Shown here: in pieces, positions 1-64,000 of the stretch
Numbering within the stretch: position 1 is the stretch's first letter
Layout of the letters: each line of letters starts with the position of its first letter
From: Catenulispora pinistramenti
GTDB taxonomy: Bacteria > Actinomycetota > Actinomycetes > Streptomycetales > Catenulisporaceae
Assembly: GCF_018274385.1 (NCBI RefSeq)
Contig: NZ_JAAFYZ010000028.1
Location: forward strand, 1 to 64,000
DNA length: 64,000 bases
Direction of reading: 5' to 3'
Notes under the pieces: model-generated
What the model saw: the letters and a program-made list of their open reading frames with translations, nothing else
The model's database searches: none
What the model was told of the DNA's origin: nothing
Translations under genes and position numbers: made by a program

Positions 1-110
1 CACCAGACCCCCACCACCCAACCGAGTGGCGAAGCACCCCCAGGAATCCGCTATTGTTGTGCCGTCGCCCCACGGAGCCGATCTCGATCGGAGCTGCGGG
101 ACGTGCTATT

Positions 111-191
111 GGCGGGTTGCCCGAGCGGCCAATGGGAGCGGACTGTAAATCCGTCGCGAAAGCTTCGAAGGTTCGAATCCTTCACCCGCCA
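111..191 (+). tRNA. tRNA-Tyr (GTA)
   Basis: The acceptor arms GGCGGGT (111-117) and ACCCGCC (184-190) pair perfectly, and A191 is the discriminator. The anticodon stem GCGGA/TCCGT closes the loop CTGTAAA, giving anticodon GTA (Tyr). The T arm GGTTCGAATCC is present. A long variable arm fits bacterial tRNA-Tyr (class II). No CCA is encoded. It lies directly beside a tyrosine integrase gene, so it is the likely integration target of the neighbouring element. Confidence 0.97.
160..191 (+). other. Candidate attachment site at the tRNA-Tyr 3' end
   Basis: Inference only. Tyrosine integrases of actinobacterial elements usually recombine in the 3' half of a tRNA gene, and the integrase gene here ends 132 bp downstream. 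I searched the window by eye for a second copy of the T-arm/acceptor segment and found none. The other att copy is therefore outside the window or very short. Confidence 0.35.
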
Positions 192-205
192 CATCCAGGC
201 AAAAC

Positions 206-241
206 AGCCCCTGACCAGGTGAACTCTGGTCAGGGGCTTGT
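206..241 (+). terminator. Rho-independent terminator after tRNA-Tyr
   Basis: Arms AGCCCCTGACCAG (206-218) and CTGGTCAGGGGCT (226-238) form a perfect 13-bp stem with a 7-nt loop, followed by TTGTTTG. It starts 15 nt after the tRNA and should end its transcript. Confidence 0.85.
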
Positions 242-322
242 TTGTTCACACTGCCACTGATGTGCGATCCGGACCGCTGTGGATCACTGCTCGCGACAAA
301 TACGCGACAAAGTTTCAGCGGG

Positions 323-1702
323 CTAAGCGCCGTCCGGCCCTCCCAACGCATCCTCGATCCGTCGCCTGGCAACCTCGTCCTGGCCGTCAATGCACTTGGC
401 GTAGACCCGCAGCAACACCTCGACGCTGTGGCCGGCCCACTCGGCGATCTGGGTCGGCGGAACACCCGCGTTCAGCCAGGTGGACACGGCAGCATGCCGG
501 AGGTCGTACGGGCGCTTCGCCATCGGCGAGGCGAACTGCCGGGCTGTTAGTGCGTCGAAGCGGGCGTCGCGCCAGGTCTTGGTATAGATGCTGTCGTTGA
601 CCACACCACCGCGTGCCGCGACGAACAGCGGGCCGCCGTTCCTGGGTGGGAAGTTGGCAACGTGATCGCGCAGGATCTTCACCAGCTCCGGACAAGCCGG
701 TACCGGTCGTACATCGTCAACGGCCCGATGCTTGAGCCCCCGCTCTTCGTGCGGCTTTCCATTGTCTGTCCAGGCCGAGCCAGCCCGCGGCGCGCTCTTC
801 GCCAGATGGAGAGTCCCCCAACCCTGCTCTGGCAGCTCGCACTGATCCTCACGCAGGCTCTTTGCCTCCGATGGCCGCAGCGCTGCGAAGTACATGAGGG
901 CGAAGAAGGCCACCAGCTTCTTCCCGTACCGGCCTTGTTTCTCGACCGCTGACAGCAGAGCTCTGGCTTGCACCGGGTTGACCACCACGCGCCGATCCAC
1001 CACCTCGGTCGTCCTCGGCGCCCTCCAGCCGATCTCATTGATGGGATTGGTCGGTAGCCGCTTAAGTTCAACGGCGTAGCCCAAGGCGTTGTAGAACACG
1101 GCACGCTTTCGCGTGACGCCCTTCGCCGCGGCTGCACTGCCGTCCATCTTGAGGCTCAGGGCGTCCAACGCTTTGCGAACCACCATGGCATCTGCCAGGT
1201 CCTTCAGCGGAATAGAAGACTTCACGATCCAGTCCAGCGCCTGAGTGACGTCCTGTGGCGCTGTGTCCTTACTCCGGCTGAAGTTGAAGGCGTAGCGGTA
1301 CAGGGCGCGCCGCAGCACAACTGGATCGGGCCGACCAGGAAGGTCTCGACTGAGCACCGGAGCCACCACTGCCAGCGTCTCAGCCACACCTGAGCGTGAG
1401 TTCGGCGCCAGACGTGGCCACTTCATCTCCGCGTACTCGACCAGGTGCTCATAGACGGTCGGCCCTTTCGGCACGGCCTTCTTCGCGATCATGTGCTCCG
1501 GCAGACCAGTCTCGGTATCAAAGGGAAAACCCTCGCGAGCTGCTGTCAATAGCTTGGCGCGGAACGCTTCAGCCAGCGCAGACGTCACGAACGACTCGGT
1601 GAACGTCCTTCCCGCCACCAACCATCGGAGCCGGTGCGTTGTCCGTTTCTTACCCTTGTACTCCTGGATACTCCAGATGTGGACGTCGTAGGACGGGTCC
1701 AT
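323..1702 (-). CDS. Tyrosine site-specific integrase of the conjugative element
   Basis: A 459-aa site-specific recombinase expected to integrate and excise the element at the tRNA-Tyr next door. The C-terminal catalytic domain shows the first Arg in ALRPSEAK (about residue 275), the second box YDLRHAAVSTWL (about 400), GHSVEVLL, and the nucleophile Tyr in RVYAK (about 432). The N-terminal half is a SAM-like core-binding region. The open frame extends upstream to 1873, but ATG 1702 is preceded by GGAGG (1709-1713), while the extension would overlap the excisionase gene. It lies downstream of the excisionase on the same strand. Confidence 0.95.
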   Translation of the reverse strand: MDPSYDVHIWSIQEYKGKKRTTHRLRWLVAGRTFTESFVTSALAEAFRAKLLTAAREGFPFDTETGLPEHMIAKKAVPKGPTVYEHLVEYAEMKWPRLAPNSRSGVAETLAVVAPVLSRDLPGRPDPVVLRRALYRYAFNFSRSKDTAPQDVTQALDWIVKSSIPLKDLADAMVVRKALDALSLKMDGSAAAAKGVTRKRAVFYNALGYAVELKRLPTNPINEIGWRAPRTTEVVDRRVVVNPVQARALLSAVEKQGRYGKKLVAFFALMYFAALRPSEAKSLREDQCELPEQGWGTLHLAKSAPRAGSAWTDNGKPHEERGLKHRAVDDVRPVPACPELVKILRDHVANFPPRNGGPLFVAARGGVVNDSIYTKTWRDARFDALTARQFASPMAKRPYDLRHAAVSTWLNAGVPPTQIAEWAGHSVEVLLRVYAKCIDGQDEVARRRIEDALGGPDGA

Positions 1703-1761
1703 GGTGGTACCTCCGTGGTGCGGGGCCGGCCCGCCGAAGCGGGCCGGCCGGTTGTGCTGGT

Positions 1762-1947
1762 TCAGCGCCGGTTCTGGCAGTCCCGAAGGAATCGCTCCAA
1801 CGCAGTACGCCGGATCCGGATCGAGCCGTTGGGCAGTTTCAACGACTCCGGGGCCAGCCCTAGGCGCCGCCACCGGTAGAAGGTGCTGCGTGCCACGCAG
1901 AGCTCAGCGGCGACCTGGTCGATGGTCAGGAACTCGTCTCTGGGCAT
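1762..1947 (-). CDS. Excisionase-like helix-turn-helix protein (Xis)
   Basis: A 61-aa protein that is almost entirely a MerR/excisionase-type winged HTH (FLTIDQVAAELCVARSTFYR, then wing residues NGSIRIRR). Proteins of this size directly upstream of an integrase usually act as recombination directionality factors. Its ATG overlaps the stop of the preceding 62-aa gene (ATGA at 1944-1947), so the two are probably translationally coupled. The integrase start is 60 bp downstream. Confidence 0.88.
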   Translation of the reverse strand: MPRDEFLTIDQVAAELCVARSTFYRWRRLGLAPESLKLPNGSIRIRRTALERFLRDCQNRR

Positions 1948-2135
1948 CAGGCTCCTTGCACAGGCGGCGCGGATCGATCGGAGTGCGGCTTCACGGGTCC
2001 TGCCAGAGGCTCCGCGAAGCCGAGCGAAAGGAACTTCGGGCCAGAATCAGCAGGCACGGACTCCGGGAAGTCCGTCACCCGCCAGATCTCACAAAGGTCG
2101 ATCACATCTGGACGCGCGGTAGCCTTTTCGTTCAC
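1947..2135 (-). CDS. Small hypothetical protein, coupled to Xis
   Basis: A 62-aa protein with no family I recognise. It is coupled on both sides: its start overlaps the methyltransferase stop (2132-2135) and its stop overlaps the Xis start (1947). This organisation makes a real gene more likely than a chance frame. It contains no predicted membrane segment or Cys cluster. A role in element maintenance is only inferred from position. Confidence 0.6.
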   Translation of the reverse strand: MNEKATARPDVIDLCEIWRVTDFPESVPADSGPKFLSLGFAEPLAGPVKPHSDRSAPPVQGA

Positions 2136-2932
2136 GCCGATCTCCTGCTCGATGCGTTATAGCGCAGGTCAGGACCGCAACCACAGCCTGTGTTCTCCAT
2201 CGAGTGATCGTCAGGGCCACCAGCGCGAGCCACCACGAGCGGAGTGTCCGCCGCGCAGCCCATCGGCTCATCGTCTGGTGGGGCGAGGAGTAGATGGCAG
2301 CGCTCGTGTAGAGCAAACCCGGCGTCGAGTACAGCATCAACGGCCACAGCGGCGACGTCGCCCGCCTGGCCAAGACCGCGTCCGGCGTTGGCGACGATGA
2401 CCAGGAACCCATCGGGCTTCAGCAGCGTGCGGCAACTGGACAAGACCTGTACGAACGCGCTGCTGTCGCAGCACGAATCGCCCAGATTCCATGGCAGCGA
2501 AGCAAGCACAAGCGAAGCCCTCCTCCGCACATCCCGGCCGACGAGCGCTTCGATTTCACGAGCGTCGCCATTCACGACGGTCGCGAACCCAGGCGCACCG
2601 CGGTTCACAGCGTGCTCGACGTTCTGCATCGCCAGCGCCGCCCACCGCGGCTCGTACTCCACGCCGATGGCCATCCGGTCGAGGCGCATCGCCTCTACAA
2701 GGGTGGTTCCGATCCCGGCCATCGGATCGACGACCAGGTCGCCCGACTCCGTGTAAGCGGCGATGGCGTGCGCGGCGACCGCAGGAAGCACCTTCGGCGG
2801 GTGGGCATCGGACTCCGGAAGGTATTTGTCTCCGGTTCGCATAGTCGGGTTGTCTTGAGCCGTATCCCAGGGCAGCGGTGGCACGGCGAATGACGCTGAG
2901 TCGGGTGGGGTGCTCGCGGCGGGAGCTCGCAA
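2132..2932 (-). CDS. Element-encoded DNA methyltransferase (TRM11/N6-N4 type fold)
   Basis: A 266-aa SAM-dependent methyltransferase. The SAM-binding motif DPMAGIGTTLVEA lies near residue 69, VNGDARE gives the acidic strand, and SLPWN (about 147) stands where the catalytic DPPY/SPPY-type motif belongs. This resembles the solitary methyltransferases carried beside integrases on actinobacterial elements, which may protect entering DNA from host restriction. The start used is TTG at 2932, preceded by GGAAGGAAG. An in-frame ATG about 31 codons later is the alternative. The target sequence cannot be predicted by eye. Confidence 0.8.
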   Translation of the reverse strand: MRAPAASTPPDSASFAVPPLPWDTAQDNPTMRTGDKYLPESDAHPPKVLPAVAAHAIAAYTESGDLVVDPMAGIGTTLVEAMRLDRMAIGVEYEPRWAALAMQNVEHAVNRGAPGFATVVNGDAREIEALVGRDVRRRASLVLASLPWNLGDSCCDSSAFVQVLSSCRTLLKPDGFLVIVANAGRGLGQAGDVAAVAVDAVLDAGFALHERCHLLLAPPDDEPMGCAADTPLVVARAGGPDDHSMENTGCGCGPDLRYNASSRRSA

Positions 2933-3343
2933 GGGCTTCCTTCCGATGGATGGCGTCCCGGCCGAGGCGGCCGTGATCGCTTTTACCCCTAGGAATCAGT
3001 CACCGCCTGCCAAGACGGGGTCACCCCTGTTCCCGTGGCCACGAGGTGCGAGGCTGCGCGCCCGAGTGATCTTTGTGGCAGCCGGTTACGCCACCGCTGT
3101 CTGTCGCCTCTGTTCACCTCCGAAGGGCCCGGCTTAGCGATGTAACCGCAGGTCCGAATCAGCTTCCTCGCAGTACGCACCCCTAATCACCACCCGTTAC
3201 GCACATGTGGTCGCCGAGAACGATTACAGCGCTCTGAGCTGGGCGTTTACACGCTTCCTAAACGTTCATTACGTCTCCGGTCCCTTGCCTTGGCGGCGGG
3301 TCGAACCCGGCCCCTCGAAGCCCCTGACGCAAGGGAGCCCGCC
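2933..3343. promoter_or_regulatory. Divergent control region between recombination and transfer modules
   Basis: 411 bp without a convincing gene, separating the leftward integrase/methyltransferase operon from the rightward conjugation operon. It must hold promoters for both. It contains a GATTACA word at 3222-3228, a motif that recurs around the relaxase and NlpC genes, and several GTTACG words (3086, 3196). I see no confident -10/-35 pair. Confidence 0.55.
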
Positions 3344-4138
3344 ATGTCCCTGACGACCACGAGCAAGTCGTTCGAGGCCACCTCCATCGCGATCGCGGAG
3401 GAGGCGTTCCTCACCCGCTTCTCCGACACAGCCATGCTGTCCATTCCGGGCACGATGCTCGGATCCGACTGGGCCCGTCGCGATGTGTCGCTGGCCGAGG
3501 CGAAGCACCTGCTAATGGGCCCGGCCGCCGAGGCCTGCGATCGCGTGTGGGCGATGATCGCCCGCAACGCGCGCCGTGACGGCGGCGATTGGAGCCTGGC
3601 CGCTGTCGGCATGGCCGCACCAATGCTAAAGCGGATCGCGGCCGGCGCCTGCGCCAAGTTCGACGGAATCCGGCAGGACGACCTAGCCGCAGAGGTCGTC
3701 GCCGCCTTCTTGTCCCACCTAGCAGTCGTCGACCTAGAGCGGGCCGGGATCCTGGTGCGGCTGCGCTGGGCGACCTGGCGTGCCACCGTGAAGGTCGCGC
3801 TTGCGAACACCGAAGCACCGGCGCCTTACTCGTTCATCGGCTCGATGCCGCCGGCGATGCCCTGCGCGCATCCCGACGTGGCGCTGGCCCGGGCTGAACG
3901 TGCCGACGTAATCACCCGTGCGGAGGCCGATCTGATCGGTATGACCAGGCTGGACGAGGTGTCCCTGGCCGAGGCAGCCGAATGCCTCGGGATCACCGCG
4001 AACGCAGCGAAGATCCGCCGCCAGAAGGCTGAAGCGCGGCTTGTCGCCTTCTTGACCGGCCAGCCGATCCCGACGCGGAAGGACCTCAAGCACGCCCGCG
4101 TCCGGTCCACGGTCAACTCCGTATCGCTCGCAGCCTGA
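3344..4138 (+). CDS. Sigma-70-like regulatory protein at the head of the transfer operon
   Basis: A 264-aa cytoplasmic protein. Residues about 180-240 read as a sigma region-4-like HTH (LIGMTRLDEVSLAEAAECLG followed by ITANAAKIRRQKAEARL), and the middle could be a divergent region 2. ATG 3344 is chosen because AAGGGAG precedes it by about 7 nt; an 18-codon upstream extension lacks this. It is the first gene of the plus-strand conjugation block, so it could control transfer genes. The sigma assignment rests on pattern only. Confidence 0.7.
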   Translation: MSLTTTSKSFEATSIAIAEEAFLTRFSDTAMLSIPGTMLGSDWARRDVSLAEAKHLLMGPAAEACDRVWAMIARNARRDGGDWSLAAVGMAAPMLKRIAAGACAKFDGIRQDDLAAEVVAAFLSHLAVVDLERAGILVRLRWATWRATVKVALANTEAPAPYSFIGSMPPAMPCAHPDVALARAERADVITRAEADLIGMTRLDEVSLAEAAECLGITANAAKIRRQKAEARLVAFLTGQPIPTRKDLKHARVRSTVNSVSLAA

Positions 4139-4249
4139 GCATCCCCATACAGCTCAACCGCGGTGACCCGATCTGCGTCAAGTAGCTGATTCCTAGGTGC
4201 GACGGGATGGCTGTCAGCCCTCCCGGAGCACCGACGGGAAGGCTCGATC

Positions 4250-4603
4250 GTGAACGACACGAACCACAAGATCCGCGCTGCGGTCCTCCTGGCAACGTCA
4301 GCTGTCTTGGCCTTATTTGCCGTGACCCGCGCTCACGCGGACACCGGTCAGTACACCGTTGTCGCCGCAGCCGCACTCGACAAGGTCATCGACAACGTCA
4401 CAACTTGGCTGGTCGGGCTGCTCACCGGCCTGGCCACGATGTTCCTCACCATCGGCGGAGTCAAATACCTGATCGCCTCGGGCGATCCGGGCGAGGTCGA
4501 GAAGGCGAAGGGTGCTCTGAGGTCGGCGGCCATCGGATACGCCGTCGCGATCCTTGCCCCTGGGCTGGTCAGCATTCTGCACAAGATCCTCGGTGCGGGG
4601 TGA
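4250..4603 (+). CDS. VirB2-like pilin subunit of the type IV secretion system
   Basis: A 117-aa small membrane protein. It has a signal peptide ending near AHADTG and two hydrophobic helices (about 50-70 and 92-112) with GGVKYLIASGDPGEVEKAKG between them. This is the typical layout of actinobacterial and Gram-positive VirB2/TrbC-like pilins. GTG start at 4250 with GACGGGAAGG upstream. It is the first structural gene of the T4SS operon, and the lipoprotein and VirB6-like genes follow. Confidence 0.8.
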   Translation: MNDTNHKIRAAVLLATSAVLALFAVTRAHADTGQYTVVAAAALDKVIDNVTTWLVGLLTGLATMFLTIGGVKYLIASGDPGEVEKAKGALRSAAIGYAVAILAPGLVSILHKILGAG

Positions 4604-4655
4604 TCGCGCCGCGTCCGTGCCGACTTCCGCCATCACCCCACACAGGAGCAGCGCC

Positions 4656-4868
4656 ATGCCGTCATTCATCCGCCGAAGCCTCGCCGCCGTCGCCATGCTC
4701 AGCCTCGTCGTAGCAGCCTCAGGCTGCTCAGCGCATACACATGTGGCTCCGACCAGGAGGGTGATCGTCATCCCCAGTCCTGGTCAGGCTCCGCTCGCCA
4801 CGCTCCCAACCGGCCTGGACTGGCTCAGCCGCTTCATCGCCGTCCACTCCGGACGCACCGGTCGTTGA
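4656..4868 (+). CDS. Small lipoprotein in the T4SS operon
   Basis: A 70-aa protein with a signal peptide and lipobox (VVAASGC, Cys at about 24), so it should be lipidated and held on the outer face of the membrane. The start ATG 4656 has AGGAG upstream. The next gene begins 1 nt after its stop. Its size and place are reminiscent of VirB7-type lipoproteins, but I cannot show homology. Confidence 0.65.
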   Translation: MPSFIRRSLAAVAMLSLVVAASGCSAHTHVAPTRRVIVIPSPGQAPLATLPTGLDWLSRFIAVHSGRTGR

Positions 4869-4869
4869 C

Positions 4870-6627
4870 GTGCGTCCCCACACCTCCCGCACCGGCCGAG
4901 CGATGCTACTGGCGGGTGTCTCCACAAGCCTCGTGATGCTCACCTCAGGGACCGCCTACGCCGCTCCCACCCCGCCAGGCCCAACGCCTCCCGCACCAGC
5001 GTCCCCAGCCGGAGGCGCCGATCCAGGGATCTACGGTCCGCTGGTTGGCGGCGGCACGATGTCCCCGCCGCCGGCAGTCGGCCCGGGTCTCACGCCGGCC
5101 GGCGGGTCTGATCCGTCGTGGTGGGACGTCCCCGGCCAAATCGAAAAGGCGATCGACACCTGGTTCGGTGACCTGGTGAAGTCCGCCCTGGAGCCGGTGC
5201 TCAAGCTGATCGGCGACACACTGCTGTCGAGCCCTGACGTGTCCGACGGCCGCGTCGCCCAGGTGTGGACAGGCGTTCTGATCACCGCCAACACGCTCTA
5301 CATCCTGTTCTTTCTGGCTGGCGCGGTGATCGTCATGGGGCACCAGACGGTACAGACGCGCTACTCGATGAAGGAGATCGCCCCGCGCCTGGTCATCGGG
5401 GCAGTCGCTTCGAACGCCTCACTGTGGGCGATCTCCCAAACGGTGTCCCTCGGAAACGCTCTCGCCGCAGCCCTGATGGACAGCAAGTTGTCCGCCGAGG
5501 GCATCGGTTCGCGGCTGACCTCGATGATCGTCGACAAGCTGTTTCTGCCATCTGGCATCACCCAGCTGTTCCTGGTACTCCTCGGCGGCGCGGTGGCGGT
5601 CATGGGCATCGTGCTGCTGATCACCTGCCTGATTCGTGCAGCGATCTTGTTGACTCTGACAGCCGGATCTCCGCTCGCCCTCGCCTGCCACGCACTCCCG
5701 CAGACCGATCCGCTCGCCCGGCTCTGGTGGCGAGCGATCATCGGCTGCCTGGCCACGCAGGTCGCACAAGCGCTCGTCCTGATCACCAGCATCCAGATCT
5801 TCTTCGACCCGAACGCCGACACGATCCTCGGGCTCCCCTCAGGTGGCGGCCTAGTGGATCTGCTGCTCTGTCTCGTCTTGCTATTCGCCCTCATCAAGAT
5901 CCCGATCTGGACCACCAGGGTGGTGCTAGGGCGTGGTGCGATGGGCGCGACAATGGTTGGCCGACTCGCCCGCTCATTCATCTATTACAAGGCGTTCACC
6001 CTTGCACGCAGCCGCCTTGGCGGGCAGGAGGCCCGGCAGCGCACCTCGGGGGTCTGGCACAACAACTTCCGGCCCGGCCCGCCCACACCGGGCGCGGGGC
6101 TGGTTCCGTCCGGAGGCCCGCGGCCCGAAGACGGCGGCGGACTCGGCGGCTGGTCCCCGCGACCGGAGACGGTAACCGCGACCGCGACCGTTCACCAAAG
6201 CAGTTCATCATCCGGTTCCGGGCACCCCGGGCCGCCGCATGGACGGGGCCCGAGCGGCCAGCCCTCAACCATCCCGCCAGGTCCAACCCGACGTCCGCTC
6301 GCGCTCCCGCCCGGCCGCTCGACCAGGCTCGACCGGCTCGCCAAAGAACGTGTGGAGAACCCACTCCCGAACCGCGGAGTCCAGGAAGGCCTGTTTCCGC
6401 CGATCAGCAGCTCGGCCGGGCCACGCCAGGCGAAGCCTCACAACAAGACAGCACCAGCGGCTCAGCGCCCAAACGGCCAACACGAGTCAGCTCCACCGGC
6501 CCCCACGCCGCATACGCCTGCCACAAGCGCAGAACGGCCTGCTGGCCGCACATCTGGCGCCCCAGCAAAACGCACTTCAACACGTAAGCCCGACGGCCCA
6601 ACCGCCAAGAAGAGGAACAGGGGCTGA
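4870..6627 (+). CDS. VirB6/TrbL-like polytopic membrane protein with Pro-rich tail
   Basis: A 585-aa protein. It has a signal sequence (about 1-32), a Pro-rich linker to about 75, and then six or more hydrophobic helices between about 130 and 360. A long Pro/Arg/Gly-rich, probably cytoplasmic or disordered tail follows from about 395 to the end. This matches the inner-membrane channel component of actinobacterial T4SS operons. GTG start at 4870 directly follows the lipoprotein stop; ATG 12 codons on is possible. The PrgI-like gene starts 6 nt after its stop. Confidence 0.75.
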   Translation: MRPHTSRTGRAMLLAGVSTSLVMLTSGTAYAAPTPPGPTPPAPASPAGGADPGIYGPLVGGGTMSPPPAVGPGLTPAGGSDPSWWDVPGQIEKAIDTWFGDLVKSALEPVLKLIGDTLLSSPDVSDGRVAQVWTGVLITANTLYILFFLAGAVIVMGHQTVQTRYSMKEIAPRLVIGAVASNASLWAISQTVSLGNALAAALMDSKLSAEGIGSRLTSMIVDKLFLPSGITQLFLVLLGGAVAVMGIVLLITCLIRAAILLTLTAGSPLALACHALPQTDPLARLWWRAIIGCLATQVAQALVLITSIQIFFDPNADTILGLPSGGGLVDLLLCLVLLFALIKIPIWTTRVVLGRGAMGATMVGRLARSFIYYKAFTLARSRLGGQEARQRTSGVWHNNFRPGPPTPGAGLVPSGGPRPEDGGGLGGWSPRPETVTATATVHQSSSSSGSGHPGPPHGRGPSGQPSTIPPGPTRRPLALPPGRSTRLDRLAKERVENPLPNRGVQEGLFPPISSSAGPRQAKPHNKTAPAAQRPNGQHESAPPAPTPHTPATSAERPAGRTSGAPAKRTSTRKPDGPTAKKRNRG

Positions 6628-6633
6628 CCGGCC

Positions 6634-7506
6634 ATGACCCAGGACTACGGAACCGCCAGAATCCCCCAGGACGTCTCGCAACCAGACAAGATCATGTTCG
6701 GCGCGACAGCCCGCCAGTGTGTAATCCTCGGCGGGACCACCGCGGGGCTCTGGCTTCTCTGGCTCGCTCTGCGCTCGTCCGTCCCACCGCTGATGTTCGC
6801 CGCTCCAGCCGGATTGCTCCTGGTGCTGCTCGGGATCGCCGTCACCGCCGAACGCGACGGGATGAGTGTCGATCAGTTGCTGTTCGCGGCGATCCGCCAG
6901 GCGCTGTCGCCGAAGCGACGAGTCATGGCGCCCGAAGGCGTAGAAGACCCGCCGGCCTTCGTCTCGGGTCTGTTTCAGGGCAACGCCCCGAAGACCCCTG
7001 CCTCGCTCGGCCTTCCTGTCCGGCAACTTCGCGATGACGGCGCAGTGGATCTCGGCCCGGACGGGTGTGCGGCGCTCGCGTCGGCATCCACAGTGAACTT
7101 CGCACTGCGCACCCAGGGCGAACAAGCACTGCTCATCAGTGGTTTTGGCCGATGGCTGAACTCGCTGACCGGGCCGGTGCAGATTACCTCGCGCACGACG
7201 CCTGCGGACCTTGGCAAGCAGATCAATACTCTGCGCGACTCGGCACCGCGTCTGCCGCATCCCCTGCTTGAGGCCGCCGCACAGAACCACGCTGACTTCC
7301 TCGCCGATATCAACGCCTCCGGCTCAGTACTGCATCGCAGCCTCTTGGTCACGGCACGCGAGTTGGACCCGAAGCATGCGCCCCGCGCCGCACGTCGCAT
7401 TGCGGAGACCGCCGCGCTCTCCGCATCCGAGATCGACGCCGTTCCGCTGGACTCGATCGCCGCGCAGCTGGCTCTGTCCGCCGCACTCGACCCCGATTAC
7501 CGATGA
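6634..7506 (+). CDS. PrgI/SCO6880-family T4SS membrane protein
   Basis: A 290-aa protein. Two adjacent transmembrane helices (about 27-48 and 50-70) follow a short N-terminus containing VSQPDKIMFGATARQ, and then comes a soluble domain of about 200 residues. This is the layout of the SCO6880/PrgI family, the functional counterpart of VirB3, which sits just upstream of VirB4 in actinobacterial conjugation operons. The VirB4 gene follows 10 bp later, supporting the assignment. Confidence 0.78.
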   Translation: MTQDYGTARIPQDVSQPDKIMFGATARQCVILGGTTAGLWLLWLALRSSVPPLMFAAPAGLLLVLLGIAVTAERDGMSVDQLLFAAIRQALSPKRRVMAPEGVEDPPAFVSGLFQGNAPKTPASLGLPVRQLRDDGAVDLGPDGCAALASASTVNFALRTQGEQALLISGFGRWLNSLTGPVQITSRTTPADLGKQINTLRDSAPRLPHPLLEAAAQNHADFLADINASGSVLHRSLLVTARELDPKHAPRAARRIAETAALSASEIDAVPLDSIAAQLALSAALDPDYR

Positions 7507-7516
7507 AGGGAGCCCG

Positions 7517-9334
7517 ATGATGCGCCCCCTGGCCATCGCGACCGCCGCAGCGACCATCCTCCCGATCAGCACGAAGACGAAACAACGCGGGCAGGACAAG
7601 CTCGGCCTCGGCCCGTCCAGCCTCGCGGTCGAGACGAAGAAGCTCAGAATCGGCGAGTCCACCCACGCCGCGACCTTCGCCGTGGCCGGCTACCCTGCCG
7701 AGGTCGGCAACGGCTGGCTGGAGCCGATCCTGTCCTACCCCGCGCGGATCGACGTCGCCGTCCACATCGAGCCGATCCCCGCACGGATCGCCGCCGACCG
7801 GCTCCGCAAACAACGTGCTCGCATGGAGTCGAGTCGTCGCCATACCGCAGAACGCGGGCGGCTGGACGATCCGATGACAGAATCTGCCGCGGCGGACGCA
7901 CGGGAGCTCGCCTACCGCGTTGCCTGCGGCGAGGGGTGCCTGTTCGACGTCGGTATCTACCTGACCGTCTTTGCCGGCACCGAAGCGGATCTCGACGAAA
8001 CTGTCGCGGCGGTGCGATCCGTGGCAGACGGGATGCTGCTGCGGCTGGTGCCAGCGACCTTCCGCAGCGTTCAGGGCTGGACCACAACGTTGCCCCTCGG
8101 GATCGATGGCCTGAAGATCCGTCGGACATTCGACACCGACGCCTTGGCAGCCTGCTTCCCGTTCACGTCCGACCAGCTCGCACAAGTCGTCGGCTCCACC
8201 TCACCGGTTCTGCTCGGCGTAAACGGCACTGGTGCCGGCCTGGTCTGCTTCGACCGGTGGGCCCTGGACAACCACAACTCCGTCGTCCTCGCCCGATCGG
8301 GGTCCGGCAAGTCGTACCTGACGAAGCTCGACATCCTCCGATCCCTCTACACCGGTGTCCACGTACTGGTCGTGGACCCGGAGCAGGAGTACGTGCGGCT
8401 GGCCAAGGCTGTCGGGGGTACCGTGCTGGAGCTCGGGGCACCCGGAGTAAGGATCAACCCATTCGACCTGCCCAAAGACGAACAGTCACACGACGCAGTG
8501 AAGCGTCGGACGCTGTTCGCCCACACAGTCGTCGCGGTGCTCCTCGGGGCGGAGCTGACCGCCAGCGAGCGCGCCGAGCTCGATTCAGCGGTCCTCACGG
8601 CTTACGAGCGCGCGGGGATCACCGAGGACGTTCGCACCCACACTCGCGATGCTCCGACGCTTGCAGACGTGGCCGCTGTCCTCGCCGCCCGGGGTAGCAA
8701 CGAGGCCCGGTCGCTTGCGAGTCGCTTGGCTCCGCACACCAGCGGATCCTTCGCAGGGCTCTTCGATGGGCCGACAACTACAGCCGTAGACGGCCACCTG
8801 GTGGTTTTCGCGCTCAAACAGCTCCCCGAAGAGATGAAGGCGATCGGCACACTGCTCGTTCTCGACGCGATCTGGAGGCAGGTCACCTCACCGGAGCGGC
8901 GCCGAAGACTGTGTGTGGTCGATGAGGCCTGGCTGCTGATGAAGGAGCCAGCTGGCGCGCGGTTCTTGTTCCGCATGGCCAAGGCAGCCCGGAAGCACTG
9001 GGCCGGCCTCGCGGTCATCACTCAGGACGCTCCCGACTTGCTCGGTACCGACCTCGGCCAAGCGGTCATCGCCAACGCCGCGACCCAGATCCTCCTCCGG
9101 CAGGCGCCGCAGGCGATCGAGCAGGTCGCTGCGGCCTTCCGGCTATCTGCCGGGGAGCGCGCCTATCTGCTCACGGCCACCCGGGGAACCGGTCTGATCA
9201 ACATCGGCAGCAGCCGCGCTGCCTTCGCAGCCGTCGCCTCGAACGACGAACACCTTCTCGCGACCACCGACCCCGCGGAGCTGGCAAGGCTCGAAGAGTC
9301 CAAAACAGCCGAGCCCGAGGGCGAGGGCATCTGA
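7517..9334 (+). CDS. VirB4/TraC-family conjugation ATPase
   Basis: A 605-aa ATPase that powers assembly of the T4SS channel at the cytoplasmic membrane. Walker A is RSGSGKSYLTK (about 261-268) and Walker B is LCVVDEAWLLMK (about 466-477). The N-terminal 250 residues form the usual VirB4 membrane-proximal domain. The frame is open upstream to 7211, but ATG 7517 (followed by a second ATG) is preceded by AAGGGAGC and follows the previous stop, so it is the start. The next gene begins 1 nt after the stop. Confidence 0.92.
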   Translation: MMRPLAIATAAATILPISTKTKQRGQDKLGLGPSSLAVETKKLRIGESTHAATFAVAGYPAEVGNGWLEPILSYPARIDVAVHIEPIPARIAADRLRKQRARMESSRRHTAERGRLDDPMTESAAADARELAYRVACGEGCLFDVGIYLTVFAGTEADLDETVAAVRSVADGMLLRLVPATFRSVQGWTTTLPLGIDGLKIRRTFDTDALAACFPFTSDQLAQVVGSTSPVLLGVNGTGAGLVCFDRWALDNHNSVVLARSGSGKSYLTKLDILRSLYTGVHVLVVDPEQEYVRLAKAVGGTVLELGAPGVRINPFDLPKDEQSHDAVKRRTLFAHTVVAVLLGAELTASERAELDSAVLTAYERAGITEDVRTHTRDAPTLADVAAVLAARGSNEARSLASRLAPHTSGSFAGLFDGPTTTAVDGHLVVFALKQLPEEMKAIGTLLVLDAIWRQVTSPERRRRLCVVDEAWLLMKEPAGARFLFRMAKAARKHWAGLAVITQDAPDLLGTDLGQAVIANAATQILLRQAPQAIEQVAAAFRLSAGERAYLLTATRGTGLINIGSSRAAFAAVASNDEHLLATTDPAELARLEESKTAEPEGEGI

Positions 9335-9335
9335 G

Positions 9336-11822
9336 ATGCACGGCGACGCCTCAGCGCCCCAGGTCCCGGTGATCCAGTTCCTCAACAGCCCACAGTCCTT
9401 CCTCAGCTCGGCCGGCCGCGTCATCGGCAGCTTCCTCGAAACGTGGTGGCAGGTCGCTACGCCTGCCGCGCTGGCCCTGACCGGAACGGCGGCGGGTGCA
9501 CGCCTTGTGCTGCACGCTCGCCATCGACGCTTCATGTCTACCGGAGCACGGCTGGTCGAAGTGCAGCTACCGCCGGAAGTCGGCGCAGATGCCGCGTCGA
9601 AGTTCTGGTCCCACGTACACGCCATGCTTCGTCCAACATGGCGGCGGTTCTTCGACGGCCAACCACACCTGTCGTTCGAATACTGCTTCAGCGATACGAA
9701 CACACGGATTGAGATCTGGGTACCGGGAGTCGTTCCGCCGAGGTTGGTCGAAGCGGCCGTGGAGTCAGCATGGCCCGGGGCACACACGACGGTGCTCAAG
9801 CCGGCTCCCAGCCCAATCCCGTCGACAACGGTCGCCCCAGCCACAGGCGGGCGCCTTCGGCTGGCCAAGACCGAAGTCCTCCCGCTGAACACCAAGCACG
9901 ACTCCGATCCACTGCGACCGTTGTTCGGAGTCGGTGCCGGCCTGCGACCCGACGAGCACATCGCAGTGCAGGTACTTGCTCGTCCGGCCACGGGCCGCAG
10001 GTTACGGATCGCACGGCGAAAGGTGCATCGCCTGCGAAGCCACGCCATGGGTCTACGGCGAACCAGTCGGCCCACGATGGTGCTCTCAGTGCTGGACGAG
10101 CTGACGCCCGGAGTGAAGAACGTCCCCCTACCTCTCGGCGCCCGCACGGATCCGATGGTCGCCGCAGAGGTACGTGCAGCCGTTTCAAAGACAACAGGAT
10201 CGCTGTGGGAAGCCGAGATCCGATACGTCGTCGCGGCCGTCGGCCCGATCGGATCGCGACCGCCTGGCGACCGGCTGCGAGGATTGGCGGGAGCTGTCGC
10301 CGCCGCCTTCGGTGTCTTCGCCGAGCGGAATTGGTGGGCCCGCAGGCGGCTGCGACATCCAATCGAGAAGCTGACCAGTCGGCATTTCGACCGTGGAGAT
10401 CTACTCAACAACGCCGAGCTCGCCAGCGTCGCCCACCTGCCGACCGACGCCTTCGCACTCGGCGTCGAGCGGGCTGGAGCCCGCTCAGTCGCGCCGGCTC
10501 CGACTGTCGCGACCGCCGGCCGATTCGTGAAGCCGCTTGGCGAAACGGATGCCGGCCCCGCTCGCATCGTCGGACCGAAAGTCGCCGATGCACGTCAGCA
10601 CCTGCACATCATCGGCTCCACCGGATCCGGGAAGTCCACCCTCATGGGCGGTCTGATCCTGGACGATGTCACAGCAGGCCGCGGTGTTGTCGTGGTCGAC
10701 CCCAAGGGCGACCTCGTCCCAGATCTTCTCGAACGGCTCCCGGAGTCAGCTGGTCGGCGCACCATCCTGATCGATCCGACCGCTCCCGATCCGCATCCGA
10801 CGCTGAACGTCTTGGCCTCGGCCGCCGGAGACGACGATCTCCTAGTCGACAACCTGGTCGGAATCTTCCGCCGCATCTTCTCCGCGCATTGGGGCCCACG
10901 CACCGACGACGTTCTGCGGGCGGCGCTACTCACCTTGCAAGCCACCAGTTCGAGCAAGGTGCTGGCGAGGGTGAAGGACCCGACTCTCATGGACGTGCCG
11001 GAGCTTCTGACCAATGACGCCGTCCGGCGAAGAACCCTGTCTCGCCTCTCCGGCGACGACAACGTTCTGCGTGGCTTCTGGCGGGGCTACGACGCTCTCT
11101 CCGAAGCCGGCCGTTCAGCCGTCGTCGCCCCGCTCCTTAACAAGCTACGAGCCTTCTTGCTCCGAGACTTCGTGCGGTCGACCGTCGGCGACCCCGCTTC
11201 CACGATCGACTTGAGCGAAGTTCTGAATGGGGGAATCTTGCTGGTCAGGATCCCCAAGGGCGTCCTGGGCGAGGAGACGGCACGGCTCCTCGGCAGCTTC
11301 GTGGTCGCAGCGACCTGGCACGCGGCCTCAGCACGAACCAAGTCCGCTGAGGGCGCCCGCATCGATGCCGCGCTGTACCTGGACGAGGCACACAACTTCC
11401 TGTCGATGCCGATCTCGATGGAAGACATGCTCGCCGAAGCTCGCGGCTATCGACTGTCTCTCACGCTCGCCCACCAGAACCTGGCGCAGATGCCAACGGA
11501 CCTGCGCGAAGGCATCTCGTCCAACGCCCGGAACAAGGTGTTCTTCGCCTGCTCTCCCGAGGACGCCAAAGCGCTGGCGGTGCACACGTCGCCGATGCTC
11601 ACGGAGCACGATCTCGCGCACCTCGGCGGGTACCAGGCAGCCGTCCGGTTGAACGTCGATGGAGTGCAGGCGCCGGCCTTCACGCTCCGCACACTCCCGC
11701 TTCCCTCGGCCATCCCGGGCCGCGCTGACCGCATCAGGCAGCTGTCCAGGGAGGCCACCAGCGCTCGACGGCGAGAAATCGAGCAGGCCGAGCCATCTCC
11801 TCGGAATCAGGGCCTCGCGTAA
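9336..11822 (+). CDS. VirD4/TraG-like type IV coupling protein
   Basis: An 828-aa conjugative coupling ATPase. A hydrophobic N-terminal segment (about 35-55) anchors it. Walker A is GSTGSGKSTLMGG (about 426), followed by VVVDPKGDLVPDLL; the Walker B region is AALYLDEAHNFLSMP (about 680), followed by LTLAHQNLAQMP, a sensor-like motif of coupling proteins. It should recruit the relaxase-DNA complex to the VirB4 machinery. Only 1 nt separates it from VirB4, and the relaxation protein follows 33 bp later. Confidence 0.92.
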   Translation: MHGDASAPQVPVIQFLNSPQSFLSSAGRVIGSFLETWWQVATPAALALTGTAAGARLVLHARHRRFMSTGARLVEVQLPPEVGADAASKFWSHVHAMLRPTWRRFFDGQPHLSFEYCFSDTNTRIEIWVPGVVPPRLVEAAVESAWPGAHTTVLKPAPSPIPSTTVAPATGGRLRLAKTEVLPLNTKHDSDPLRPLFGVGAGLRPDEHIAVQVLARPATGRRLRIARRKVHRLRSHAMGLRRTSRPTMVLSVLDELTPGVKNVPLPLGARTDPMVAAEVRAAVSKTTGSLWEAEIRYVVAAVGPIGSRPPGDRLRGLAGAVAAAFGVFAERNWWARRRLRHPIEKLTSRHFDRGDLLNNAELASVAHLPTDAFALGVERAGARSVAPAPTVATAGRFVKPLGETDAGPARIVGPKVADARQHLHIIGSTGSGKSTLMGGLILDDVTAGRGVVVVDPKGDLVPDLLERLPESAGRRTILIDPTAPDPHPTLNVLASAAGDDDLLVDNLVGIFRRIFSAHWGPRTDDVLRAALLTLQATSSSKVLARVKDPTLMDVPELLTNDAVRRRTLSRLSGDDNVLRGFWRGYDALSEAGRSAVVAPLLNKLRAFLLRDFVRSTVGDPASTIDLSEVLNGGILLVRIPKGVLGEETARLLGSFVVAATWHAASARTKSAEGARIDAALYLDEAHNFLSMPISMEDMLAEARGYRLSLTLAHQNLAQMPTDLREGISSNARNKVFFACSPEDAKALAVHTSPMLTEHDLAHLGGYQAAVRLNVDGVQAPAFTLRTLPLPSAIPGRADRIRQLSREATSARRREIEQAEPSPRNQGLA

Positions 11823-11855
11823 TCCGAGCCAGCCGACCTGCCCACGGAGGAAGCT

Positions 11856-12725
11856 ATGTCGTTCAGTAAGGCAGCCAAGACGCGTGCCCAGCCCGCTCGC
11901 ACTGCGAGTCACGCGGCTGCGGACCTTATCACCTCGCGTGACGCCCGCATGCTCCGACTCATTGCCGAGCATCGCGTCCTCACGAGCGGACAAATCACCA
12001 GCGCGCTGTTCACCGACAACACCCGCGCTCGCAAGCGAATCAGCACGATGCGCGACGCAGGCCTGATCGAGACGTTCCGCCCTCCGGCCGCCGGGTCATC
12101 TCAGCTTCACTGCGTCGCCACGGCCAAGGCGCTGAAGTTGCTCGGCCTCCCGGCCCGAAGCGCCGTGCCGGCCGGCATCGGGCAGGCGGCCATCGCGGCC
12201 GCACTCCGCCAGGACCTGGACCACTTGCGAGGCGTCAACGAGCTCTTCTGCCGGCTTCTCGCGCACGGACACGTGCGTGGCTCCGGGGCTGCGCTGGAGG
12301 ACTGGCGATCAGAGTGGTCCACTGCGCAGCTCTTCCCCGGTCGCGTCAGGCCTGACGGCTTCGGTCGATGGCGCGACGGCGAGGCCTGGTGCGAATTCTT
12401 TCTCGAGTACGACACAGGCACCGAGCCGCTTCACCGGCTCTGCACGAAGTGGCTCGGCTACGACAACCTCATGCAGGCCGCCGACACCTGCTCTCCTGTG
12501 CTGTTCTGGCTCCGCTCCCCAGGTCGCGAGCAGCACCTGCATGAGCTGTTCGCCGAGAGCAGCACTGGAGTACCAGCCGCCACTGCGGTCGGTGACCCGC
12601 AGACTGCCGACATCGCCGGGGCGGTCTGGCGACCGACGTTCGCTGAACGGCGCTTCACGCTGGCCGGACTGGGCAAGGCTGCCTGCGATCACCTTGGTGT
12701 TCCACAGCGACCGAACGTCCTGTAA
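11856..12725 (+). CDS. Replication-relaxation family protein (probable DNA-processing protein)
   Basis: A 289-aa soluble protein. The first 80 residues are a winged HTH (MLRLIAEHRVLTSGQI, then ARKRISTMRDAGLI). The rest carries an endonuclease-like fold with FFLEYDTGTEP (about 188), typical of the replication-relaxation family found on actinobacterial mobile elements. No classic MOB relaxase is visible elsewhere in the window, so this is the best candidate for initiating DNA processing at oriT. ATG 11856 follows GGAGGAAGC. Its stop codon lies inside a TGTAATC word. Confidence 0.8.
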   Translation: MSFSKAAKTRAQPARTASHAAADLITSRDARMLRLIAEHRVLTSGQITSALFTDNTRARKRISTMRDAGLIETFRPPAAGSSQLHCVATAKALKLLGLPARSAVPAGIGQAAIAAALRQDLDHLRGVNELFCRLLAHGHVRGSGAALEDWRSEWSTAQLFPGRVRPDGFGRWRDGEAWCEFFLEYDTGTEPLHRLCTKWLGYDNLMQAADTCSPVLFWLRSPGREQHLHELFAESSTGVPAATAVGDPQTADIAGAVWRPTFAERRFTLAGLGKAACDHLGVPQRPNVL

Positions 12726-12806
12726 TCGCCTCCTGAGCAGGGATTACAGCAGAAATTACACCCGACACGGCCTCGGACTCGTCCGAGGCCGCAGCTGTGT
12801 AATCCT
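12720..12806 (+). promoter_or_regulatory. Cluster of TGTAATC/GATTACA words with a 10-bp hairpin
   Basis: Between the relaxation protein and NlpC genes there are three exact copies of the 7-mer: 12721-12727 and 12798-12804 as TGTAATC, and 12742-12748 as GATTACA. A near copy AATTACA lies at about 12754. A perfect hairpin has arms GGCCTCGGAC (12769-12778) and GTCCGAGGCC (12781-12790). The hairpin has no U tract. Candidate roles are an operator, an attenuator or part of oriT. Confidence 0.5.
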
Positions 12807-12824
12807 CACGATCGGAGCGTTGTG

Positions 12825-13421
12825 ATGGGTGTTCCCGCACGTGTCGCCACTGCCGCGGCCGTCGCGTTCCTGTTCCTCGTCGTCTTCATCTCAGCGGCAG
12901 CAAGCGCAGTAACCGCAGCCATTGCTGCGCCGCTCTCTCACCTGTGGCACGCCGTGGCCGCCGATCCACGAGGCACTCAGAGCCTGTGGTCGGCACAGGA
13001 CTACGTCCACCTGATCGCCGCCGCAGAACACGACGCACCGTCCCCGCAGGCCGCCACCGCTATCGCGTTCGCCGCCAAGCAGATTGGGCGACCCTACATT
13101 TGGGGTGGAACAGGCAACCCGGGATATGATTGTTCCGGGCTCACACAAGCTGCCTACCGCTCGGCAGGAGTCGATATCCCCAGAGTGGCAACTGCGCAAT
13201 ATGTCGAAGGTGTAAAGATTGAGTTGGATAGCCTTCGGCCCGGGGATCTCGCCTTCTATGGAAGCACGGCATTCGCGCATCACGTCGCAATTTATCTCGG
13301 CGTCGTCCGAGGGGTTCCGGTGGTGTTGGACGCGCCCGCACCAGGCGAAGTCGTGCGGTTCGATCCATTGACCTCAGGTGGCGATCTGTTCGCCGCCACC
13401 CGTCCGACTGCCGCTCAGTGA
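12825..13421 (+). CDS. NlpC/P60 peptidoglycan hydrolase of the transfer system
   Basis: A 198-aa secreted or anchored cysteine endopeptidase. A signal/anchor helix (about 8-30) is followed by an NlpC/P60 domain: the catalytic Cys lies in YDCSGL (about 103), the His in AHHVAIYLG (about 152), with RPGDLAFY between. In Gram-positive conjugation modules such enzymes play the VirB1-like role of opening the wall for the T4SS. ATG 12825 with GGAG 7 nt upstream is preferred over the adjacent GTG 12822. Confidence 0.9.
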   Translation: MGVPARVATAAAVAFLFLVVFISAAASAVTAAIAAPLSHLWHAVAADPRGTQSLWSAQDYVHLIAAAEHDAPSPQAATAIAFAAKQIGRPYIWGGTGNPGYDCSGLTQAAYRSAGVDIPRVATAQYVEGVKIELDSLRPGDLAFYGSTAFAHHVAIYLGVVRGVPVVLDAPAPGEVVRFDPLTSGGDLFAATRPTAAQ

Positions 13422-14023
13422 CAGCCCCGGCGCGGTGTACGGCGCAGTCGGGAACGCGATGGGCCGCGCGTCAGGTGGCGCGGGCAGCAGGCACCGTAGA
13501 ACCCCTGTAACGCCAGGTCAGTGGGGGATTACAGGGCTGACGCCGCAGTCCGACGATCATGGTTACCACGATTTCTATGGCTTCCGCCGCGACGCCCTGA
13601 TCGCGTCACTCCACCTTCCGGCCTACCTAGCACCTACTGCTCTATCCACCCCCGTTCGCTTCGCTCACAGAAGCCCAGCCGGGTCGGGGGGCGCCGTGGT
13701 TTGCCGGCCTGAGGGCCCGCCGCGAGCGGTCAAGGAATTTCCTCGAATGATCTGAATAACAAATAGCGGAAGTCGTACTCCATATGGGTGAAGAAATGGC
13801 GGATCAGGGCTTTGACCTGTGCGTTTATCAAGATATCCTGGGTACATAAGAACTTGAGGGCGAAAGCGAATTGAAGTGATTCGCGTCGAGCCCGAGGAAA
13901 GGACATAAAACGCAGAAGGCAAACCCCTCAAGGTGCGCCCCGACGGCGGGATTAGGGCCCCGCCGCCGGGAATCAGGCACCGACCACCCCACGATCCCAT
14001 CACAGATCAGTTAGGAGCACGTC
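13422..14023. promoter_or_regulatory. 600-bp non-coding segment with inverted repeats (possible oriT or control region)
   Basis: No convincing gene. It contains an inverted repeat CCCTGTAA (13503-13510) / TTACAGGG (13529-13536) that includes another GATTACA (13527-13533). An AT-richer stretch spans about 13735-13920. A strong GGCGGG/CCCGCC-type hairpin lies at about 13941-13970, just before the next gene's RBS. Long gene-free DNA next to relaxation and wall-hydrolase genes is where an origin of transfer could sit, but no nic site is recognisable. Confidence 0.4.
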
Positions 14024-14248
14024 ATGAGCCTTGACCTCATTATCGCGGAGCTGCGCGAGCTCTCCGCGAACGCCACGCGGGCCGTGAAGTCCCCGGTCCC
14101 GTGCTGCGACGGCAGCTGCCCGCACGCCCAACGCGCCGAAGCGATGGCTGCGAAGTTCACCGAGCTCGACATCGTGCTGTCCAACCTCGGACGGCTGCCG
14201 AAGGCCTGGGCCTCTCCGTTCATCCCCTCTCAGCGGGCGCCCCGCTGA
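14024..14248 (+). CDS. Small hypothetical protein with CCDGSC motif
   Basis: A 74-aa protein. ATG 14024 follows TTAGGAGCACGTC, a good RBS. It contains CCDGSCPHAQ (about 27-36), a three-Cys cluster plus His that might bind metal or form disulfides, flanked by amphipathic helices (LIIAELRELSANATRAV and FTELDIVLSNLGRL). I do not recognise the family. It opens the block of small ICE genes. Confidence 0.65.
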   Translation: MSLDLIIAELRELSANATRAVKSPVPCCDGSCPHAQRAEAMAAKFTELDIVLSNLGRLPKAWASPFIPSQRAPR

Positions 14249-14252
14249 CCCA

Positions 14253-14318
14253 GCGCGGTCACACGACCGCGCCGCACTCCTCGTAGGCACTGACGGTGGA
14301 CCGCGCTGACCCGCGGTC
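14253..14318 (+). terminator. Two successive GC hairpins after the 74-aa gene
   Basis: GCGCGGTC (14253-14260) and GACCGCGC (14265-14272) form a perfect hairpin with loop ACAC. GACCGCG (14299-14305) and CGCGGTC (14312-14318) form a second one using nearly the same arm sequence. There is no U tract, which is common for actinobacterial terminators. Confidence 0.5.
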
Positions 14319-14490
14319 GCGCCCTACCGGTCCACCCGCAGACGCCTGACCACAGCCGCCGCTGGGCTGTCGCAGCTTTTTGCGACAGACCACCGGCCGC
14401 CGATCACAAGAACTCAGAGCGCCGCGGCCTGGGCGGAGCCATGCCCAAAACAGCCCGCCCTGGCCGCCGTATCGAACTGGAGCCATCCGA

Positions 14491-14592
14491 ATGACGATCC
14501 GGGACACGAACTTCCCACCTGCCCCCGACCGGCTCAGCCCTTGGCTGACAGCCTGCGGATTCACCCACCGCCGAGCCGACATCACCCGCTGA
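14491..14592 (+). CDS. Possible 33-aa peptide
   Basis: A short frame with ATG 14491 and GGAG about 9 nt upstream, ending 15 bp before the next gene. It has codon use like its neighbours and ends CGFTHRRADITR. There is no family match; it could be a leader peptide or chance. Confidence 0.3.
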   Translation: MTIRDTNFPPAPDRLSPWLTACGFTHRRADITR

Positions 14593-14607
14593 GGAGGAGA
14601 GCCAACC

Positions 14608-15306
14608 ATGCCCATTCGCACGCCCGTGACTACCAGCGTTCAGCTGGCCAACGCCGCAGCCGTCGGCAGAGCCTTGCGGCCTCTCGGCTGGACGTCGCAG
14701 GAGGAGCCGCAAGGCAAGCACCCCGGGGCGCATCGCGCCACCGTCTGGAAGCCGCAAGCGGCGCCGGACCTCAGTCTCTTGATCCTCACGGTGGAAGGCC
14801 AGCGCGGTCAGATGGCCGAGCTGATCAGGTCATGCGTGGCGTTCTCGGAACCCGACCGCAGTGGCCGTCGGCACCGCGGGCGTCGACCCTCGTGGCGCTT
14901 CACGTGTTACGACGCGCCGCCGCTGGCAGTCACTGCCGCCGCACTCGCCGCTTTCGACAACGCCCCTGACGGCAAGCTGCTGGACGAAGCGGGATGGGAC
15001 CTTACCCGCCACGTCGCCCGCGGCCACAAGCGGCCCGCGTTGACAGAGTTCAGACGGCGCGACAGCGCGGTGTCCGCCGTCTTCCGCTTTCCGAACTTCA
15101 CACCGCCGTGCGAGCGCTGCCCGGCAACCAGCGATCTCGGCGACGCCGGCGGCTGGCTGATCTCCGGCCCCGGCTTCTCCGCCGACGCCACGGCCCACGC
15201 ACCGGGCGCGGTCATCACGGCCTTCGCGCTCAATCTGCCGGGCCGATCGAAGGCCGCCTCGCTCACACCAGCATCGGACCAGGTGGCGAAGGGGCACGAG
15301 CGATGA
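14608..15306 (+). CDS. Hypothetical protein, paralogue-like to the next gene
   Basis: A 232-aa soluble protein; ATG 14608 follows GAGGAGAG. No family recognised. Its C-terminal segment GGWLISGPGFSADATAHAP shares the spacing GGWxIxxPxxxxDAT with the C-terminus of the following gene (GGWRITAPTLRFDATFTTP). The two may therefore be tandem paralogues. Its stop overlaps the next start (ATGA at 15303-15306), so they are coupled. Confidence 0.65.
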   Translation: MPIRTPVTTSVQLANAAAVGRALRPLGWTSQEEPQGKHPGAHRATVWKPQAAPDLSLLILTVEGQRGQMAELIRSCVAFSEPDRSGRRHRGRRPSWRFTCYDAPPLAVTAAALAAFDNAPDGKLLDEAGWDLTRHVARGHKRPALTEFRRRDSAVSAVFRFPNFTPPCERCPATSDLGDAGGWLISGPGFSADATAHAPGAVITAFALNLPGRSKAASLTPASDQVAKGHER

Positions 15307-15896
15307 GCACGTCATCAGCCTTCATCGCACAACGGCGAGTCGGTGAAGAACTCCTCGCATCCGGGTGGCACGCCGCGGCCATCGCAAGTCGGCATCGGCC
15401 GGGATCGGCGTGGATACTGATCGACCCCAGCCGCCGGGTCAGGATCCGGATGGCAGCGGACTTCGCATCTCCTCGCGCGACCATCACCGCAGCACGTCTG
15501 CCTGGGTTCCCCTGCGCGGGCACCGCCTGGGCTGCCGTGATCGACTTCGCCGATGCCGTAGTTCTGCACAAGGCAGCGCTGGCCAGTGCGGCAACTTGCA
15601 GAACGAAGCTGGGCGGCGGCGCCGATCGCCGCGCGGTCATCCGAGCTCTGGAAGCAACGGGGCTGATCCCGGACCGCAGCGCCTTCCGCCGCTCAGTCAC
15701 GGGCGCTGGCTGGTGGGTCACCTCAGATCGTCGCGCCCGCGCAGCCTGGGCCGCACCGCACCGCAACGATCCGGGCGGATGGCGGATCACGGCTCCCACG
15801 CTGCGCTTCGATGCCACGTTCACCACTCCCGCGACAGTCCTCACCTCGATCATCGGCGCAGCGGCGCCCTGGAACCGGCAGGAGCCCACGCGATGA
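15303..15896 (+). CDS. Hypothetical protein, coupled second paralogue
   Basis: A 197-aa protein beginning MSTSSAFIAQRRVGEELLAS. The middle (SAWILIDPSRRVRIRMA) and end (GGWRITAPTLRFDAT) align in pattern with the preceding protein. It overlaps both neighbours by ATGA (15303-15306 and 15893-15896), indicating one translational unit. Function unknown; likely cytoplasmic. Confidence 0.65.
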   Translation: MSTSSAFIAQRRVGEELLASGWHAAAIASRHRPGSAWILIDPSRRVRIRMAADFASPRATITAARLPGFPCAGTAWAAVIDFADAVVLHKAALASAATCRTKLGGGADRRAVIRALEATGLIPDRSAFRRSVTGAGWWVTSDRRARAAWAAPHRNDPGGWRITAPTLRFDATFTTPATVLTSIIGAAAPWNRQEPTR

Positions 15897-16180
15897 GCAC
15901 TCAGTCGCGCAACGACGAAGCGATGCTGAACTACCTCGTCGGGGAAGAGGCCGTCACGGCTGCGGCCGACGAGATCTGGACGGTGTCGGGCCGCCTGGTA
16001 GACGCCCAGGGCGACCTAGAAGTCGCCACCGACCGCTACCGCGCAGCCGTCGCCGACGCCGGCATTCCCTTGAAGCACGTGGAGCGCATCGGCGCCGCCC
16101 TGATCCTGCGGCTCAACCGGAAGCGGCTGATCGAAGAGGTCGAGCGCGCGGACGAGGAAGACCGCGATACCCGCGAGTGA
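15893..16180 (+). CDS. Small coiled-coil-like hypothetical protein
   Basis: A 95-aa acidic protein that is mostly helical: AVTAAADEIWTVSGRLVDAQ near the start and RLNRKRLIEEVERADEEDRD at the end. It has no Cys and no membrane segment. ATG 15893 overlaps the previous stop. Family unknown. Confidence 0.6.
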   Translation: MSTQSRNDEAMLNYLVGEEAVTAAADEIWTVSGRLVDAQGDLEVATDRYRAAVADAGIPLKHVERIGAALILRLNRKRLIEEVERADEEDRDTRE

Positions 16181-16302
16181 GTCCTTTCGGACCGCGGCGT
16201 CTCCGCCATACGCGCAGCCGGGCGCCGGAATGGGCACGCCCGCCGCCACATCAGCCCATCGACCTCGAACAAGATCGCTTCCAACCTCAAAGGAACAATC
16301 CA

Positions 16303-16533
16303 GTGAGCACGAACACCGAACCCAGGCCGTCGCCTACGCAGGTCCCGCGTGGTCCCATGCCCGGCCCCGCATCTCAGGCATCAACGCCTACTGACTGCTG
16401 CGTGAACTTCAACCTGCCCGACGGCCGGGTCGTCTGCTTCTCCGTCCCGGTCGGGATCTCAGAGGCTGACGCGAACTTCATCGGGAACCTGCTTCAGGCC
16501 TACGCCTTCGCCGTCGCCCGACGCGGGCGCTGA
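16303..16533 (+). CDS. Small hypothetical protein
   Basis: A 76-aa protein with GTG 16303 and AAAGGAAC upstream. A Pro-rich N-terminus leads to a compact segment CCVNFNLPDGRVVCFSVPVG (about 31-50), then a helix ADANFIGNLLQAYAF. No recognised family. It is the last gene before a strong hairpin and ends the small-gene block. Confidence 0.6.
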   Translation: MSTNTEPRPSPTQVPRGPMPGPASQASTPTDCCVNFNLPDGRVVCFSVPVGISEADANFIGNLLQAYAFAVARRGR

Positions 16534-16540
16534 CGTGACC

Positions 16541-16568
16541 GGCCGGCGGCCCACCCGGGCCGCCGGCC
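16541..16568 (+). terminator. Perfect 12-bp hairpin terminator
   Basis: Arms GGCCGGCGGCCC (16541-16552) and GGGCCGCCGGCC (16557-16568) with loop ACCC start 8 nt after the preceding stop. This is a very stable GC hairpin without a U tract, in the position expected for an actinobacterial terminator. Confidence 0.75.
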
Positions 16569-16786
16569 CTCTTCGCGCCCTGACCCTCGGCCAGGCAGGC
16601 CGCGGAGGTGGACTCTCGCACCGCCCAGAACGTCGCTGGCCTGCGCTCAGGCGCTCAAGCAGCCCGGTCCTCTGGTGGCTGGTCGGTCGCAGCCCGTCCA
16701 GCGCCGCCCATCCCGAGTGACAACCCGCCCACAGACCGCCCAGACGCTCAACGCGCTCACTCACACATCACTACGGAGGCCCCACA

Positions 16787-17602
16787 ATGGCTCACCCGAC
16801 GGCCACCCCGCTGACCGACCCGCCCACGGCCCCGATCAGCGCAGTCCGAATCGCCCGCATCGGCGGCACCGCCGCCGAGGTCGCCGCAGCCGCGATCAGC
16901 GCCCACACGCTGTACCACTTGGGCGGTCAGCTCAACCTCGGGCCGTTCACAGCCTGGCTCCTGCCGGCCGCGTTGGACGCCTACGCGTTCACGGCGCTGG
17001 CCGTCGGCTACAGCCTCCCGGCCAACCACCCGGGCCAGAAGCCCGTCCTCCGAAACGCCCGCCTCGCATTCGCGATGACCCTGGGCTGCAACGCGCTAGA
17101 CCACGTTCTTCAGAAGGTCGGCCACCTGATCGACCCGACCGCCCGTGACCTGCTCTTGGCGGCCGTAGCGACCCTGCCCCCGCTCGTCGTCGAGCGGCTC
17201 CTCAATCTGCAGAGCCTCTTGGCCGACCACCGCAGTGCGCGGGCCGATCAACTGCCGACCGACCCGCGCAACCTCCTCGACCAACCGGGCACGGTGGACG
17301 CGGGAACAAGCCCGGACCAGGCCACTCCACCACACAAGCGCCCCGACTGGACCAACCTCGGGTATGCAGTGTTTGCAGAACTAGCAGACCGGCTGGGTCA
17401 TCGCCCGTCGGGTCGCGAATTCCAGGCCGCCCTGGCGCTCCGGGCCGAAGAGCTCATCGCGGCCGATCAACTGCCCAACAGCGTACGAACACCGTCGCTC
17501 TCGTCAGCTAAGCGAATCCGAGCGGCTATCGAGTCGCAGATCGTAAATCAGGTGAGTCGCGTTCCCGATAGCGCCGATCACCAACTGGATCGGAAGGTCT
17601 GA
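16787..17602 (+). CDS. DUF2637-type membrane protein (Spd-like), 3' end formed by an IS
   Basis: A 271-aa protein. Four hydrophobic helices span about 20-150, and a cytoplasmic tail carries a winged-helix-like segment (YAVFAELADRLGHRPSGREF to the end). This is the DUF2637 layout seen on Streptomyces plasmids and elements, where such proteins are linked to spread or regulation. ATG 16787 has GGAGG upstream. Its TGA (17600-17602) lies inside the left terminal repeat of the IS1182 element, so the last codons may not be original. Confidence 0.75.
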   Translation: MAHPTATPLTDPPTAPISAVRIARIGGTAAEVAAAAISAHTLYHLGGQLNLGPFTAWLLPAALDAYAFTALAVGYSLPANHPGQKPVLRNARLAFAMTLGCNALDHVLQKVGHLIDPTARDLLLAAVATLPPLVVERLLNLQSLLADHRSARADQLPTDPRNLLDQPGTVDAGTSPDQATPPHKRPDWTNLGYAVFAELADRLGHRPSGREFQAALALRAEELIAADQLPNSVRTPSLSSAKRIRAAIESQIVNQVSRVPDSADHQLDRKV

Positions 17603-19393
17603 GCTTGACTCTGTTGGGGATCTTGGTGCTGCCGCGCTGTAGCAGTGGTCTGATGATGCATACTCGGGCTCGTTCGAAGGATTGTCGCAGTGAGTTGAGG
17701 TGCTCGTTGTCCGTCCGTCCCCGTCATAGTGAGCATGTTCCGGCTTTGACCGCGCAGGTCGCGCGGACGAGCAATCCAGGTGGAACGACGGCAATGTGGA
17801 TGCGCGACCGACTGGACGGCCTGTGGAGCGATGAGGACTTCCTCGGCTGGTATCCACGCGACGGGCGTCCCGAGCTCTCCCCGGCCCAACTGGCTACGGT
17901 CTGTGTGCTGCAGTTTTTGCTCGACCTGTCGGACCGTCAGGCTGCTGAGTCGGTGCGTTGCCGCATCGATTTCAAGTACGCCCTGGCCTGGACCTGGACG
18001 ATCCGGGCTTCCACCACAGTGTGCTGACCGACTTCCGCGAACGGCTGACCTGTGACGACCGCGCCGACCGTTTGCTGGATCTGGCGCTGGACCGCTTGAA
18101 GCAGGTCGGACTCGTGCGCGAGCGCACCACGCAGCGCACCGATTCCACCCACGTCCTGGCTGCGGTGCGCGATCTAACGCGGCTGGAGCTGGTCACCGAG
18201 TCGGTCCGCGCCGCGCTGGAGGAGGTAGCTCGCATGGCCGGGCATCTGCTGGTCGGGTTGGTCGACCAGGACTGGGGACGCCGCTACGGCCGTCCGGTGC
18301 GACTGGGCAAAAACCCCACACGGCCCAAGACCAGGATCCTGGCCGCAGGACGCCTGCCAGTTGCTCAAGCACCTGGACCAGAGCGGATCAGGATACCGGC
18401 CCGGCCCACAGGCCGAGGCCTTGCGGCAGATCGTCATGCAGAACCATTTCCGCGACACTGCCGGCCGCCTGCGCTGGCGCACCGCCGACGACGGCGGGCT
18501 GCTGCCCTCCTCGTTGGCGATCGTCTCTCCCCACGAAGCCACAGCGCGCTACGTCCGCCACGGCCACATCATCAACTGGAAGGGGTTCGCCGCCCACCTC
18601 ACCGAGACCTGTGCCCCGGACAGCGTCAACGTGATCACGGACGTGGCCACCACCTCGGCCGCCGCGCGCCGCGGACTACTGCCCGTCGAGCATCTGGTCG
18701 ACGGCGGCTACACCTCCCTGGTCCACCTGGAACGCGCCGCCCGCGAACCCCAGGTCACCGTCAGCAGGCCGCTGCCGGGAAACCCCACCGGCCAGCACCG
18801 CAAGAACGAAGGCTACGACCGGGACGACTTCCACATCGACTTCGACCGCCGAGAAGTCACCTGCCCGCAGGGCCAGGTCAGCCAGGGTTGGCACGGGCCC
18901 CATCCGGCATCCTTGCCCACCGCGGCCCCGCTGATCGTCGCCCGGTTCACCAAGGGCCAGTGCCAACCGTGCCCGGCCCGCACGCAGTGCACCAGCTCTC
19001 GCGACGGCGCCCGCAACGTGGGCTTCCCCGCGCGAGAACTGCGCGACCTGCAAGTGCGCGTCCGCGCTGAGCAACAAACACCCGGCTGGAAGACCCGCTA
19101 CGCAATCCGCTCCGGAGTTGAGAGCACCATGAACGATTTTGCCCACGGGCACGGCATGCGCCGCTGCCGCTACCGAGAAGAGCCCAAAGCACACGTGCAA
19201 CACGTGCTGACAGCCATCGCCGTGAACATCGAGCGCCTCAGCGCCCGGCCGACTGCCGAGGAAACCTCCCCAGCAAGACCGCCGACCGCCCTCCAGACCT
19301 TTCTTGACCACCAGGGAATCCACCGCTCGAAGTCCCGGCGAACCCTCTGCACCTGACCTCGACCACCAAGATCCCCGACGGATTCAAGCTTAG
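17599..19393 (+). mobile_element. IS1182-family insertion sequence, inactivated
   Basis: Terminal inverted repeats of about 32 bp bound it. The left end (17599-17630) and the reverse complement of the right end (19362-19393) share CT.AGCTTGA.TC, then GT.GGGGATCTTGGTG. Inside is one transposase gene broken by two frameshifts. I see no clear target duplication outside the repeats. It inserted at the 3' end of the DUF2637 gene and separates the ICE genes from the accessory region. Confidence 0.85.
17794..19356 (+). pseudogene. IS1182-family transposase, two frameshifts
   Basis: The reading passes through three frames. Frame one (17794-about 18000) has MWMRDRLDGLWSDEDF, then FLLDLSDRQAAES. Frame two (about 17990-18345) has VLTDFRERL and RTDSTHVLAAVRDL, the DST of the catalytic core. 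Frame three (about 18355-19356) has [31 protein letters not shown] and AIAVNIERL. The second break sits at ILAAG, where one or more bases are missing before [11 protein letters not shown] would follow. All conserved blocks are present, so the element is recently inactivated. Confidence 0.88.
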
Positions 19394-19407
19394 CCTGATC
19401 AAACCTC

Positions 19408-19872
19408 TTACTGTGGCGGCAGCGATACTTGCGCGTTCGGGTTGGGAAGCGGATTGACCTGTGTGCACGAGATTTCGGCAGGCTCCGGTGCAACCGATTC
19501 TGAACGCTGAACCGTGCCCTGGAAGCAAGCGATTTTCAGCCCATCGCTGATAGACCCCGGGTCAGCATAGCGAGCACTCATAGCGAAACTGATCACCACC
19601 GTGCCGTTCTTGTCCACGGCATCGACCCTGTCTGGACCGGGTCTCGTCGTGGCCAGCGTTTTCAGCTGTCCTACGGTCAGCGGGCCGGCGTGAAGCGCCG
19701 TCGCGGCGGCGGCGAGGTAGCTGGCCGCATTCGTCTCGATCACTTTGCTCGCCGCAGCCTCTTGCTTGTCTGCTATCGAGTTGTCGCGGTGCCAGCTGAT
19801 GAGCAGAATCGCCCCGTACAGCACGGCCCCACCGATGACAACAGACATCACGATAATGAATCCCCTACGCAA
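19408..19872 (-). CDS. Small membrane-anchored protein
   Basis: A 154-aa protein with one N-terminal helix (IIVMSVVIGGAVLYGAILLI) and an extracytoplasmic part with two Cys (IACFQGT, ISCTQVN) that could pair. The start is uncertain: TTG 19872 has AGGAGGAATT upstream, while ATG 19848 lacks one. No family recognised. It follows the SGNH protein gene on the same strand by 86 bp and may be co-transcribed. Confidence 0.6.
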   Translation of the reverse strand: MRRGFIIVMSVVIGGAVLYGAILLISWHRDNSIADKQEAAASKVIETNAASYLAAAATALHAGPLTVGQLKTLATTRPGPDRVDAVDKNGTVVISFAMSARYADPGSISDGLKIACFQGTVQRSESVAPEPAEISCTQVNPLPNPNAQVSLPPQ

Positions 19873-19958
19873 CGCGTCAATTCCTCCTGCAGTTGATCGC
19901 CGGGGGGCCGGGAGCAGTATGGCCAGCCTGCTCCCGGCCCCTCGGCGAGTGTGGTCTA

Positions 19959-22900
19959 TCAGTAGTTTGCCGCTCTGAGGGCGTTCAGGAACGCCGCTGC
20001 GTAGATGGGTGTGCCGGTGTTGTTCGGATGGTAGCTCTCCATGCTGCCACAAGGCAGTTTGCTGCCAGGGCAGGAGAAGTCTCCAGGTCCTGTCGGCGCC
20101 GCGACGGCGTCGTTGATCCCAGATGTCGCGTTGTCGCAGATGCGGTGGTTGGAGAACTCGGCGTTCGGCCAGTAAAACGTCGCCGGCACGTGGGCCTGGC
20201 TGGCAACTGCCGTCGCCACCGCGTCGGCCTCGTGGGTCTCCATGTAGTCGGCCCAGCCGTTCAGCTGGGACGCGTTCGAGGACGCCATGACGCTACACCC
20301 GAGGATGACGTTGGGGGCGTTGAACAACTCGGGGTAACCCAGCAGAACGATCTTCGCGTTCGGCGCCTTGTCGTGGATCGCCGCCAGGACGCCCGGGATA
20401 TTCGCCGTCGCAGCGACGATGTCCCCCTTGACCTTCGAGTCCGCGGGACAGTCGAGCTCGACGCAGTGCTTGACAACGTCGCTGAACCCGGCATCGTTTC
20501 CGCCAATAGTGAGCGCCACCAGGGTCGTGTGCTCGTCAAGGAACCCCGCAGCGATCTGTGGAACCTCGTGGTATTGGCCCATAGTGCCCCAGATAGGTTG
20601 ATTCGTTTTGGTGTCAACGAGTTCACCGGGGCCGAAGTTGTATGTATACGCCCCCGAACAGGCCGTCGATTGGTAGTCGAGGCTGTCGCCGAACACATCG
20701 GCCGTCTTGCCGATGGTGTTGGTCTGGTGCGGCAGCGTAGTCAGGCGGATCCACGAGTTCTGGCTCTGTCGGCATGCGTTCCAAGTCGCGTCCGGCGAGG
20801 TCGAAGTGTCCTGGCTCGCATACGGGCCCACATCTGTACCGGGCAGGTACGGTTCGGCGCCCTCCCCGGAGGAGTATGAGTCGCCCATCGCCACTACGAA
20901 GTCTGACGGCTGGCCCGGCAGTTGCTGAAAGGCTATGGCATCCCACGCGATGTCCGCCGAGCCGGTGCCGTCGCCGTCCATTGTCGTGTTGCTCAGGGAC
21001 ACACTGGTCGGTCCCGATCCGCTGTTCGTGAACTGGAAGGTCCCCAAGCTCACCCAGGTGTTCTGTCTCAGGTGAGTGTTGATGATCCGAGTCTCGGACT
21101 TGCCGTCGCCCGTATTGATCACGTACGCGGCCTGCTGTGTGGTCGCTGCGATGTCAGGGATGTGAGTCATGACTCGCACCCAGCCATTGAGCTTCGCCGA
21201 CGGCGTCCACGTTCCTGTGACCGTCAGGTTGCCGCCTGGTCCGCCACCATAGTTGTACTGCGCTCCCTGGGTACCGGCACCGCGAGTGTGGGCGAACCAC
21301 ATGTGCCCGTCGAAGCCTGCGGAGAGTTGGTGCAGGTCTTCCTTTGCTTCGTAGGCGCCGCTGGCGTCCCCGTAGAAGTTGAAGGCGAACGATCCGGCGT
21401 CGACGGCCGTTTTCGAGCCCGAAGCACAACCGACCTGGATCGGTGCTGAGTCCGGAACCGAGGTGACGACGCTGGTGTTCGGGGCGTTCGGTAGGACGCA
21501 GTCTCCGGTGGTCGGATAGGTGGTGCCGTGCGCGTCACCGGGTTCGCTGCGTGGCGTCTTATAGGTCATCGTCTCGTTGCCGCAATCGGCGGGGCAGGTC
21601 TTCCAGGTGACCGACTGGTGATACCACAAGGCCTGGTTGCAAGCGAGAGTCGTGCACTTCGGCGGGTTGGTGGGGTCGCAACCGTTGCTGGCGTCACAGA
21701 AGGCGTTCAGCGGCGGCTTCACAGTCGTCCGGTCTCCGACGGCATTCCACCATGCGGCCTGGTAACCGTGAGTGTTCCCATTGTTCTGCAGCCCGTTGTC
21801 GTCATAGGAGTAGCCGGCGTCGATGGGCCAAGCCGCCCAGCCAAGTACCTTCTCCTCGTACGGCCAGTCCTGCGGGTGCCCGGCGTCGCTGTAGGTGTTG
21901 TTGTCCAAGAACGGGTGCCGGTTCGGCGGATAGTTCGGGTTGGCCGGGTTGTTCAACCAGCCCAGACCCCAGGCAGTCATGCCGGCGGTGGGGATGTTCA
22001 AGCCCTCGTTGTAGTCCCACAGGGCCGCGAACCAGTTCTCGAGCTTCGAGGGGTCATCGTTGTTGAGGGTGATCGGCTGCGCCAGCATGTGCAGTTCGTT
22101 CCACTTGCTCTCGAGGATCCGCAGACTGGCAGCGATGTTGGTCGCGTAGTCCACCGCGACGGCGGTCTGCTCGTCCGGCGGCAGGGCGACTTCGCCAGGC
22201 TTCTCCTGGCCGGCCATCCGCATGCCGTCGGTCACCTGACCGACACCGTAACCACAGTCGGCTTTCGACCAGTTGACCGCCCACGAGCCTGGGTCGTAGC
22301 CGGGAGTGGCCGATACCTTGACGCCGTAGAAATTGGCCACCAACGGGTTGCCGTACTCGCCTGGCAGCGCGTGACCTGTGGCCTGCCAAAGATTGGACTC
22401 CTGGGCCAACACGCCGAGCAGCACCTGGGCCGGAACGCGGGCAGTGGATCCGGGCAGTGGCTGTCCGTCGGTCCCGACCAGCGGGATCGACGGGAACATG
22501 CCCTGCGGGGTCCAGGCCGCCAAACCACTGTTCTTCCAGTTCGTCGGCCGCTGTACGTTCAGGATGCCGCGGACCGCGTCGTCCACAGCCCACTCGACCT
22601 GGTTCGGCGTTGGCTGGTAGACCTGCGTGTTCGCATCATTGCGGGCTACAGAACAAGATCGGTCGGCATCGACCGGGTCAGTGGGCGATCCGGTCGTGGC
22701 CGCCGTCCCGACGCCGTGTGCCTTAGACGTTGGAGCCATCCGCATCAAAGCGGGCGTTGGCACGCCGCCACCGGCTGGCGACTGCTGGTCGGAGGCAACC
22801 GTGAAGTCGACCGATTTCGACGTTCCAGCTATGTCCGCCTTGATGGAGAAAGGGGCCGGCACCGAAGCGTCAGCCTCGGGTGACCCAGCGACTCGCGTCT

Positions 22901-23975
22901 GCGCCATCCGCTGCCCGAGGTCGGCCGGCTGGGCCGAGCGCACCACCAATCGCGCTTCGGTTGAGACCATACTGTCCACGTCCGCTGCCACCTGCATGAC
23001 GTCACCCGGCAAGGCTTTGACCGTTTTAGCCTCCCCGGTGATAAAGACGCGGCCCGCAGTGCCGGCTGCGATACCGACTGCGGAAGCCGGGCCGGACCCC
23101 AAAATCGAAACAGTGCCACCCGCCATCCGCTTGGCTGTCGCCGACGAGGCATCCTGCTCGACGTAGTCCAGCCCGTTGTGCGCGTCCGGGTGCAGATCGA
23201 ACAATGTGCCCTTGCCATGGGCGACCTCGGTCACCGCCCCGCTTCCGTCGATCGAGTCGAGGACGGAGCCCTTGGCTCCGAGGAGTTTGTTCCCTACCGG
23301 AACCGCGGAGGTTATCTGACCCGGGACCGTAACGATCTTTCCGACCGAACCAGTCGCCGCGTCGATCGGTATCAACCGTGTTTGCCCGGCCGCCGAATTC
23401 TCTTGGGTAAGTACCGCCGACTCGCCTACGCCGCAGCCGGGACTAAAGTAGGCGAGCGTCGTCGTCACCGGAAGCTTCGTAACCTTCCCGGTATCCAGAT
23501 CGACGACTGCGGCGAACGCACCTCGCTCGAACATCGTTGCGTCATTCGACGCAGAGCGTGGCGCGTAGCTAACGACCGCGTGCGTTCCGGATCCAGTCAC
23601 ACAGGCGTTACCGATCCACTGATCGTCGGTAAGCCCCGGCTCCGACAACACTGTGGCCTCGCGCCACTGATAGGCGTTCTTGCTGTCCGCCACCAACACG
23701 TGGAGGCCGTTACCATCGCCGACGACCTGAACTGCGCGGTCTGTAGACGTCCGCCAGTCGCGGGGCAGCACTTGGTCTGGATCGTTCACCCGGTCCGATT
23801 GAGCGGCCGGAGATTGCGGCTGGTTCGAAGTCTGGCGCTTACCCGACGGTGAATCCGGTGGTTTCTGGACTGTGGTGGCAACAGATGTTTGAGCGGCACC
23901 GACGACGAAGACTGTTGCCAGCGTCACCAGCGCGAGAGAACGTCTCGTCCGCCTTGATTGTCGTTGAGTACGCAA
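19959..23975 (-). CDS. Large secreted multidomain protein with C-terminal SGNH hydrolase
   Basis: A 1338-aa secreted protein: signal peptide about 1-35, then a beta-rich region to about 430. A lytic-transglycosylase-like segment follows (VLLGVLAQESNLWQATGH about 520, GYGVGQVTDGM about 570). Next is a golvesin/Xly-CBD-like beta domain (AYVINTGDGKSETRI to WVSLGTFQF, about 947-985), and finally an SGNH esterase domain with GDSYSSGEG (about 1032), GGNDAGF (about 1157) and SYHPNN (about 1315). It probably acts on cell wall or extracellular polymer. TTG start at 23975 has no clear RBS. Conserved in layout with Streptomyces secreted SGNH proteins. Confidence 0.85.
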   Translation of the reverse strand: MRTQRQSRRTRRSLALVTLATVFVVGAAQTSVATTVQKPPDSPSGKRQTSNQPQSPAAQSDRVNDPDQVLPRDWRTSTDRAVQVVGDGNGLHVLVADSKNAYQWREATVLSEPGLTDDQWIGNACVTGSGTHAVVSYAPRSASNDATMFERGAFAAVVDLDTGKVTKLPVTTTLAYFSPGCGVGESAVLTQENSAAGQTRLIPIDAATGSVGKIVTVPGQITSAVPVGNKLLGAKGSVLDSIDGSGAVTEVAHGKGTLFDLHPDAHNGLDYVEQDASSATAKRMAGGTVSILGSGPASAVGIAAGTAGRVFITGEAKTVKALPGDVMQVAADVDSMVSTEARLVVRSAQPADLGQRMAQTRVAGSPEADASVPAPFSIKADIAGTSKSVDFTVASDQQSPAGGGVPTPALMRMAPTSKAHGVGTAATTGSPTDPVDADRSCSVARNDANTQVYQPTPNQVEWAVDDAVRGILNVQRPTNWKNSGLAAWTPQGMFPSIPLVGTDGQPLPGSTARVPAQVLLGVLAQESNLWQATGHALPGEYGNPLVANFYGVKVSATPGYDPGSWAVNWSKADCGYGVGQVTDGMRMAGQEKPGEVALPPDEQTAVAVDYATNIAASLRILESKWNELHMLAQPITLNNDDPSKLENWFAALWDYNEGLNIPTAGMTAWGLGWLNNPANPNYPPNRHPFLDNNTYSDAGHPQDWPYEEKVLGWAAWPIDAGYSYDDNGLQNNGNTHGYQAAWWNAVGDRTTVKPPLNAFCDASNGCDPTNPPKCTTLACNQALWYHQSVTWKTCPADCGNETMTYKTPRSEPGDAHGTTYPTTGDCVLPNAPNTSVVTSVPDSAPIQVGCASGSKTAVDAGSFAFNFYGDASGAYEAKEDLHQLSAGFDGHMWFAHTRGAGTQGAQYNYGGGPGGNLTVTGTWTPSAKLNGWVRVMTHIPDIAATTQQAAYVINTGDGKSETRIINTHLRQNTWVSLGTFQFTNSGSGPTSVSLSNTTMDGDGTGSADIAWDAIAFQQLPGQPSDFVVAMGDSYSSGEGAEPYLPGTDVGPYASQDTSTSPDATWNACRQSQNSWIRLTTLPHQTNTIGKTADVFGDSLDYQSTACSGAYTYNFGPGELVDTKTNQPIWGTMGQYHEVPQIAAGFLDEHTTLVALTIGGNDAGFSDVVKHCVELDCPADSKVKGDIVAATANIPGVLAAIHDKAPNAKIVLLGYPELFNAPNVILGCSVMASSNASQLNGWADYMETHEADAVATAVASQAHVPATFYWPNAEFSNHRICDNATSGINDAVAAPTGPGDFSCPGSKLPCGSMESYHPNNTGTPIYAAAFLNALRAANY

Positions 23976-24974
23976 TTCGAATCCTAGGATAGGAGGTTCC
24001 GAGCACCATCGAGGTGATATTCGCCTTTGCGACCGTCATGCCGACCGTTCAGGCAAACGGGCCGACTGTCGCCCCTAGAGAACGCCTTGGAGCTCGCCTC
24101 GGCGCCGGTCGTCCAGGGTGTCAGAGGAAAATCGCGACGCAACTAGTTCGTCAGAGCTTCAGCTCGCTTGTGAAGCCGGCGAGGATCAGACGCCTGGCTT
24201 TCTGTCGTAGCATGTTGTCACTGCTCCTTCTTGTCGTACTACCGATGGGTCGTTGCCGTGCGGTGGTGCGGATGGAGCACACGGGTGGCCTCGCTTTCCA
24301 GAGCGGGGCCACCCGGCACACGGACCCTTGTAAGGGTCCTTCGATACGCCGGAGTGCTATGGGTCAGCATCCAGATCACTCCTTACCGTGTCAATCGACC
24401 CTCAACGCGGTACGCCGCGCGACCAGCTACTTTGTGTAGCACCCCGCCGAACAGACCAGTAAAATCGGACACCCTTCTGATCGATTCGTCCATTTTTGTA
24501 ATGATTCATACATGGGCGTATTTTGTCGCATGTATCACGAGTAAAGTATTAGTAAAGAGATCTTCGTACCCTGATAGACTTGACACGTTGGCCTCAACGC
24601 GTACGCGCCGGCACAGACCTGATGCAGACTCACATAAGCGTTCGTATGCTCCACCGCTTGGACCGGTCCAACAGGGTGGGACTGCGGCGCATGCTTTCCA
24701 CAGACACCAACGATCTGGGTCGGTTCACAGCCGGTGTCTAGTGGGCTGCACAGGTCTCGCGCACTCACCGGTTCGGTGGTGCCGGCTAGGACGGTGAGGG
24801 CGTGCAGGTAGACGGGGCCGTCCGGGAGATGTGGTACCGCCTCGTCGAGGGCGAGCGCCAGGATGACCTTGCGGGCGGTGGCCAGTTCAGCATCGGCTTC
24901 GCGCGACTGCCCGCTGCTGTTCACGATCTGCGATCTTGGCTAGCGCGGTTGTCATCTCAGGCGCCTTCACACGC
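23976..24974. other. Gene-poor accessory stretch
   Basis: About 1 kb without a convincing gene. It contains a 20-codon minus-strand frame with GGAG (24151-24213), two hairpins (24283-24314 and 24322-24339), and a minus-strand open frame (24535-24924) with ordinary amino-acid composition in its first 60 residues but no family I can name. The last is probably a decayed gene. Base composition falls around 24440-24580, typical of old insertion debris. Confidence 0.4.
24283..24339. terminator. Two strong palindromes
   Basis: GGGTGGCC (24283-24290) pairs with GGCCACCC (24307-24314), and the stem continues inward by about five more pairs (CGCT/AGCG). A second palindrome GGACCCTT/AAGGGTCC (24322-24339) follows 7 nt later. 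Their strand is unclear; a bidirectional terminator is the simplest reading. Confidence 0.45.
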
Positions 24975-25320
24975 TGCGCCAGGTAGGGATGACCTGGCCG
25001 GTGAGCCGGGCCGGCCACGACGGCAGCTACCGTCCAGCAGACCCTGGACTCGGCCGAGGCTTCACAGGATTCGTCGTCCCGAACCAGGCGGCGGTGCAGC
25101 ATCGAAGTGCCATTGCTCTTCTCCACCACCCACCGCTTGTTGGCTGGACCGCGATCCCCTGCTGCCCGGCGCGGCGCGTGACGATCTCCACATCGATACC
25201 GGAGTACGCACCATGCTCGAGGGCTAGTGTCTTGAAGCCCTGATCCACCCACGCGTTGGTCACGGTGCCGACCGTGGCGACCTCGTCCAGCAGCCGAGTC
25301 GGGTGCCGGACACGTTACCC
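24975..25320 (-). pseudogene. IS5-family transposase remnant (C-terminal part)
   Basis: Conserved C-terminal IS5-type blocks are split over two frames: WVDQGFKTLALEHGAYSGIDVEIV in meaning (25230-25160) and then RWVVEKSNGTSMLHRRLVRD (about 25135-25075). At least one frameshift and no N-terminal half remain. No terminal repeats recognised. It shows earlier transposition into this accessory region. Confidence 0.7.
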
Positions 25321-25326
25321 GTGCCT

Positions 25327-25656
25327 TCAAGACCGCGAAGGATGGAGTCGGCAGGCTACCCCGCTGCTACACGAAGCAAGGTGTGTAGCCACTATCAGCG
25401 CTGCTTGGACCCGCGACACGATGCCGAGCTTGGAGAAGATCTTGGTTGTGCAAGCTTTGACGGTCGATTCGCGGATGCCCAGTCCACGGGCAATGCCGCG
25501 GGTGCTCAGCCCCACGCCAATGCCTGACAAGACCTCTATCTCACGCGGCGTCAAAAGGCTGAGCTTGGGTTCGTGGACATCGGTAAACGAGCCGAAGCGT
25601 GTTAGCGGGCACGGCACCGAGCCAGATCCGGCACTGCCTGCGGCGATCTCGATCAT
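25327..25656 (-). CDS. LuxR-type HTH regulator (stand-alone DNA-binding domain)
   Basis: A 109-aa protein whose C-terminal part is a LuxR/FixJ HTH: LTPREIEVLSGIGVGLSTRG, then IARGLGIRESTVKACTTKIF. There is no receiver or PAS domain, so it is either a short regulator or a truncated response regulator. ATG 25656 follows AGAAGAGGGTG. It is divergent from the efflux operon at 26016, which it may control. Its 3' end abuts the IS5 remnant. Confidence 0.7.
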   Translation of the reverse strand: MIEIAAGSAGSGSVPCPLTRFGSFTDVHEPKLSLLTPREIEVLSGIGVGLSTRGIARGLGIRESTVKACTTKIFSKLGIVSRVQAALIVATHLASCSSGVACRLHPSRS

Positions 25657-26015
25657 GAAGCACCCTCTTCTCACAGTGACCACAGTCGACATGTCGAGGT
25701 GGAGCCGCTCCACAACGGGATGCGGCGGTAGCGCGAGGGGGTGCAACTAGATCATCGTTGCGACAGGACGAGGTCTTGTCAACGCCGACCAAGCAGTAAC
25801 ACAGAGGTTTGATAAAAGGGTTCAGCTACGCTACCCTCCGTTCGGGTGGGGTGTGCACTTTGATTTATCTCCGTTGCGGAGAGTGAGCAAGACTCAATAC
25901 CTGCTTGGCCTCTCAGAGCAGCTCGATTCGCCAATGAGCCAAGATCATCGCGGGGCCTCAGGGCGTACCGCGGTACGACACCACTTCTCCTGCACTCGGG
26001 CAAATAGGGAGCCGT

Positions 26016-27314
26016 GTGTTCACACGCAAAGCAGACGATGCCGAGACAACCAATGGTCTGTCACAACCGACTCGACGACAGACCCAGTTCCTAGCAGTGG
26101 CATTGCTTGCGGCGGTGCTGGCTTGCGGCGGTCTAATTGGCTCTACATGGGTCAAATCGCCAGCCGAGCAAGCTGCGCAGACCCGTCCGCCGAGACCTTC
26201 CGTGCTGACTGCATCGGTTGTGCGAAAGGTTCTTGCGAACACTGTCACCACTCGGGGTAGCGTGTCAGCTGGTGGAGGCATCGCTGTGACGCCACAGCCC
26301 CCTCGCGGCTCAGAACCCTCCAATGGCACATCGGCATTGATCGTCTCCAAACTCACAGCCAAGGCTGGGGATGAACTGTCGGCAGGGGCAGTTCTGATTG
26401 AGGTGTCTGGGCGACCAATAGTGGTCCTTCAGGGGCAGGTACCAGCCTATAGGGATCTAGAACCGAACGCAGACGGCGGCGACGTGGCCCAATTGCAGAA
26501 CGCGCTGGCATCCGCGGGCTACCCCTCGGGCTCGGATGCGCATGGTCACTTTGGCCCTGGCACACAGGAAGCACTTTCGGCCTACTACCGCCACCTCGGC
26601 TACCCGCCGCCAATAATCGGCGGGTCGGAACCAGCCGGAGTCATGCTGCCGGCGAACGAGGTTGTTTTCGTTCCCAGCTTTCCCGTACGCGTAGCCAGCC
26701 TGAACGTGCAGCTAGGCCAGACAGTCTCGGGTCCGACCCTGACGCTGGAATCCGGGACTCTGACAGTGTCAGCCTTCTTGCCGCCCGCGCAGGCTGATCT
26801 CGTGAAACCGGGGATGAAGGTCCAATTGGATGCCGAGGCGTTGGGAGATCAGACCGCAGAAGCGAAGGTGGCATCGATCGGCACCATAGCCGCTGGCCAA
26901 GGCCCTGATACCAACGGAGCAGATGCTAGTGGTCCTGCGGCGGGTTCAAGCGGCATACCGGCTGTCGGCGCAAACGTATTGCAGCAGCCAGTCAAGCCTC
27001 AACAGACAGGAATCGGCTTGCCGTTGACCATTACGTCCACTGAACCGCTGCCCACAACGTGGAACGGACAAGACGTCCGGGTCACGCTCACAGGAGCGGC
27101 CACTGATGGTCCAGTCTTGGCGGTACCACTTTCCGCACTGTCAACAGGTGCTGATTCGGTAACCTCGGTGACTGTTGTAGCACCGGACGGATCCCAGCGA
27201 CGAGTGCCAGTGTCGGCGGGTACCAGCGCTGACGGCGACGTGCAGGTCACACCGATCAAGCCCAGCGCCCTTCGTGAAGGCGACACCGTAGTTGTCGGGC
27301 AGGCACAGCAGTGA
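26016..27314 (+). CDS. Efflux periplasmic-adaptor-like protein with peptidoglycan-binding domain
   Basis: A 432-aa membrane-anchored protein: one N-terminal helix (about 25-45), a barrel-sandwich half (LTAKAGDELSAGAVLIEVSG), an inserted peptidoglycan-binding segment (DVAQLQNALASAGYPSG, then FGPGTQEALSAYYRHLGY, about 150-195), and C-terminal beta domains. This is the MacA-like adaptor of actinobacterial export systems. GTG 26016 with AGGGA upstream. It overlaps the ABC ATPase start by 4 nt, so the two are coupled. Confidence 0.85.
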   Translation: MFTRKADDAETTNGLSQPTRRQTQFLAVALLAAVLACGGLIGSTWVKSPAEQAAQTRPPRPSVLTASVVRKVLANTVTTRGSVSAGGGIAVTPQPPRGSEPSNGTSALIVSKLTAKAGDELSAGAVLIEVSGRPIVVLQGQVPAYRDLEPNADGGDVAQLQNALASAGYPSGSDAHGHFGPGTQEALSAYYRHLGYPPPIIGGSEPAGVMLPANEVVFVPSFPVRVASLNVQLGQTVSGPTLTLESGTLTVSAFLPPAQADLVKPGMKVQLDAEALGDQTAEAKVASIGTIAAGQGPDTNGADASGPAAGSSGIPAVGANVLQQPVKPQQTGIGLPLTITSTEPLPTTWNGQDVRVTLTGAATDGPVLAVPLSALSTGADSVTSVTVVAPDGSQRRVPVSAGTSADGDVQVTPIKPSALREGDTVVVGQAQQ

Positions 27315-28030
27315 CTTCCGCCACCTGCGCTGCCCCACCCGTCGTAGATTTGCGAGGGGTGGCACGCACTTATCAAGGCCCGTCACCTGTAACCGCACTG
27401 CATCCAGTTGAACTGCGGATCGGCGTAGGCGAGCATGTGGCGATCATCGGGCCATCCGGCTCCGGCAAGTCGACCTTGATGAACCTGATCGGCCTGCTAG
27501 ATCGCCCAACCGCCGGCACATACCTGATGGACGGCGTAGATACCTCCCAGATCTCGGAGCGGGACCGAACCGCTTTGCGTGGCCATCGAATTGGCTTCGT
27601 CTTCCAGGCTTTCCATTTGATGCCACACCGTTCATGTGTGGAGAACGTCATGCTTGCGCAGCTCTACACTAGCCGCCGCCCCAAAGCCACACGCAGGGCA
27701 AACGCAATCGAAGCGTTGGTACAGGTTGGCCTGGGGCACCGGCTGGAAGCCCATCCGGGCACGTTGTCCGGTGGTGAGCGTCAACGCGTGGCCATCGCAC
27801 GTGCCATAGTCAATCGCCCAAAACTGCTTTTGGCAGATGAGCCGACAGGAAATCTGGATTCGAGCATGGCGCACAGTGTGCTCGACATCCTGGATAATCT
27901 CATCGCTGACGGGCTAACCCTGCTTGTCATTACGCACGATGCGACCGTTGCAGCACGAGCACGCAGAACGGTCCGCATCGCCGACGGCAGGCTTACGGAG
28001 ACTCAGACGGGGGCCACTGGTGCGGGCTAG
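27311..28030 (+). CDS. MacB-type ABC transporter ATPase
   Basis: A 239-aa ATPase: Walker A GPSGSGKST (47-55), Q-loop FVFQAFHLMP (about 95), signature LSGGERQRVAIARA (about 155), Walker B LLLADEPTGNLD (about 174), and H-loop VITHD. LolD/MacB-type ATPases drive mechanotransmission by FtsX-like permeases. GTG 27311 overlaps the adaptor stop, and its own stop overlaps the permease start, so the three form one exporter, probably for a peptide or antibiotic. Confidence 0.93.
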   Translation: MTSATCAAPPVVDLRGVARTYQGPSPVTALHPVELRIGVGEHVAIIGPSGSGKSTLMNLIGLLDRPTAGTYLMDGVDTSQISERDRTALRGHRIGFVFQAFHLMPHRSCVENVMLAQLYTSRRPKATRRANAIEALVQVGLGHRLEAHPGTLSGGERQRVAIARAIVNRPKLLLADEPTGNLDSSMAHSVLDILDNLIADGLTLLVITHDATVAARARRTVRIADGRLTETQTGATGAG

Positions 28031-29321
28031 AAAGCCGAAACTGAATGCCCTCAACCCTGACATGCAGATAGATCGTTCACACCTCAGGATCCGTGAACTC
28101 GGAGAGGAGGCGTTGGCCGGACTCTCTCAGCGCCCCGCTCGCACGCTGCTGACCATGCTCGGTACGGTCTTGGGCGTCGGGGCGTTTGTGGCAATCCTCG
28201 GTCTGACTTCAACTGCCACCGGCCAAATCTCTTCGGCGTTCTCGCCGCTGTCGGCAACCCAAGTCGATGTGCAGGATACAGGGCCAGCAGGCAACGGCCA
28301 GGGACTGCAAACCGACTCCCCTCGACGTGATGACTTCCCTGAAGACGCGGACCAGCGTGTGGAGCGCCTGAACGGAGTCGTCCATGCCGGGGTCTGGTGG
28401 AAGGTACACAGCCAGGACGGTCAGCCCGTGTCGGTTGCAGCCAACCCACCGAACGCAGTAGATAACGCCAACGCTGAGAGCGGTTCAGTCGACATCTACG
28501 CGGCATCCCCTGAGGCTCTTGCCGCGATGAGGCCGACCATCACGATGGGTCGTTCGTACGACGCATTCGCGGAGAATCGTGCCGAGCACGTCGTGGTTCT
28601 GTCTGAATCGACAGCCCAACGGCTTGGTATCTCTCGGATTGATGCCCAGCCCGCCGTTTTTCTCAACGGTGTCCCTTATTCGGTCGAGGGGATTTTCTCT
28701 GACGTCAACCGCTTGCCAGAGGTTCTTCTTGGCATGGTCATCCCGACCACTACCGCCAAGCATGACTTCGGCCTGCCTACCTCAGGGGACCCCGCGCACA
28801 TGCTCATTGAAACGAGACTCGGTGCCGCACGATTGGTCGCCTCTCAAGCGTCAATAGCCCTTTCTCCGGAGCAGTTTGACCGCTTCAAGGCGATACCGCC
28901 TCCGGACCCACACGCTCTCAAAGACCGTGTCGCCAGTGATCTCAATGCACTGTTTCTGCTACTGGCTGGAATCACGCTGGCCATAGGGGCGGTGGGCATC
29001 GCTAACACTACCCTGGTATCGGTACTGGAACGTACTGGTGAAATCGGGCTGCGGCGCTCACTTGGAGCACGTCCACGCCACATCGCCAGCCAATTCCTTG
29101 CCGAGTCGACAGCCATCGGCGCTCTCGGAGGGCTGATCGGAACAGCGCTCGGCGTCGGCACAGTTATAAGTGTGGCCCTGGCAAAAAACTGGACAGCTCT
29201 TCTGAGCCCCAGTGCGGTACTGCCGGCTCCATTGATCGGAGCCGTCGTAGGCCTTGCAGCGGGAACATACCCGGCATTACGTGCGGCGCGAATCGAACCC
29301 GTGGAAGCTCTGAGGCGCTGA
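28020..29321 (+). CDS. FtsX/MacB-type ABC permease
   Basis: A 433-aa permease. One transmembrane helix (about 35-58, TMLGTVLGVGAFVAILGLTS) is followed by a large extracytoplasmic MacB-like domain (about 60-310). Three helices then follow with FtsX features (LLLAGITLAIGAVGIANTTL, ERTGEIGLRRSLGA, AESTAIGALGGLIG). GTG 28020 overlaps the ATPase stop; an ATG 14 codons later is possible. It partners the adaptor and ATPase upstream. Confidence 0.9.
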   Translation: MRARKPKLNALNPDMQIDRSHLRIRELGEEALAGLSQRPARTLLTMLGTVLGVGAFVAILGLTSTATGQISSAFSPLSATQVDVQDTGPAGNGQGLQTDSPRRDDFPEDADQRVERLNGVVHAGVWWKVHSQDGQPVSVAANPPNAVDNANAESGSVDIYAASPEALAAMRPTITMGRSYDAFAENRAEHVVVLSESTAQRLGISRIDAQPAVFLNGVPYSVEGIFSDVNRLPEVLLGMVIPTTTAKHDFGLPTSGDPAHMLIETRLGAARLVASQASIALSPEQFDRFKAIPPPDPHALKDRVASDLNALFLLLAGITLAIGAVGIANTTLVSVLERTGEIGLRRSLGARPRHIASQFLAESTAIGALGGLIGTALGVGTVISVALAKNWTALLSPSAVLPAPLIGAVVGLAAGTYPALRAARIEPVEALRR

Positions 29322-29679
29322 TCCTTCGATGCACGAAGCATGTGGGTTCTTCGCTGGGAGGCCATCAGCCAATCCGCGTTGCAGGGTGACTCAACCGTCT
29401 GGATCTTGGTCGCCCAAAAGGCCAGAGTCTGCTCCGAGCAGAAGTGGATATTTGCTTCAGCTGCGGAGCGACAGCGCGGCCTACGAGTCCAAAAAAAGCC
29501 AGCAGTTGTAACAACAAGCAGGGTAGGTATGCATGTACAACCGCCGCGAGCAGTCACGTTCGTTTGAGAGGATAAGGGTCCTTATTAGTTCGGCCGGCCC
29601 GGTGAACTGGATGGTGGCGGTGCCGGGGAGTTCAGCCATGGATCTTTCGGAGAACCAGCAGCGGCCGGCGACTTGCCCT

Positions 29680-30150
29680 TCATCGTGGATCGGCCAGGAC
29701 GGCGCCGGTAAGGCGTTCGAGTAGGGCGGGGTCAGGAAAGACCTGCTTCGACATCTGAGACTTCGAGATCCCAGTGTCTACGCCTACGGCCTTGACCAGC
29801 TCGTCGACCGATCGTGTAGACAGGCCGTGGATGTAGGCCTCTACCACGACCGCGAACCACAACTGGTCGATGCGGCACTTGCGCTCCAACGGTGAGGGGC
29901 GAAGGAGCCGGTGCGCAACTTGGTGATGTGCAGCTGTACGTCTCCGGCCGCAGTCGTCAGGTCTGGCTCGCGGTGTCCGTAACGCTGGGTCGTGCGCTCC
30001 GGGCTGTGCTGGAACGGTGCCGAGCCGATCGTCGCGGGGTCTGCGGCTTCTCTTGCAGGATCCGCTCCAGCACAGTGCGGACCGTGTCAGTGTTGTCGGA
30101 ATGGCGCAGCGACGCTGGCAGGCCCAACAGCTTAGTCTGGGAGAGAGCCA
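29680..30150 (-). pseudogene. IS256 (Mutator)-family transposase remnant
   Basis: N-terminal IS256 blocks are scattered over frames: MALSQTKLLGLPASLRHSDN near 30150, a GHREPDLTTAAGDVQLHITK-like stretch about 29980-29920, then DQLWFAVVVEAYIHGLSTRS and VDELVKAVGVDTGISKSQMSKQ (29870-29740). The catalytic C-terminal half is missing. The rest of 29322-30297 shows no gene; an AT-rich palindrome ATAAGG/CCTTAT lies at about 29573. Confidence 0.7.
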
Positions 30151-30297
30151 TCGCAGGTCCACCCTTCGGGAAATTGAAGCCTTCTCTCTGAAGGCCCTGC
30201 GATGGCCCCCGCACATTAGAGCTCAGCCCAAGATCAATGACACCGCACAAGCGAACGCCGCCCAGCCTCATGACCTTGGCGAAAAGGAGCTAGGGAA

Positions 30298-31203
30298 TCA
30301 ATGGCCAACCACCTGAGCTGCGTGCTTTACCGCGCTACCTATCGCAGCTCGTCCGTTAGTGAGAGCCTCGATGTTGTTATCTATCGCCTTGCGTTCGATT
30401 TCGTTCTCCACAGCGAGCCATGTGCCAGGCAAGCCCGTTGCCTTCTTGCACGCGACGTCCTTTCGCGCGGTGGAGATTTCTTCTGCGGATGCACTCTTTT
30501 CAGACCAGCGGGCGTCATTTTGAGCGTCGTTAGGCGTCTTGTAGGAGTAACCGGCCGACTTCATGCATGCTGACCACTGTGCGAATGCGGTAACAACTCG
30601 GCTGTCACTTTGAGACTGCGCAAAGCTGTCTGCCTTGATTTGCTGTGCTATTTGATCCTCGCCCTTCAAGTCCTGCCCTGCTGGCGACCCCCATAGTTGG
30701 GTGCTCGCCTCTGCCTCACAGCCCCCGGGAGGTGTTTTCGGGTTTGGCTGTTCTGAACCCGTAAGAGCCTTGAGTAGCGCCGGCGTTCGCTGCGGAAGCT
30801 GGTCACTGCCGAATTGGAAACCCTTGTTTCGGCTGTCCACCAACGAGACCATGAAGTGGTAGCCCTGGCTCGCTTCCTCGTCTGAAACGGGGCCGTATCT
30901 GCCTTTGAGATCGGGCATTGCAACGATCTTTTCCACGTTGAGGACAGGGTAAGTGAATCCATGAGTGCCAAGGCAACGACTCACCAATATGGACTGCGCT
31001 ACCGCGAGCTCCGCCGTTTCGTGATCGCTGGCCACAAATGCCTCTATTGCCAGGTCATCGTTGCCTCCAGCCACAGCAGGCGCGGCGGTTCCGGCAGATT
31101 TGGCCGCGGCCGACCCCGAGTGGTTGCTTGAAGAATGGCCACAGGCAGCGACCACCAGGAGCGTGAGGGCACTGAATGAGATTATTCGTGAGGCAGTTTT
31201 CAT
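30298..31203 (-). CDS. Secreted lipoprotein of unknown function
   Basis: A 301-aa lipoprotein. Signal peptide with lipobox LLVVAACG (Cys about 20), then a Ser/Ala-rich linker to about 45. The helical domain has several Cys (RCLGTHGF, GGCEAEA, WSACMKSAGY, DVACKKATG), and the WSACMKSAGYSY pattern is common in actinobacterial lipoproteins of unknown role. ATG 31203 with AAGGGA is preferred over an upstream in-frame start at 31218. Monocistronic as far as visible. Confidence 0.75.
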   Translation of the reverse strand: MKTASRIISFSALTLLVVAACGHSSSNHSGSAAAKSAGTAAPAVAGGNDDLAIEAFVASDHETAELAVAQSILVSRCLGTHGFTYPVLNVEKIVAMPDLKGRYGPVSDEEASQGYHFMVSLVDSRNKGFQFGSDQLPQRTPALLKALTGSEQPNPKTPPGGCEAEASTQLWGSPAGQDLKGEDQIAQQIKADSFAQSQSDSRVVTAFAQWSACMKSAGYSYKTPNDAQNDARWSEKSASAEEISTARKDVACKKATGLPGTWLAVENEIERKAIDNNIEALTNGRAAIGSAVKHAAQVVGH

Positions 31204-31294
31204 TGATTCCCTTAGCACAATATATTTCTCGGCATGCAGTTACCCGCCTTCAGCAAAACGGGCCGAAGACGGGCACTATCTGCCAAAACCCAAT

Positions 31295-31747
31295 TCAGTA
31301 CGTGAACAACAACGAGGCTTCGTTGTGCCATAGACCATTACCGAGATGGTAATCGGACGTCGAGGAGTTGACACGGTCTCGGTTGCCGAGGTAGTTGGAG
31401 TTGACGCAGAAAACGGACGCCAGGGGGCTGCCGTAGTTCCACGCGGAAGCAACGTTGTTCTTCACTGGCAGCCCGGCGCCGTCTGAGCCGCCGTTGCCAG
31501 ATACCAGCGTTTCGTGCATGGCTGGGACGTTGTCAACGTCATTAGCGCTGTAATATTCGTAGGTTCCGCCAGCGCCAGTGTCGTAGTCGCCATACCATAC
31601 ACAGACTCCAGGGCCGTACGCCGGGCTGAACGAAGCACAGTCACCCTGATAGAGCGTGCCGCCGCTGGCTTGAGCCGGCGCCGAGATCAGGAGACTGGCA
31701 CCCACGGCCAGGGTGGCCAACGCCGCACCGGTTCTCATTACTCGCAT
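31295..31747 (-). CDS. Small secreted protein, peptidase-inhibitor I36-like pattern
   Basis: A 150-aa protein with a clear signal peptide (about 1-28, ends APAQASG). The mature part is rich in Gly, Tyr, Asn and Ser (GVCVWYGDYDTG, VFCVNSNYLG) and resembles the fold pattern of small secreted I36-type or crystallin-like proteins of actinobacteria. The match is by pattern only. Two in-frame ATGs (31747 and 31738) are possible starts. Confidence 0.65.
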   Translation of the reverse strand: MRVMRTGAALATLAVGASLLISAPAQASGGTLYQGDCASFSPAYGPGVCVWYGDYDTGAGGTYEYYSANDVDNVPAMHETLVSGNGGSDGAGLPVKNNVASAWNYGSPLASVFCVNSNYLGNRDRVNSSTSDYHLGNGLWHNEASLLFTY

Positions 31748-31929
31748 CTTACCCTCCCGATGAACAGCCGATCATTTCCACTTCATAATTGTGGCCATCG
31801 GTTCGCGGGGACACCACTAGACCTTTGTCGGTGTACCAAGGTCTGTATGCACTGCCGACACTAACGATCTTTAACCTGGATGACTCAGCATCCATAGACG
31901 CCTTGCTCGTGTGACGTTAGGATCGCGTT

Positions 31930-32330
31930 TCGCGGGCATCTGTCCGTTTCGGCTGGGTCGGCGGGGTGGCCGGGTGCCCGAGGCGCTCGGGCGGGCGGCG
32001 CGGTTCCACGTCCGGGTGGGGTGCCGCATGGCTCCTTCCACGCTCGTCGGGGTGTTTTCGTGCAGGTCAAGTGGGTTCTGGCAGGGCGTTCAGCCGACTC
32101 CAGACGTCGGTGAGCACGGCCGCCCAAGGCCAGTCGGATCCGATCTTCAGGGTTCTGGCACGGGCGTGGCGTACGAGGCGAGCGGGCACGTGCAGGATTC
32201 AGAACCGCAGGGTATCGATGGTGGCTTCGGCCAGGACGGTGCCGGCGAAGCCAAGTAGCCGGATGTAGGCGGCCAGGTCGTTGGCGATGTTCGCTACCAG
32301 CATCCAGGCTGCGTTCACGGTCTGGACACA
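31930..32330 (-). pseudogene. IS1380-family transposase C-terminal remnant
   Basis: The minus strand reads, across frames, WMLVANIANDLAAYIRLLGF (32315-32255), AGTVLAEATIDTLRF (32250-32206), LHVPARLVRHARTLKIGSDW (about 32195-32135) and a WSRLNALPEP-like end (about 32100-32070). This is the typical C-terminus of actinobacterial IS1380 transposases. The N-terminal two-thirds is absent. It lies directly beside the Rhs immunity region. Confidence 0.75.
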
Positions 32331-32432
32331 TCCCGGAGCGGTTCCACGACAAGCCTAGGCTGATTGTACAGCGTCTGTTTGGCAGTACGCTGGTCAACAG
32401 TGGAACAGGGCCTTTAGTAAGTCGCCCATAGA

Positions 32433-32765
32433 TCAGTCGAGCAGGTCTACGTCCGCAGCGACTTCGAACCGGTTGAACACCATCCAAACAGCTCGCACTT
32501 GCTCGCCGAGACACGGACTGGCACCTTCGATCGATACCCTCACGTCGACATCGCCTTCTTCTACCTGCTTTGAGATCGCGATCTCAATCTTTGCCTGGCC
32601 GACCAATGGATACCTGAACCAGGATGGATCGCCGCTGTCGGACTCAAGGCCAGTCTCAATGGCATCCCAATCGGAGTTGTCGAACCGATACTCAGCCAAG
32701 GACGACAGGGCTACGAGGAACCCCTTGAGGTTGTCACGCTTCAGCCAGTTGTTGATTTCAGGCAC
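32433..32765 (-). CDS. Putative immunity protein of the Rhs toxin
   Basis: A 110-aa acidic cytoplasmic protein with no signal peptide or known domain. It starts 15 nt after the Rhs toxin gene on the same strand, exactly where polymorphic toxin loci place their immunity gene. Its acidic character (DVDLLD end, GLESDSGDPSW) fits a protein that binds a basic toxin tip. The assignment rests on context and size only. Confidence 0.65.
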   Translation of the reverse strand: MPEINNWLKRDNLKGFLVALSSLAEYRFDNSDWDAIETGLESDSGDPSWFRYPLVGQAKIEIAISKQVEEGDVDVRVSIEGASPCLGEQVRAVWMVFNRFEVAADVDLLD

Positions 32766-32780
32766 TGCGATCTCCCTGGC

Positions 32781-35700
32781 TCAGCCGTTACTGGGCGGGC
32801 CGACCGGCCACGAGTGGACCATTCTGCCTTCTCTGGTCACTCTGATCCAGTTTGTCAGCTCGCCGGTCTTTCCGACGATTCCGACCGGCCCGTTCTCGAT
32901 GTACACGCGAGCCTTGTTGCCGACCCACAGGCCGTGGGCGTCTGCGTAAGCTGCGGCGTCCAGCGTTATCTTTTCGGGTTCGCTGTTGAACAGGAACTGG
33001 CTCTTGCCGTCGACGGTGCTGCCTGACATGTGCGGCAGCATGGCTTGCTGCCGGACGGTGTATACGTCGTTGGTCCAGTTGCCCTTGGGGTTGATGTATG
33101 GCTTCGGGAGGTCTGGGTTGACTGTGTTGAACCCTTCCCCATAATGAGCCCCTTCGTATTCGAGGCCCAACGGGTCGGCAAAGATCAAGGGGTTCGGGGC
33201 GTATGCATGATCGTTCGGCGCCGGCGCCAGCCCCAGGGGGTCCGGAGTGAGGTACGCGGCGGCGTCGGGGTCGTAGTAGCGGTGGACGTTGTAGTGCAGG
33301 CCGGTTTCGGCATCGTAGTACTGGCCGGGGAACCGTAGTGGGCAGTCCAGTCCCGCCTCGGCGACGGTGCTTGTGGTGCGTCCCCACAAGGTCGTCGTGG
33401 TGTGCCAGGCGACATGACCGTCGGGTGTGACCAACTCGGTGGGGGTGCCGACGAGATCGGTGACGATGGCGTGGAACGCCTCGTCGATGCGGTCCTGGTC
33501 AGCGTCATCGCCAGACCGGCCCCGGCGCCGCTGCGCTGCGGGACGGTAGGTTCCGGGATCGTAGTCCCAGGTCAAGGTCACAGACGAGCCGCGAGCCCCA
33601 GGTGTTTGTTGCTCTGCGAGGCGCGGGCCATCCCAGGAGAAGACGGTCTGCTCCGCTATGGCGCCGTCGTCGCCGACCCGCCGTTTCTCCGTGCGCCGGC
33701 CGAGGGGGTCGTAGATGTAGTGCCAGGTGCCATTGTCGGGTGTGACGGCTTGCACGAGACGATCTTGTGAGTCCCAGCTGTACTCCCATACCCGTCGTCG
33801 TCCGTCCAACGTGCGACGAACTGTGCGGATGAGGCGTCCGGCGTCGTCATGCTCGAAGTGGATTCGCCCGGCGCGCCGAATTAGGGTCCTCATTGCACCA
33901 CTCGATGCCGCCGAGGTGGCCTCCTCCGGGACGGCGCCGCTTGGTCGGCCGTTGGGGTCAGCATCCTTGAGGGTTGCGTTGCCGAAGGCCTCGTATGCGT
34001 AGTCCTCTGTCCAGCCCTGCGCGGTTACGGTGGTGACCCGACCCGCACGGTCTGATATGTAGTGCCGTATCACGCCGCGAAGTGTGTCCTGCAACTCCTC
34101 GGGCGTGCCGTCGGCCCGCCAAGCCCACGTTCGGCCGAACACGCTGTGCATGCCACCTGCCGAACCGGCGAGCAGGTCTTGCGTGACCAGGCGGCCGACC
34201 GCATCGTAGCCCCGCGCCAGCGACGCTCCCGCGCTGAAGAGCCGTTCGATCTCCCGCCCGGCCTCATCGAATCTGAACGATACGTGATCATCTCCGGCGG
34301 CCAGACCGGTCGGACGCCCCGCCGCGTCATACGTCCAGTCCGACTCGATGCCAGAGGCCGTAACGCGTCGGACAAGTCGTCCTGCAGGGTCGTACCCGTA
34401 GCGCATGGTCCGGCCATCAACCGTCTCGGCGGCCACCCGGCCCAGCGGATCGTATTCGAAGGCAACGGCGTTGTCTGGACCCGCCGCGTTGACCATGTGT
34501 CCCGTGGAGTCATAGCTGTAGCGGTAGTCCCCATCGGGGGTCCGCAGCGCCACCACGTTGCCCGCGGAGTCGTGTTCCAACGTCATCCGCTGCCCGACCC
34601 GAGTGGTCCGCATGACCAACTGGCCGAGCGCGTCATACTCGTAGGCCAGAGTACGGCCGATGAAATCAGTCTCACTGGCCAGCCGTCCAGCGGCGTCGTA
34701 GTGGTAGTGCCAGGTTGCACCCGCAGGATTTCCGACTTCGACGAGATTGAGTTCGCTGTCGTATGTAAAGGTATGGCGAACACCATCCGGTCCCGTCCGA
34801 GCCATCAGAGTCTCCACGGGGCCCGGTTCGAAGACGGTAGTCGCGCCGACGGGATCCACAATCCGCACCAGCCGTCCGCTGGCATCGTGGTGCCATACTG
34901 TGCGGGCGCCATCGGGATCGACTCGTGCCACTGGTTGACCTTCGACATTCCACTCGAAGGCCGTGACAGCTCCGCTTGGATTCGTCACCCGCACCATCCG
35001 GCCGGCACTGTCCCGGTCAGCCTGGGTCAAGCCCCCGAGCGGATCCAGCACCGTGAGCGACAGGCCGGCGCGGTCGTTGGTGAACCGGGTGACAGCTCCC
35101 ACCTGGTCGGTAACAGCGATGGGAGCGCCATCGTCGGAGTAGACGAACTTGACGACGGCGTCACTTGGATCAGTCACAGATGTGAGGTTGCCCCGTTCGT
35201 CGTACTCCCGACGCCATTCGGCGCCATCGGGATAGACGGCAGAGACGACCTGGTGAAGTCGATTGTGACCGAACTGGACGGTGGATCCGTCGGCTGTGAC
35301 GACAGATTGGATGTCTCCGGCTTCGTCGCGATACAGAGTGGTGATGTTGCCGAGGGGGTCGGTACGCGACAAAACCCTGCCGTACAGGTCCGACAGCGTA
35401 CTCGTCGTATTGCCCAGGGGATCGGTCTCGGCGGTGATATGACCGTTCTCGTCGTACACGAAGGTGGTGACGTGACCGAGAGAATTGGTGAAGACGGTGG
35501 TGCGGTTGGCGGGATCGTAGCGGAACGAGCCCGCCAGAAAGGCGCCCTCGCCTCGGACTACACGGTCGAGGTGGTCATAAACGTAGCCGTAGCGATAGCC
35601 ACCGCGGTCGCGCCAGGCGATGATGCGGTCGTTCTCGTCCCATTCATAGGTGAACGGCGAACCGGAGGAGTTAATCACGCCTGTCAGACGGCCGCGCTGG

Positions 35701-37307
35701 TCGTACGAGTAGCGCTTCACCACCGTGTCGTCGCCGAGGCTGTCACCGGCCACCAGGCGCAAAGAGCTGATACGCGGACCAGTGGCTGTGGCAATCGTGT
35801 CGACGGCGATGCGGTAGCCCGGGTGCTCAATCAGCGTGGGTGTCCCCTGCGCGTCCCGTATCACGTCGATGCGATTGCCGTTGCGGTCGGAGACCGCTGT
35901 CAGATCTCGAATCTGCCCCAGCTCGTTTTGAAAGTGCGTGACAGCGAAGTGCCGTGTCTGGCCGGACCAAGGGTCAGTGATCCGGACCTCATCACTGCCA
36001 CGATCCCAAACAAGCGGCCAGCGGCTCCCCCGCTCAGGCAACATCTCGCTGCCGCCGACGGGTATCCCGTAGTCCAGCCGCTGCGCGTCATCACCAGCAA
36101 AGTGGATCCCCGCCTCGTTGATCGAGATCCGCTGGTCAAGGGTGGAAGACCAACCGGGGCCGAATAGGTGACCGGTTGCATAGCCGGAGGCGTAGGCGCG
36201 ACGCAGGATCACCGGCAGTGTGCCGGGCAGTTCCAAGTCGGTGGCGTCGGTGAGCATCCACCCGGACACCACATCGACGGGGTCGGCCATCTTCCCTGCG
36301 GGCCTGGCACCGTCTGCGGTTCGGGCTTCGGCACCAACGGCGTTCTCCGAGCCTTCAGCTTCCTTGCCGAACTTCGAAGCCATTGAGTCGAACGCCTTGC
36401 CGCCAACTTTTGACAATGCTCTACCACCCAGGAAGGTAGCGCCGAGCATGCCGGCGCCCAGCAGTGCGTCTCCCCAGTGGCCTTGCATGCCGTCGCCGGC
36501 GATCTGCACGCCGGTGCCGACAAGCGCGATCAGGTTGTCGGCCTCGGCCAGACCTGCGGTGACGACGTCCACTCCGGGGATCCAGGCGGTCGCGATCGCC
36601 AGCACGTCCAGGACCGGCGCGATATCCCCGGCGATCTCGCCGATCTTCCCGCCCCACTCGGCCAGCTCCGCACCGAGGTGCTCCCACCAGTGCTTGTTGT
36701 GGATACCGTCGGACTGGGCGTGATGGATCGCCTTGGCACAGTCTTTAGCCGCGGCGATGCGATCGTCGTGTGCTTGGTTCGCCTGCGCTGTGAGCGTGGC
36801 CATGTGCGCCTTGGCGTTGCTCAGGTTGGTCTGTGCGGTGTCGTGCGCGGCTTGCGCATCGGTGACGGCCTGCGGGTTGGGGGTGGTGGCGTGGCTCTGC
36901 TGCGCTGTCTTCAGATCGTCCGCGGCGGTGTTGGCGTTGGTGGTGGCGTGCTGCAGATCGACCTGCGCATCCTGCGCTTGCCGCAAAGCTGTATCAGCTT
37001 TGGATTGGGCTGCCTGCAGCTTTGGAGCGTACGCGGATAGTGCATCGGATGCCTCGCTGTAAGACGTGTACAGCTTCTGCAGCCGCCCCGGCAACGGGCC
37101 GTAGTTGGCCTTGAATGCTTCGGCTGTCTGGCCGACCCACTCCAGCGTCGTTGTGTCCGATCCGAACGAGTTCAAGCTCCGATACGCCGACTCGACGTCG
37201 TGTGCGAAGTCACCGAACTCTTTGGCCAGAGCCTGGACCGATTCCACGACACCCGGGGTGGGATCCCCATCCAGACCCAGAATGTCCCAGCCAGACGGAC
37301 GCGCCAT
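32781..37307 (-). CDS. Rhs-repeat polymorphic toxin with unassigned C-terminal domain
   Basis: A 1508-aa protein. The N-terminal WXG100-like helical module (about 1-100, LEWVGQTAEAFKANY) and coiled coil (100-180) suggest export by a type VII-like route. A hydrophobic Gly/Ala segment (about 230-300) follows, then a DUF6531-like start of the shell (MADPVDVVSGWMLTDATDLE, about 341). Many YD repeats span about 460-1290, then the Rhs core end ETGLHYNVHRYYDP (about 1330) and FADPLGLEY (about 1372). The last about 130 residues are the toxin tip, which I cannot name. ATG has GGGGGAGGG upstream. Confidence 0.9.
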   Translation of the reverse strand: MARPSGWDILGLDGDPTPGVVESVQALAKEFGDFAHDVESAYRSLNSFGSDTTTLEWVGQTAEAFKANYGPLPGRLQKLYTSYSEASDALSAYAPKLQAAQSKADTALRQAQDAQVDLQHATTNANTAADDLKTAQQSHATTPNPQAVTDAQAAHDTAQTNLSNAKAHMATLTAQANQAHDDRIAAAKDCAKAIHHAQSDGIHNKHWWEHLGAELAEWGGKIGEIAGDIAPVLDVLAIATAWIPGVDVVTAGLAEADNLIALVGTGVQIAGDGMQGHWGDALLGAGMLGATFLGGRALSKVGGKAFDSMASKFGKEAEGSENAVGAEARTADGARPAGKMADPVDVVSGWMLTDATDLELPGTLPVILRRAYASGYATGHLFGPGWSSTLDQRISINEAGIHFAGDDAQRLDYGIPVGGSEMLPERGSRWPLVWDRGSDEVRITDPWSGQTRHFAVTHFQNELGQIRDLTAVSDRNGNRIDVIRDAQGTPTLIEHPGYRIAVDTIATATGPRISSLRLVAGDSLGDDTVVKRYSYDQRGRLTGVINSSGSPFTYEWDENDRIIAWRDRGGYRYGYVYDHLDRVVRGEGAFLAGSFRYDPANRTTVFTNSLGHVTTFVYDENGHITAETDPLGNTTSTLSDLYGRVLSRTDPLGNITTLYRDEAGDIQSVVTADGSTVQFGHNRLHQVVSAVYPDGAEWRREYDERGNLTSVTDPSDAVVKFVYSDDGAPIAVTDQVGAVTRFTNDRAGLSLTVLDPLGGLTQADRDSAGRMVRVTNPSGAVTAFEWNVEGQPVARVDPDGARTVWHHDASGRLVRIVDPVGATTVFEPGPVETLMARTGPDGVRHTFTYDSELNLVEVGNPAGATWHYHYDAAGRLASETDFIGRTLAYEYDALGQLVMRTTRVGQRMTLEHDSAGNVVALRTPDGDYRYSYDSTGHMVNAAGPDNAVAFEYDPLGRVAAETVDGRTMRYGYDPAGRLVRRVTASGIESDWTYDAAGRPTGLAAGDDHVSFRFDEAGREIERLFSAGASLARGYDAVGRLVTQDLLAGSAGGMHSVFGRTWAWRADGTPEELQDTLRGVIRHYISDRAGRVTTVTAQGWTEDYAYEAFGNATLKDADPNGRPSGAVPEEATSAASSGAMRTLIRRAGRIHFEHDDAGRLIRTVRRTLDGRRRVWEYSWDSQDRLVQAVTPDNGTWHYIYDPLGRRTEKRRVGDDGAIAEQTVFSWDGPRLAEQQTPGARGSSVTLTWDYDPGTYRPAAQRRRGRSGDDADQDRIDEAFHAIVTDLVGTPTELVTPDGHVAWHTTTTLWGRTTSTVAEAGLDCPLRFPGQYYDAETGLHYNVHRYYDPDAAAYLTPDPLGLAPAPNDHAYAPNPLIFADPLGLEYEGAHYGEGFNTVNPDLPKPYINPKGNWTNDVYTVRQQAMLPHMSGSTVDGKSQFLFNSEPEKITLDAAAYADAHGLWVGNKARVYIENGPVGIVGKTGELTNWIRVTREGRMVHSWPVGPPSNG

Positions 37308-37490
37308 CAGTCGAACCCTCCCCCGAGTGTGCTGCTTAAATCAAGCGTGAGCAGTTGCTGGGCCAGCGCTGCTGGCCTCGGCCTCCCCTACTCACAACGA
37401 GAAATGAGTCTACAAAGCGGTCAGGATCTCGGTAACCCCCGAGCATGATTTGGTTGCGCTCTGTTCCGACCGTGTACGCGACCCATTGGG

Positions 37491-40040
37491 CTACGCCACC
37501 GAGTTGGTCATCATCGCTGCGAGGTGTGCGCTGGGCGTTGTCCCCAGCTGCGCAAGGAGATCGACCAGATCGCGAAAGCGGCGATCGGCAGCATGCCGCT
37601 GACCGAGGTCAAGGTGGAGGCTGATCAACGACTCATAAAGCCCCTGGTTCCAAGGTTCCATGCGAATCGCCCGATCCAGCACGTCAAGAGCTCTCTCGGG
37701 GTCCGAGGTACGTACCAACTCGGCGAGGCTCTGGTGTGTGTCGATGATGCGTGTCCAGTACTGCTCGCGAAACGGGCGGAGCCAGATCTCGTAAGGTTCG
37801 GTGAGCTTGTTCGCCCGCTCGATCGCGTAGCCGAGTTCCCCGCGATACAGCTCTACCGCGGCGGTCAACTCCTCGATGCGAGTGGCAGCGTCCACCCCAT
37901 CGCGACGCTTGATCAGTTCGTCAAACTGCCAGAGGTCGCTGTCGAAGTATTCGGGATTCAGATAGGCCACGCCGACGCTTCGATCCTTGGGGAAGAACTC
38001 AAGCTTGTCTCCGTAGATGCCGGCAAGGGCCGTACGGGTGTGGGACAACGCCGTGGTGAGGTGGGCCCTGCGCTTATCAGGGTCGTCTTCGGGCCACAGG
38101 TCGGCTGCCAAGGCAGCGCGGCTTACGCCGTTCCGATGGAGCACGAGGTACGTAAGCAACGCGATGAGCTGGACACGGACGTCAGCGGTTGCGTCACGGC
38201 CACCGCAGAGGATCTGGACCGGGCCAAGGATGTTGATCATGATGGCCTCCGACGCGGCCGGCTTCGCGTGGGAGGCCTGCGGAGGGATCGACGCCGACTC
38301 CATAGGGGTTCGCGGCGCGGGTGGTGCGGAGACCGCGGGTTTCACTGAGGATTCAGCCGTGGCGTCAGGATCGCTCCATGCCAAGGGCAAGTGTCCGAAA
38401 AGATCGCGTGCTTCGGGCAGGCTGAGATGATAGGCAGTCCCGCCTTCCAGTGCATTTGCTGCCGGACCACTTGCAGTGATCTCGAAAGCGGCGTTGATGT
38501 TCGCGACGCTGTTTGCCTGTCGGTTGCCGAGGTAGATCGGCACCACACGGCCTGTGGGCGCCTCCGTAGGCTCGTCCGACGGAGTAGCGAGCAGGAGACA
38601 ACGATCGGCTGTCGTGGAATTCGCTTCCTTCACAGCTTCTGCGTAGTCGGCGCAGACGGTCAGGTGCTCGACGCGCCGCGCGGCCAACTCGTCGCCCAGC
38701 AAGGCACGTAGGTCGGCGTCTGTCGTCACCACGGGAAAGGCAACCGAACTCGCCAAGAATCCGCCAGCCGTTAGACAGCTGAGCAGAAGTGCTCGCGCAG
38801 CGTCCTGCGCACCGCCGCCAGCGAGCGCGAGGCCGTTGCCCGCAGCGGTCTCCAGCAAAATCGGTCGTCCATCACAGACCCCGAGATAGACCGCCTCCGG
38901 TGCGCGCATCTCCGCTAGAACCGGTGGGACCGGTTCTACATCGCTGACCGGAACCGAGTCGATATAGGGATCCTCGTCATGGAATCCGAGTACGCCCGCA
39001 GCCTGAAGCAGCGACGTCTCGGTGTCGCTGAGCCTGGGCGTCGGCGGGACAAGTTCGTCGGGATCCCGGCGTGGCGGGCGAACGCGGGAGCGAATCCGCG
39101 CGGCGGCCAGGGCTGCTGTGAACCCGGCCGCGAGGGTGAGGCTGACGTAGCCGCCGCTCGGCAGATCCACCGCGACGGGGCGGCGCACGACGGGGCGCAC
39201 AGCAGACGAGTTGTCCACGCGATGGTGGGGTCCCGAGAAGGCAGGAGTCGAAAGCGCGCTATCGCGTTCACCAGCTGCGTTCGGAACCACCGATGTCGAT
39301 CCTGCCCGCACGGTCCTGGTCGCCGCGGAAGCTTGCGAAGGCACGGTCTTATGCCCGGGGGTGACCTCTGAGTCACCACGGGGTAGCACAAGCCGCCAGC
39401 CAGGCTGGATCAAGTTCGGATCGGTGAGAACGCGGCCATCGTCCTGGATCCGATGGCGGTTCAGCTCGAAGATCTCCCTCCACCGTTCACCATCCCCGAG
39501 GTACCTAGCAGCGATGTCCCACAGACGGTCTCCTACGACGACGACATGGATCGCGTTCTCAGAGGCGACGCTGACAGCGCCCCCTGACAGGCCGCCAACC
39601 TCCGTTCCACCATGCGTGCTGGTCGTAGCCACAGCAACGCCAAATGTCCCGCGTGCCGCGATGATGCTGAGAGCGATACTGGTCAGGAACCGGCCGGCAA
39701 GGTTGGCGTTCTCCATTGTCGGCATCACCACGCCAGTCCGCAGGCAACGTGCGGTGTCGGCGACGGCGCCTGGCAGTTGCACAGCGATCTGCAGTGTGAA
39801 GAGTGCCCACAGTATCCACGCGGCAGAGACCAGGACGTCGATCAACGCCTGGTCAGGGAACAGCTTGGCTGCGTCCAACCAGCCGGTGACGTCCGTATAG
39901 TCGGGCACGTGGTTCGGCACGGGAGACCAGTAGAAGCACGACAAGCCCCACGGCAGACCGCCGACGATCCCCACGAGCACCACCAACAACAGCGTCGGCC
40001 GGGCGATGCGAAGGAGTGCTCGCACATCAGAGCCTTTCAT
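37491..40040 (-). CDS. Membrane LysM protein with BTAD/SARP-like C-terminal regulator domain
   Basis: An 849-aa protein. Helices lie near 12-32, 65-85 and 115-135, followed by a LysM motif (HVVVVGDRLWDIAARYLGDG to IQPGWRLVLP, about 165-218) and another helix (about 300). A long linker leads to an OmpR-type winged helix (about 605-690, LLTYLVLHRNGVSRAALAAD) and a BTAD all-helical domain to the end. Such LysM-BTAD proteins usually neighbour Tad pilus loci in actinobacteria, as here. It may sense the wall and regulate the Tad operon. Confidence 0.85.
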   Translation of the reverse strand: MKGSDVRALLRIARPTLLLVVLVGIVGGLPWGLSCFYWSPVPNHVPDYTDVTGWLDAAKLFPDQALIDVLVSAAWILWALFTLQIAVQLPGAVADTARCLRTGVVMPTMENANLAGRFLTSIALSIIAARGTFGVAVATTSTHGGTEVGGLSGGAVSVASENAIHVVVVGDRLWDIAARYLGDGERWREIFELNRHRIQDDGRVLTDPNLIQPGWRLVLPRGDSEVTPGHKTVPSQASAATRTVRAGSTSVVPNAAGERDSALSTPAFSGPHHRVDNSSAVRPVVRRPVAVDLPSGGYVSLTLAAGFTAALAAARIRSRVRPPRRDPDELVPPTPRLSDTETSLLQAAGVLGFHDEDPYIDSVPVSDVEPVPPVLAEMRAPEAVYLGVCDGRPILLETAAGNGLALAGGGAQDAARALLLSCLTAGGFLASSVAFPVVTTDADLRALLGDELAARRVEHLTVCADYAEAVKEANSTTADRCLLLATPSDEPTEAPTGRVVPIYLGNRQANSVANINAAFEITASGPAANALEGGTAYHLSLPEARDLFGHLPLAWSDPDATAESSVKPAVSAPPAPRTPMESASIPPQASHAKPAASEAIMINILGPVQILCGGRDATADVRVQLIALLTYLVLHRNGVSRAALAADLWPEDDPDKRRAHLTTALSHTRTALAGIYGDKLEFFPKDRSVGVAYLNPEYFDSDLWQFDELIKRRDGVDAATRIEELTAAVELYRGELGYAIERANKLTEPYEIWLRPFREQYWTRIIDTHQSLAELVRTSDPERALDVLDRAIRMEPWNQGLYESLISLHLDLGQRHAADRRFRDLVDLLAQLGTTPSAHLAAMMTNSVA

Positions 40041-40286
40041 TGGCTGAATTCATGGGCTCGTGGTCGCTAGGATCGGTCGCGAAATCGTGCAGGAACATCG
40101 CGGACAGAACCGCGCCAGCGTATAAAGCCACAGGTCGCCGCGTTGGAGAGCCGAACACGTGTCGTTGCGACGTCACCCCATCGGGCGATCAGCCCAACGA
40201 GGCGCCGGAGCAATGACTCGGGTGGTGGTGGCGATCCAAGAACGGCGCCACTGCCGTCAAGGTCGCCGTCCCCATAGGGTGGGTTC

Positions 40287-40910
40287 ATGAGCGCGCGACG
40301 ATTCAACGGCCTCATCCTCGACTTCTTCGGCGTCCTGACATCGAACATGGTCGAGGTCACCACACAGTTCGTACTACGGGAAAAGCTTCATCCCTCAGCA
40401 TTCCTGCGCGCGTGGTCCGACCCCCGCGGACAGGAGCTCTACCGGAAGCTGGAGCTGGGCGAGATCGATCAGGCGGCCTGGAACACAGGGTTCGCTCCGC
40501 TGATCGGTGCCGAGCCGGACAACCTCATGGAACGCATGTGCTGGGACCTGTACCCGGCTCATGAAGTACTGAAGGTAGCCAAACAAGCGCGAGCAGCAGG
40601 CATAAGGACAGCAGTGCTGTCGAACTCCATGGGACGCCAGCCATACGACCCGTATGCGCCATACGACCTGCGCGGCAATTTCGATGAGGTCGTGCTGTCG
40701 GGCGAACACGGCATGCGTAAGCCCGATCCTGCGATTTTCCGCCTCGTTCTGGAACGGCTCGGGTTGACCGCTGAGCAGTGCGTGTTCGTCGACGACTCGG
40801 AGGAAAACCTTCAGGCTGCTTCGGACCTCGGGATGACGATCGTGTTCTCGCTGGACGAACGCGTGGTCGCACAGAGGCTCCGGATGTTGTTCGGTCTACC
40901 CGACCTGTAG
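40287..40910 (+). CDS. HAD-superfamily (subfamily IA) phosphatase-like hydrolase
   Basis: A 207-aa cytoplasmic enzyme. Motif I is LILDFFGVLTS (nucleophile Asp, with the second Asp replaced as in many YihX-like members). Motif II is TAVLSNS, motif III KPDPAIF, and motif IV CVFVDDSEENL. Substrate unknown. It is convergent with the XRE regulator, their stops overlapping by about 15 bp. Confidence 0.88.
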   Translation: MSARRFNGLILDFFGVLTSNMVEVTTQFVLREKLHPSAFLRAWSDPRGQELYRKLELGEIDQAAWNTGFAPLIGAEPDNLMERMCWDLYPAHEVLKVAKQARAAGIRTAVLSNSMGRQPYDPYAPYDLRGNFDEVVLSGEHGMRKPDPAIFRLVLERLGLTAEQCVFVDDSEENLQAASDLGMTIVFSLDERVVAQRLRMLFGLPDL

Positions 40911-42185
40911 AAACTCCCTCACCGCGGGATTTGATGTGTGCGCTGCTAGTTTGCGTCGCAACCCGACCAGCGTCGAAGACGAGCGGGCCGAATCAACCGA
41001 GCCTAGACAGCGGGCGGCATGCCGGGCCTGCGCCACAGCCGCGTCAAGGTCGTGCATAGCCAAGTGAGCCTCGGCAGCGCGGGCAAGGTAGATGGCATGG
41101 GACCGTGGATACTGGACGTCTCCGGGGTAGACGGCTTGAGCGGCGTTGAAGCAACTCAGGGCTCTGGAAGGATCGTTCATTTCCAGCGCCGACGAGCCGG
41201 CGATCATCTCCACTTCTCCTCTGGTAACCCAGTACAGGAACGGCGGATCATCGTCGTGCGGGCCCTTGTCCACCAGTACGCGGGCGGCCTCCAGAGCCCG
41301 GGCGCTTCCACGGAGGTCGTTCGTTTTGGACAATGCTCGCGCTTTGCGGGCGGCGAGCATGGCGCGCATCTTCGGCGTGGCATTGCGGGACACTGACGTC
41401 TCCGCTGCGTCCAGGAGGTTGACCGCGTTCTGCGGGTTGCCCGCGGTGTAGTGCTGAATCGCCATGAACGACATCGCGTAGGCCCCGGCGATCGCGTCCC
41501 CCGCTGTGGCCGAGGCCCGGAGTGAGGTTTCGAAGAACCGTTCTGCCGATGCGTGCCGACCGGAGTCGAACATGTTCCACGCGACCTGCCGGGCTGCCTC
41601 GCTTGCCATGCTGTACGCATTGTCTTCGGCGGTGCCGTTCAGATGCCCGGCTCTGAGGAGTTCGACGATCATCGCGAGCTCGCTGCGCGCGTAGCGTGCG
41701 ATGTCACCGCTGCCGAACTCATCATCGAGGTGCCTCAGGTAATCGAGTCGCTTCTCGATATGACCGAGTAGTCGTGGCGCAGCGACAAGCGGGGGGCTGC
41801 TCGCTGTCGCCGGCTCGTCTTGGGCCCCGAGGGCCGTGGACCAGTGACCGATCAACGTGGTCAACGCCGCCGCACCTGTTGTCACGACGAAGTTCCGACG
41901 GTCCAAGCCGCCTCCATTTGCCATTTCCGTCAGGGCCGCGAAGGCCCCCTGACGGTTCCATGGTGCCTCCTGCGCAGCCGTTCCGTCGACCATTGCGCCG
42001 AATGCGCCACCGGTCGCCAAGACGCGGTCGTAGGCCTTGGCGACGTCGCAAGTGACGGGCTTCGTCCCGTTCTCCACGTTGCGCAGGTGACTCTCAGAGT
42101 AGCCCGCTGCACGCGCGAACACGTTGAAGGCCAGCCCCGAACGCCGCCGAGCGGCTCGCAGTTCGGCTCCTAGCTCTTCCGTCAT
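40896..42185 (-). CDS. XRE-family regulator with TPR-like C-terminus
   Basis: A 429-aa protein. The N-terminal XRE HTH (LGAELRAARRRSGLAFNVFA to SESHLRNVENGTK, about 1-60) precedes an all-helical TPR-like region (about 130-420), as in Streptomyces regulators of differentiation or signalling that pair with ATPase-like proteins. ATG 42185 is preceded by AAGGGCGG; the open frame continues upstream to 43139 only as the shadow of the divergent genes. Divergent from the small gene at 42312. Confidence 0.85.
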   Translation of the reverse strand: MTEELGAELRAARRRSGLAFNVFARAAGYSESHLRNVENGTKPVTCDVAKAYDRVLATGGAFGAMVDGTAAQEAPWNRQGAFAALTEMANGGGLDRRNFVVTTGAAALTTLIGHWSTALGAQDEPATASSPPLVAAPRLLGHIEKRLDYLRHLDDEFGSGDIARYARSELAMIVELLRAGHLNGTAEDNAYSMASEAARQVAWNMFDSGRHASAERFFETSLRASATAGDAIAGAYAMSFMAIQHYTAGNPQNAVNLLDAAETSVSRNATPKMRAMLAARKARALSKTNDLRGSARALEAARVLVDKGPHDDDPPFLYWVTRGEVEMIAGSSALEMNDPSRALSCFNAAQAVYPGDVQYPRSHAIYLARAAEAHLAMHDLDAAVAQARHAARCLGSVDSARSSSTLVGLRRKLAAHTSNPAVREFLQVG

Positions 42186-42311
42186 GATGCCGCCCTTGCC
42201 GGAAAAGGAATCGCCTGGGAATCGGTCAGCGTCATTGTTCCCCGTCCGGTGACGCGGTGTGCTCATTTCGGCGCAGATCGCGTCGGCCTTACGGGAAAGC
42301 GGGAGGAAATC

Positions 42312-42674
42312 GTGGGCCTCACCAGCATCGACGAGCCTTTCGATGGTTCGCACACCACAGCACCCCCAAAGTGTGAGAGCGCGAAGGCTTCGATCCTCAG
42401 CCGAGTCACGCAAGAGGGTCACACAGACAGCTATGGCGTGTTGCTGCACCTCGTCGCAGTCATGGGCAGGGAGCCGAAGGCACTCAACCCTCGAACGGAG
42501 AAAGAGCTCGCCGAGTGGAGCGGCCACTTCCGGGGCTTGAAATCCGCGCTGCTTTGCCTGGTGATGCACGAACGGAAGGTTGAGCCCAGTTCCGCCGCAC
42601 TGGTCGTCTATCGGCACGTCAAGAGCGCAACGGACGATCTGGACCGTCGCGGCGGCAGCGAGACCGGAGGGTGA
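42312..42674 (+). CDS. Small hypothetical protein upstream of the HATPase-HTH gene
   Basis: A 120-aa protein. GTG 42312 follows GGGAGGAAATC, a strong RBS, so it is chosen over the longer frame from 42249. It is mostly helical (GVLLHLVAVMG, LKSALLCLVMHERKV), with no known family. It ends 3 nt before the next ATG, so the two are co-translated; divergent from the XRE gene. Confidence 0.65.
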   Translation: MGLTSIDEPFDGSHTTAPPKCESAKASILSRVTQEGHTDSYGVLLHLVAVMGREPKALNPRTEKELAEWSGHFRGLKSALLCLVMHERKVEPSSAALVVYRHVKSATDDLDRRGGSETGG

Positions 42675-42677
42675 GCC

Positions 42678-43862
42678 ATGTCCTACTGGTCCAAGACCTT
42701 CGACGGACGTCCTGAACACGTATCGGAAGTAAGGGAGTTCACGCGCAAGGCGATCGGTGACTATGACGGTGTCGACCTGGTGGAACTGGTCGCCTCCGAG
42801 CTGGCTGGCAATGCGGTCCGGCACAGCGACAGCGGCGAACCTGGCGGAGAGTTCACGCTGCATCTTGCGACGTTCCTCGACCGATGGCAGGTCCGCGTAG
42901 ATGACGCGGGCGGGCCGAAGGTGCCGCACATCTGCGAGCCGAAGCCGATCGACAGCATCGCGGACCTGGATGCTTTCGGCGACGAGGTCGAGACCGGACG
43001 AGGCTTGGCACTCGTCGCGGCGGTGTCGTCGAAATGGGGCGTGCTCGGAGACCAGGCCGGCCACGCTGTGTGGGTCGAGATCTTGATGCCCCAGGAGATG
43101 GCTGCGCGAAAGGTGTTCGGAGTTCGTGGGACCGTCCACAGGGGCTGGAGCGCCATGACGCTGCGAGTTGACGATGCGGCGGAGCAGAACCTCGCACGGA
43201 TCGTCGGTGGCCTGCGAGCTGTACGACTGGTTACCACACTTTCCCAGAACGCCCTGTCGTCAGGTCTGCCAGTTCGGGGAAGAGCAATCTCCGAGTGGGA
43301 GACCGGACTCGTAGAACCGACCTTGGATCACCTGATGCAGTGGTCGCGTGAGCTCGGCCGACGCCTCGTGATCGTCGGTCCGGACAACGAATTGCGGGAT
43401 GGATCACCACGTCCGCGCGCTGGCGAGACCTGGGAGGTTCTCCAGAGACGACGGCTGGCTTCGCCTTTGAGAAACCGTCGCTTGGCCTTGCGGCTGACAC
43501 AGAAGGAACTCGGTGAACTGGTCGGCGTCAGCCGGGACTCGATCCAACGGTGGGAGCACGCTCACGTACCTCCGCGACCGATTGCGCTGATCGTTTGGGC
43601 GCACAAGCTGGAGTGCTCCCTGGCCCTGCAGGCAATCGATGTGCCAGCCACCGGGCTGGTCTCAGGAGTCGGCGGATTCGGGGTGCGCGGTGGCGGCGGC
43701 GTGCATGGTCATGGTGTTCATGCCGATCAGCCCGAGCAGCCAGGTGCGGTGCGAGGCGGAAACAGTAACGGTCACAGCACCAGAGGTCGCTGTGACGCTT
43801 CCACTGTCACCAGTGGCCGCCAGGTATTGCTTGGCCGCCAAGGCAGCAGCGGTCTCGTCTAG
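42678..43862 (+). CDS. HATPase (anti-sigma-type) fused to two HTH segments, tail antisense to TadG gene
   Basis: A 394-aa protein. Residues about 1-140 form an HATPase_c_2/RsbW-like kinase domain (ELVASELAGNAVRHSDSG N-box, GRGLALVAAVSSKWG G-box). An HTH-like region follows (about 180-215, LSQNALSSGLPVRGRAISEW), then a clear XRE HTH (about 262-310, LALRLTQKELGELVGVSRDS). From about residue 328 the sequence becomes Gly/His/Gln-rich low-complexity and overlaps the minus-strand TadG-like gene by 201 nt, so the original stop may have been lost. Confidence 0.75.
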   Translation: MSYWSKTFDGRPEHVSEVREFTRKAIGDYDGVDLVELVASELAGNAVRHSDSGEPGGEFTLHLATFLDRWQVRVDDAGGPKVPHICEPKPIDSIADLDAFGDEVETGRGLALVAAVSSKWGVLGDQAGHAVWVEILMPQEMAARKVFGVRGTVHRGWSAMTLRVDDAAEQNLARIVGGLRAVRLVTTLSQNALSSGLPVRGRAISEWETGLVEPTLDHLMQWSRELGRRLVIVGPDNELRDGSPRPRAGETWEVLQRRRLASPLRNRRLALRLTQKELGELVGVSRDSIQRWEHAHVPPRPIALIVWAHKLECSLALQAIDVPATGLVSGVGGFGVRGGGGVHGHGVHADQPEQPGAVRGGNSNGHSTRGRCDASTVTSGRQVLLGRQGSSGLV

Positions 43863-44087
43863 GACACGTGTCCCGGTGCGGTGGAAGATCCCGATGTCGA
43901 GCTGTTCGGCTCCGGCGCGAGCGGCCTCAGACGCCTCGTCCACGGCCCGGACTTGCGTGGCCAAGGCGGATCCGCCGTCGCCGACGAGACCGGTGAACAG
44001 CAATAGCGCGGCGAACACGATGACGATGACGATGAACGCCGTTACCGATCCATCTTCCGGATCTCGATACCTCAGCCTGCGGATCAC
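43662..44087 (-). CDS. TadG/Rv3654c-like pseudopilin, Tad pilus
   Basis: A 141-aa protein with an N-terminal GSVTAFIVIVIVFAALLLFT helix preceded by a processing-like Gly, and an extracytoplasmic domain. This fits the TadE/TadG-like minor pilin found last in actinobacterial Tad operons. GTG 44087 overlaps the previous stop (GTGA). Its 3' half is overlapped by the convergent HATPase gene. Confidence 0.75.
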   Translation of the reverse strand: MIRRLRYRDPEDGSVTAFIVIVIVFAALLLFTGLVGDGGSALATQVRAVDEASEAARAGAEQLDIGIFHRTGTRVLDETAAALAAKQYLAATGDSGSVTATSGAVTVTVSASHRTWLLGLIGMNTMTMHAAATAHPESADS

Positions 44088-44497
44088 GGAGCGTCCGCCT
44101 GACGCCAGGTGTCGATCCCGGACACCATCCGCTCGCTGATCTGTATTGTGCCTGGGAAGCCGACACCAGTGATGTCCGCGAGCCGCGGATGGCAATCCAC
44201 TGTCACGGCGACAGTGCCACCTGGGCGGAATGCGGAGGTGTCGACGATGACATTCGGGTGCGGGCACGACATGCTGCTGTCGGCATCCACCGTCGCGTAC
44301 GCGGCGGCGACGGCCTGATCCGCGCTGCGGGCCAGCGACGCAGCCCGTGCAGCTGAGCCGGCGGCGGTCTCGGCCAGCATCTGCGCCTCGGTAACGCGCC
44401 CCAGACCGACGGTGAACAAAACCACCAGTATCAACAGAGGAGTGGCTACAACGAGCTCGACGGCCGCACTACCCTCCTCACGGTCTCGCGACGTCAT
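44084..44497 (-). CDS. TadE-family minor pilin
   Basis: A 137-aa protein. EEGSAAVELVVATPLLILVV (about 7-26) is the TadE signature: a Gly-Ser cleavage region, the invariant Glu at +5-like position and a hydrophobic helix. Two Cys (MSCPHP, VDCHPR) could bond outside. It is coupled by overlaps to both neighbours in the Tad operon. Confidence 0.85.
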   Translation of the reverse strand: MTSRDREEGSAAVELVVATPLLILVVLFTVGLGRVTEAQMLAETAAGSAARAASLARSADQAVAAAYATVDADSSMSCPHPNVIVDTSAFRPGGTVAVTVDCHPRLADITGVGFPGTIQISERMVSGIDTWRQADAP

Positions 44498-44928
44498 GAT
44501 GCGGCGGCGGTGGTCAGGGCCTCGTTCGGAGTACGTGCGACCGAGGAGACCTTCAGGTGGAGGAATGGCACGACCGTCGCAACGGTGCCGGAGATCCGCA
44601 CCGTCGTGAGCGTCGCGCTCCTGGTGACTGCGACATCGGTGGCGGTGAGAAAGCCAGCTCCGACAGTTCCCAGAATCCGGTGCGCTTCAGACGTCCCGTT
44701 ATCGATTTTGCCGTGTTCGCTGCTGGTGCCAGCCGCCGCCTGTGCGGCGGCGGCCTGGGCGACGTGCAGCGCGCAGAAGTACACCGCGAACTGCACGATC
44801 ACCATGAGCACGAGCAGCATCACCGGCGTAATCACGACCATCTCTACTGTTGATGAGCCGTCGTCGGCGGTCCGAGACGTCAGGGCACGACCGGACCTAG
44901 TCGGCGGCATCTTCTGCAAACGGGTCAC
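44494..44928 (-). CDS. TadE-family minor pilin
   Basis: A 144-aa TadE-like protein: DDGSSTVEMVVITPVMLLVL (about 22-41) gives the conserved processing Glu and helix, followed by an Ala-rich helix AAAAQAAAGTSSE. GTG 44928 overlaps the stop of the Flp-like gene. A second TadE gene follows, as is common in actinobacterial Tad loci. Confidence 0.85.
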   Translation of the reverse strand: MTRLQKMPPTRSGRALTSRTADDGSSTVEMVVITPVMLLVLMVIVQFAVYFCALHVAQAAAAQAAAGTSSEHGKIDNGTSEAHRILGTVGAGFLTATDVAVTRSATLTTVRISGTVATVVPFLHLKVSSVARTPNEALTTAAAS

Positions 44929-45167
44929 GGATTCGTGTTGAGGCTCGGGGTGTCGAGGCTGATGCTGTGGGCCTTGGCGATCACGGCATTACCGATGATC
45001 GTCGCCACCCCGATGGCGATCAGCGCGAAGGCTGCGGTGATGATGGCTGTCTGTAGCGCATCACCGGCTTCGGGGTCGGACTTGGCAATACGTTCGAGGT
45101 GGCTGCTAGCGCGTTCCCGCAGCGTCGAGAGACGGACGGCGTAGGCCGCGGCCAGGCGGTACATCAT
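44925..45167 (-). CDS. Flp-type major pilin candidate
   Basis: An 80-aa protein. DPEAGDALQTAIITAAFALI (about 31-50) resembles the Flp prepilin region: a Gly, a Glu-like acidic residue and a long hydrophobic helix continuing IAIGVATIIG. ATG 45167 has GGAG upstream. It lies between TadC and TadE genes, the usual place of the major pilin in these operons. Confidence 0.78.
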   Translation of the reverse strand: MMYRLAAAYAVRLSTLRERASSHLERIAKSDPEAGDALQTAIITAAFALIAIGVATIIGNAVIAKAHSISLDTPSLNTNP

Positions 45168-45205
45168 CTTCAGGGTGCTCCATTCTCTTGGGGGATGGCA
45201 TACAG

Positions 45206-46105
45206 CTACTGAAAGGTGGTCATGATCCGGTAGACAGATGGAAAGCCGAGGATCAGGAGGAATGCGAAGAGGATCAGACCGACCGGAATGTGCATCATCT
45301 CGGTGGCCGAGGCCGTCTGACCTTCACTTTCGGCCTGGAGGCGTCCGCGCAACGCTGTGGACTTGGCAGTCAGGGAGTCTGCGATGCGTGCGCCTTCAGC
45401 TCCAGCCAGCCTGATCGAGGCGCCGAGTTCGGAGAGTTCTGGGAGGTCGATCTCGTTGCCGAGTTCGCCATAGCAGTCCCAGATCGAGCGTCGCGACAGC
45501 CTCGATTTCGTTGCCGCGGCACGAAAACGGGCAAAACTCGGCCCACTGCCGATCGCGGCTGCGCTGGCCAGGGCTTCCTCGATGCCATCTCCGGACTGCA
45601 GGCTGGTGGAGGCGAACGACAACAGCGCGCCCAGCGCGGCACGGGACTCGGCCCGCGCAGTGCGAGCTCTCGCGCGAGTGTCGAAGTCGGGAACGAGGAA
45701 CAAGGCCGCGCCGAGCACCAAGCCCATGCAGACCACGACCGCGTTCGGCAGTCCGACGCCGCCAGCGGTGAGCATCAGCTGGAACAAGGCTGGCATGAGC
45801 AATCCGGCAACGGCCGCGGTGACCTTCTTCGTCAGGAACGTATCGGGGTCCTGGCCGGTCAGCGCCAGGTCCGTCATGAGTCGATCGCCTGGCAGGCCGA
45901 ACGCGGACAGCGCTCGGATCGCCGGGGCAGTCAGCCACTGTTCCAGACCGGGCCGTGCAGAGGCGGCCGGTGCCGACGTCTCGGCAGGCGTCTCGCTGGC
46001 GAGGATTTGTTCGGCTTCGGCCAGGCCGATAGCCGGGGGCCGGATCCCGTAGAGGAGGGCTGTCAGCCCGAGACCGAATCCCGCGCCCCAAAGCATCGCA
46101 ATCAA
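45206..46105 (-). CDS. tadC: TadC-like pilus platform protein (T2SS F domain)
   Basis: A 299-aa membrane protein. Helices lie at the N-terminus (MLWGAGFGLGLTALLYG), around 105-145 and at the C-terminus (IPVGLILFAFLLILGFPS). The GspF-like domain has ELGNEIDLPELSELGASIRL and RIADSLTAKSTALRGRLQ. It forms the inner-membrane platform with TadB. TTG 46105 has GGAGG 7 nt upstream and overlaps the TadB stop (TTGA); ATG 46096 is the alternative. Confidence 0.85.
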   Translation of the reverse strand: MIAMLWGAGFGLGLTALLYGIRPPAIGLAEAEQILASETPAETSAPAASARPGLEQWLTAPAIRALSAFGLPGDRLMTDLALTGQDPDTFLTKKVTAAVAGLLMPALFQLMLTAGGVGLPNAVVVCMGLVLGAALFLVPDFDTRARARTARAESRAALGALLSFASTSLQSGDGIEEALASAAAIGSGPSFARFRAAATKSRLSRRSIWDCYGELGNEIDLPELSELGASIRLAGAEGARIADSLTAKSTALRGRLQAESEGQTASATEMMHIPVGLILFAFLLILGFPSVYRIMTTFQ

Positions 46106-47040
46106 CGTGTCGCCTCCGTATCTCGTGCGCCTCGGGGGCGGGGCGGGATCGTGGCCGACAAACCGCCTACCTCTGGGGCCTGGTTCAATGCGTCCAGCCG
46201 GGTCAGGAACCTAGGCACGGAGGCCGGACGAGCGATGCGGATCAACCAGGCGAATCCGGCGGCGAAGATACCGCCGGCGACTCCGAGGTCGAGTTGCCCG
46301 GCTGCGGTCGAAAACGGATCGAGGTAGGTGGCGTCAGCGACCAATAGCAGGATCGTGATGCCGAGAATCACGGCGGTGATCACGCGCACGGCAGTGCGGA
46401 TCTGAGCGCGGGCGGCCACCGTCCGGCGCATGGCCAACGCCTGGCCACGGGCTTCGGAGGCGAGCGCGGTAAGCGTGGCGGGCAGATTGCGGGACGGTCT
46501 ACCGTTGGCGTGGATCAGAGTGGCACAGATCAGGTCAGCGATCGGATCGGCGAGCGTTTCGTCCAGCTTCCCGAGTGCATCGGTGACTTTCACACCGTGC
46601 CGCAGATCGTTGTGCAGCGTGCGCAGTGGTGCCTCGATCGCTTTCGGCGGTACGGCGGACGCGGCAAGTACCGCCTCGGTCAGCCCAGAAGCCGCCGACA
46701 GAGTGTCTCGGAGCATCTCGGCGAACCCGGCGCAGCCTTCAGTGCGGGCGATGATCCGCTCGGATTCGCTGTCTGGCCCGAGCACGGCTGGAAGCCACCA
46801 GCATCCAGCGGTAGCCAGCACTCCGGCCACCGGCCAGCCTGTGGCCGCGACCGCCGCGATCCCAACCGCCAGACTGAGAAGAAGCCTGCGCCATTTGACG
46901 AGCAGCGGACGCAGGTCGATATTCACAGCCAGCCGCGGGTTTGGACGGCTGCGCGACGCCTTGGGCCGGAAGGCGTGGCGGACCATCAGCAGGCCGATCC
47001 CGAACCCCGTCCCGCACAACGCGCCGAACAGGCCGTTCAC
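46102..47040 (-). CDS. tadB: TadB-like pilus platform protein (T2SS F domain)
   Basis: A 312-aa protein. N-terminal helix NGLFGALCGTGFGIGLLMVR, a helix pair about 60-95 (LAVGIAAVAATGWPVAGVLA), a GspF core (EMLRDTLSAASGLTEAVLAA, VKVTDALGKLDETLADPIAD) and C-terminal helices. It partners TadC and is driven by TadA. GTG 47040 overlaps the TadA stop (GTGA); the frame further upstream is only a shadow of TadA. Confidence 0.85.
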   Translation of the reverse strand: MNGLFGALCGTGFGIGLLMVRHAFRPKASRSRPNPRLAVNIDLRPLLVKWRRLLLSLAVGIAAVAATGWPVAGVLATAGCWWLPAVLGPDSESERIIARTEGCAGFAEMLRDTLSAASGLTEAVLAASAVPPKAIEAPLRTLHNDLRHGVKVTDALGKLDETLADPIADLICATLIHANGRPSRNLPATLTALASEARGQALAMRRTVAARAQIRTAVRVITAVILGITILLLVADATYLDPFSTAAGQLDLGVAGGIFAAGFAWLIRIARPASVPRFLTRLDALNQAPEVGGLSATIPPRPRGARDTEATR

Positions 47041-48374
47041 GATGCCCACGCCGGAACGTCGAACCAGGCACAGTCGAAGCCGGCTTCTTCCAGCAGTTCC
47101 AGTTTCTCGTCGCTCGGGACGACGTTGAACACCCCGCGTCGGTCCGAACGTTGTTTGAAGATCTCGTTCGACACGACGTCCTCGCCGCGAGCGTTCGCGA
47201 CCTCCCGGATCGACGACACCACCCGGACCTTGTCCTCGTGACTGCCCTTGGACCACTTCAGCTGGATCACCAGATGGACCGAGTTCGCGACCATCAGAGC
47301 CGTGGACGCTGGTGACAAACGCTCGGGAGCTTGTGCAGCATAGGAGGCGAGCTTCCCAAAGGCGCCGCGCGAATCAGAGGCGTGAATCGTGGCCATACTG
47401 CCATCAATGCCTTGTGACATGACGTTACATACCGATACAACTTCCTCGCCCCGGATCTCCCCGAGGATCACTCGGTCGGGCGAGCCTCGCAGCGCCATCC
47501 GCACCAGCTCGGCCTGATTGATACCGCCGACGTTTTGGGTGTTCGGGTACTTGACCTGGTACGCGGTGACGTCGGGATGCCGCTCCGGATCGTACAGCCC
47601 GAGTTCATAGACGTCTTCGATGGTGATCAGCCGCTCGTCAGGCGGGATCGCTGAGGCGAGCGCGCGCAGCATGGTCGTCTTGCCCAAACCCGGTCCCCCG
47701 GAAATGAGGATATTGAGCGTTGCGCGGACAGCAGCCTGCAGGAACTCGTACAACACGTCGTCGAGCGTGCCCAAATCTCGGAGCGTGGCGAGCGTTGCGT
47801 CAGGAAAACGGTGACGCCTGATAGAGACTGTTGGGCGGTCGCACACGCCCATTGCGGCGAACAACCGCGAGCCGTCCCCCAACTTGAGGTTGATGCTCGG
47901 TTGCTCCCGGTCGAACCGCCTCTCCTCGGCACCCGGACGGGCCGCGAGCACGCGGATCAGCTCGATCAGCTCGCTGTCCGAAGCTGCGACCGGCGTCTTC
48001 CCTTCCGCCCGTCGGCCGTCGGAAAACTTCAGACGGACATTGTCATACCCATTGCAGTTGATGTTCTCAATGGATAGATCATCCAGATACGGCTGGAATC
48101 CGCCGTGGCCAAACAGCACGTCGACGACCTGGCCAGCGATCCGCTCCTCGGCCTCGGCGTCCAGGTAGTGCGCCCCGACCGACAACGACCGCTTGGCGTG
48201 CACCGCAAGTTCGCCCTCGGTGATCGCAGCGACCATCTCTCGTCGGCGTTGTTCGGGGACCGGCCGCCCCGTCAGTTCCTCCTCTTCTTGGCATAGCTCG
48301 GCCAATCGGATACCGACCGTGGTGGCGATCTGCGATCCGATCCCAGCTTCCGACTTAAGGCTGATCTCGGTCAC
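47037..48374 (-). CDS. tadA: TadA/CpaF secretion ATPase
   Basis: A 445-aa ATPase that powers Flp pilus assembly. Walker A GGPGLGKTTMLRALAS (about 228), Asp box ERLITIEDVYELGL, Walker B DRVILGEIRGEEVV (about 305), His box ATIHASDSRGAFGK. The N-terminal domain has LSIENINCNGYDNV typical of CpaF. GTG 48374 overlaps the TadZ-like stop; upstream open frame is antisense noise. Confidence 0.93.
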   Translation of the reverse strand: MTEISLKSEAGIGSQIATTVGIRLAELCQEEEELTGRPVPEQRRREMVAAITEGELAVHAKRSLSVGAHYLDAEAEERIAGQVVDVLFGHGGFQPYLDDLSIENINCNGYDNVRLKFSDGRRAEGKTPVAASDSELIELIRVLAARPGAEERRFDREQPSINLKLGDGSRLFAAMGVCDRPTVSIRRHRFPDATLATLRDLGTLDDVLYEFLQAAVRATLNILISGGPGLGKTTMLRALASAIPPDERLITIEDVYELGLYDPERHPDVTAYQVKYPNTQNVGGINQAELVRMALRGSPDRVILGEIRGEEVVSVCNVMSQGIDGSMATIHASDSRGAFGKLASYAAQAPERLSPASTALMVANSVHLVIQLKWSKGSHEDKVRVVSSIREVANARGEDVVSNEIFKQRSDRRGVFNVVPSDEKLELLEEAGFDCAWFDVPAWAS

Positions 48375-49141
48375 GCGGAAGCTCCTACTCCTGTAGCAGT
48401 GCGGGCAGCGTGCGGCGCCACGCCAGCGACGAGCCTTCGCCCGATAAGCATGTCTCCGATGCCGACGGCGGCTTCTCGGAATCCGGCCTGGGTGTGGTCG
48501 CGGCGGAGCCGGTCCACAACCCGGGAGGCCGCGCCCGTCGGCAGCAACGGCAATGTGCCCCAAACCGGCAGTTCCAGCAGCCATGTCAGCTCAGCCGGCG
48601 AGTAACCAGAACCGACCAATACGAGCCCGACATCAGGATGAAGTTCTCTGATGCGCCCGAGGGCAGCCTTTAGCCCGAGGGCGTGTTCAACCACCGGCCG
48701 GATCACGAGGATCAGCGACTCGGCGCGGGCAAGCACTGCGCAGGTCTCGGCATCACGCGGGTCCAACCGTCCGCAGTCGGCGAACACGACAGCCTCCGAG
48801 TCCGCGGCAACCGTCGCCAAGAGCCCACCCGGCTTTGCCAACACCGCGATCAGCGGACGCAGCCGCTCGCCGTCCTCTGGCGCAGTCACCACCGCGGCTC
48901 CAGCCGATGTCGTGCGAGTGTGCTCGGCCAGCAGTCGGGCATCGCCGCCGTGTCGGGCGGCGCTGGCCAGGGCTTCAACTGTCCGGGATCCGGGGATCAG
49001 AAACCGGCAGGCCGCGGAACCACCGCGCGGATCGCACTCCAGTACGACTGCGCTCTGCGGACCAGGCCAGGACTCGGCAAGCGCAAGCGCAGTCGTGGTC
49101 ACACCCGGCGCGCCGCGCCACGATCCCACCGCGAACAGCAT
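48371..49141 (-). CDS. TadZ/CpaE-like MinD-type ATPase
   Basis: A 256-aa ParA/MinD-like protein. A deviant Walker A region WRGAPGVTTTALALAES (about 9-25) lacks the usual GKT lysine pattern, and VVLECDPRGGSAACRF supplies the switch Asp. In Tad loci this protein positions the pilus machine. It shares one base with the CpaB stop (TGATG) and overlaps TadA. Confidence 0.82.
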   Translation of the reverse strand: MLFAVGSWRGAPGVTTTALALAESWPGPQSAVVLECDPRGGSAACRFLIPGSRTVEALASAARHGGDARLLAEHTRTTSAGAAVVTAPEDGERLRPLIAVLAKPGGLLATVAADSEAVVFADCGRLDPRDAETCAVLARAESLILVIRPVVEHALGLKAALGRIRELHPDVGLVLVGSGYSPAELTWLLELPVWGTLPLLPTGAASRVVDRLRRDHTQAGFREAAVGIGDMLIGRRLVAGVAPHAARTATGVGASA

Positions 49142-49863
49142 CAGTTGCCCGCTGACGGTGGCAGTACGGCAAGGGATACCCCAGACGGGCCGGCCGAGGC
49201 GACTTTCTGGATCGAGGTCTGGTCCATCAGGAGATCGGCGACCGTGCCGCCTTGACCGTCTGATCTCCCGACCTTTGTCACCACCGCATACGTCGGGACC
49301 GGCGCGGGAGCGACTGCCGCAGTATTGGTCGTCGGCGTCGGAAGCTGGCTGTCGCCCGCGACTACGACCTGGACTCGGTCACCGGCCGCCAGATCCAGCG
49401 GGTAGGCGCCGGCCCGAAGCGCCACAGCCAGCTCGGCCTGCCCGGCAGGCGGGAACGTCGACTTCCCGATGTCGGTAACGTTTAACAGCGATCCCGGCGT
49501 CAGCGGCACGGCTACCGTCCGTCCGACCACTTTCGAGGCCATCGAAGCGTCGATAGTCCCCACACCAGCCTCGGCAGCCACAGGAATCGTGCGCAGTGCG
49601 TCGGAGGTGATCGTCTGGCCTGCGGCCAGCGGCTCCGCGACCACGAGCACGGGGGACTTCTGACTAAGCAGTCCCGACGCGGCGGAAAACCCGACCGCCG
49701 TGGCGACGACTGTCAGACCGCCGCCGATCGCCCACGGCAGCTGCATCCTTCGCGGAGCCGACAGCAGTCCTGTCCTGAGCTGCTTCTTTCCTGCCTGGCG
49801 GGACGGATCGGGAGCGGTACGTCCGGGCGGAACTTGGCCCGGGCGCGTAATCTGCGTGGTCAT
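49141..49863 (-). CDS. CpaB/RcpC-like SAF-domain protein
   Basis: A 240-aa membrane-anchored protein: helix about 45-65, then a SAF domain (VVAEPLAAGQTITSDALRTI; VVGRTVAVPLTPGSLLNVTD) and LAAGDRVQVVVAG. This is the CpaB/RcpC fold that supports Tad pilus passage. It follows the 320-aa protein by 35 bp and directly precedes TadZ. Confidence 0.85.
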   Translation of the reverse strand: MTTQITRPGQVPPGRTAPDPSRQAGKKQLRTGLLSAPRRMQLPWAIGGGLTVVATAVGFSAASGLLSQKSPVLVVAEPLAAGQTITSDALRTIPVAAEAGVGTIDASMASKVVGRTVAVPLTPGSLLNVTDIGKSTFPPAGQAELAVALRAGAYPLDLAAGDRVQVVVAGDSQLPTPTTNTAAVAPAPVPTYAVVTKVGRSDGQGGTVADLLMDQTSIQKVASAGPSGVSLAVLPPSAGN

Positions 49864-49898
49864 ATACGTGTCCTGTGTGTTCTTCGTTGTCGGTCGCG

Positions 49899-50861
49899 TC
49901 AGTTAGAGACGCCGGTGACCAGTGCCTGAACCTCGGAGACCTGGACCTGCGTGCCAGACGATGTGCGCAGGTTGGGGAAGGTCCCGCTGCTGTTCCCGGT
50001 CCCGGACCACGCCACTTGCCAATCCACCGTCGCGGTCACCGGGAACGACCCGCCCTGCAACGTCGCCGACGGCCGCTGGTAGGTGTATCCACAAGTTGGG
50101 GATAGCGATGGAGGATGCGCCGATGGATCGGATGGATAGGGCGTCCCCGGCCCGTGGCACGTCACGCTTCTGCCGTCGCCCATCGACCATGTGACCGACA
50201 CAGGCGTCGCGCTCGCGGTCACCGACGCCCCACCCGCCGACGCACGCGCCGTGAGCGGAGCCCACATTGCGGTGGGGACCGAAAGCCATAGCGGCATTCC
50301 GACCAACTCCGGCCGCGTGCTCGGCGGACTCAACACCAGCGTCGGAGCTGGAGGCTTCAGCTGCTTGTAGGCGACTTGGGCAAGGGCTGACGGCGTAGCA
50401 GGAGCCGCCGCCGGGACCCAGACGATGTCGCCGACCATCGGACGCAGCATCTTGCCCATCTTGAGGATGTCATCTGCGTTTCCGCTGCATTGCTCGCGCA
50501 TCCAGGACCCGGCTTCGCCCACGTGAGAATCAGCCGGGCTCATTGCCGACGGCGGAACGAAGCTCGGGTCGGGCGTGAAGTAGCAGACAACGGGTGGCGG
50601 CCGTCCCGGCCCTGATGCAGCAACCGGCGCAGCGGTTTTAGCCGGCGTAGAGCTGGCGCCCAGGTCGCACTCGGCAGTCTCGCACTGGATCTCAGCAATC
50701 GTGTCGCTGATTACCGGAGACTTGGACTGCTGACCAGCGGGAACCGACGTCGTTGGGGAAGGCGGAGGCGCCGGGATCACGGTCGCGAGCAGCATCGCGA
50801 GCGCCCCCACCGAGGTCAGCATGTACCCGCGGGGTGGAAGACGAACTTGCTGACTTTCCAC
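49899..50861 (-). CDS. Secreted protein of the Tad operon, unknown
   Basis: A 320-aa protein with one N-terminal helix (LTSVGALAMLLATVIPA), a Pro-rich stalk and a C-terminal beta domain with PKD-like patterning (SVTWSMGDGRSVTCHGPG, CGYTYQ, VTATVDWQVAWSG). It occurs in the place where actinobacterial Tad operons carry a secreted accessory protein. The start is uncertain: GTG 50861, overlapping the upstream gene by 46 nt, or ATG 50822, overlapping by 7. Confidence 0.7.
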   Translation of the reverse strand: MESQQVRLPPRGYMLTSVGALAMLLATVIPAPPPSPTTSVPAGQQSKSPVISDTIAEIQCETAECDLGASSTPAKTAAPVAASGPGRPPPVVCYFTPDPSFVPPSAMSPADSHVGEAGSWMREQCSGNADDILKMGKMLRPMVGDIVWVPAAAPATPSALAQVAYKQLKPPAPTLVLSPPSTRPELVGMPLWLSVPTAMWAPLTARASAGGASVTASATPVSVTWSMGDGRSVTCHGPGTPYPSDPSAHPPSLSPTCGYTYQRPSATLQGGSFPVTATVDWQVAWSGTGNSSGTFPNLRTSSGTQVQVSEVQALVTGVSN

Positions 50862-51364
50862 ACGCCGTCGATATCGTCGACTTGCACGTCAACCGCATGG
50901 CGTCCCCCAACGCCGGGGATCTGGGTCCCGTCGGTCTTGAACTGAAGCCATGTGGAGGCGTCCGCGCAATCGGCCAAGATCGCCTCGGTTGGAGTTCCCT
51001 GCGGCGTCAACTTCACGACTCGTGGGCTATCAGCGGGTCGCCCCTTGCTCACCACACCTGCGGCCTGCGCGGCCGCGACGGTTCTGACGAGTTTTGACAG
51101 CGCATCACCACTGGTATGGCGGGTCAGGATCGGATCCTGATAGTTCGAAGTCTTCGATACAGCCGTCCAGTCGGCCATCATCCCGTCGTACGCAGCCAGT
51201 GCATTTCGGCTTGCGATAGACACCGGGTCGGTTGGCAGGATGGAGGATGGCGCCGATGCCGGCGTGTGCGGTGATGGCCGCATCGAGCTACCGCAACTGG
51301 CGGTCAGCACCGTGACCAAGGCGTACACGACGAGGGCCACACGACCGACATGCTTCCCCGCCAC
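50816..51364 (-). CDS. Lipoprotein at the head of the Tad operon
   Basis: A 182-aa lipoprotein: signal peptide with lipobox VLTASCG (Cys about 24), Ser/Pro linker, then a helical-beta domain (NALAAYDGMMADWTAVSKTS, ADCADASTWLQFKTDG, GVWKVSKFVFHPAGTC) resembling small actinobacterial lipoproteins of the NTF2-like type. GTG 51364 has GGGAGGATC upstream. It overlaps the next gene. Confidence 0.75.
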   Translation of the reverse strand: MAGKHVGRVALVVYALVTVLTASCGSSMRPSPHTPASAPSSILPTDPVSIASRNALAAYDGMMADWTAVSKTSNYQDPILTRHTSGDALSKLVRTVAAAQAAGVVSKGRPADSPRVVKLTPQGTPTEAILADCADASTWLQFKTDGTQIPGVGGRHAVDVQVDDIDGVWKVSKFVFHPAGTC

Positions 51365-51538
51365 AGCGATCCTCCCGAGTCTGGTGTATTCGAGCCGCGC
51401 CGACTCGAAAACTTGATGACGACTACTTCAGTCCATCAGCAAACGTGAGGAAAGCAACAAAGCACTGATATCACTCGAAAGTGGTAACTATGGGTATTAT
51501 CGAGCTGGGTATTCGATCGACGGATCCCTCCGGACCGT
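51365..51538 (-). promoter_or_regulatory. Probable promoter region of the Tad operon
   Basis: 174 bp between the prepilin peptidase stop and the first lipoprotein, notably AT-rich for this genome (words such as GATAATAC and GTGATATCAG on the minus strand). No other gap of this size interrupts the chain down to 43662, so the main promoter probably lies here. Confidence 0.45.
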
Positions 51539-52114
51539 TCAGAGAATGACAGCGACCAACGTTCCCGCCACCAAGAACGGCCCCAGCGGGATACGCTCGC
51601 TGCTCCCCGCGCGGATGCCGCTGAAGACGATGAAGATCGCCGCAAGGACAAACGCCGCGAGCATGCCGGTGTAGACCGCGGTCCAGCTTCGGAAGCCTAT
51701 GACCAGCCCGAGGAGACCAGCCAACTTGACGTCGCCGAGTCCCACTCCGCGCACAAACGCTGATGCAAAGAACAAGGCCACAAGGAGAATCGCAGCTGCA
51801 GCCGCCCGCACGGTAGATCCTTGGTCCGGGGATACACCCTCGGCAACGCAGAACATGATGACGAGAATCGGATAAGACGGCAGAGTCAGACAATCTGGCA
51901 GCTTCCCCGTCGTCGCGTCGATCGCCGCCAACGGTACGCCGACCACGACGAAGTACAGATACGCGGGAAGCTGAGGGGCCATACCAAGGCGTACAACCAG
52001 CAGCGACGCTGCGACCACAGCGCCGATGACAGCGCTGGTCACAACGGGCCGCGTTGCCCGAAGCACCCGCGCTTGATGGCCGATCGTCGTGATCGGTACC
52101 TGGGTTCGATCCAT
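51539..52114 (-). CDS. Prepilin peptidase (A24 family), Tad pilus
   Basis: A 191-aa polytopic aspartyl protease that should cleave Flp/TadE prepilins. AAIDATTGKLPDCLTLP carries the first catalytic Asp and RGVGLGDVKLAGLLGL the GxGD second Asp; about six helices. ATG 52114 is chosen because the open frame beyond it simply reads into CRISPR array 1. It is upstream of the Tad operon on the same strand. Confidence 0.9.
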   Translation of the reverse strand: MDRTQVPITTIGHQARVLRATRPVVTSAVIGAVVAASLLVVRLGMAPQLPAYLYFVVVGVPLAAIDATTGKLPDCLTLPSYPILVIMFCVAEGVSPDQGSTVRAAAAAILLVALFFASAFVRGVGLGDVKLAGLLGLVIGFRSWTAVYTGMLAAFVLAAIFIVFSGIRAGSSERIPLGPFLVAGTLVAVIL

Positions 52115-52235
52115 ATCGTTGGCACCCTTACCTCGCCGAGTTCCATCCCCGCGCATACTCGACGACCAGGGACTTGCCACGATGACAGAAAGATCCTCCC
52201 AGGAGTAGTCGCCTTGATCTTTGAAGCGCGGCCTC

Positions 52236-53789
52236 GCGGCTTCCGCCGCTCGCGCGGAGAGAACTACCGCCTTGGCGATCTCCTTGGCTCTCATCGCGAT
52301 CCACCTCCGCTCGCGCGGAGAGAACGAGCTGCTCGGCCCCCTCCCGCTCGAGGACGTCGATCCACCTCCGCTCGCGCGGAGAGAACTCCTGGCGGTCGGT
52401 GGCGGCGGGCGCCTCCGGCAATCCACCTCCGCTCGCGCGGAGAGAACGGTTCGGCTCTGAAGCTGTTGAACGATCTCGACGATCCACCTCCGCTCGCGCG
52501 GAGAGAACACCGCAACCGGCCGCCGTCCGGACCGACCGTGAAGATCCACCTCCGCTCGCGCGGAGAGAACTTCTCCGTCGCCGACGGCGCGGGCGCCATC
52601 ATCGATCCACCTCCGCTCGCGCGGAGAGAACGTCCGGGGAGCGGCCGAGACGCTTCTTGGTCTCGATCCACCTCCGCTCGCGCGGAGAGAACGGCCTGCG
52701 CAAGCTGCTCGAAGCGAAGGACTGCGATCCACCTCCGCTCGCGCGGAGAGAACGCCAACTCGACACGCCGACGCGATGCCCGCGACGATCCACCTCCGCT
52801 CGCGCGGAGAGAACGACGCCATCCACGCGGCCGGCCTGAACGTCCGCGATCCACCTCCGCTCGCGCGGGGAGAACAAGGAGCGCCTGATGGTCACCCTCG
52901 ACGAACTCGATCCACCTCCGCTCGCGCGGAGAGAACCTGACCGCACAGGCGATGCGAAATGACGCGACCGATCCACCTCCGCTCGCGCGGAGAGAACGAC
53001 CACTACTTCTGCGGCCGGCACCGCGACCACGATCCACCGCCGCTCGCGCGGAGAGAACACAGCCGCCGGGTTCATCGTCTGGTCCTGGACCGATCCACCT
53101 CCGCTCGCGCGGAGAGAACCGTTGCCGGTGACGGTGCAGACACGGAGACTCCGATCCACCTCCGCTCGCGCGGAGAGAACTCGGCCTGCGCCTTTGCGGC
53201 GGCGGCCTGGGCCGATCCACCTCCGCTCGCGCGGAGAGAACGACGTCCACGAGCTGAAGACCTCCCGCTCCGACGATCCACCTCCGCTCGCGCGGAGAGA
53301 ACAAAACGGCGCCCTGGATCATCTCGCAGTCGTAGATCCACCTCCGCTCGCGCGGAGAGAACCCGCGGAACACGCCGATCAGCGTCGAGCAGACCGATCC
53401 ACCTCCGCTCGCGCGGAGAGAACGGCAGCAGCACCACCAAGTACTGGCTGCGCCCCGATCCACCTCCGCTCGCGCGGAGAGAACGACCTAGCCCCCGCGA
53501 GGATCCCGCCGTGAACCGATCCACCTCCGCTCGCGCGGAGAGAACGAGGTCAACGACATGCTCGCCGATCCCGATGCCGATCCACCTCCGCTCGCGCGGA
53601 GAGAACCCGGTGGCTTGCTGTCGGGCCTTCGCCCGCTGCGATCCACCTCCGCTCGCGCGGAGAGAACGCGACCGCCCCGGTGATTCGGGAGCCGTTGCGC
53701 GATCCACCTCCGCTCGCGCGGAGAGAACTCAGGGTCAGAGATACGGAATCGGCTGGAGCGCGATCCACCTCCGCTCGCGCGGAGAGAAC
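52236..53789 (-). CRISPR. Type I-E CRISPR array 1 (26 repeats, 25 spacers)
   Basis: 29-nt repeats at a 61-nt period. In the crRNA (minus) sense the repeat begins GTTCTCTCC, has stem CTCCGC/GCGGAG with loop GCGA, and ends GGTGGATCG. The leftmost unit (52236-52264) is degenerate, as expected at the leader-distal end. Other variants: 52420 (A for G), 52848-52875 (GGGGAG on plus), 53031-53058 (CCACCG on plus). Two periods differ: 62 nt (52481 to 52543) and 60 nt (53275 to 53335). All spacers look unique; several translate without stops. Only 21 nt separate the last repeat from cas2. Confidence 0.99.
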
Positions 53790-53810
53790 CCTTCACGACC
53801 TGCACTACGG

Positions 53811-54125
53811 CTAGGACGTGGCCGTTTCGTTATCTTCTTCCAGCTGGTTCAACGCCACCAATGCCAGACCCTCAAAGTCGACGACCTCTCGCCTCCATGT
53901 CCCGGCTGTCTGAATTGCGAATCGCTGCTCGGTGTCGGCGGGATACACCAGCACCGCTGCGCCGTCGCTGACACTCGCTGACACCACGGCCCAAAGTTCT
54001 TCTCGAACCTTCGCAGACAGTGTTCCTACGTAGAGTCCGGGGGCTGGTTCTAGCATCCAGCGGCTAAGTGCGCCCCGGACATAGGCTGGGACAGCACTGG
54101 TGTTGATGACTGTCAGGTTGGCCAT
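53811..54125 (-). CDS. cas2: Cas2e, CRISPR adaptation
   Basis: A 104-aa Cas2 of the type I-E branch (LTVINTSAVPAYVRGALSRW, then EPAPGLYVGTLSAKVREELW). It should dimerise between Cas1 dimers in the integrase complex. It overlaps the cas1 stop by 13 nt. Its stop codon is 21 nt from the first repeat of array 1, so any leader signals must extend into its 3' coding region. Confidence 0.95.
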   Translation of the reverse strand: MANLTVINTSAVPAYVRGALSRWMLEPAPGLYVGTLSAKVREELWAVVSASVSDGAAVLVYPADTEQRFAIQTAGTWRREVVDFEGLALVALNQLEEDNETATS

Positions 54126-55204
54126 GAGCTGCTTGGTTCCTCATCGGCGTCGGTCCAGTCAGCGATGTCTTCCTTAGCCGGTGCGCCGACGCGGTCGGCG
54201 TAGTTTGTGCCTCCAGCGAGGGTTCCGGCTTGGGGATCCCACAGGTGCACAAGTTCGACGTCGTCGATGTCGAAGCCCTCGTCATCGGGCGCTTGAGCGC
54301 CATCGGGTTCGAGAAGGTTCTGGATGTCGCGAACGATCCGCGGCATGAGCCGATATAGCCGCAGCTTGCTACGGAAGGCACGTCGAGCGTCGCCTTCTGG
54401 GTCGTCCGAATTGTGCAGCGAGAAGGCCACCGGCAGCGTCAGCTCAGCCTTGTACAGGTCGGCGACGTCGTAAACGAAGGAATGGGTGGTGCCGGTGTGG
54501 ACGAACCCAAGTCCCGGAGAGCAGCCGAGCGCGATGATCGCGGCGTGCACGATGCCGTAGAGACAGATGTTCGCGGCCGAAAGGGCCAGGTTGACGGGGT
54601 CTTGGCCTTCCCAATCATGGGGATCGTAGGAGCGTTTGAAGCGCGGTAGCCGGTGTTGTGTGGCCAACAGCCGGTATAGGGCCTTCATGCGCTGGCCTTC
54701 CAACCCGCGGAGTTGGGCGAGGTTCGTCGCCGCCGGCACCGTACCGCCAAAGCGCATCTGGTACATCCGCGCCGCAACGTCAAGTCGCGCCTGCTCGTCG
54801 GCCCACGCCGCGGCTTGGGCTTCGAGCCAGCGGCTGCTTTGGCCCGGAGCGACGATTCCGGCGTAGGTGCGAACGGCGGCGGCGCCGGTACACACCACAG
54901 TGGTTCCGTGGCGAGCTAGAGTCGCCAGAGCAGGAGCTGTGATCGAGGTGCCTGGCCCGAGTAGAAGGCAGCTGAGTGCCGCGGTAGGGATGCGCAGCCG
55001 CCTGACTGGCGCTGCCTCGGAAGGGAAGGCGATCAGTCCGGTGTCGTCCTGGATGATCCGCATCATGTCCAGGTAAAGGAAGGACAGGCTGTCGCCGATG
55101 CGCGGCAGCATCGCTGCGGTGGGTACGGCGATCTTCCGGCGTGCTTCCCGGCTGGTCGGGGCGGCCCGGGCCGCTGACGTGGGCTCCGGCGGCTGACCGG
55201 TCAT
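54113..55204 (-). CDS. cas1: Cas1e, CRISPR integrase
   Basis: A 363-aa Cas1, longer than the usual about 300 residues by an acidic C-terminal tail (DDEGFDIDDVELVHLWDP, end DADEEPSSSWPT). Metal ligands are visible in GLEGQRMKALY (Glu, about 170), FVHTGTTHSFVYDVADLYK (His and Asp, about 240-255). It overlaps cas6e (ATGA) and cas2. The N-terminal about 20 residues are Ala/Pro-rich and could be an extension. Confidence 0.96.
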   Translation of the reverse strand: MTGQPPEPTSAARAAPTSREARRKIAVPTAAMLPRIGDSLSFLYLDMMRIIQDDTGLIAFPSEAAPVRRLRIPTAALSCLLLGPGTSITAPALATLARHGTTVVCTGAAAVRTYAGIVAPGQSSRWLEAQAAAWADEQARLDVAARMYQMRFGGTVPAATNLAQLRGLEGQRMKALYRLLATQHRLPRFKRSYDPHDWEGQDPVNLALSAANICLYGIVHAAIIALGCSPGLGFVHTGTTHSFVYDVADLYKAELTLPVAFSLHNSDDPEGDARRAFRSKLRLYRLMPRIVRDIQNLLEPDGAQAPDDEGFDIDDVELVHLWDPQAGTLAGGTNYADRVGAPAKEDIADWTDADEEPSSSWPT

Positions 55205-55857
55205 CGTGTGGGTGCCAGGGTGAGCAGTCCGCAGCCGTATGACTTTCCGCGGCCTATTCCGGCGAGGATCCGGGTGCGGAGGAGTTGCGGGTCGGTGATG
55301 ATGGCGGTGCCGTCAAACTGGGTGCGGGCGTGTCGCTGTGGCTGCTGGTCCCTTGTTTGGGGATCGGTGCGGAGTCCGGTGGCGGCGTTGACGGCTTGCG
55401 CGTCGATGCTGCGAACGTCCAGGCCTGAGAGCTCAGCCTGCCGTATCCACCACTGTTCGGCATCGGCGCCTGACAGGGGCACAATCTGATGCGGTTTGCC
55501 TGCTTTTGTATTGAGGCCAAGCTTCTGGGTGGCGTTTCCGGCCAGGCGATACCGCACGGGCAGACCGGGCCGCAGTGCATCGAGGAGCAGGTCCAGCGGT
55601 CGACTGATCACCTCGCCGTAGCCGGCGGGCAGGCGTTCGGCGTTGGGTTCGATCGTACTTTGGACGAGGATCGTGATCCCGCCGATGGCACTTTGGTCGA
55701 CGCGAAACAGCACCCCTGCGGTTTGTCGGGCTTGGGGACCCAACTGGTCGGGAAACAGCTTCATGACGGTGTGGTGCATCTGGACTGCGTTGTTCAGGTC
55801 CGTCGCGGCTCGCTGGTGTCGTAGGTCTGGTGTAATGCGGGTGAGCCAGGTGGTCAT
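55201..55857 (-). CDS. cas6e: Cas6e/CasE, pre-crRNA endonuclease
   Basis: A 218-aa RAMP protein that cuts repeats at the base of the hairpin. ATG 55857 (MTTWLTRITPD) overlaps the cas5 stop by ATGA and is preferred over the longer frame. A His near MHHTVMKLFP (about 30) may be the general base, and the C-terminal G-rich loop GIGRGKSYGCGLLTL is typical of CasE. It must recognise the 6-bp stem kept in arrays 1, 2 and the mini-array. Confidence 0.94.
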   Translation of the reverse strand: MTTWLTRITPDLRHQRAATDLNNAVQMHHTVMKLFPDQLGPQARQTAGVLFRVDQSAIGGITILVQSTIEPNAERLPAGYGEVISRPLDLLLDALRPGLPVRYRLAGNATQKLGLNTKAGKPHQIVPLSGADAEQWWIRQAELSGLDVRSIDAQAVNAATGLRTDPQTRDQQPQRHARTQFDGTAIITDPQLLRTRILAGIGRGKSYGCGLLTLAPTR

Positions 55858-56735
55858 TGATCGACCTCTGTGTTCGCGTCGGCTGGCGTGTTCGCCGTCA
55901 TGGTTTGGAGGGTTGCCGCGAGGCGTTTGAGGTAGGGCGTGCCGAGTCCGGCGCATGAATCAGCAGGCGCGGCGAAGTCTCGCCGGTACAAGTCGCGTCG
56001 CCGGTAGGCGCGGTCCATCGCGCCGAAGGTGATATGCGGATCGTCGGTGATGGTGCTGGAGGTTTCGACACCGCGTGCTTCCCAACCTGTCGGTGTCGGC
56101 AGCTCCCGCATTGGCTGATCGGCCCAGTAAGTGACGTCGATGGTGTTGTCTGGTTTCCATGGCTGCGTTCGGTGAAGCGGCAGGGCGCCCAGGCTGTGCC
56201 AGGTGTCGTTGGAGGCGGTCACGTAGATCGGTGTTCCTGCGGGGCAGGATCTGCGACCCAGGTAAGGCGGCCAGAACGGTTTCTGCAGCGCCTCGCCGCA
56301 TCGTGTAAGCAGCCCGGCGTCTTCGTCCGCGGAGCCGGCAGTGGTGACGGCGACTGTGAAGGCGGCGTCTTGAAGGTAGTAGCGGGTAGACACCAGGGTC
56401 GCGGTATCCCCGCCACGGCGTCCGCCTTCGGCTGTCGCGATGGTCCGTTCCCGGGGATAGCCGCCACCGACGGTGTGGAAGTCCCGCAGAAGGGTCCCAG
56501 GCCGGTCGACTCGTATCGTGAACCGCAGCTGGGCCAGCTCTCCGAACGGTTCGTCGCGGCGCACACCGCGCGCTGCGGCGATCATGCCGATCAGTCCGGA
56601 GCGGGTCGGCATACGGGCCGTGTCGCGCTGGGTGAATCGCGAGCGCTCGCCCCAAGACTGCACGGGCCCGGACAGATGCAGGATCAAGCCTGGTGCTGGC
56701 GTGTACGGGAGGTCGCCCGCGGCTGATACCGGCAC
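55854..56735 (-). CDS. cas5e: Cas5e/CasD, Cascade subunit
   Basis: A 293-aa RAMP protein that binds the 5' handle of crRNA. The N-terminal GLILHLSGPVQSWGERSRFT is the Cas5e signature, with SGLIGMIAAARGV next. GTG 56735, 5 nt after the cas7 stop, is the first start in frame outside cas7. It is longer than usual (about 225-250) owing to the C-terminal extension after RDFAAPADSC. Confidence 0.93.
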   Translation of the reverse strand: MPVSAAGDLPYTPAPGLILHLSGPVQSWGERSRFTQRDTARMPTRSGLIGMIAAARGVRRDEPFGELAQLRFTIRVDRPGTLLRDFHTVGGGYPRERTIATAEGGRRGGDTATLVSTRYYLQDAAFTVAVTTAGSADEDAGLLTRCGEALQKPFWPPYLGRRSCPAGTPIYVTASNDTWHSLGALPLHRTQPWKPDNTIDVTYWADQPMRELPTPTGWEARGVETSSTITDDPHITFGAMDRAYRRRDLYRRDFAAPADSCAGLGTPYLKRLAATLQTMTANTPADANTEVDQ

Positions 56736-56739
56736 GGTG

Positions 56740-57963
56740 TCACTGTCCGTTGCGCGGCGCAAACGCGGCGGTCGCGGCTGCGGAGACCAGGTCGTCAACG
56801 GATTCGAGACGCTCGCCCAGGCCAGCCGTGTCCAGGGCGCTGGTGCCAGCACATGCCTGGGCCAGCGGAGCCCGGGAGGCGCCCATCAGCGTGTTCAGTG
56901 CGCTGGCGTAGTTGTTCAGCTCACGGATGGAGGCTGCGGTGTATCCCTCCCCGCTTTCCTGGATGACGGGAGCCTCGAAAGCGGAGACATACGACAGCGG
57001 CCGGTCAGCACGCACGGCCATGGCGATGAAGTCCGGGAAGGTGTGGGGCGCGGTGGAGTTCTTCTTGGCCTGCGGCAGTGCATTGATGGCCGCGGTTAGG
57101 AACGCTTGGGCCAGCTTGCGGGCATCCTCGGCTCCGCCGACGTTGCGCAGCAGCTCGGCCATATCGATCGTGGTGTAGCGGTAGAAGGTGCCGGCGCTGT
57201 ATTCGTTGTGACCCATGTGAGCGCTCCCGGACTGGTCGCCCCAGGCTTCGGTGATGTCGTCGACGGCGCTGAAGTAGTCGATCTCGATGTCGGTGGCGTG
57301 GGTGGAGATGACGTGCGCTACCTGGACGGACCCATCGACGCCGGCGCGGTCGAGTTCGGCGAGCATCCGGCCCATCAGATTGATGATGCCGTTGCGGGAG
57401 CGCAGGATGTCGTCGATCTTCTCGCCGGGCATCACGCTCTTGGCGGTGGCGACGGCCTTACCGTCGTGGCTCTTGAGATCGGTCGCGGCCTGGAGCTGGT
57501 CCCGAAACTCGATCGCGATCGCGCCCAACTCGGTAACGGCGGCCTCCGGGACATAGACCATGGCGTTGGTCCCCCATGGCACATCCGCCTCGCCGCCGGA
57601 GTCGGGCATCTCACCGCTCTTCTTAGGCTTGGGTGCCTTCGCACCGACGCTGCTGGCCATCACGGTGTAGATGCCGGCGCGGGTCGCCAACTCAGACGGC
57701 CAGCCCAGATCTTCGTGCAGGTGTCGGCGAATCGCCTCGGCGAGCCGACGGGTACGCAACGTCTGCTGTCCGAGCGCCTGCTCGACGTCGAGGCGGATCG
57801 CCCGCTTCCAAGACTGCGAGCTGATTCGGGTGCGGTTCACGCCGCCGAATTGCACCGTCTTCACCGAGTTGGTGTCGTCCCGGTTGAGATTCGCGAAAGG
57901 CAAGGACTGGATGACGTGTAGGTCAATGAAGCGTCCGGCGGGCAGTGCTGTTGCGGTTTTCAC
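56740..57963 (-). CDS. cas7e: Cas7e/CasC (Cse4), Cascade backbone
   Basis: A 407-aa backbone subunit, six copies of which coat the spacer and force every sixth base out of the helix. FIDLHVIQSLPFANLNRDDT and QFGGVNRTRISSQSWKRAIR are the N-terminal Cas7e hallmarks. GTG 57963 follows AAAGGAG. The 58-bp gap to cse2 is the only break in the operon's coupling. Confidence 0.96.
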   Translation of the reverse strand: MKTATALPAGRFIDLHVIQSLPFANLNRDDTNSVKTVQFGGVNRTRISSQSWKRAIRLDVEQALGQQTLRTRRLAEAIRRHLHEDLGWPSELATRAGIYTVMASSVGAKAPKPKKSGEMPDSGGEADVPWGTNAMVYVPEAAVTELGAIAIEFRDQLQAATDLKSHDGKAVATAKSVMPGEKIDDILRSRNGIINLMGRMLAELDRAGVDGSVQVAHVISTHATDIEIDYFSAVDDITEAWGDQSGSAHMGHNEYSAGTFYRYTTIDMAELLRNVGGAEDARKLAQAFLTAAINALPQAKKNSTAPHTFPDFIAMAVRADRPLSYVSAFEAPVIQESGEGYTAASIRELNNYASALNTLMGASRAPLAQACAGTSALDTAGLGERLESVDDLVSAAATAAFAPRNGQ

Positions 57964-58021
57964 AATGGGCTCCTTTGGGAATGCTGGAGAGTCTGATTCG
58001 GGCGTGAGCTGGCTCGGCGGC

Positions 58022-58672
58022 TCAGCCTGCAGCGGTGTTCGGTCCGGCAGACGATGCGGATGCTCCGGTGTCCATCGCCTTCTTGGCCGCGTCGCGCTCG
58101 GCCCGGTTGAGCGTGTGGAAGAAGCTCTGCTGCCAGCGGCGTACAACAGCGCCTCGGTTCGTGGGCCAGGACTCCAGATCGGCAAGCAGTTGGACCCAGT
58201 CCACGGCATCGGGATCCACCGCGATCTGGCTGATGACGCCGGGCAGGCGGCGGTGTACGCCGCCGGTACTCTGTTTCGCCAAGGTCGCCAGAGTGGTCTC
58301 GCCGGAGCCCAGGGACACTGCACCGTTGAGGACCGCTTCGGCGAGACACTGTCCCAGGTTCCGGCCCCAGCGCTGCCCGGGCTCCACCACGATCGGTAGC
58401 TTCGGCAGCATCCGTTTTGGGATCATCGCGATCAGCGCCGCCACGGTGTAGTAGGCGTGAACCTGCTCCGGTCTGCGCTCCCCCGGGTCTGCTGGGGCGC
58501 CGGCCTTGGTGACGTACTTGTGCGTGCCGGCAGGCAGTGCGTCGTATGGCTTTCGCAACCCGCCGCGCAGTGCGGACCGAGCGCCCGTCTCATCAGCACA
58601 GACGGTGATGATGGCGGTGACGAAGGTTCGGAACCCCCGCCGCCGTTCGGTTTCGGTGGCCATCGTGGTCAC
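58022..58672 (-). CDS. cse2: Cse2/CasB, Cascade small subunit
   Basis: A 216-aa helical small subunit. VHAYYTVAALIAMIPKRMLP, NLGQCLAEAVLNGAVSLG, GVHRRLPGVISQI and the basic C-terminus WQQSFFHTLNRAE match Cse2. GTG 58672 overlaps the cse1 stop (GTGA); ATG 58663 is possible. Stabilises the R-loop in the type I-E complex. Confidence 0.94.
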   Translation of the reverse strand: MTTMATETERRRGFRTFVTAIITVCADETGARSALRGGLRKPYDALPAGTHKYVTKAGAPADPGERRPEQVHAYYTVAALIAMIPKRMLPKLPIVVEPGQRWGRNLGQCLAEAVLNGAVSLGSGETTLATLAKQSTGGVHRRLPGVISQIAVDPDAVDWVQLLADLESWPTNRGAVVRRWQQSFFHTLNRAERDAAKKAMDTGASASSAGPNTAAG

Positions 58673-60225
58673 GTGGACTCCTTGGTCGCAGACGGCTTGG
58701 GCTTCAGGTGCGAAAGTCGGCCCCCGTACAGCTCGACGCGTGCGGTCTCCACTGCCCGCGCTCCCCGCATCGAATTGCACGCGTCGGTGGTGACGGCGTC
58801 ATAGGCGCTGGTAGCCAGAGCGCGGAAGGCCTTGTTCAGGCCGTCGAAGTCTTGGTCTGCCAGACAGCGCCAGAACAGGTCCTCAGCCTGCGGCCAGTAC
58901 ATGGCGGCAGTTTGCCGAGACCAGGCGCACTCCCGAATCTTCTCCTTGGCGTACAGCGACCACGCCGTCTTCGCGGCTCGATCCAGGTTTCGCCCAATGC
59001 GCTCGCCGGCCGCGCGTAGGTCCGCGATCCGCCGACCGAGCTCAGCCTTGGCTTCCTTGTGGGCGTTCACGATCGGTGGGGTCAGGCCTTCCACGAACTG
59101 GGTGTCCTTGGCTTGGCCGTCCTGCTCGAATCCCAATGCCTGGACCCGGTAGAGCCCGTCGATCTCAGGCATGTCCTCGAAAATCGACGGTTGAGGGTTG
59201 GGACCTGACGTCGGAGCCTCGCCCAGGAGACCGTCCAAGTCACGCCACAGCGCACGAGACGAATCAGCACGGCGGGCGTAACGCTTGTTCTCTTTGCTCA
59301 GTAGCCAGCACAGGAACGGATCCTCTGGCGCTGCTACGGCGTCGCGGTAGGCCCAGGTGATATAGGCGTCGATGATGCTGTTTCGATCGGGGCCCAGGAC
59401 GAGGAGCAGGGCATGCTGGGACCGGGCCGTCAGCGACGCACCAGTTCCGGCCGCCTGTGGCGGGATCGATGTCGGGTCAGGAAGTTCGTCCCATTCCCAC
59501 GGACACAGGTCTTGGCCCGGAGTTTGCGACGGGTTAGGCTCCGGAATTCCTGCGATCAAAGTTTCGAATAGTCCGGGGCCGACGAGATGATAGGAGATCG
59601 TCGAGCGCAGCGGGCCGGCTTTGGTGTCCGCCTTCGACGTGTCGCCTACAGTTCGAGTCGCGCATCTCCCCGAGGAACCGTAGTACAGCCAGACCAGCAG
59701 GTGCTGGAACGCCTGGGGCAGTGGCACCGGGAGGGGGTGGGCGTCGGAATGGGCGCCGCCGAACCACCGGTGGTTGTTCCCCGCGGGCCGCCCAATGACC
59801 ACTTTGTTGATACCAGCCGGCTTTTCGCATTCTGTCGCCAGACGCGGGTCCTGCAGAAACGGCCGCTGCGGATCGCACAGGTCGAAGCGGCTCGCGAACC
59901 GGTCGCAGTAGTCATCGACGGCGTCAGGATCGAAATGTCCTGCATCCAGGAGTTCGGCGCGACGCTCACGCCAGTCGTCCGAGTCTGCGCCGAGCTGGTC
60001 AAGCCCGCTGACTCGGGCCGCCAGCGCGTACAGGAGCCGGTATGACGCGGACAACGCGGGCGGGTTGATCGCGTCGATAGTCTTGATGAGGTGGGCGTTC
60101 CGGAGAACCTCGCCCAGCCCCAGGGCGACACGGTCTGCCAGATCATCGGGAACAGGCTGGTCATCTCGCCAAGTAGTGGATATCCAATCCCCAGCGAGTA
60201 CGCTTGTCGACGGATCAGAGGGCAT
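58669..60225 (-). CDS. cse1: Cse1/CasA, Cascade large subunit (PAM recognition)
   Basis: A 518-aa Cas8e-type subunit that reads the PAM and recruits Cas3. N-terminal LAGDWISTTWRDDQPVPDDL, the RFDLCDPQRPFLQDP region and the C-terminal four-helix bundle are as in CasA. ATG 60225 has GGAG 7 nt upstream. It heads the leftward operon; the 300-bp gap before it holds the mini-array and promoter-like boxes. Confidence 0.94.
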   Translation of the reverse strand: MPSDPSTSVLAGDWISTTWRDDQPVPDDLADRVALGLGEVLRNAHLIKTIDAINPPALSASYRLLYALAARVSGLDQLGADSDDWRERRAELLDAGHFDPDAVDDYCDRFASRFDLCDPQRPFLQDPRLATECEKPAGINKVVIGRPAGNNHRWFGGAHSDAHPLPVPLPQAFQHLLVWLYYGSSGRCATRTVGDTSKADTKAGPLRSTISYHLVGPGLFETLIAGIPEPNPSQTPGQDLCPWEWDELPDPTSIPPQAAGTGASLTARSQHALLLVLGPDRNSIIDAYITWAYRDAVAAPEDPFLCWLLSKENKRYARRADSSRALWRDLDGLLGEAPTSGPNPQPSIFEDMPEIDGLYRVQALGFEQDGQAKDTQFVEGLTPPIVNAHKEAKAELGRRIADLRAAGERIGRNLDRAAKTAWSLYAKEKIRECAWSRQTAAMYWPQAEDLFWRCLADQDFDGLNKAFRALATSAYDAVTTDACNSMRGARAVETARVELYGGRLSHLKPKPSATKEST

Positions 60226-60261
60226 AGGCGGTCTCCGATTCAATCACGGGTAAGAAGCTCA

Positions 60262-60351
60262 CAGTTCCCTGCGAAAGCGGGGGTGGCCCCGCGTGGTTCT
60301 ATTGCGCGCACCATGGGCGAACGCTGTCTCCGCGTGAGCGGAGGTTGCGCC
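60262..60351 (+). CRISPR. Degenerate repeat-spacer-repeat unit in the cas3-cse1 gap (crRNA-like RNA candidate)
   Basis: Two repeat-like units lie exactly 61 nt apart, the array period. Unit 1 (60262-60290) keeps about 17 of 29 repeat bases. Its stem is CCCTGC/GCGGGG with a GAAA loop, in the exact register of the normal stem, and GGTGG follows. Unit 2 (60323-60351) keeps 22 of 29 bases compared with array 1, with stem CTCCGC/GCGGAG intact. Between them is a 32-nt pseudo-spacer (60291-60322) starting GCGTGGTTCTATTG. The orientation is plus, opposite to the cas genes. Stem-preserving changes suggest Cas6e processing is retained. No confident promoter is seen upstream, inside the cse1 5' end. Confidence 0.8.
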
Positions 60352-60486
60352 ATGGCGGTGGCCGGAGAGGGGCACACCTCTGCGGCCACCGCCGACCGCC
60401 GGGTCCGGAACGCCGACCGGCCGAGCGCTCACTGTGACTGTATGGCCACTGCGCGCATGGCCGCTACCTCTTTCAGGCAGAAGGCA

Positions 60487-60521
60487 AAGGCGTGTTTCTA
60501 GTGGATCTATACAGGCGTCAA
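60487..60521 (-). promoter_or_regulatory. Probable cas operon promoter overlapped by a pseudo-spacer target
   Basis: On the minus strand there are TTGACG (60521-60516) and TATAGA (60511-60506), promoter-like boxes just after the cas3 stop and upstream of cse1. They are not ideally spaced with each other: TATAGA may use another -35, or TTGACG may use TAGAAA at 60500-60495. On the plus strand AAG (60487-60489) is followed by GCGTGTTTCTAGTG, matching pseudo-spacer positions 1-5, 7-11 and 13-14. A 32-nt protospacer (60490-60521) would cover all these boxes. Confidence 0.65.
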
Positions 60522-60524
60522 GAG

Positions 60525-63410
60525 TCAGTCGCGGTGGAGCCCTGTTGAAGTCCCCTGATAATGCAGGTACGGGCTGTGTAAGGAGCGCCACCCATCCCCA
60601 TCGGCGATCCCCTCGGCCAGCACCAACCCCCGCAACAGCGGATGTTTGGCCCAGGCGGCCGGCGCCTCACCGATGGCCGGGTGGTTGCTGACCCACCTGC
60701 CCGGCACGGGAACCATGTGCTCCATGACCTGCCGCACATGCGCCGCTGCTATCGGCCTATCGACAGGTGCCGTCCCCCTGGCATCGAGCGTGCGTGAGCC
60801 GTCAGCCTGGCGGTAGACGAGCACGACACGGGCGCTGTCGGCGCCCAGACGCGTGACGACGAACTCCTCCATTCCATCAGTCATCTGCGCATCACCGAGT
60901 TCGACGGCAAGGTTCTTCGCCTTAGCTGTCGGAGCCTTGATCATGACGTTCGCGGCGAGTTGCTGCTCGGCGATCAACGTCCCGAGGTATTCGTTATCTG
61001 CGTCGCGGAGCTCCTTCAGGTCCTGCTCGCCCGCCTGCTCGCGCCGGTCAACGAAGTCCTCGGCATACACCTCGTCTACGAGGTACTGAACATCGGTTGG
61101 GATCACGATAGGTTCCTGGCCGCGCTCGCGAAGCACCCTGCTGGTGCGTTTCAGGAGGCTTTCGAAATACACGGCGCCCCACTGAGGCGGCTTAGCCATC
61201 GCGCCGTCTTTGTCGACGGGCTCTAGAACAACCAACCGGGCGCCTCTTGGACGAGGCGTCGGGGTGTCACCCATCGCCTCCGTCGAGCAGTCGCGAGCCG
61301 GGTTTGTCCATGCAGGTCTTGGCCCGCGCTCATGCCGACGTCCCCGTCCAGCGCGCTGCAACAGCAGCGCGATCGGAGCTAAATCGGTGATGACCAGGTC
61401 AAAGTCCAGATCGATGGACTGCTCGACCACCTGCGTAGCCACCAGGATCGACGCCCTGGGCCGGCTGGGGGAATCGCCTCGTGCATCCGGCTTGCCGTAG
61501 GCGGCTTCCGCAGCGCTGCTGATTCGAGCACGGTCTTTGGACTGGAAACGAGAATGCAGAAGATCGAGTTGAACCGAGACACCAGACACCCCAACGAACG
61601 TCGAGGCAAGCTGGTTGTAAGTCGCCTGGGCCTCAGCAACTGTGTTGCAGCAGATCAGTACGCACCCTCCGGCGCGGGGAAGGTCGTCGACCAGATCCGA
61701 TATCACCGACAACCGCTCGAGAACCTGTCCTGTGACATCCTCCGCGCCTGCCGCGACCGGCACAAGTTCAACGTACAGATCGCTGGGTCGGCTGGTGCCC
61801 ACAGGAACGGGCTCTGATACCGCACCGCTGGTCCCGTCCACGAAAAGCCAGCCCGGGTAGATGGGGACCACAGATGATGGTGCCGCCACTGCTCCGAGAA
61901 CGCCACGGCGGTAGGCGTCGACGAGGTCCTGCGCCGTTCGCCCAGAGAGAGTCGCCGACATCACGACGACTGGTGATCCCATCGCCCCAAGCCACTCCAA
62001 GGCCCGCAGCAGCAGGGCGTGCATCCACGGGCCATAGCTATGTGCCTCATCGATCACGACGGTCTTGCCGACCAGACCGAACATCCGCAGCATGTTGTGC
62101 CTTATCGGCAGGACGCCAGCGAGGATCTGATCGATCGTCATGGCACCCAGCGGCGCTAGAATCCCGCGTTTGCCGGCACGCAGCCACTGGGAAGCCACCA
62201 CCATGTCCGCGTCTTCGGACGTGAGGATGGGCGACCCTTCAACCGACGCCTCAGCCAGCGCACCAAAGTCGGAATTCAACCAAGCCATGGAGTGCATGAG
62301 CGCGATCGCGGCCGAATCGGTCAAATGCAGTTCGGCGAACTTCTTCAACCGACGGAACATTGCATCTGTCGTCGCCATGGTCGGTAGACCAAAAGCGAAC
62401 CCTCCAGCGCCGGCAACCTCGTGGAAGTGCAAGGTCGCCAATTGCGACGCCTCGGTCTTACCATCACCGGGTGGCGCAGTCACCAAGAGCAGACCAGAGT
62501 TGCGGACCATCGCAGGCAGCTGGTGGATCAGCGAGGCCTGCAGCTGATTCGGCGGAAAACCAAAGCGCGCCTCAAACTCCGCGTCATCCTTCGGCATCGG
62601 ATGAAACCGTGCGCGCCCGAGTCCGGCAGCACGAACCACGGCTGGAGCATCGCTCACGGCCGCGTCCCAGTGCCGTCTCACATTCTTGTCGGTAGCCTGC
62701 CACCCCTCCTCGGGCAGACGGCCAGCGGAGGTAATAAACGACTCCTGGCTTGCCAGCCAGTCCGCACAAACCACCAGCCCCAGCACCACAGCCACCGCAG
62801 CACTCGACGGCCGCTGGGTCACGCCACTGGCCTCCGCCGCACCAGTCAACTCAGCAATCACACGAACGTGAGCTGACCGCTGCCCCTGCCACTCACCCTC
62901 CCCCAACGGCGTGACGAACCGACCTACCGGATCGCGCATCTCCTCCGGACGCAACGCAGCGTGGGCACGCCCGTGATGGCGACTGAGCAACTGCGCGAAG
63001 ACATGAGCCGCACCATCGGTCCGACCTGAGTAGCCCATATCCGGCAGCAAATCAGCCAGGATGTAGAGCGCAGCCTTGTCATGACCGAACCTGGCGTCGT
63101 CCTCAGTCTGGGGCGCGGTGATGTAGGCGGGATCGTTCCACAGCGATCCGCAAAGGTCGCGGCACTGGGCTTGGAAAGCTACTGAGATTTTGCCGATATC
63201 ATGCAGCCCCGCCCAAAACATCACCAGAGAGCGACACACCTGCGGCTCGACCTTCAAACCAGCGGCAAGTCTCCCGACGAGATCAGGACTCATCAACGCG
63301 TCAAACAGCGCGCCAGCTATCGCCGCAGTATCCATGAGGTGACAGAGCACCGGATACGGCCGCTCAAGATGGTCCGTCGACTTGGCCCACAAGCGACAGT
63401 CAGCAACCAT
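60525..63410 (-). CDS. cas3: Cas3 helicase-nuclease, type I-E
   Basis: A 961-aa effector recruited by Cascade to degrade target DNA. The HD nuclease has CHLMDTAAIAG (about 23), LHDIGKISVAFQ (about 68) and LSRHHGR. The SF2 helicase has Walker A TAPPGDGKTEAS (about 305), VIDEAHSYGPW (about 452), VVMSATLSG (about 485), and VATQVVEQSIDLDFD. ATG 63410 (MVADCRLWAKSTDHLERPYP) fits family N-termini; the open frame continues to a TTG at 63476 with GGAG only 3 nt away. It is separated from cse1 by 300 bp, so it has its own promoter. Confidence 0.96.
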   Translation of the reverse strand: MVADCRLWAKSTDHLERPYPVLCHLMDTAAIAGALFDALMSPDLVGRLAAGLKVEPQVCRSLVMFWAGLHDIGKISVAFQAQCRDLCGSLWNDPAYITAPQTEDDARFGHDKAALYILADLLPDMGYSGRTDGAAHVFAQLLSRHHGRAHAALRPEEMRDPVGRFVTPLGEGEWQGQRSAHVRVIAELTGAAEASGVTQRPSSAAVAVVLGLVVCADWLASQESFITSAGRLPEEGWQATDKNVRRHWDAAVSDAPAVVRAAGLGRARFHPMPKDDAEFEARFGFPPNQLQASLIHQLPAMVRNSGLLLVTAPPGDGKTEASQLATLHFHEVAGAGGFAFGLPTMATTDAMFRRLKKFAELHLTDSAAIALMHSMAWLNSDFGALAEASVEGSPILTSEDADMVVASQWLRAGKRGILAPLGAMTIDQILAGVLPIRHNMLRMFGLVGKTVVIDEAHSYGPWMHALLLRALEWLGAMGSPVVVMSATLSGRTAQDLVDAYRRGVLGAVAAPSSVVPIYPGWLFVDGTSGAVSEPVPVGTSRPSDLYVELVPVAAGAEDVTGQVLERLSVISDLVDDLPRAGGCVLICCNTVAEAQATYNQLASTFVGVSGVSVQLDLLHSRFQSKDRARISSAAEAAYGKPDARGDSPSRPRASILVATQVVEQSIDLDFDLVITDLAPIALLLQRAGRGRRHERGPRPAWTNPARDCSTEAMGDTPTPRPRGARLVVLEPVDKDGAMAKPPQWGAVYFESLLKRTSRVLRERGQEPIVIPTDVQYLVDEVYAEDFVDRREQAGEQDLKELRDADNEYLGTLIAEQQLAANVMIKAPTAKAKNLAVELGDAQMTDGMEEFVVTRLGADSARVVLVYRQADGSRTLDARGTAPVDRPIAAAHVRQVMEHMVPVPGRWVSNHPAIGEAPAAWAKHPLLRGLVLAEGIADGDGWRSLHSPYLHYQGTSTGLHRD

Positions 63411-63479
63411 CACCCGAGATTGATCGCGATCTCCTGACTCCACGCTGGCGAGCCAACCACAGACCTCCGACAACAACTC

Positions 63480-63670
63480 CAGACCACGCGCAGGCGGACA
63501 CGGTGCCCCGGCAACCTATGTGATCGCCCATCCGCCCGACAATGACGTCTCCGAACCGCGCTCCAGTAGGCTCCACACGTGCCTCTATCCAACTCGAAGC
63601 AGACGACGCAATGCCTCAAGGGCTGAGTCACGTTTCAGTAACGTAGAACTGCCGCCCCAGGTCGGGAAGG
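63480..63670 (+). promoter_or_regulatory. Leader of array 2 and divergent cas3 promoter region
   Basis: 191 bp between the cas3 5' end (minus) and the first array 2 repeat (plus). By repeat polarity this is the leader-proximal side of array 2. The last 40 bp before the repeat include CACGTTTCAGTAACGTAGAA, an AT-richer patch as in I-E leaders. Contains no gene. Confidence 0.6.
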
Positions 63671-64000
63671 GTTCTCTCCGCGCAGGCGGAGGTGGTTCGC
63701 CGTACTCGGCCGCCTCAGCGAGGTATCTGGCGTTCTCTCCGCGCAGGCGGAGGTGGTTCGGCGTGACGCCGGGCGAGGAAGCGCTGGCGGCCGTTCTCTC
63801 CGCGCAGGCGGAGGTGGTTCGGCGGCAAACTGCGCCTGGCCTGGTTCGCCGACGTTCTCTCCGCGCAGGCGGAGGTGGTTCGCCCCGCGAGGAGGCGCCC
63901 CCGGCCGCGGTGGAGTTCTCTCCGCGCAGGCGGAGGTGGTTCGAAGTCCTCCCCGTGCTGTCCCCGGGCGCCGCGGTTCTCTCCGCGCAGGCGGAGGTGG
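63671..64000 (+). CRISPR. Type I-E CRISPR array 2 (6 repeats visible, runs off the window)
   Basis: 29-nt repeats start at 63671, 63732, 63793, 63854, 63915 and 63976 (the last cut after 25 nt), period 61, spacers 32 nt. The repeat differs from array 1: the hairpin loop is GCAG instead of GCGA, and the 3' end GGTGGTTCG instead of GGTGGATCG. Orientation is plus, opposite to array 1. The visible repeats are identical to each other, as expected near a leader. Confidence 0.99.

Follow-up and report, generated by a model that had tools for sequence, protein, structure and literature searches.

The 394-codon reading frame at 42678-43862 (+) of the Catenulispora pinistramenti window appears to consist of two ordinary neighboring genes, one for an anti-σ-like HATPase and one for a double XRE-type helix-turn-helix (HTH) protein, joined by the loss of a single stop codon and continued into a tail that lies antisense to a tadG-like pilus gene. 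(The window is the whole 64,000-nucleotide stretch analyzed, positions 1-64,000 of NZ_JAAFYZ010000028.1, assembly GCF_018274385.1; positions count from its first letter.) Comparison with Catenulispora rubra DSM 44948 points to two events of different age: a cassette encoding the ATPase and HTH proteins would have been placed against the tadG 3′ end in the common ancestor of the two strains, and a TGA-to-CGA substitution would later, in the window lineage only, have removed the HATPase stop and joined the genes into one frame. We put the probability of this reading at about 0.8. The fusion is mostly an ordinary small mutation, yet it exposes an uncharacterized three-gene regulator cassette.

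The frame is a single open reading frame (ORF) whose ATG (42678) closely follows the stop codon (42674) of a small upstream ORF and whose own stop ends at 43862. A search of the 394-aa protein against Pfam-A found HATPase_c_2 at residues 11-132 (42.7 bits; cutoff, 27.4) and HTH_3 in two stretches (54 bits; cutoff, 23). AlphaFold2, given the window protein aligned with 38 of 42 collected HATPase and 50 of 53 collected HTH sequences, predicted a HATPase fold at residues 1-136 and similar helical repeats at 166-233 and 252-319, each closing with a strand; the model is uncertain where they meet (141-160; block pLDDT, 54-58), and residues 326-394 are predicted to be disordered (pLDDT < 50 nearly throughout). 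Against each other, the two repeats are 27% identical over 48 residues (E = 0.003). Thus, the first-pass annotation of this DNA, which had described a HATPase continuing into one or two XRE-type HTH segments, is borne out, with two repeats. The HATPase part (residues 1-143, 42678-43106 [+]) has an RsbW/AbaA-like ATPase fold: Foldseek matched the model to 18 RsbW/SpoIIAB-type chains at E ≤ 0.001, the best (E = 7e-7) being a chain of the Bacillus subtilis RsbV/RsbW complex. Residues E41, N45, D76, G78, G107, and G109, of the N, G1, and G2 boxes of the ATP-binding motif, are 100% conserved in 37 other HATPase rows from the genus and intact in the window. For the HTH part, the phage P22 c2 repressor matched the second repeat by phmmer (residues 260-314; E = 5.6e-5) and only weakly by Foldseek (55 columns; E = 0.013).

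The fusion point is the CGA codon at 43107-43109 (+), residue 144. When the window DNA was aligned with the C. rubra locus (88% identity over 6.2 kb, with the block complete and collinear), TGA stood in the place of CGA, so that C. rubra has two adjacent genes and its HATPase stops directly after residue 143; the proteins on either side are 85% (HATPase) and 78% (HTH) identical to their window counterparts. The following stretch (43110-43154 [+], residues 145-159, with GGAG at 43147-43150) is, by its substitution pattern and low pLDDT, a former intergenic linker: over 43107-43154, 16 of 48 sites differ from C. rubra, spread 7/4/5 over the three codon positions in a spacer-like manner. We infer that TGA is the ancestral state; the direction of change rests on paralogues and on the one syntenic relative found.

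Paralogous loci support separate genes as the normal arrangement. A survey of tandem pairs in 60 Catenulispora loci plus the window yielded 27 HATPase-HTH pairs, of which the window pair is the only fused one; the earlier statement that such HATPases are normally separate proteins holds for the other 26. The two genes overlap by 1 or 4 nt in 17 of the 26, which suggests coupled translation, and are separated by spacers of 37-215 nt (measured to the column of Met160) in the remaining 9, one of which has a premature HATPase stop. Just 2 of the 26 pairs share one reading frame. Since one substitution cannot fuse out-of-frame genes, the arrangement in the window and C. rubra was predisposed to fusion. 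In an order-wide search (147 genomes drawn evenly, 15 candidates scored per genome, matches listed to E of about 2e-9), no listed match other than the window itself ran uninterrupted over both halves.

Neither half looks decayed. Relative to C. rubra, substitutions fall 9/10/32 at codon positions 1/2/3 in the HATPase and 27/18/34 in the HTH gene, with dN/dS values of 0.21 and 0.38, respectively. Among seven other cassette pairs compared, six gave values of 0.22-0.36 (HATPase) and 0.07-0.37 (HTH); the seventh, with one synonymous HATPase change and an identical HTH gene, was not informative. The HTH value in the window comparison (0.379) is the highest of the seven available (others, 0.072-0.374), which could reflect mild relaxation. 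Measured against paralogues, lineage-specific changes are equally divided between the window and C. rubra (HATPase, 3 and 3; HTH, 7 and 7), with 14 HATPase and 21 HTH changes left unassigned. At columns conserved in ≥85% of sequences, the window departs at 47, 129, 133, and 237, and C. rubra shares all of these but 129. We rejected a pseudogene for these reasons: both halves retain their conserved residues and give dN/dS values below 0.4. The HTH gene (43155-43640 [+], core to residue 321), delimited by Pfam, AlphaFold2, dN/dS, and a conserved start methionine, is likely also translated alone from Met160 (ATG at 43155), because 87% of the other HTH rows also have Met here and GGAG lies four bases 5′ of the ATG.

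The join to the Tad operon appears to be older than the fusion. The tadG-like gene (43662-44267 [−]) scores just above threshold for Pfam Tad (PF13400; 22.5 bits; cutoff, 22.3), probably starts further in, near 44174, and has matches in all 10 genus genomes. We examined 19 tadG-bearing Tad loci, including those of the window and C. rubra, drawn from 38 Tad-like places; L138 and L139 are one locus and were counted once. At 16 of the 17 other Catenulispora loci, a match to the LysM-BTAD gene (37491-40040 [−] in the window; its LysM and BTAD labels are our assignments from sequence features) begins 9-226 nt after the tadG match; at the seventeenth (L155, a second locus), a LysM-BTAD match about 230 nt away lacks the N-terminal part and is left out of this range. 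The corresponding gap is 3,625 nt in the window and 7,373 nt in C. rubra, and among the loci examined these two alone hold the block of HAD, NsdA, small ORF, HATPase, and HTH genes there. At the other end of the block from the HTH gene lies a HAD-type hydrolase gene (40287-40910 [+]; Pfam Hydrolase, 66.1 bits), followed by a divergent gene for an NsdA-family XRE/TPR regulator (40896-42185 [−]; NCBIfam NF053720, 236.3 bits; cutoff, 75). About 20 nt separate the end of the HTH core from the tadG stop. The simplest reading is therefore that the HTH gene probably lost its own 3′ end at this junction, which we place at 43641-43661 (+) from the end of HTH matches near residue 320, the tadG stop (43662-43664), and the arrangement of other Tad loci. 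C. rubra (G003:C57; loci L009, L036, L136, and L151) has the same block in the same place with the same antisense tail, its HATPase and HTH genes split by TGA. The first-pass annotation had proposed a joining of the regulatory cassette to the Tad operon, and the 16 loci that lack the block agree with it; but this was not a recent event, since the junction and the tail are also present in C. rubra.

The block was also rearranged internally. In G000:C223 (L149, in the genome of the window) and in G001 (L154), genes related to HAD, NsdA, and the small ORF are found on the far side of LysM-BTAD instead, in the order NsdA, short peptide ORF (66 aa in L149), asparagine-synthase-like gene, methyltransferase gene, and small ORF, followed in L149 by a HATPase gene. 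The asparagine-synthase-like and methyltransferase genes are missing in the window and C. rubra, and residues ∼1-41 of the window small ORF match DNA at the start of the peptide ORF (in L154, in two frames); this DNA may encode protein or may just be conserved as upstream sequence. A single inversion placing the block between tadG and LysM-BTAD would leave the orientation of LysM-BTAD unexplained. As a separate observation, the NsdA-flanked peptide ORF, asparagine-synthase-like gene, and methyltransferase gene (L149:15516-18742 and L154:5076-7870) resemble a small peptide-modification cluster. C. rubra carries about 3.7 kb of extra DNA between HAD and LysM-BTAD (L151:6160-10086), with frames of 602 and 216 aa.

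The C-terminal tail (43662-43862 [+]) was set apart by its substitutions, dN/dS, and pLDDT. Its 201-nt overlap with the tadG-like frame, reported in the first-pass annotation, is confirmed. Within the overlap, 17 of 30 substitutions relative to C. rubra fall at tadG codon position 3, which is tail codon position 1, and tadG beyond the overlap shows a similar 15 of 25 at position 3; dN/dS over the overlap is 0.19 when read as tadG and 1.31 when read as tail. Moreover, an open antisense frame of this length is common: 2,597 of 4,895 67-codon stretches (53%) in the same register opposite 15 window genes are free of stops. Given the constraint on tadG codons and this openness, the tail is most simply a by-product, with no sign of constraint at the protein level. 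Homologous HTH matches mostly end near residue 320, close to the normal end expected earlier (about 325); tail lengths in the family vary (n = 62; median, 26 aa; four of ≥60 aa), so the long tail may also be native. The first-pass annotation had set a homologue with the same full-length C terminus against its own account. C. rubra does share the tail, but its frame runs further, for 121 aa past residue 321, compared to 73 in the window.

These comparisons bear on three other explanations of the frame. One is that CGA at 43107 is an assembly or base-call error and that the strain truly has TGA, which would leave the two genes separate and ordinary, like those of C. rubra. The two states differ by one base, the 11.46-Mb C. 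pinistramenti genome is a draft in 671 contigs, and every other tandem pair examined is unfused. Against this, no further stop interrupts the linker, and the 3 nt of indels relative to C. rubra leave the reading frame of both halves intact. The frameshift suspected in the first-pass annotation is not what we found: the two sequences differ by a substitution that lies in no homopolymer, a rare kind of error in a consensus sequence. We infer that the CGA codon is real, and consider an error here quite unlikely. Less probable still is that selection maintains the full 394-aa product, with its tail, as a fusion protein with a functional C terminus. The open C. rubra tail frame, which aligns through residue 394, would fit such a protein, but tail substitutions fall mainly at tadG third positions, the tail-frame dN/dS exceeds 1, the tail is predicted to be disordered, and about half of equal antisense stretches are open anyway.

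The first-pass annotation had suggested a join to the Tad operon by a break that removed the stop. In the strong form of that proposal, a single recent rearrangement would have made both fusion and tail. This would agree with the position of the block between tadG and LysM-BTAD, which, of the loci examined, only the window and C. rubra share. However, in C. rubra the junction and tail coexist with unfused genes, which calls for two events unless C. rubra regained its stop, and the fusion itself goes back to a different change, the stop loss at 43107 seen in the window alone; we regard a single rearrangement as very improbable. An old join to tadG followed by a later stop loss thus remains our preferred reading. 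An old rearrangement and a later single substitution can each yield an odd frame, liable to be taken for one strange gene.

The cassette exposed by the fusion recurs elsewhere in the genus. The small ORF upstream of the HATPase gene (42249-42674 [+]; conserved part, ∼42372-42671) is matched 30 times across 8 of 10 genus genomes; among the Catenulispora loci collected, a HATPase gene lies ≤250 nt downstream at 27 of 28 small-ORF places, and a small ORF precedes 24 of the 27 HATPase-HTH tandem pairs. AlphaFold2 predicts helices within residues 45-138 of its product (block pLDDT for residues 1-40, 45-49). Neither this product nor two homologues matched a Pfam-A family above cutoff, the window protein giving no match at E ≤ 10; Foldseek returned nothing at E ≤ 0.001 for its model (best, 0.26), and a second structure search (VIA) gave a designed protein as the top match (Z = 8.6), a Z common for helical models, so we assign the protein to no fold family. 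Matches to the HTH half, among those listed from the 147 genomes, came only from Catenulispora and from four genomes of the family at 32-39% identity.

Cassettes are also often found near Tad loci. Of 38 Tad-like places (29 of 30 TadG-like rows, the second row of one locus being dropped, plus nine places with TadE-like matches only), 14 lie ≤15 kb from a cassette, here defined by HATPase/HTH matches at E of 4e-17 or better merged within 3 kb; densities predict 0.93. The other 24 have no cassette within 15 kb, several being on contigs without any cassette match. The TadB proteins of the 14 linked places form five groups (19 TadB sequences; single linkage at 60%), so these places are not independent events, and the linkage may stem from shared accessory chromosome regions. 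The set of a predicted small helical protein, a HATPase, and a double HTH protein recurs in Catenulispora, often near Tad loci; we offer the linkage to Tad loci as a lead only. Elsewhere in the genus, cassettes L038 (G000:C113) and L049 (G002:C444) are 99.2% identical over 1,619 nt in two species, more alike than two other cassette pairs from the same genomes (dS, 0.09-0.17); recent transfer is possible. A paralogous HATPase gene at L040:10357-11235, whose 292-aa translation was scanned with Pfam, carries a long C-terminal extension of another kind, which indicates that such HATPases have grown at the C terminus more than once.

By organization, the cassette is most like the Streptomyces abaA/whiJ/bldB clusters, in which AbaA is a HATPase, WhiJ an XRE protein, and BldB a DUF397 protein. 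Streptomyces genomes each have many paralogous copies in which an anti-σ-like HATPase gene adjoins genes for an XRE DNA-binding protein and a small protein (PMC10294661 and PMC4255298). Streptomyces WhiJ9 binds DNA and activates its neighbor, and the same 2023 paper describes effects of overexpressing an abaA paralogue (PMC10294661). Both systems thus have many copies of a HATPase beside an XRE protein and a small protein. WhiJ-type proteins, as that paper presents them, have an N-terminal HTH-Xre domain, which we read as a single domain; in contrast, two XRE repeats fill the Catenulispora protein, in which no other domain was found. DUF397 was absent among Pfam-A matches at E ≤ 10 for the window small ORF and two homologues, and also among the eight window proteins scanned with Pfam. 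The Catenulispora pairs further differ from these clusters in the 1- or 4-nt overlap of 17 of 26 and in the fused window copy. Because no DUF397 was found and the HTH is doubled, we do not file the cassette, as judged from sequence, as a member of these clusters. The available portions of PMC10294661, PMC4255298, and PMC6262351 contain no description of it, and literature searches linking Catenulispora with the Tad pilus, or NsdA with Streptomyces and tetratricopeptide, found nothing.

The HATPase also shares its fold with the RsbW/SpoIIAB anti-σ ATPases, but its usual neighbors are a small ORF and an HTH gene; no σ factor or anti-anti-σ gene was identified among the scanned cassette genes. 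The NCBIfam RsbW equivalog scored 16.6 bits on the window protein (cutoff, 155.05), and models for XRE antitoxins and DicA were likewise below cutoff (DicA, 44.8 of 101 bits; MqsA type, 42 of 61.8; couple_hipB, 36.2 of 71.65).

If the cassette behaves like AbaA/WhiJ-type clusters and RsbW-type switches, the ATPase might gate DNA binding by its HTH partner. In such a scheme, the ATPase would bind the HTH protein in an ATP-dependent state and control its DNA binding, the small helical protein would be a third partner of the pair, and the fusion would make the interaction intramolecular through a covalent tether. We hold this scheme tentatively, at somewhat less than even odds. It is more doubtful still that the cassette is an uncharacterized regulatory switch that has multiplied in Catenulispora with repeated ties to Tad loci, the window fusion serving as a natural "Rosetta" copy from which the ATPase and DNA-binding protein can be read as one working complex. 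Nevertheless, a natural one-base fusion of an ATPase to a DNA-binding protein, which exist in a coupled two-gene form in many paralogues, provides a handle for probing such a complex and its response to ATP.

Scans for other elements found no Rfam match at the gathering threshold in 36000-54500 and no promoter in 43000-44300; the latter interval contains two terminator-like sites on the minus strand, one inside tadG (shuffle mean, 0.5). Elsewhere in the window, 51539-56852 contains closely spaced short repeats, which several frames cross without a stop, and after them genes that resemble the cas1, cas6, and cas5 genes of type I systems. A 1,508-aa protein with YD-type repeats, to our eye Rhs-like, is encoded at 32781-37307.

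Follow-up and report, generated by a model that had tools for sequence, protein, structure and literature searches.

A CreR-like mini-CRISPR and its candidate operator in the cas3-cse1 gap of a type I-E system, with matched guide-target pairs in actinobacterial relatives

The window, that is, the whole 64,000-nucleotide stretch of DNA analysed here, encodes, on its minus strand, a complete type I-E system, and all of its cas genes are recognised by NCBIfam models. The gene cas3 (60525-63476; TIGR01587 and TIGR01596) is followed by a gap of 281 bp and then by the series cse1-cse2-cas7-cas5-cas6-cas1-cas2, which runs from 60243 down to 53811. This series consists of cse1 (cas8e; 58669-60243; TIGR02547, 3e-61), which heads the operon presumed to be repressed, cse2 (cas11; 58022-58780; TIGR02548), cas7e (56740-57885; TIGR01869, 1.3e-75), whose start codon assignment is provisional, cas5e (55854-56852; TIGR01868), cas6e (55201-55956; TIGR01907), cas1e (54113-55204; TIGR03638, 5.7e-102), and cas2e (53811-54125; TIGR01873). 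At L018 (G000:C112:82522-83358), a weak second Cse1-like match within one genome (25% identity, 552-aa open frame) perhaps belongs to a second I-E system.

Two canonical CRISPR arrays with a 61-nt period flank the cas system. Array 1 (52265-53790, minus strand) has the repeat GTTCTCTCCGCGCGAGCGGAGGTGGATC, and array 2 (63670-64000, plus strand), which runs off the window, has the repeat GTTCTCTCCGCGCAGGCGGAGGTGGTTC. The two repeats differ slightly, in the loop (GCGA vs GCAG) and at the end (GATC vs GTTC), and the arrays face outward, one on each side of the cas genes.

A mini-array of two repeats (60262-60351) is found in the cas3-cse1 gap; it keeps the canonical 61-nt period and lies on the plus strand, opposite to the cas genes, at a locus that encodes its cognate Cascade and Cas6. 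The first-pass annotation had described two repeat-like units 61 nt apart, with hairpins in register and a 32-nt pseudo-spacer, and these coordinates hold; the gap in which it had placed them also stands, but its size is 281 rather than 300 bp. Degenerate repeat 1 (psiR1, 60262-60290) consists of a hairpin (60267-60282) followed by the 8-nt 5' handle GTGGCCCC (60283-60290). Its stem, CCCTGC-GAAA-GCGGGG, has 6 bp and a 4-nt GAAA loop and is fully paired, partly by compensated changes. The pseudo-spacer (60291-60322, GCGTGGTTCTATTGCGCGCACCATGGGCGAAC) is 32 nt long. Degenerate repeat 2 (psiR2, 60323-60351) supplies the 3' hairpin, with the stem CTCCGC-GTGA-GCGGAG and a 4-nt loop, while its 3' tail is decayed. 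Compared with the array 1 repeat, unit 1 (60262-60289) is identical at 17/28 positions and unit 2 (60323-60350) at 22/28. Unit 2 is the top repeat-like site in the window when the canonical arrays are excluded. The identity of unit 1 is unexceptional on its own, since several window sites score at least 17, so the case for unit 1 is made by its register, hairpin, and handle.

Cas6e cleaves after the repeat stem in type I-E systems. Cuts after each of the two stems are predicted to release a mature RNA of 61 nt (60283-60343) composed of the handle, the spacer, and the hairpin of unit 2 (60323-60343), an assignment based on I-E repeat anatomy and the conservation pattern described below. A strong inverted repeat of 17 bp (60354-60393, plus strand; about -39 kcal/mol) lies directly downstream of unit 2, and comparable hairpins occur at the same place in about ten relatives. 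It lacks a T-tract, although it possibly marks the end of the transcript. The Rfam search gave no match.

A candidate target for the pseudo-spacer lies in the same gap, upstream of cse1 (60490-60521, plus strand), directly after the trinucleotide AAG (60487-60489), which would serve as its PAM. The spacer start GCGTGGTTCTATTG and the target start GCGTGTTTCTAGTG agree at positions 1-5, 7-11, 13, and 14. An AAG-flanked partial match with mismatches at 6 and 12 had already been pointed out from the letters of the window, and it proved to be unique in the genome: the pattern GCGTGNTTCTANTG occurs in the 11.46 Mb only in the spacer and the target, 199 nt apart. When every sixth base is skipped, 60490-60521 is by far the top site in the window, the runner-up reaching 10 nt with the PAM TCA; the whole-window scan gave no guide target at the 5' side of cas3 itself. 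With shuffled spacers, the chance of a 10/10 seed at one of the six AAG sites in the gap was about 8e-6, and none of the 27 canonical spacers of the window exceeded 6/10 at these sites.

Whether pseudo-spacer and target vary together in related gaps had been set beforehand as a check, and we examined it in 103 distinct cse1 upstream regions of actinobacteria. Mini-arrays were chosen by structure only (two hairpins in register plus the handle start), which gave 30 candidates in 28 loci; 28 of these candidates matched their own gap at 9/12 or better, no PAM being demanded. Although not demanded, AAG preceded the best site in 24/28, and 27/28 shared the strand; the control reached at least 9/12 with AAG in only 6/900 trials. 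The AAG and the strand are what separate signal from chance here, because unrelated gaps often reach 9/12 when no PAM is demanded. Allowing a variable loop size and requiring an AAG-flanked target at 9 or more of the 10 seed positions gave 38 loci. The final set of 39 pairs comprises these 38 loci and two loci with the second unit out of register, minus one weak case (L025, 9/10); L007 was dropped for want of a proper repeat handle.

Matched pairs of mini-array and target are therefore counted in 39 of the 103 regions, with 37 different seeds, and each guide matches its own gap. Spacers matched the gaps of other loci at that quality in only 14/3876 comparisons, some of them possibly between close relatives. 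A scan of 2.3 Mb for the whole combination returned 34 matches, all in cse1 upstream gaps except one, from L037. The sister locus from the genus of the window (L003) carries a different seed, AGGTTnGTCT, matched at 9/10 in its own gap, and compensatory seed changes were seen in close pairs at position 5 (L042/L109), position 9 (L092/L098), and position 11 (L105/L110). The outcome of the check was strongly positive, and the evolution of the pairs in relatives speaks strongly for the predicted function.

The distribution of the unit is patchy. More than 60 of the 103 loci have no detectable unit, including a same-family relative without a gap (L002), and nothing convincing was found upstream of cas3 in the loci that lack a gap unit. 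At the first detection level, units were present in 27/59 loci with a cas3-cse1 gap of 100-500 bp vs 1/31 with a shorter one. Mapped on the Cse1 tree, the trait requires at least 25 changes, of which 18 are forced by well supported branches, which indicates that it was often gained and lost, or else missed by the detector.

The agreement between guide and target is unevenly distributed along the 39 pairs. It amounts to 0.97-1.00 at positions 1-5 and 0.85-1.00 at 7-11, values that are partly high by construction, because these positions served for selection, whereas positions 6, 12, and beyond did not; there it falls to 0.23 at both 6 and 12, lies at 0.56-0.85 at 13-16, and is about chance from approximately 17 on. 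When the twelve positions were weighted equally, as in the 28 structure-only loci, positions 6 and 12 agreed in 10/28 and the others in 23-28. During Cascade pairing every sixth base is turned out. We take the agreement profile found in the 39 pairs to be the imprint of base pairing by Cascade. The repeats are also unevenly conserved across relatives: the handle is better kept in unit 1 (identity 0.83 vs 0.50 for the unit 2 tail) and the stem-loop in unit 2 (0.88 vs 0.78 in unit 1), and these better conserved parts would be the ones entering the mature guide.

These data bear directly on the alternative that the mini-array is what decay has left of a normal array, and that its spacer matches the gap either accidentally or as a case of self-targeting. 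Its repeats are degenerate, as such a remnant would predict; of the marks of a canonical array, near-identical repeats are missing and a foreign origin of the spacer was not detected. No exact match to the first 20 nt of the spacer was found in viral contigs, and phage records gave only weak partial matches, none covering most of the spacer. The handle and stem are conserved, the PAM and strand are matched, and independent matched pairs with different seeds occur in 39 gaps; contradicted by this covariation, the remnant can be given practically no credence.

Regarding the layout, all 39 loci have the target upstream of cse1. In 37/39 the mini-array stands between target and cse1, in the presumed operon leader, and runs antisense to the cas operon. 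The exceptions are L083, where the target is situated between the unit and cse1, and L048, where the unit runs in the sense direction. A -10-like TANNNT whose start is 4-9 nt away from protospacer position 1 was present in 16/38 loci vs 1.4 expected, an excess whose p-value of 1e-13 is overstated because many of the loci are related. In these loci, the -35 side of the promoter would lie beneath Cascade when it is bound. In the window, this hexamer is absent beside the target, and the promoter scan found no sigma-70-like promoter in 60150-60650. The first-pass annotation had proposed a promoter facing cse1 formed by TTGACG and TATAGA; the cse1 strand does contain both boxes, yet they are only 4 bp apart and are not a -35/-10 pair at this spacing. 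The best candidate in the window, TTGACG and TAGAAA separated by 15 nt, is too weak to claim, and no constant -10 motif was established ahead of unit 1.

Six loci (L041, L048, L051, L064, L070, and L092) possess a second AAG-flanked site on the same strand, with 8-9/10 of the seed, 23-62 nt from the first, and these same-strand sites appear to be tandem Cascade operators. In L045 the second site is inverted.

The position of the unit within the leader of the operon, antisense to it in 37/39 loci, raises the idea of a transcriptional toggle, in which CreR would repress the cse1 promoter while transcription from this promoter, running antisense through creR, silences creR, giving two stable states. 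The layout may, however, be inherited or merely compact, and neither the sense layout of L048 nor the L083 target between unit and cse1 fits such a circuit; we consider the toggle unlikely. The same low expectation applies to its general form, in which actinobacterial I-E systems, whose creR lies antisense within the leader of its own target operon and which in some cases have tandem operators, would have a two-state immunity switch instead of simple negative feedback.

The same layout speaks to a CreTA-like addiction module, where the guide would repress a small toxin (RNA or peptide) lying between target and cse1, with the cas genes only incidental. CreA follows the same seed rule and has degenerate repeats (PMC8501985, PMC9458426). 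The presumed cse1 leader also contains a 9-codon frame, MRAVAIQSQ (60429-60458, minus strand), preceded by a Shine-Dalgarno-like GAGG, which may be there by chance. Those relatives that were inspected by eye did not show this frame, though, and in several relatives only 38-54 nt separate unit and target, the rest of the leader being the unit itself. Since the target is also directly upstream of cse1 in 39/39 loci, and no toxin gene was recognised at the mini-array locus, an addiction module seems very improbable.

From its anatomy, the match, the uniqueness of the match, and the co-evolution in relatives, the unit is very probably a creR-type gene whose Cascade-bound guide would repress the cse1-cas2 operon. 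The CreR-like reading had been advanced on the window alone, and the covariation supports it, the promoter boxes apart. In the proposed mechanism, a short plus-strand transcript would be cut by Cas6e in both degenerate repeats, and the resulting 61-nt crRNA-like RNA would be loaded into the Cascade of the same locus. The complex would then bind the AAG-flanked site by pairing at the ten seed positions (1-5 and 7-11) and at 13-14, and block transcription of cse1-cse2-cas7-cas5-cas6-cas1-cas2 from the presumed promoter, so that Cascade keeps down its own production. Pairing that ends at 14 is proposed to be too short for Cas3 to be recruited and to cleave. The repression would be lifted when Cascade is drawn off by canonical crRNAs or anti-CRISPRs, and according to reviews (PMC12737573, PMC13131331), CreR repression is indeed lifted by competition from ordinary crRNAs or by removal of Cascade by anti-CRISPRs.

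With dozens of relatives carrying their own matched version, the window offers an unusually strong case for a known kind of self-regulation, and points, on evolutionary grounds alone, to several actinobacterial families in which cas genes are autoregulated through an RNA guide. The 39 pairs of guide and operator form a natural data set, in which selection shows the base pairs that Cascade reads (not 6 and 12) and how far the pairing allowed for binding may reach, up to about 14-17 nt. Should self-repression be the normal state of actinobacterial I-E systems, it would bear on their apparent activity in the laboratory and on ways to switch them on.

Liu et al. reportedly described CreR (cas-regulating RNA) mini-CRISPRs in types I-B, I-E, and V-A in 2023 in Cell Host Microbe. 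As CreR has already been described in type I-E, the window unit is a further case of a known type of regulation. It resembles CreR in being a degenerate mini-CRISPR with one spacer-like sequence at the cas locus of a type I-E Cascade, and in its limited complementarity, confined mainly to the seed, to a PAM-flanked site upstream of cas genes; unlike the CreR of Liu et al., it is known from sequence alone. With CreTA of type I-B it shares two degenerate repeats, the first of which is more diverged, as reported for CreTA (PMC9458426), and the seed rule with positions 6 and 12 free, the 1-5/7-11 seed of CreA having been shown by mutation (PMC8501985). Unlike CreTA, whose partner is a toxin, the window unit has its target upstream of cas genes, which it presumably controls. 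Compared with these systems, possible novelties are the wide occurrence in actinobacteria, the antisense placement within the leader, and the second same-strand operators.
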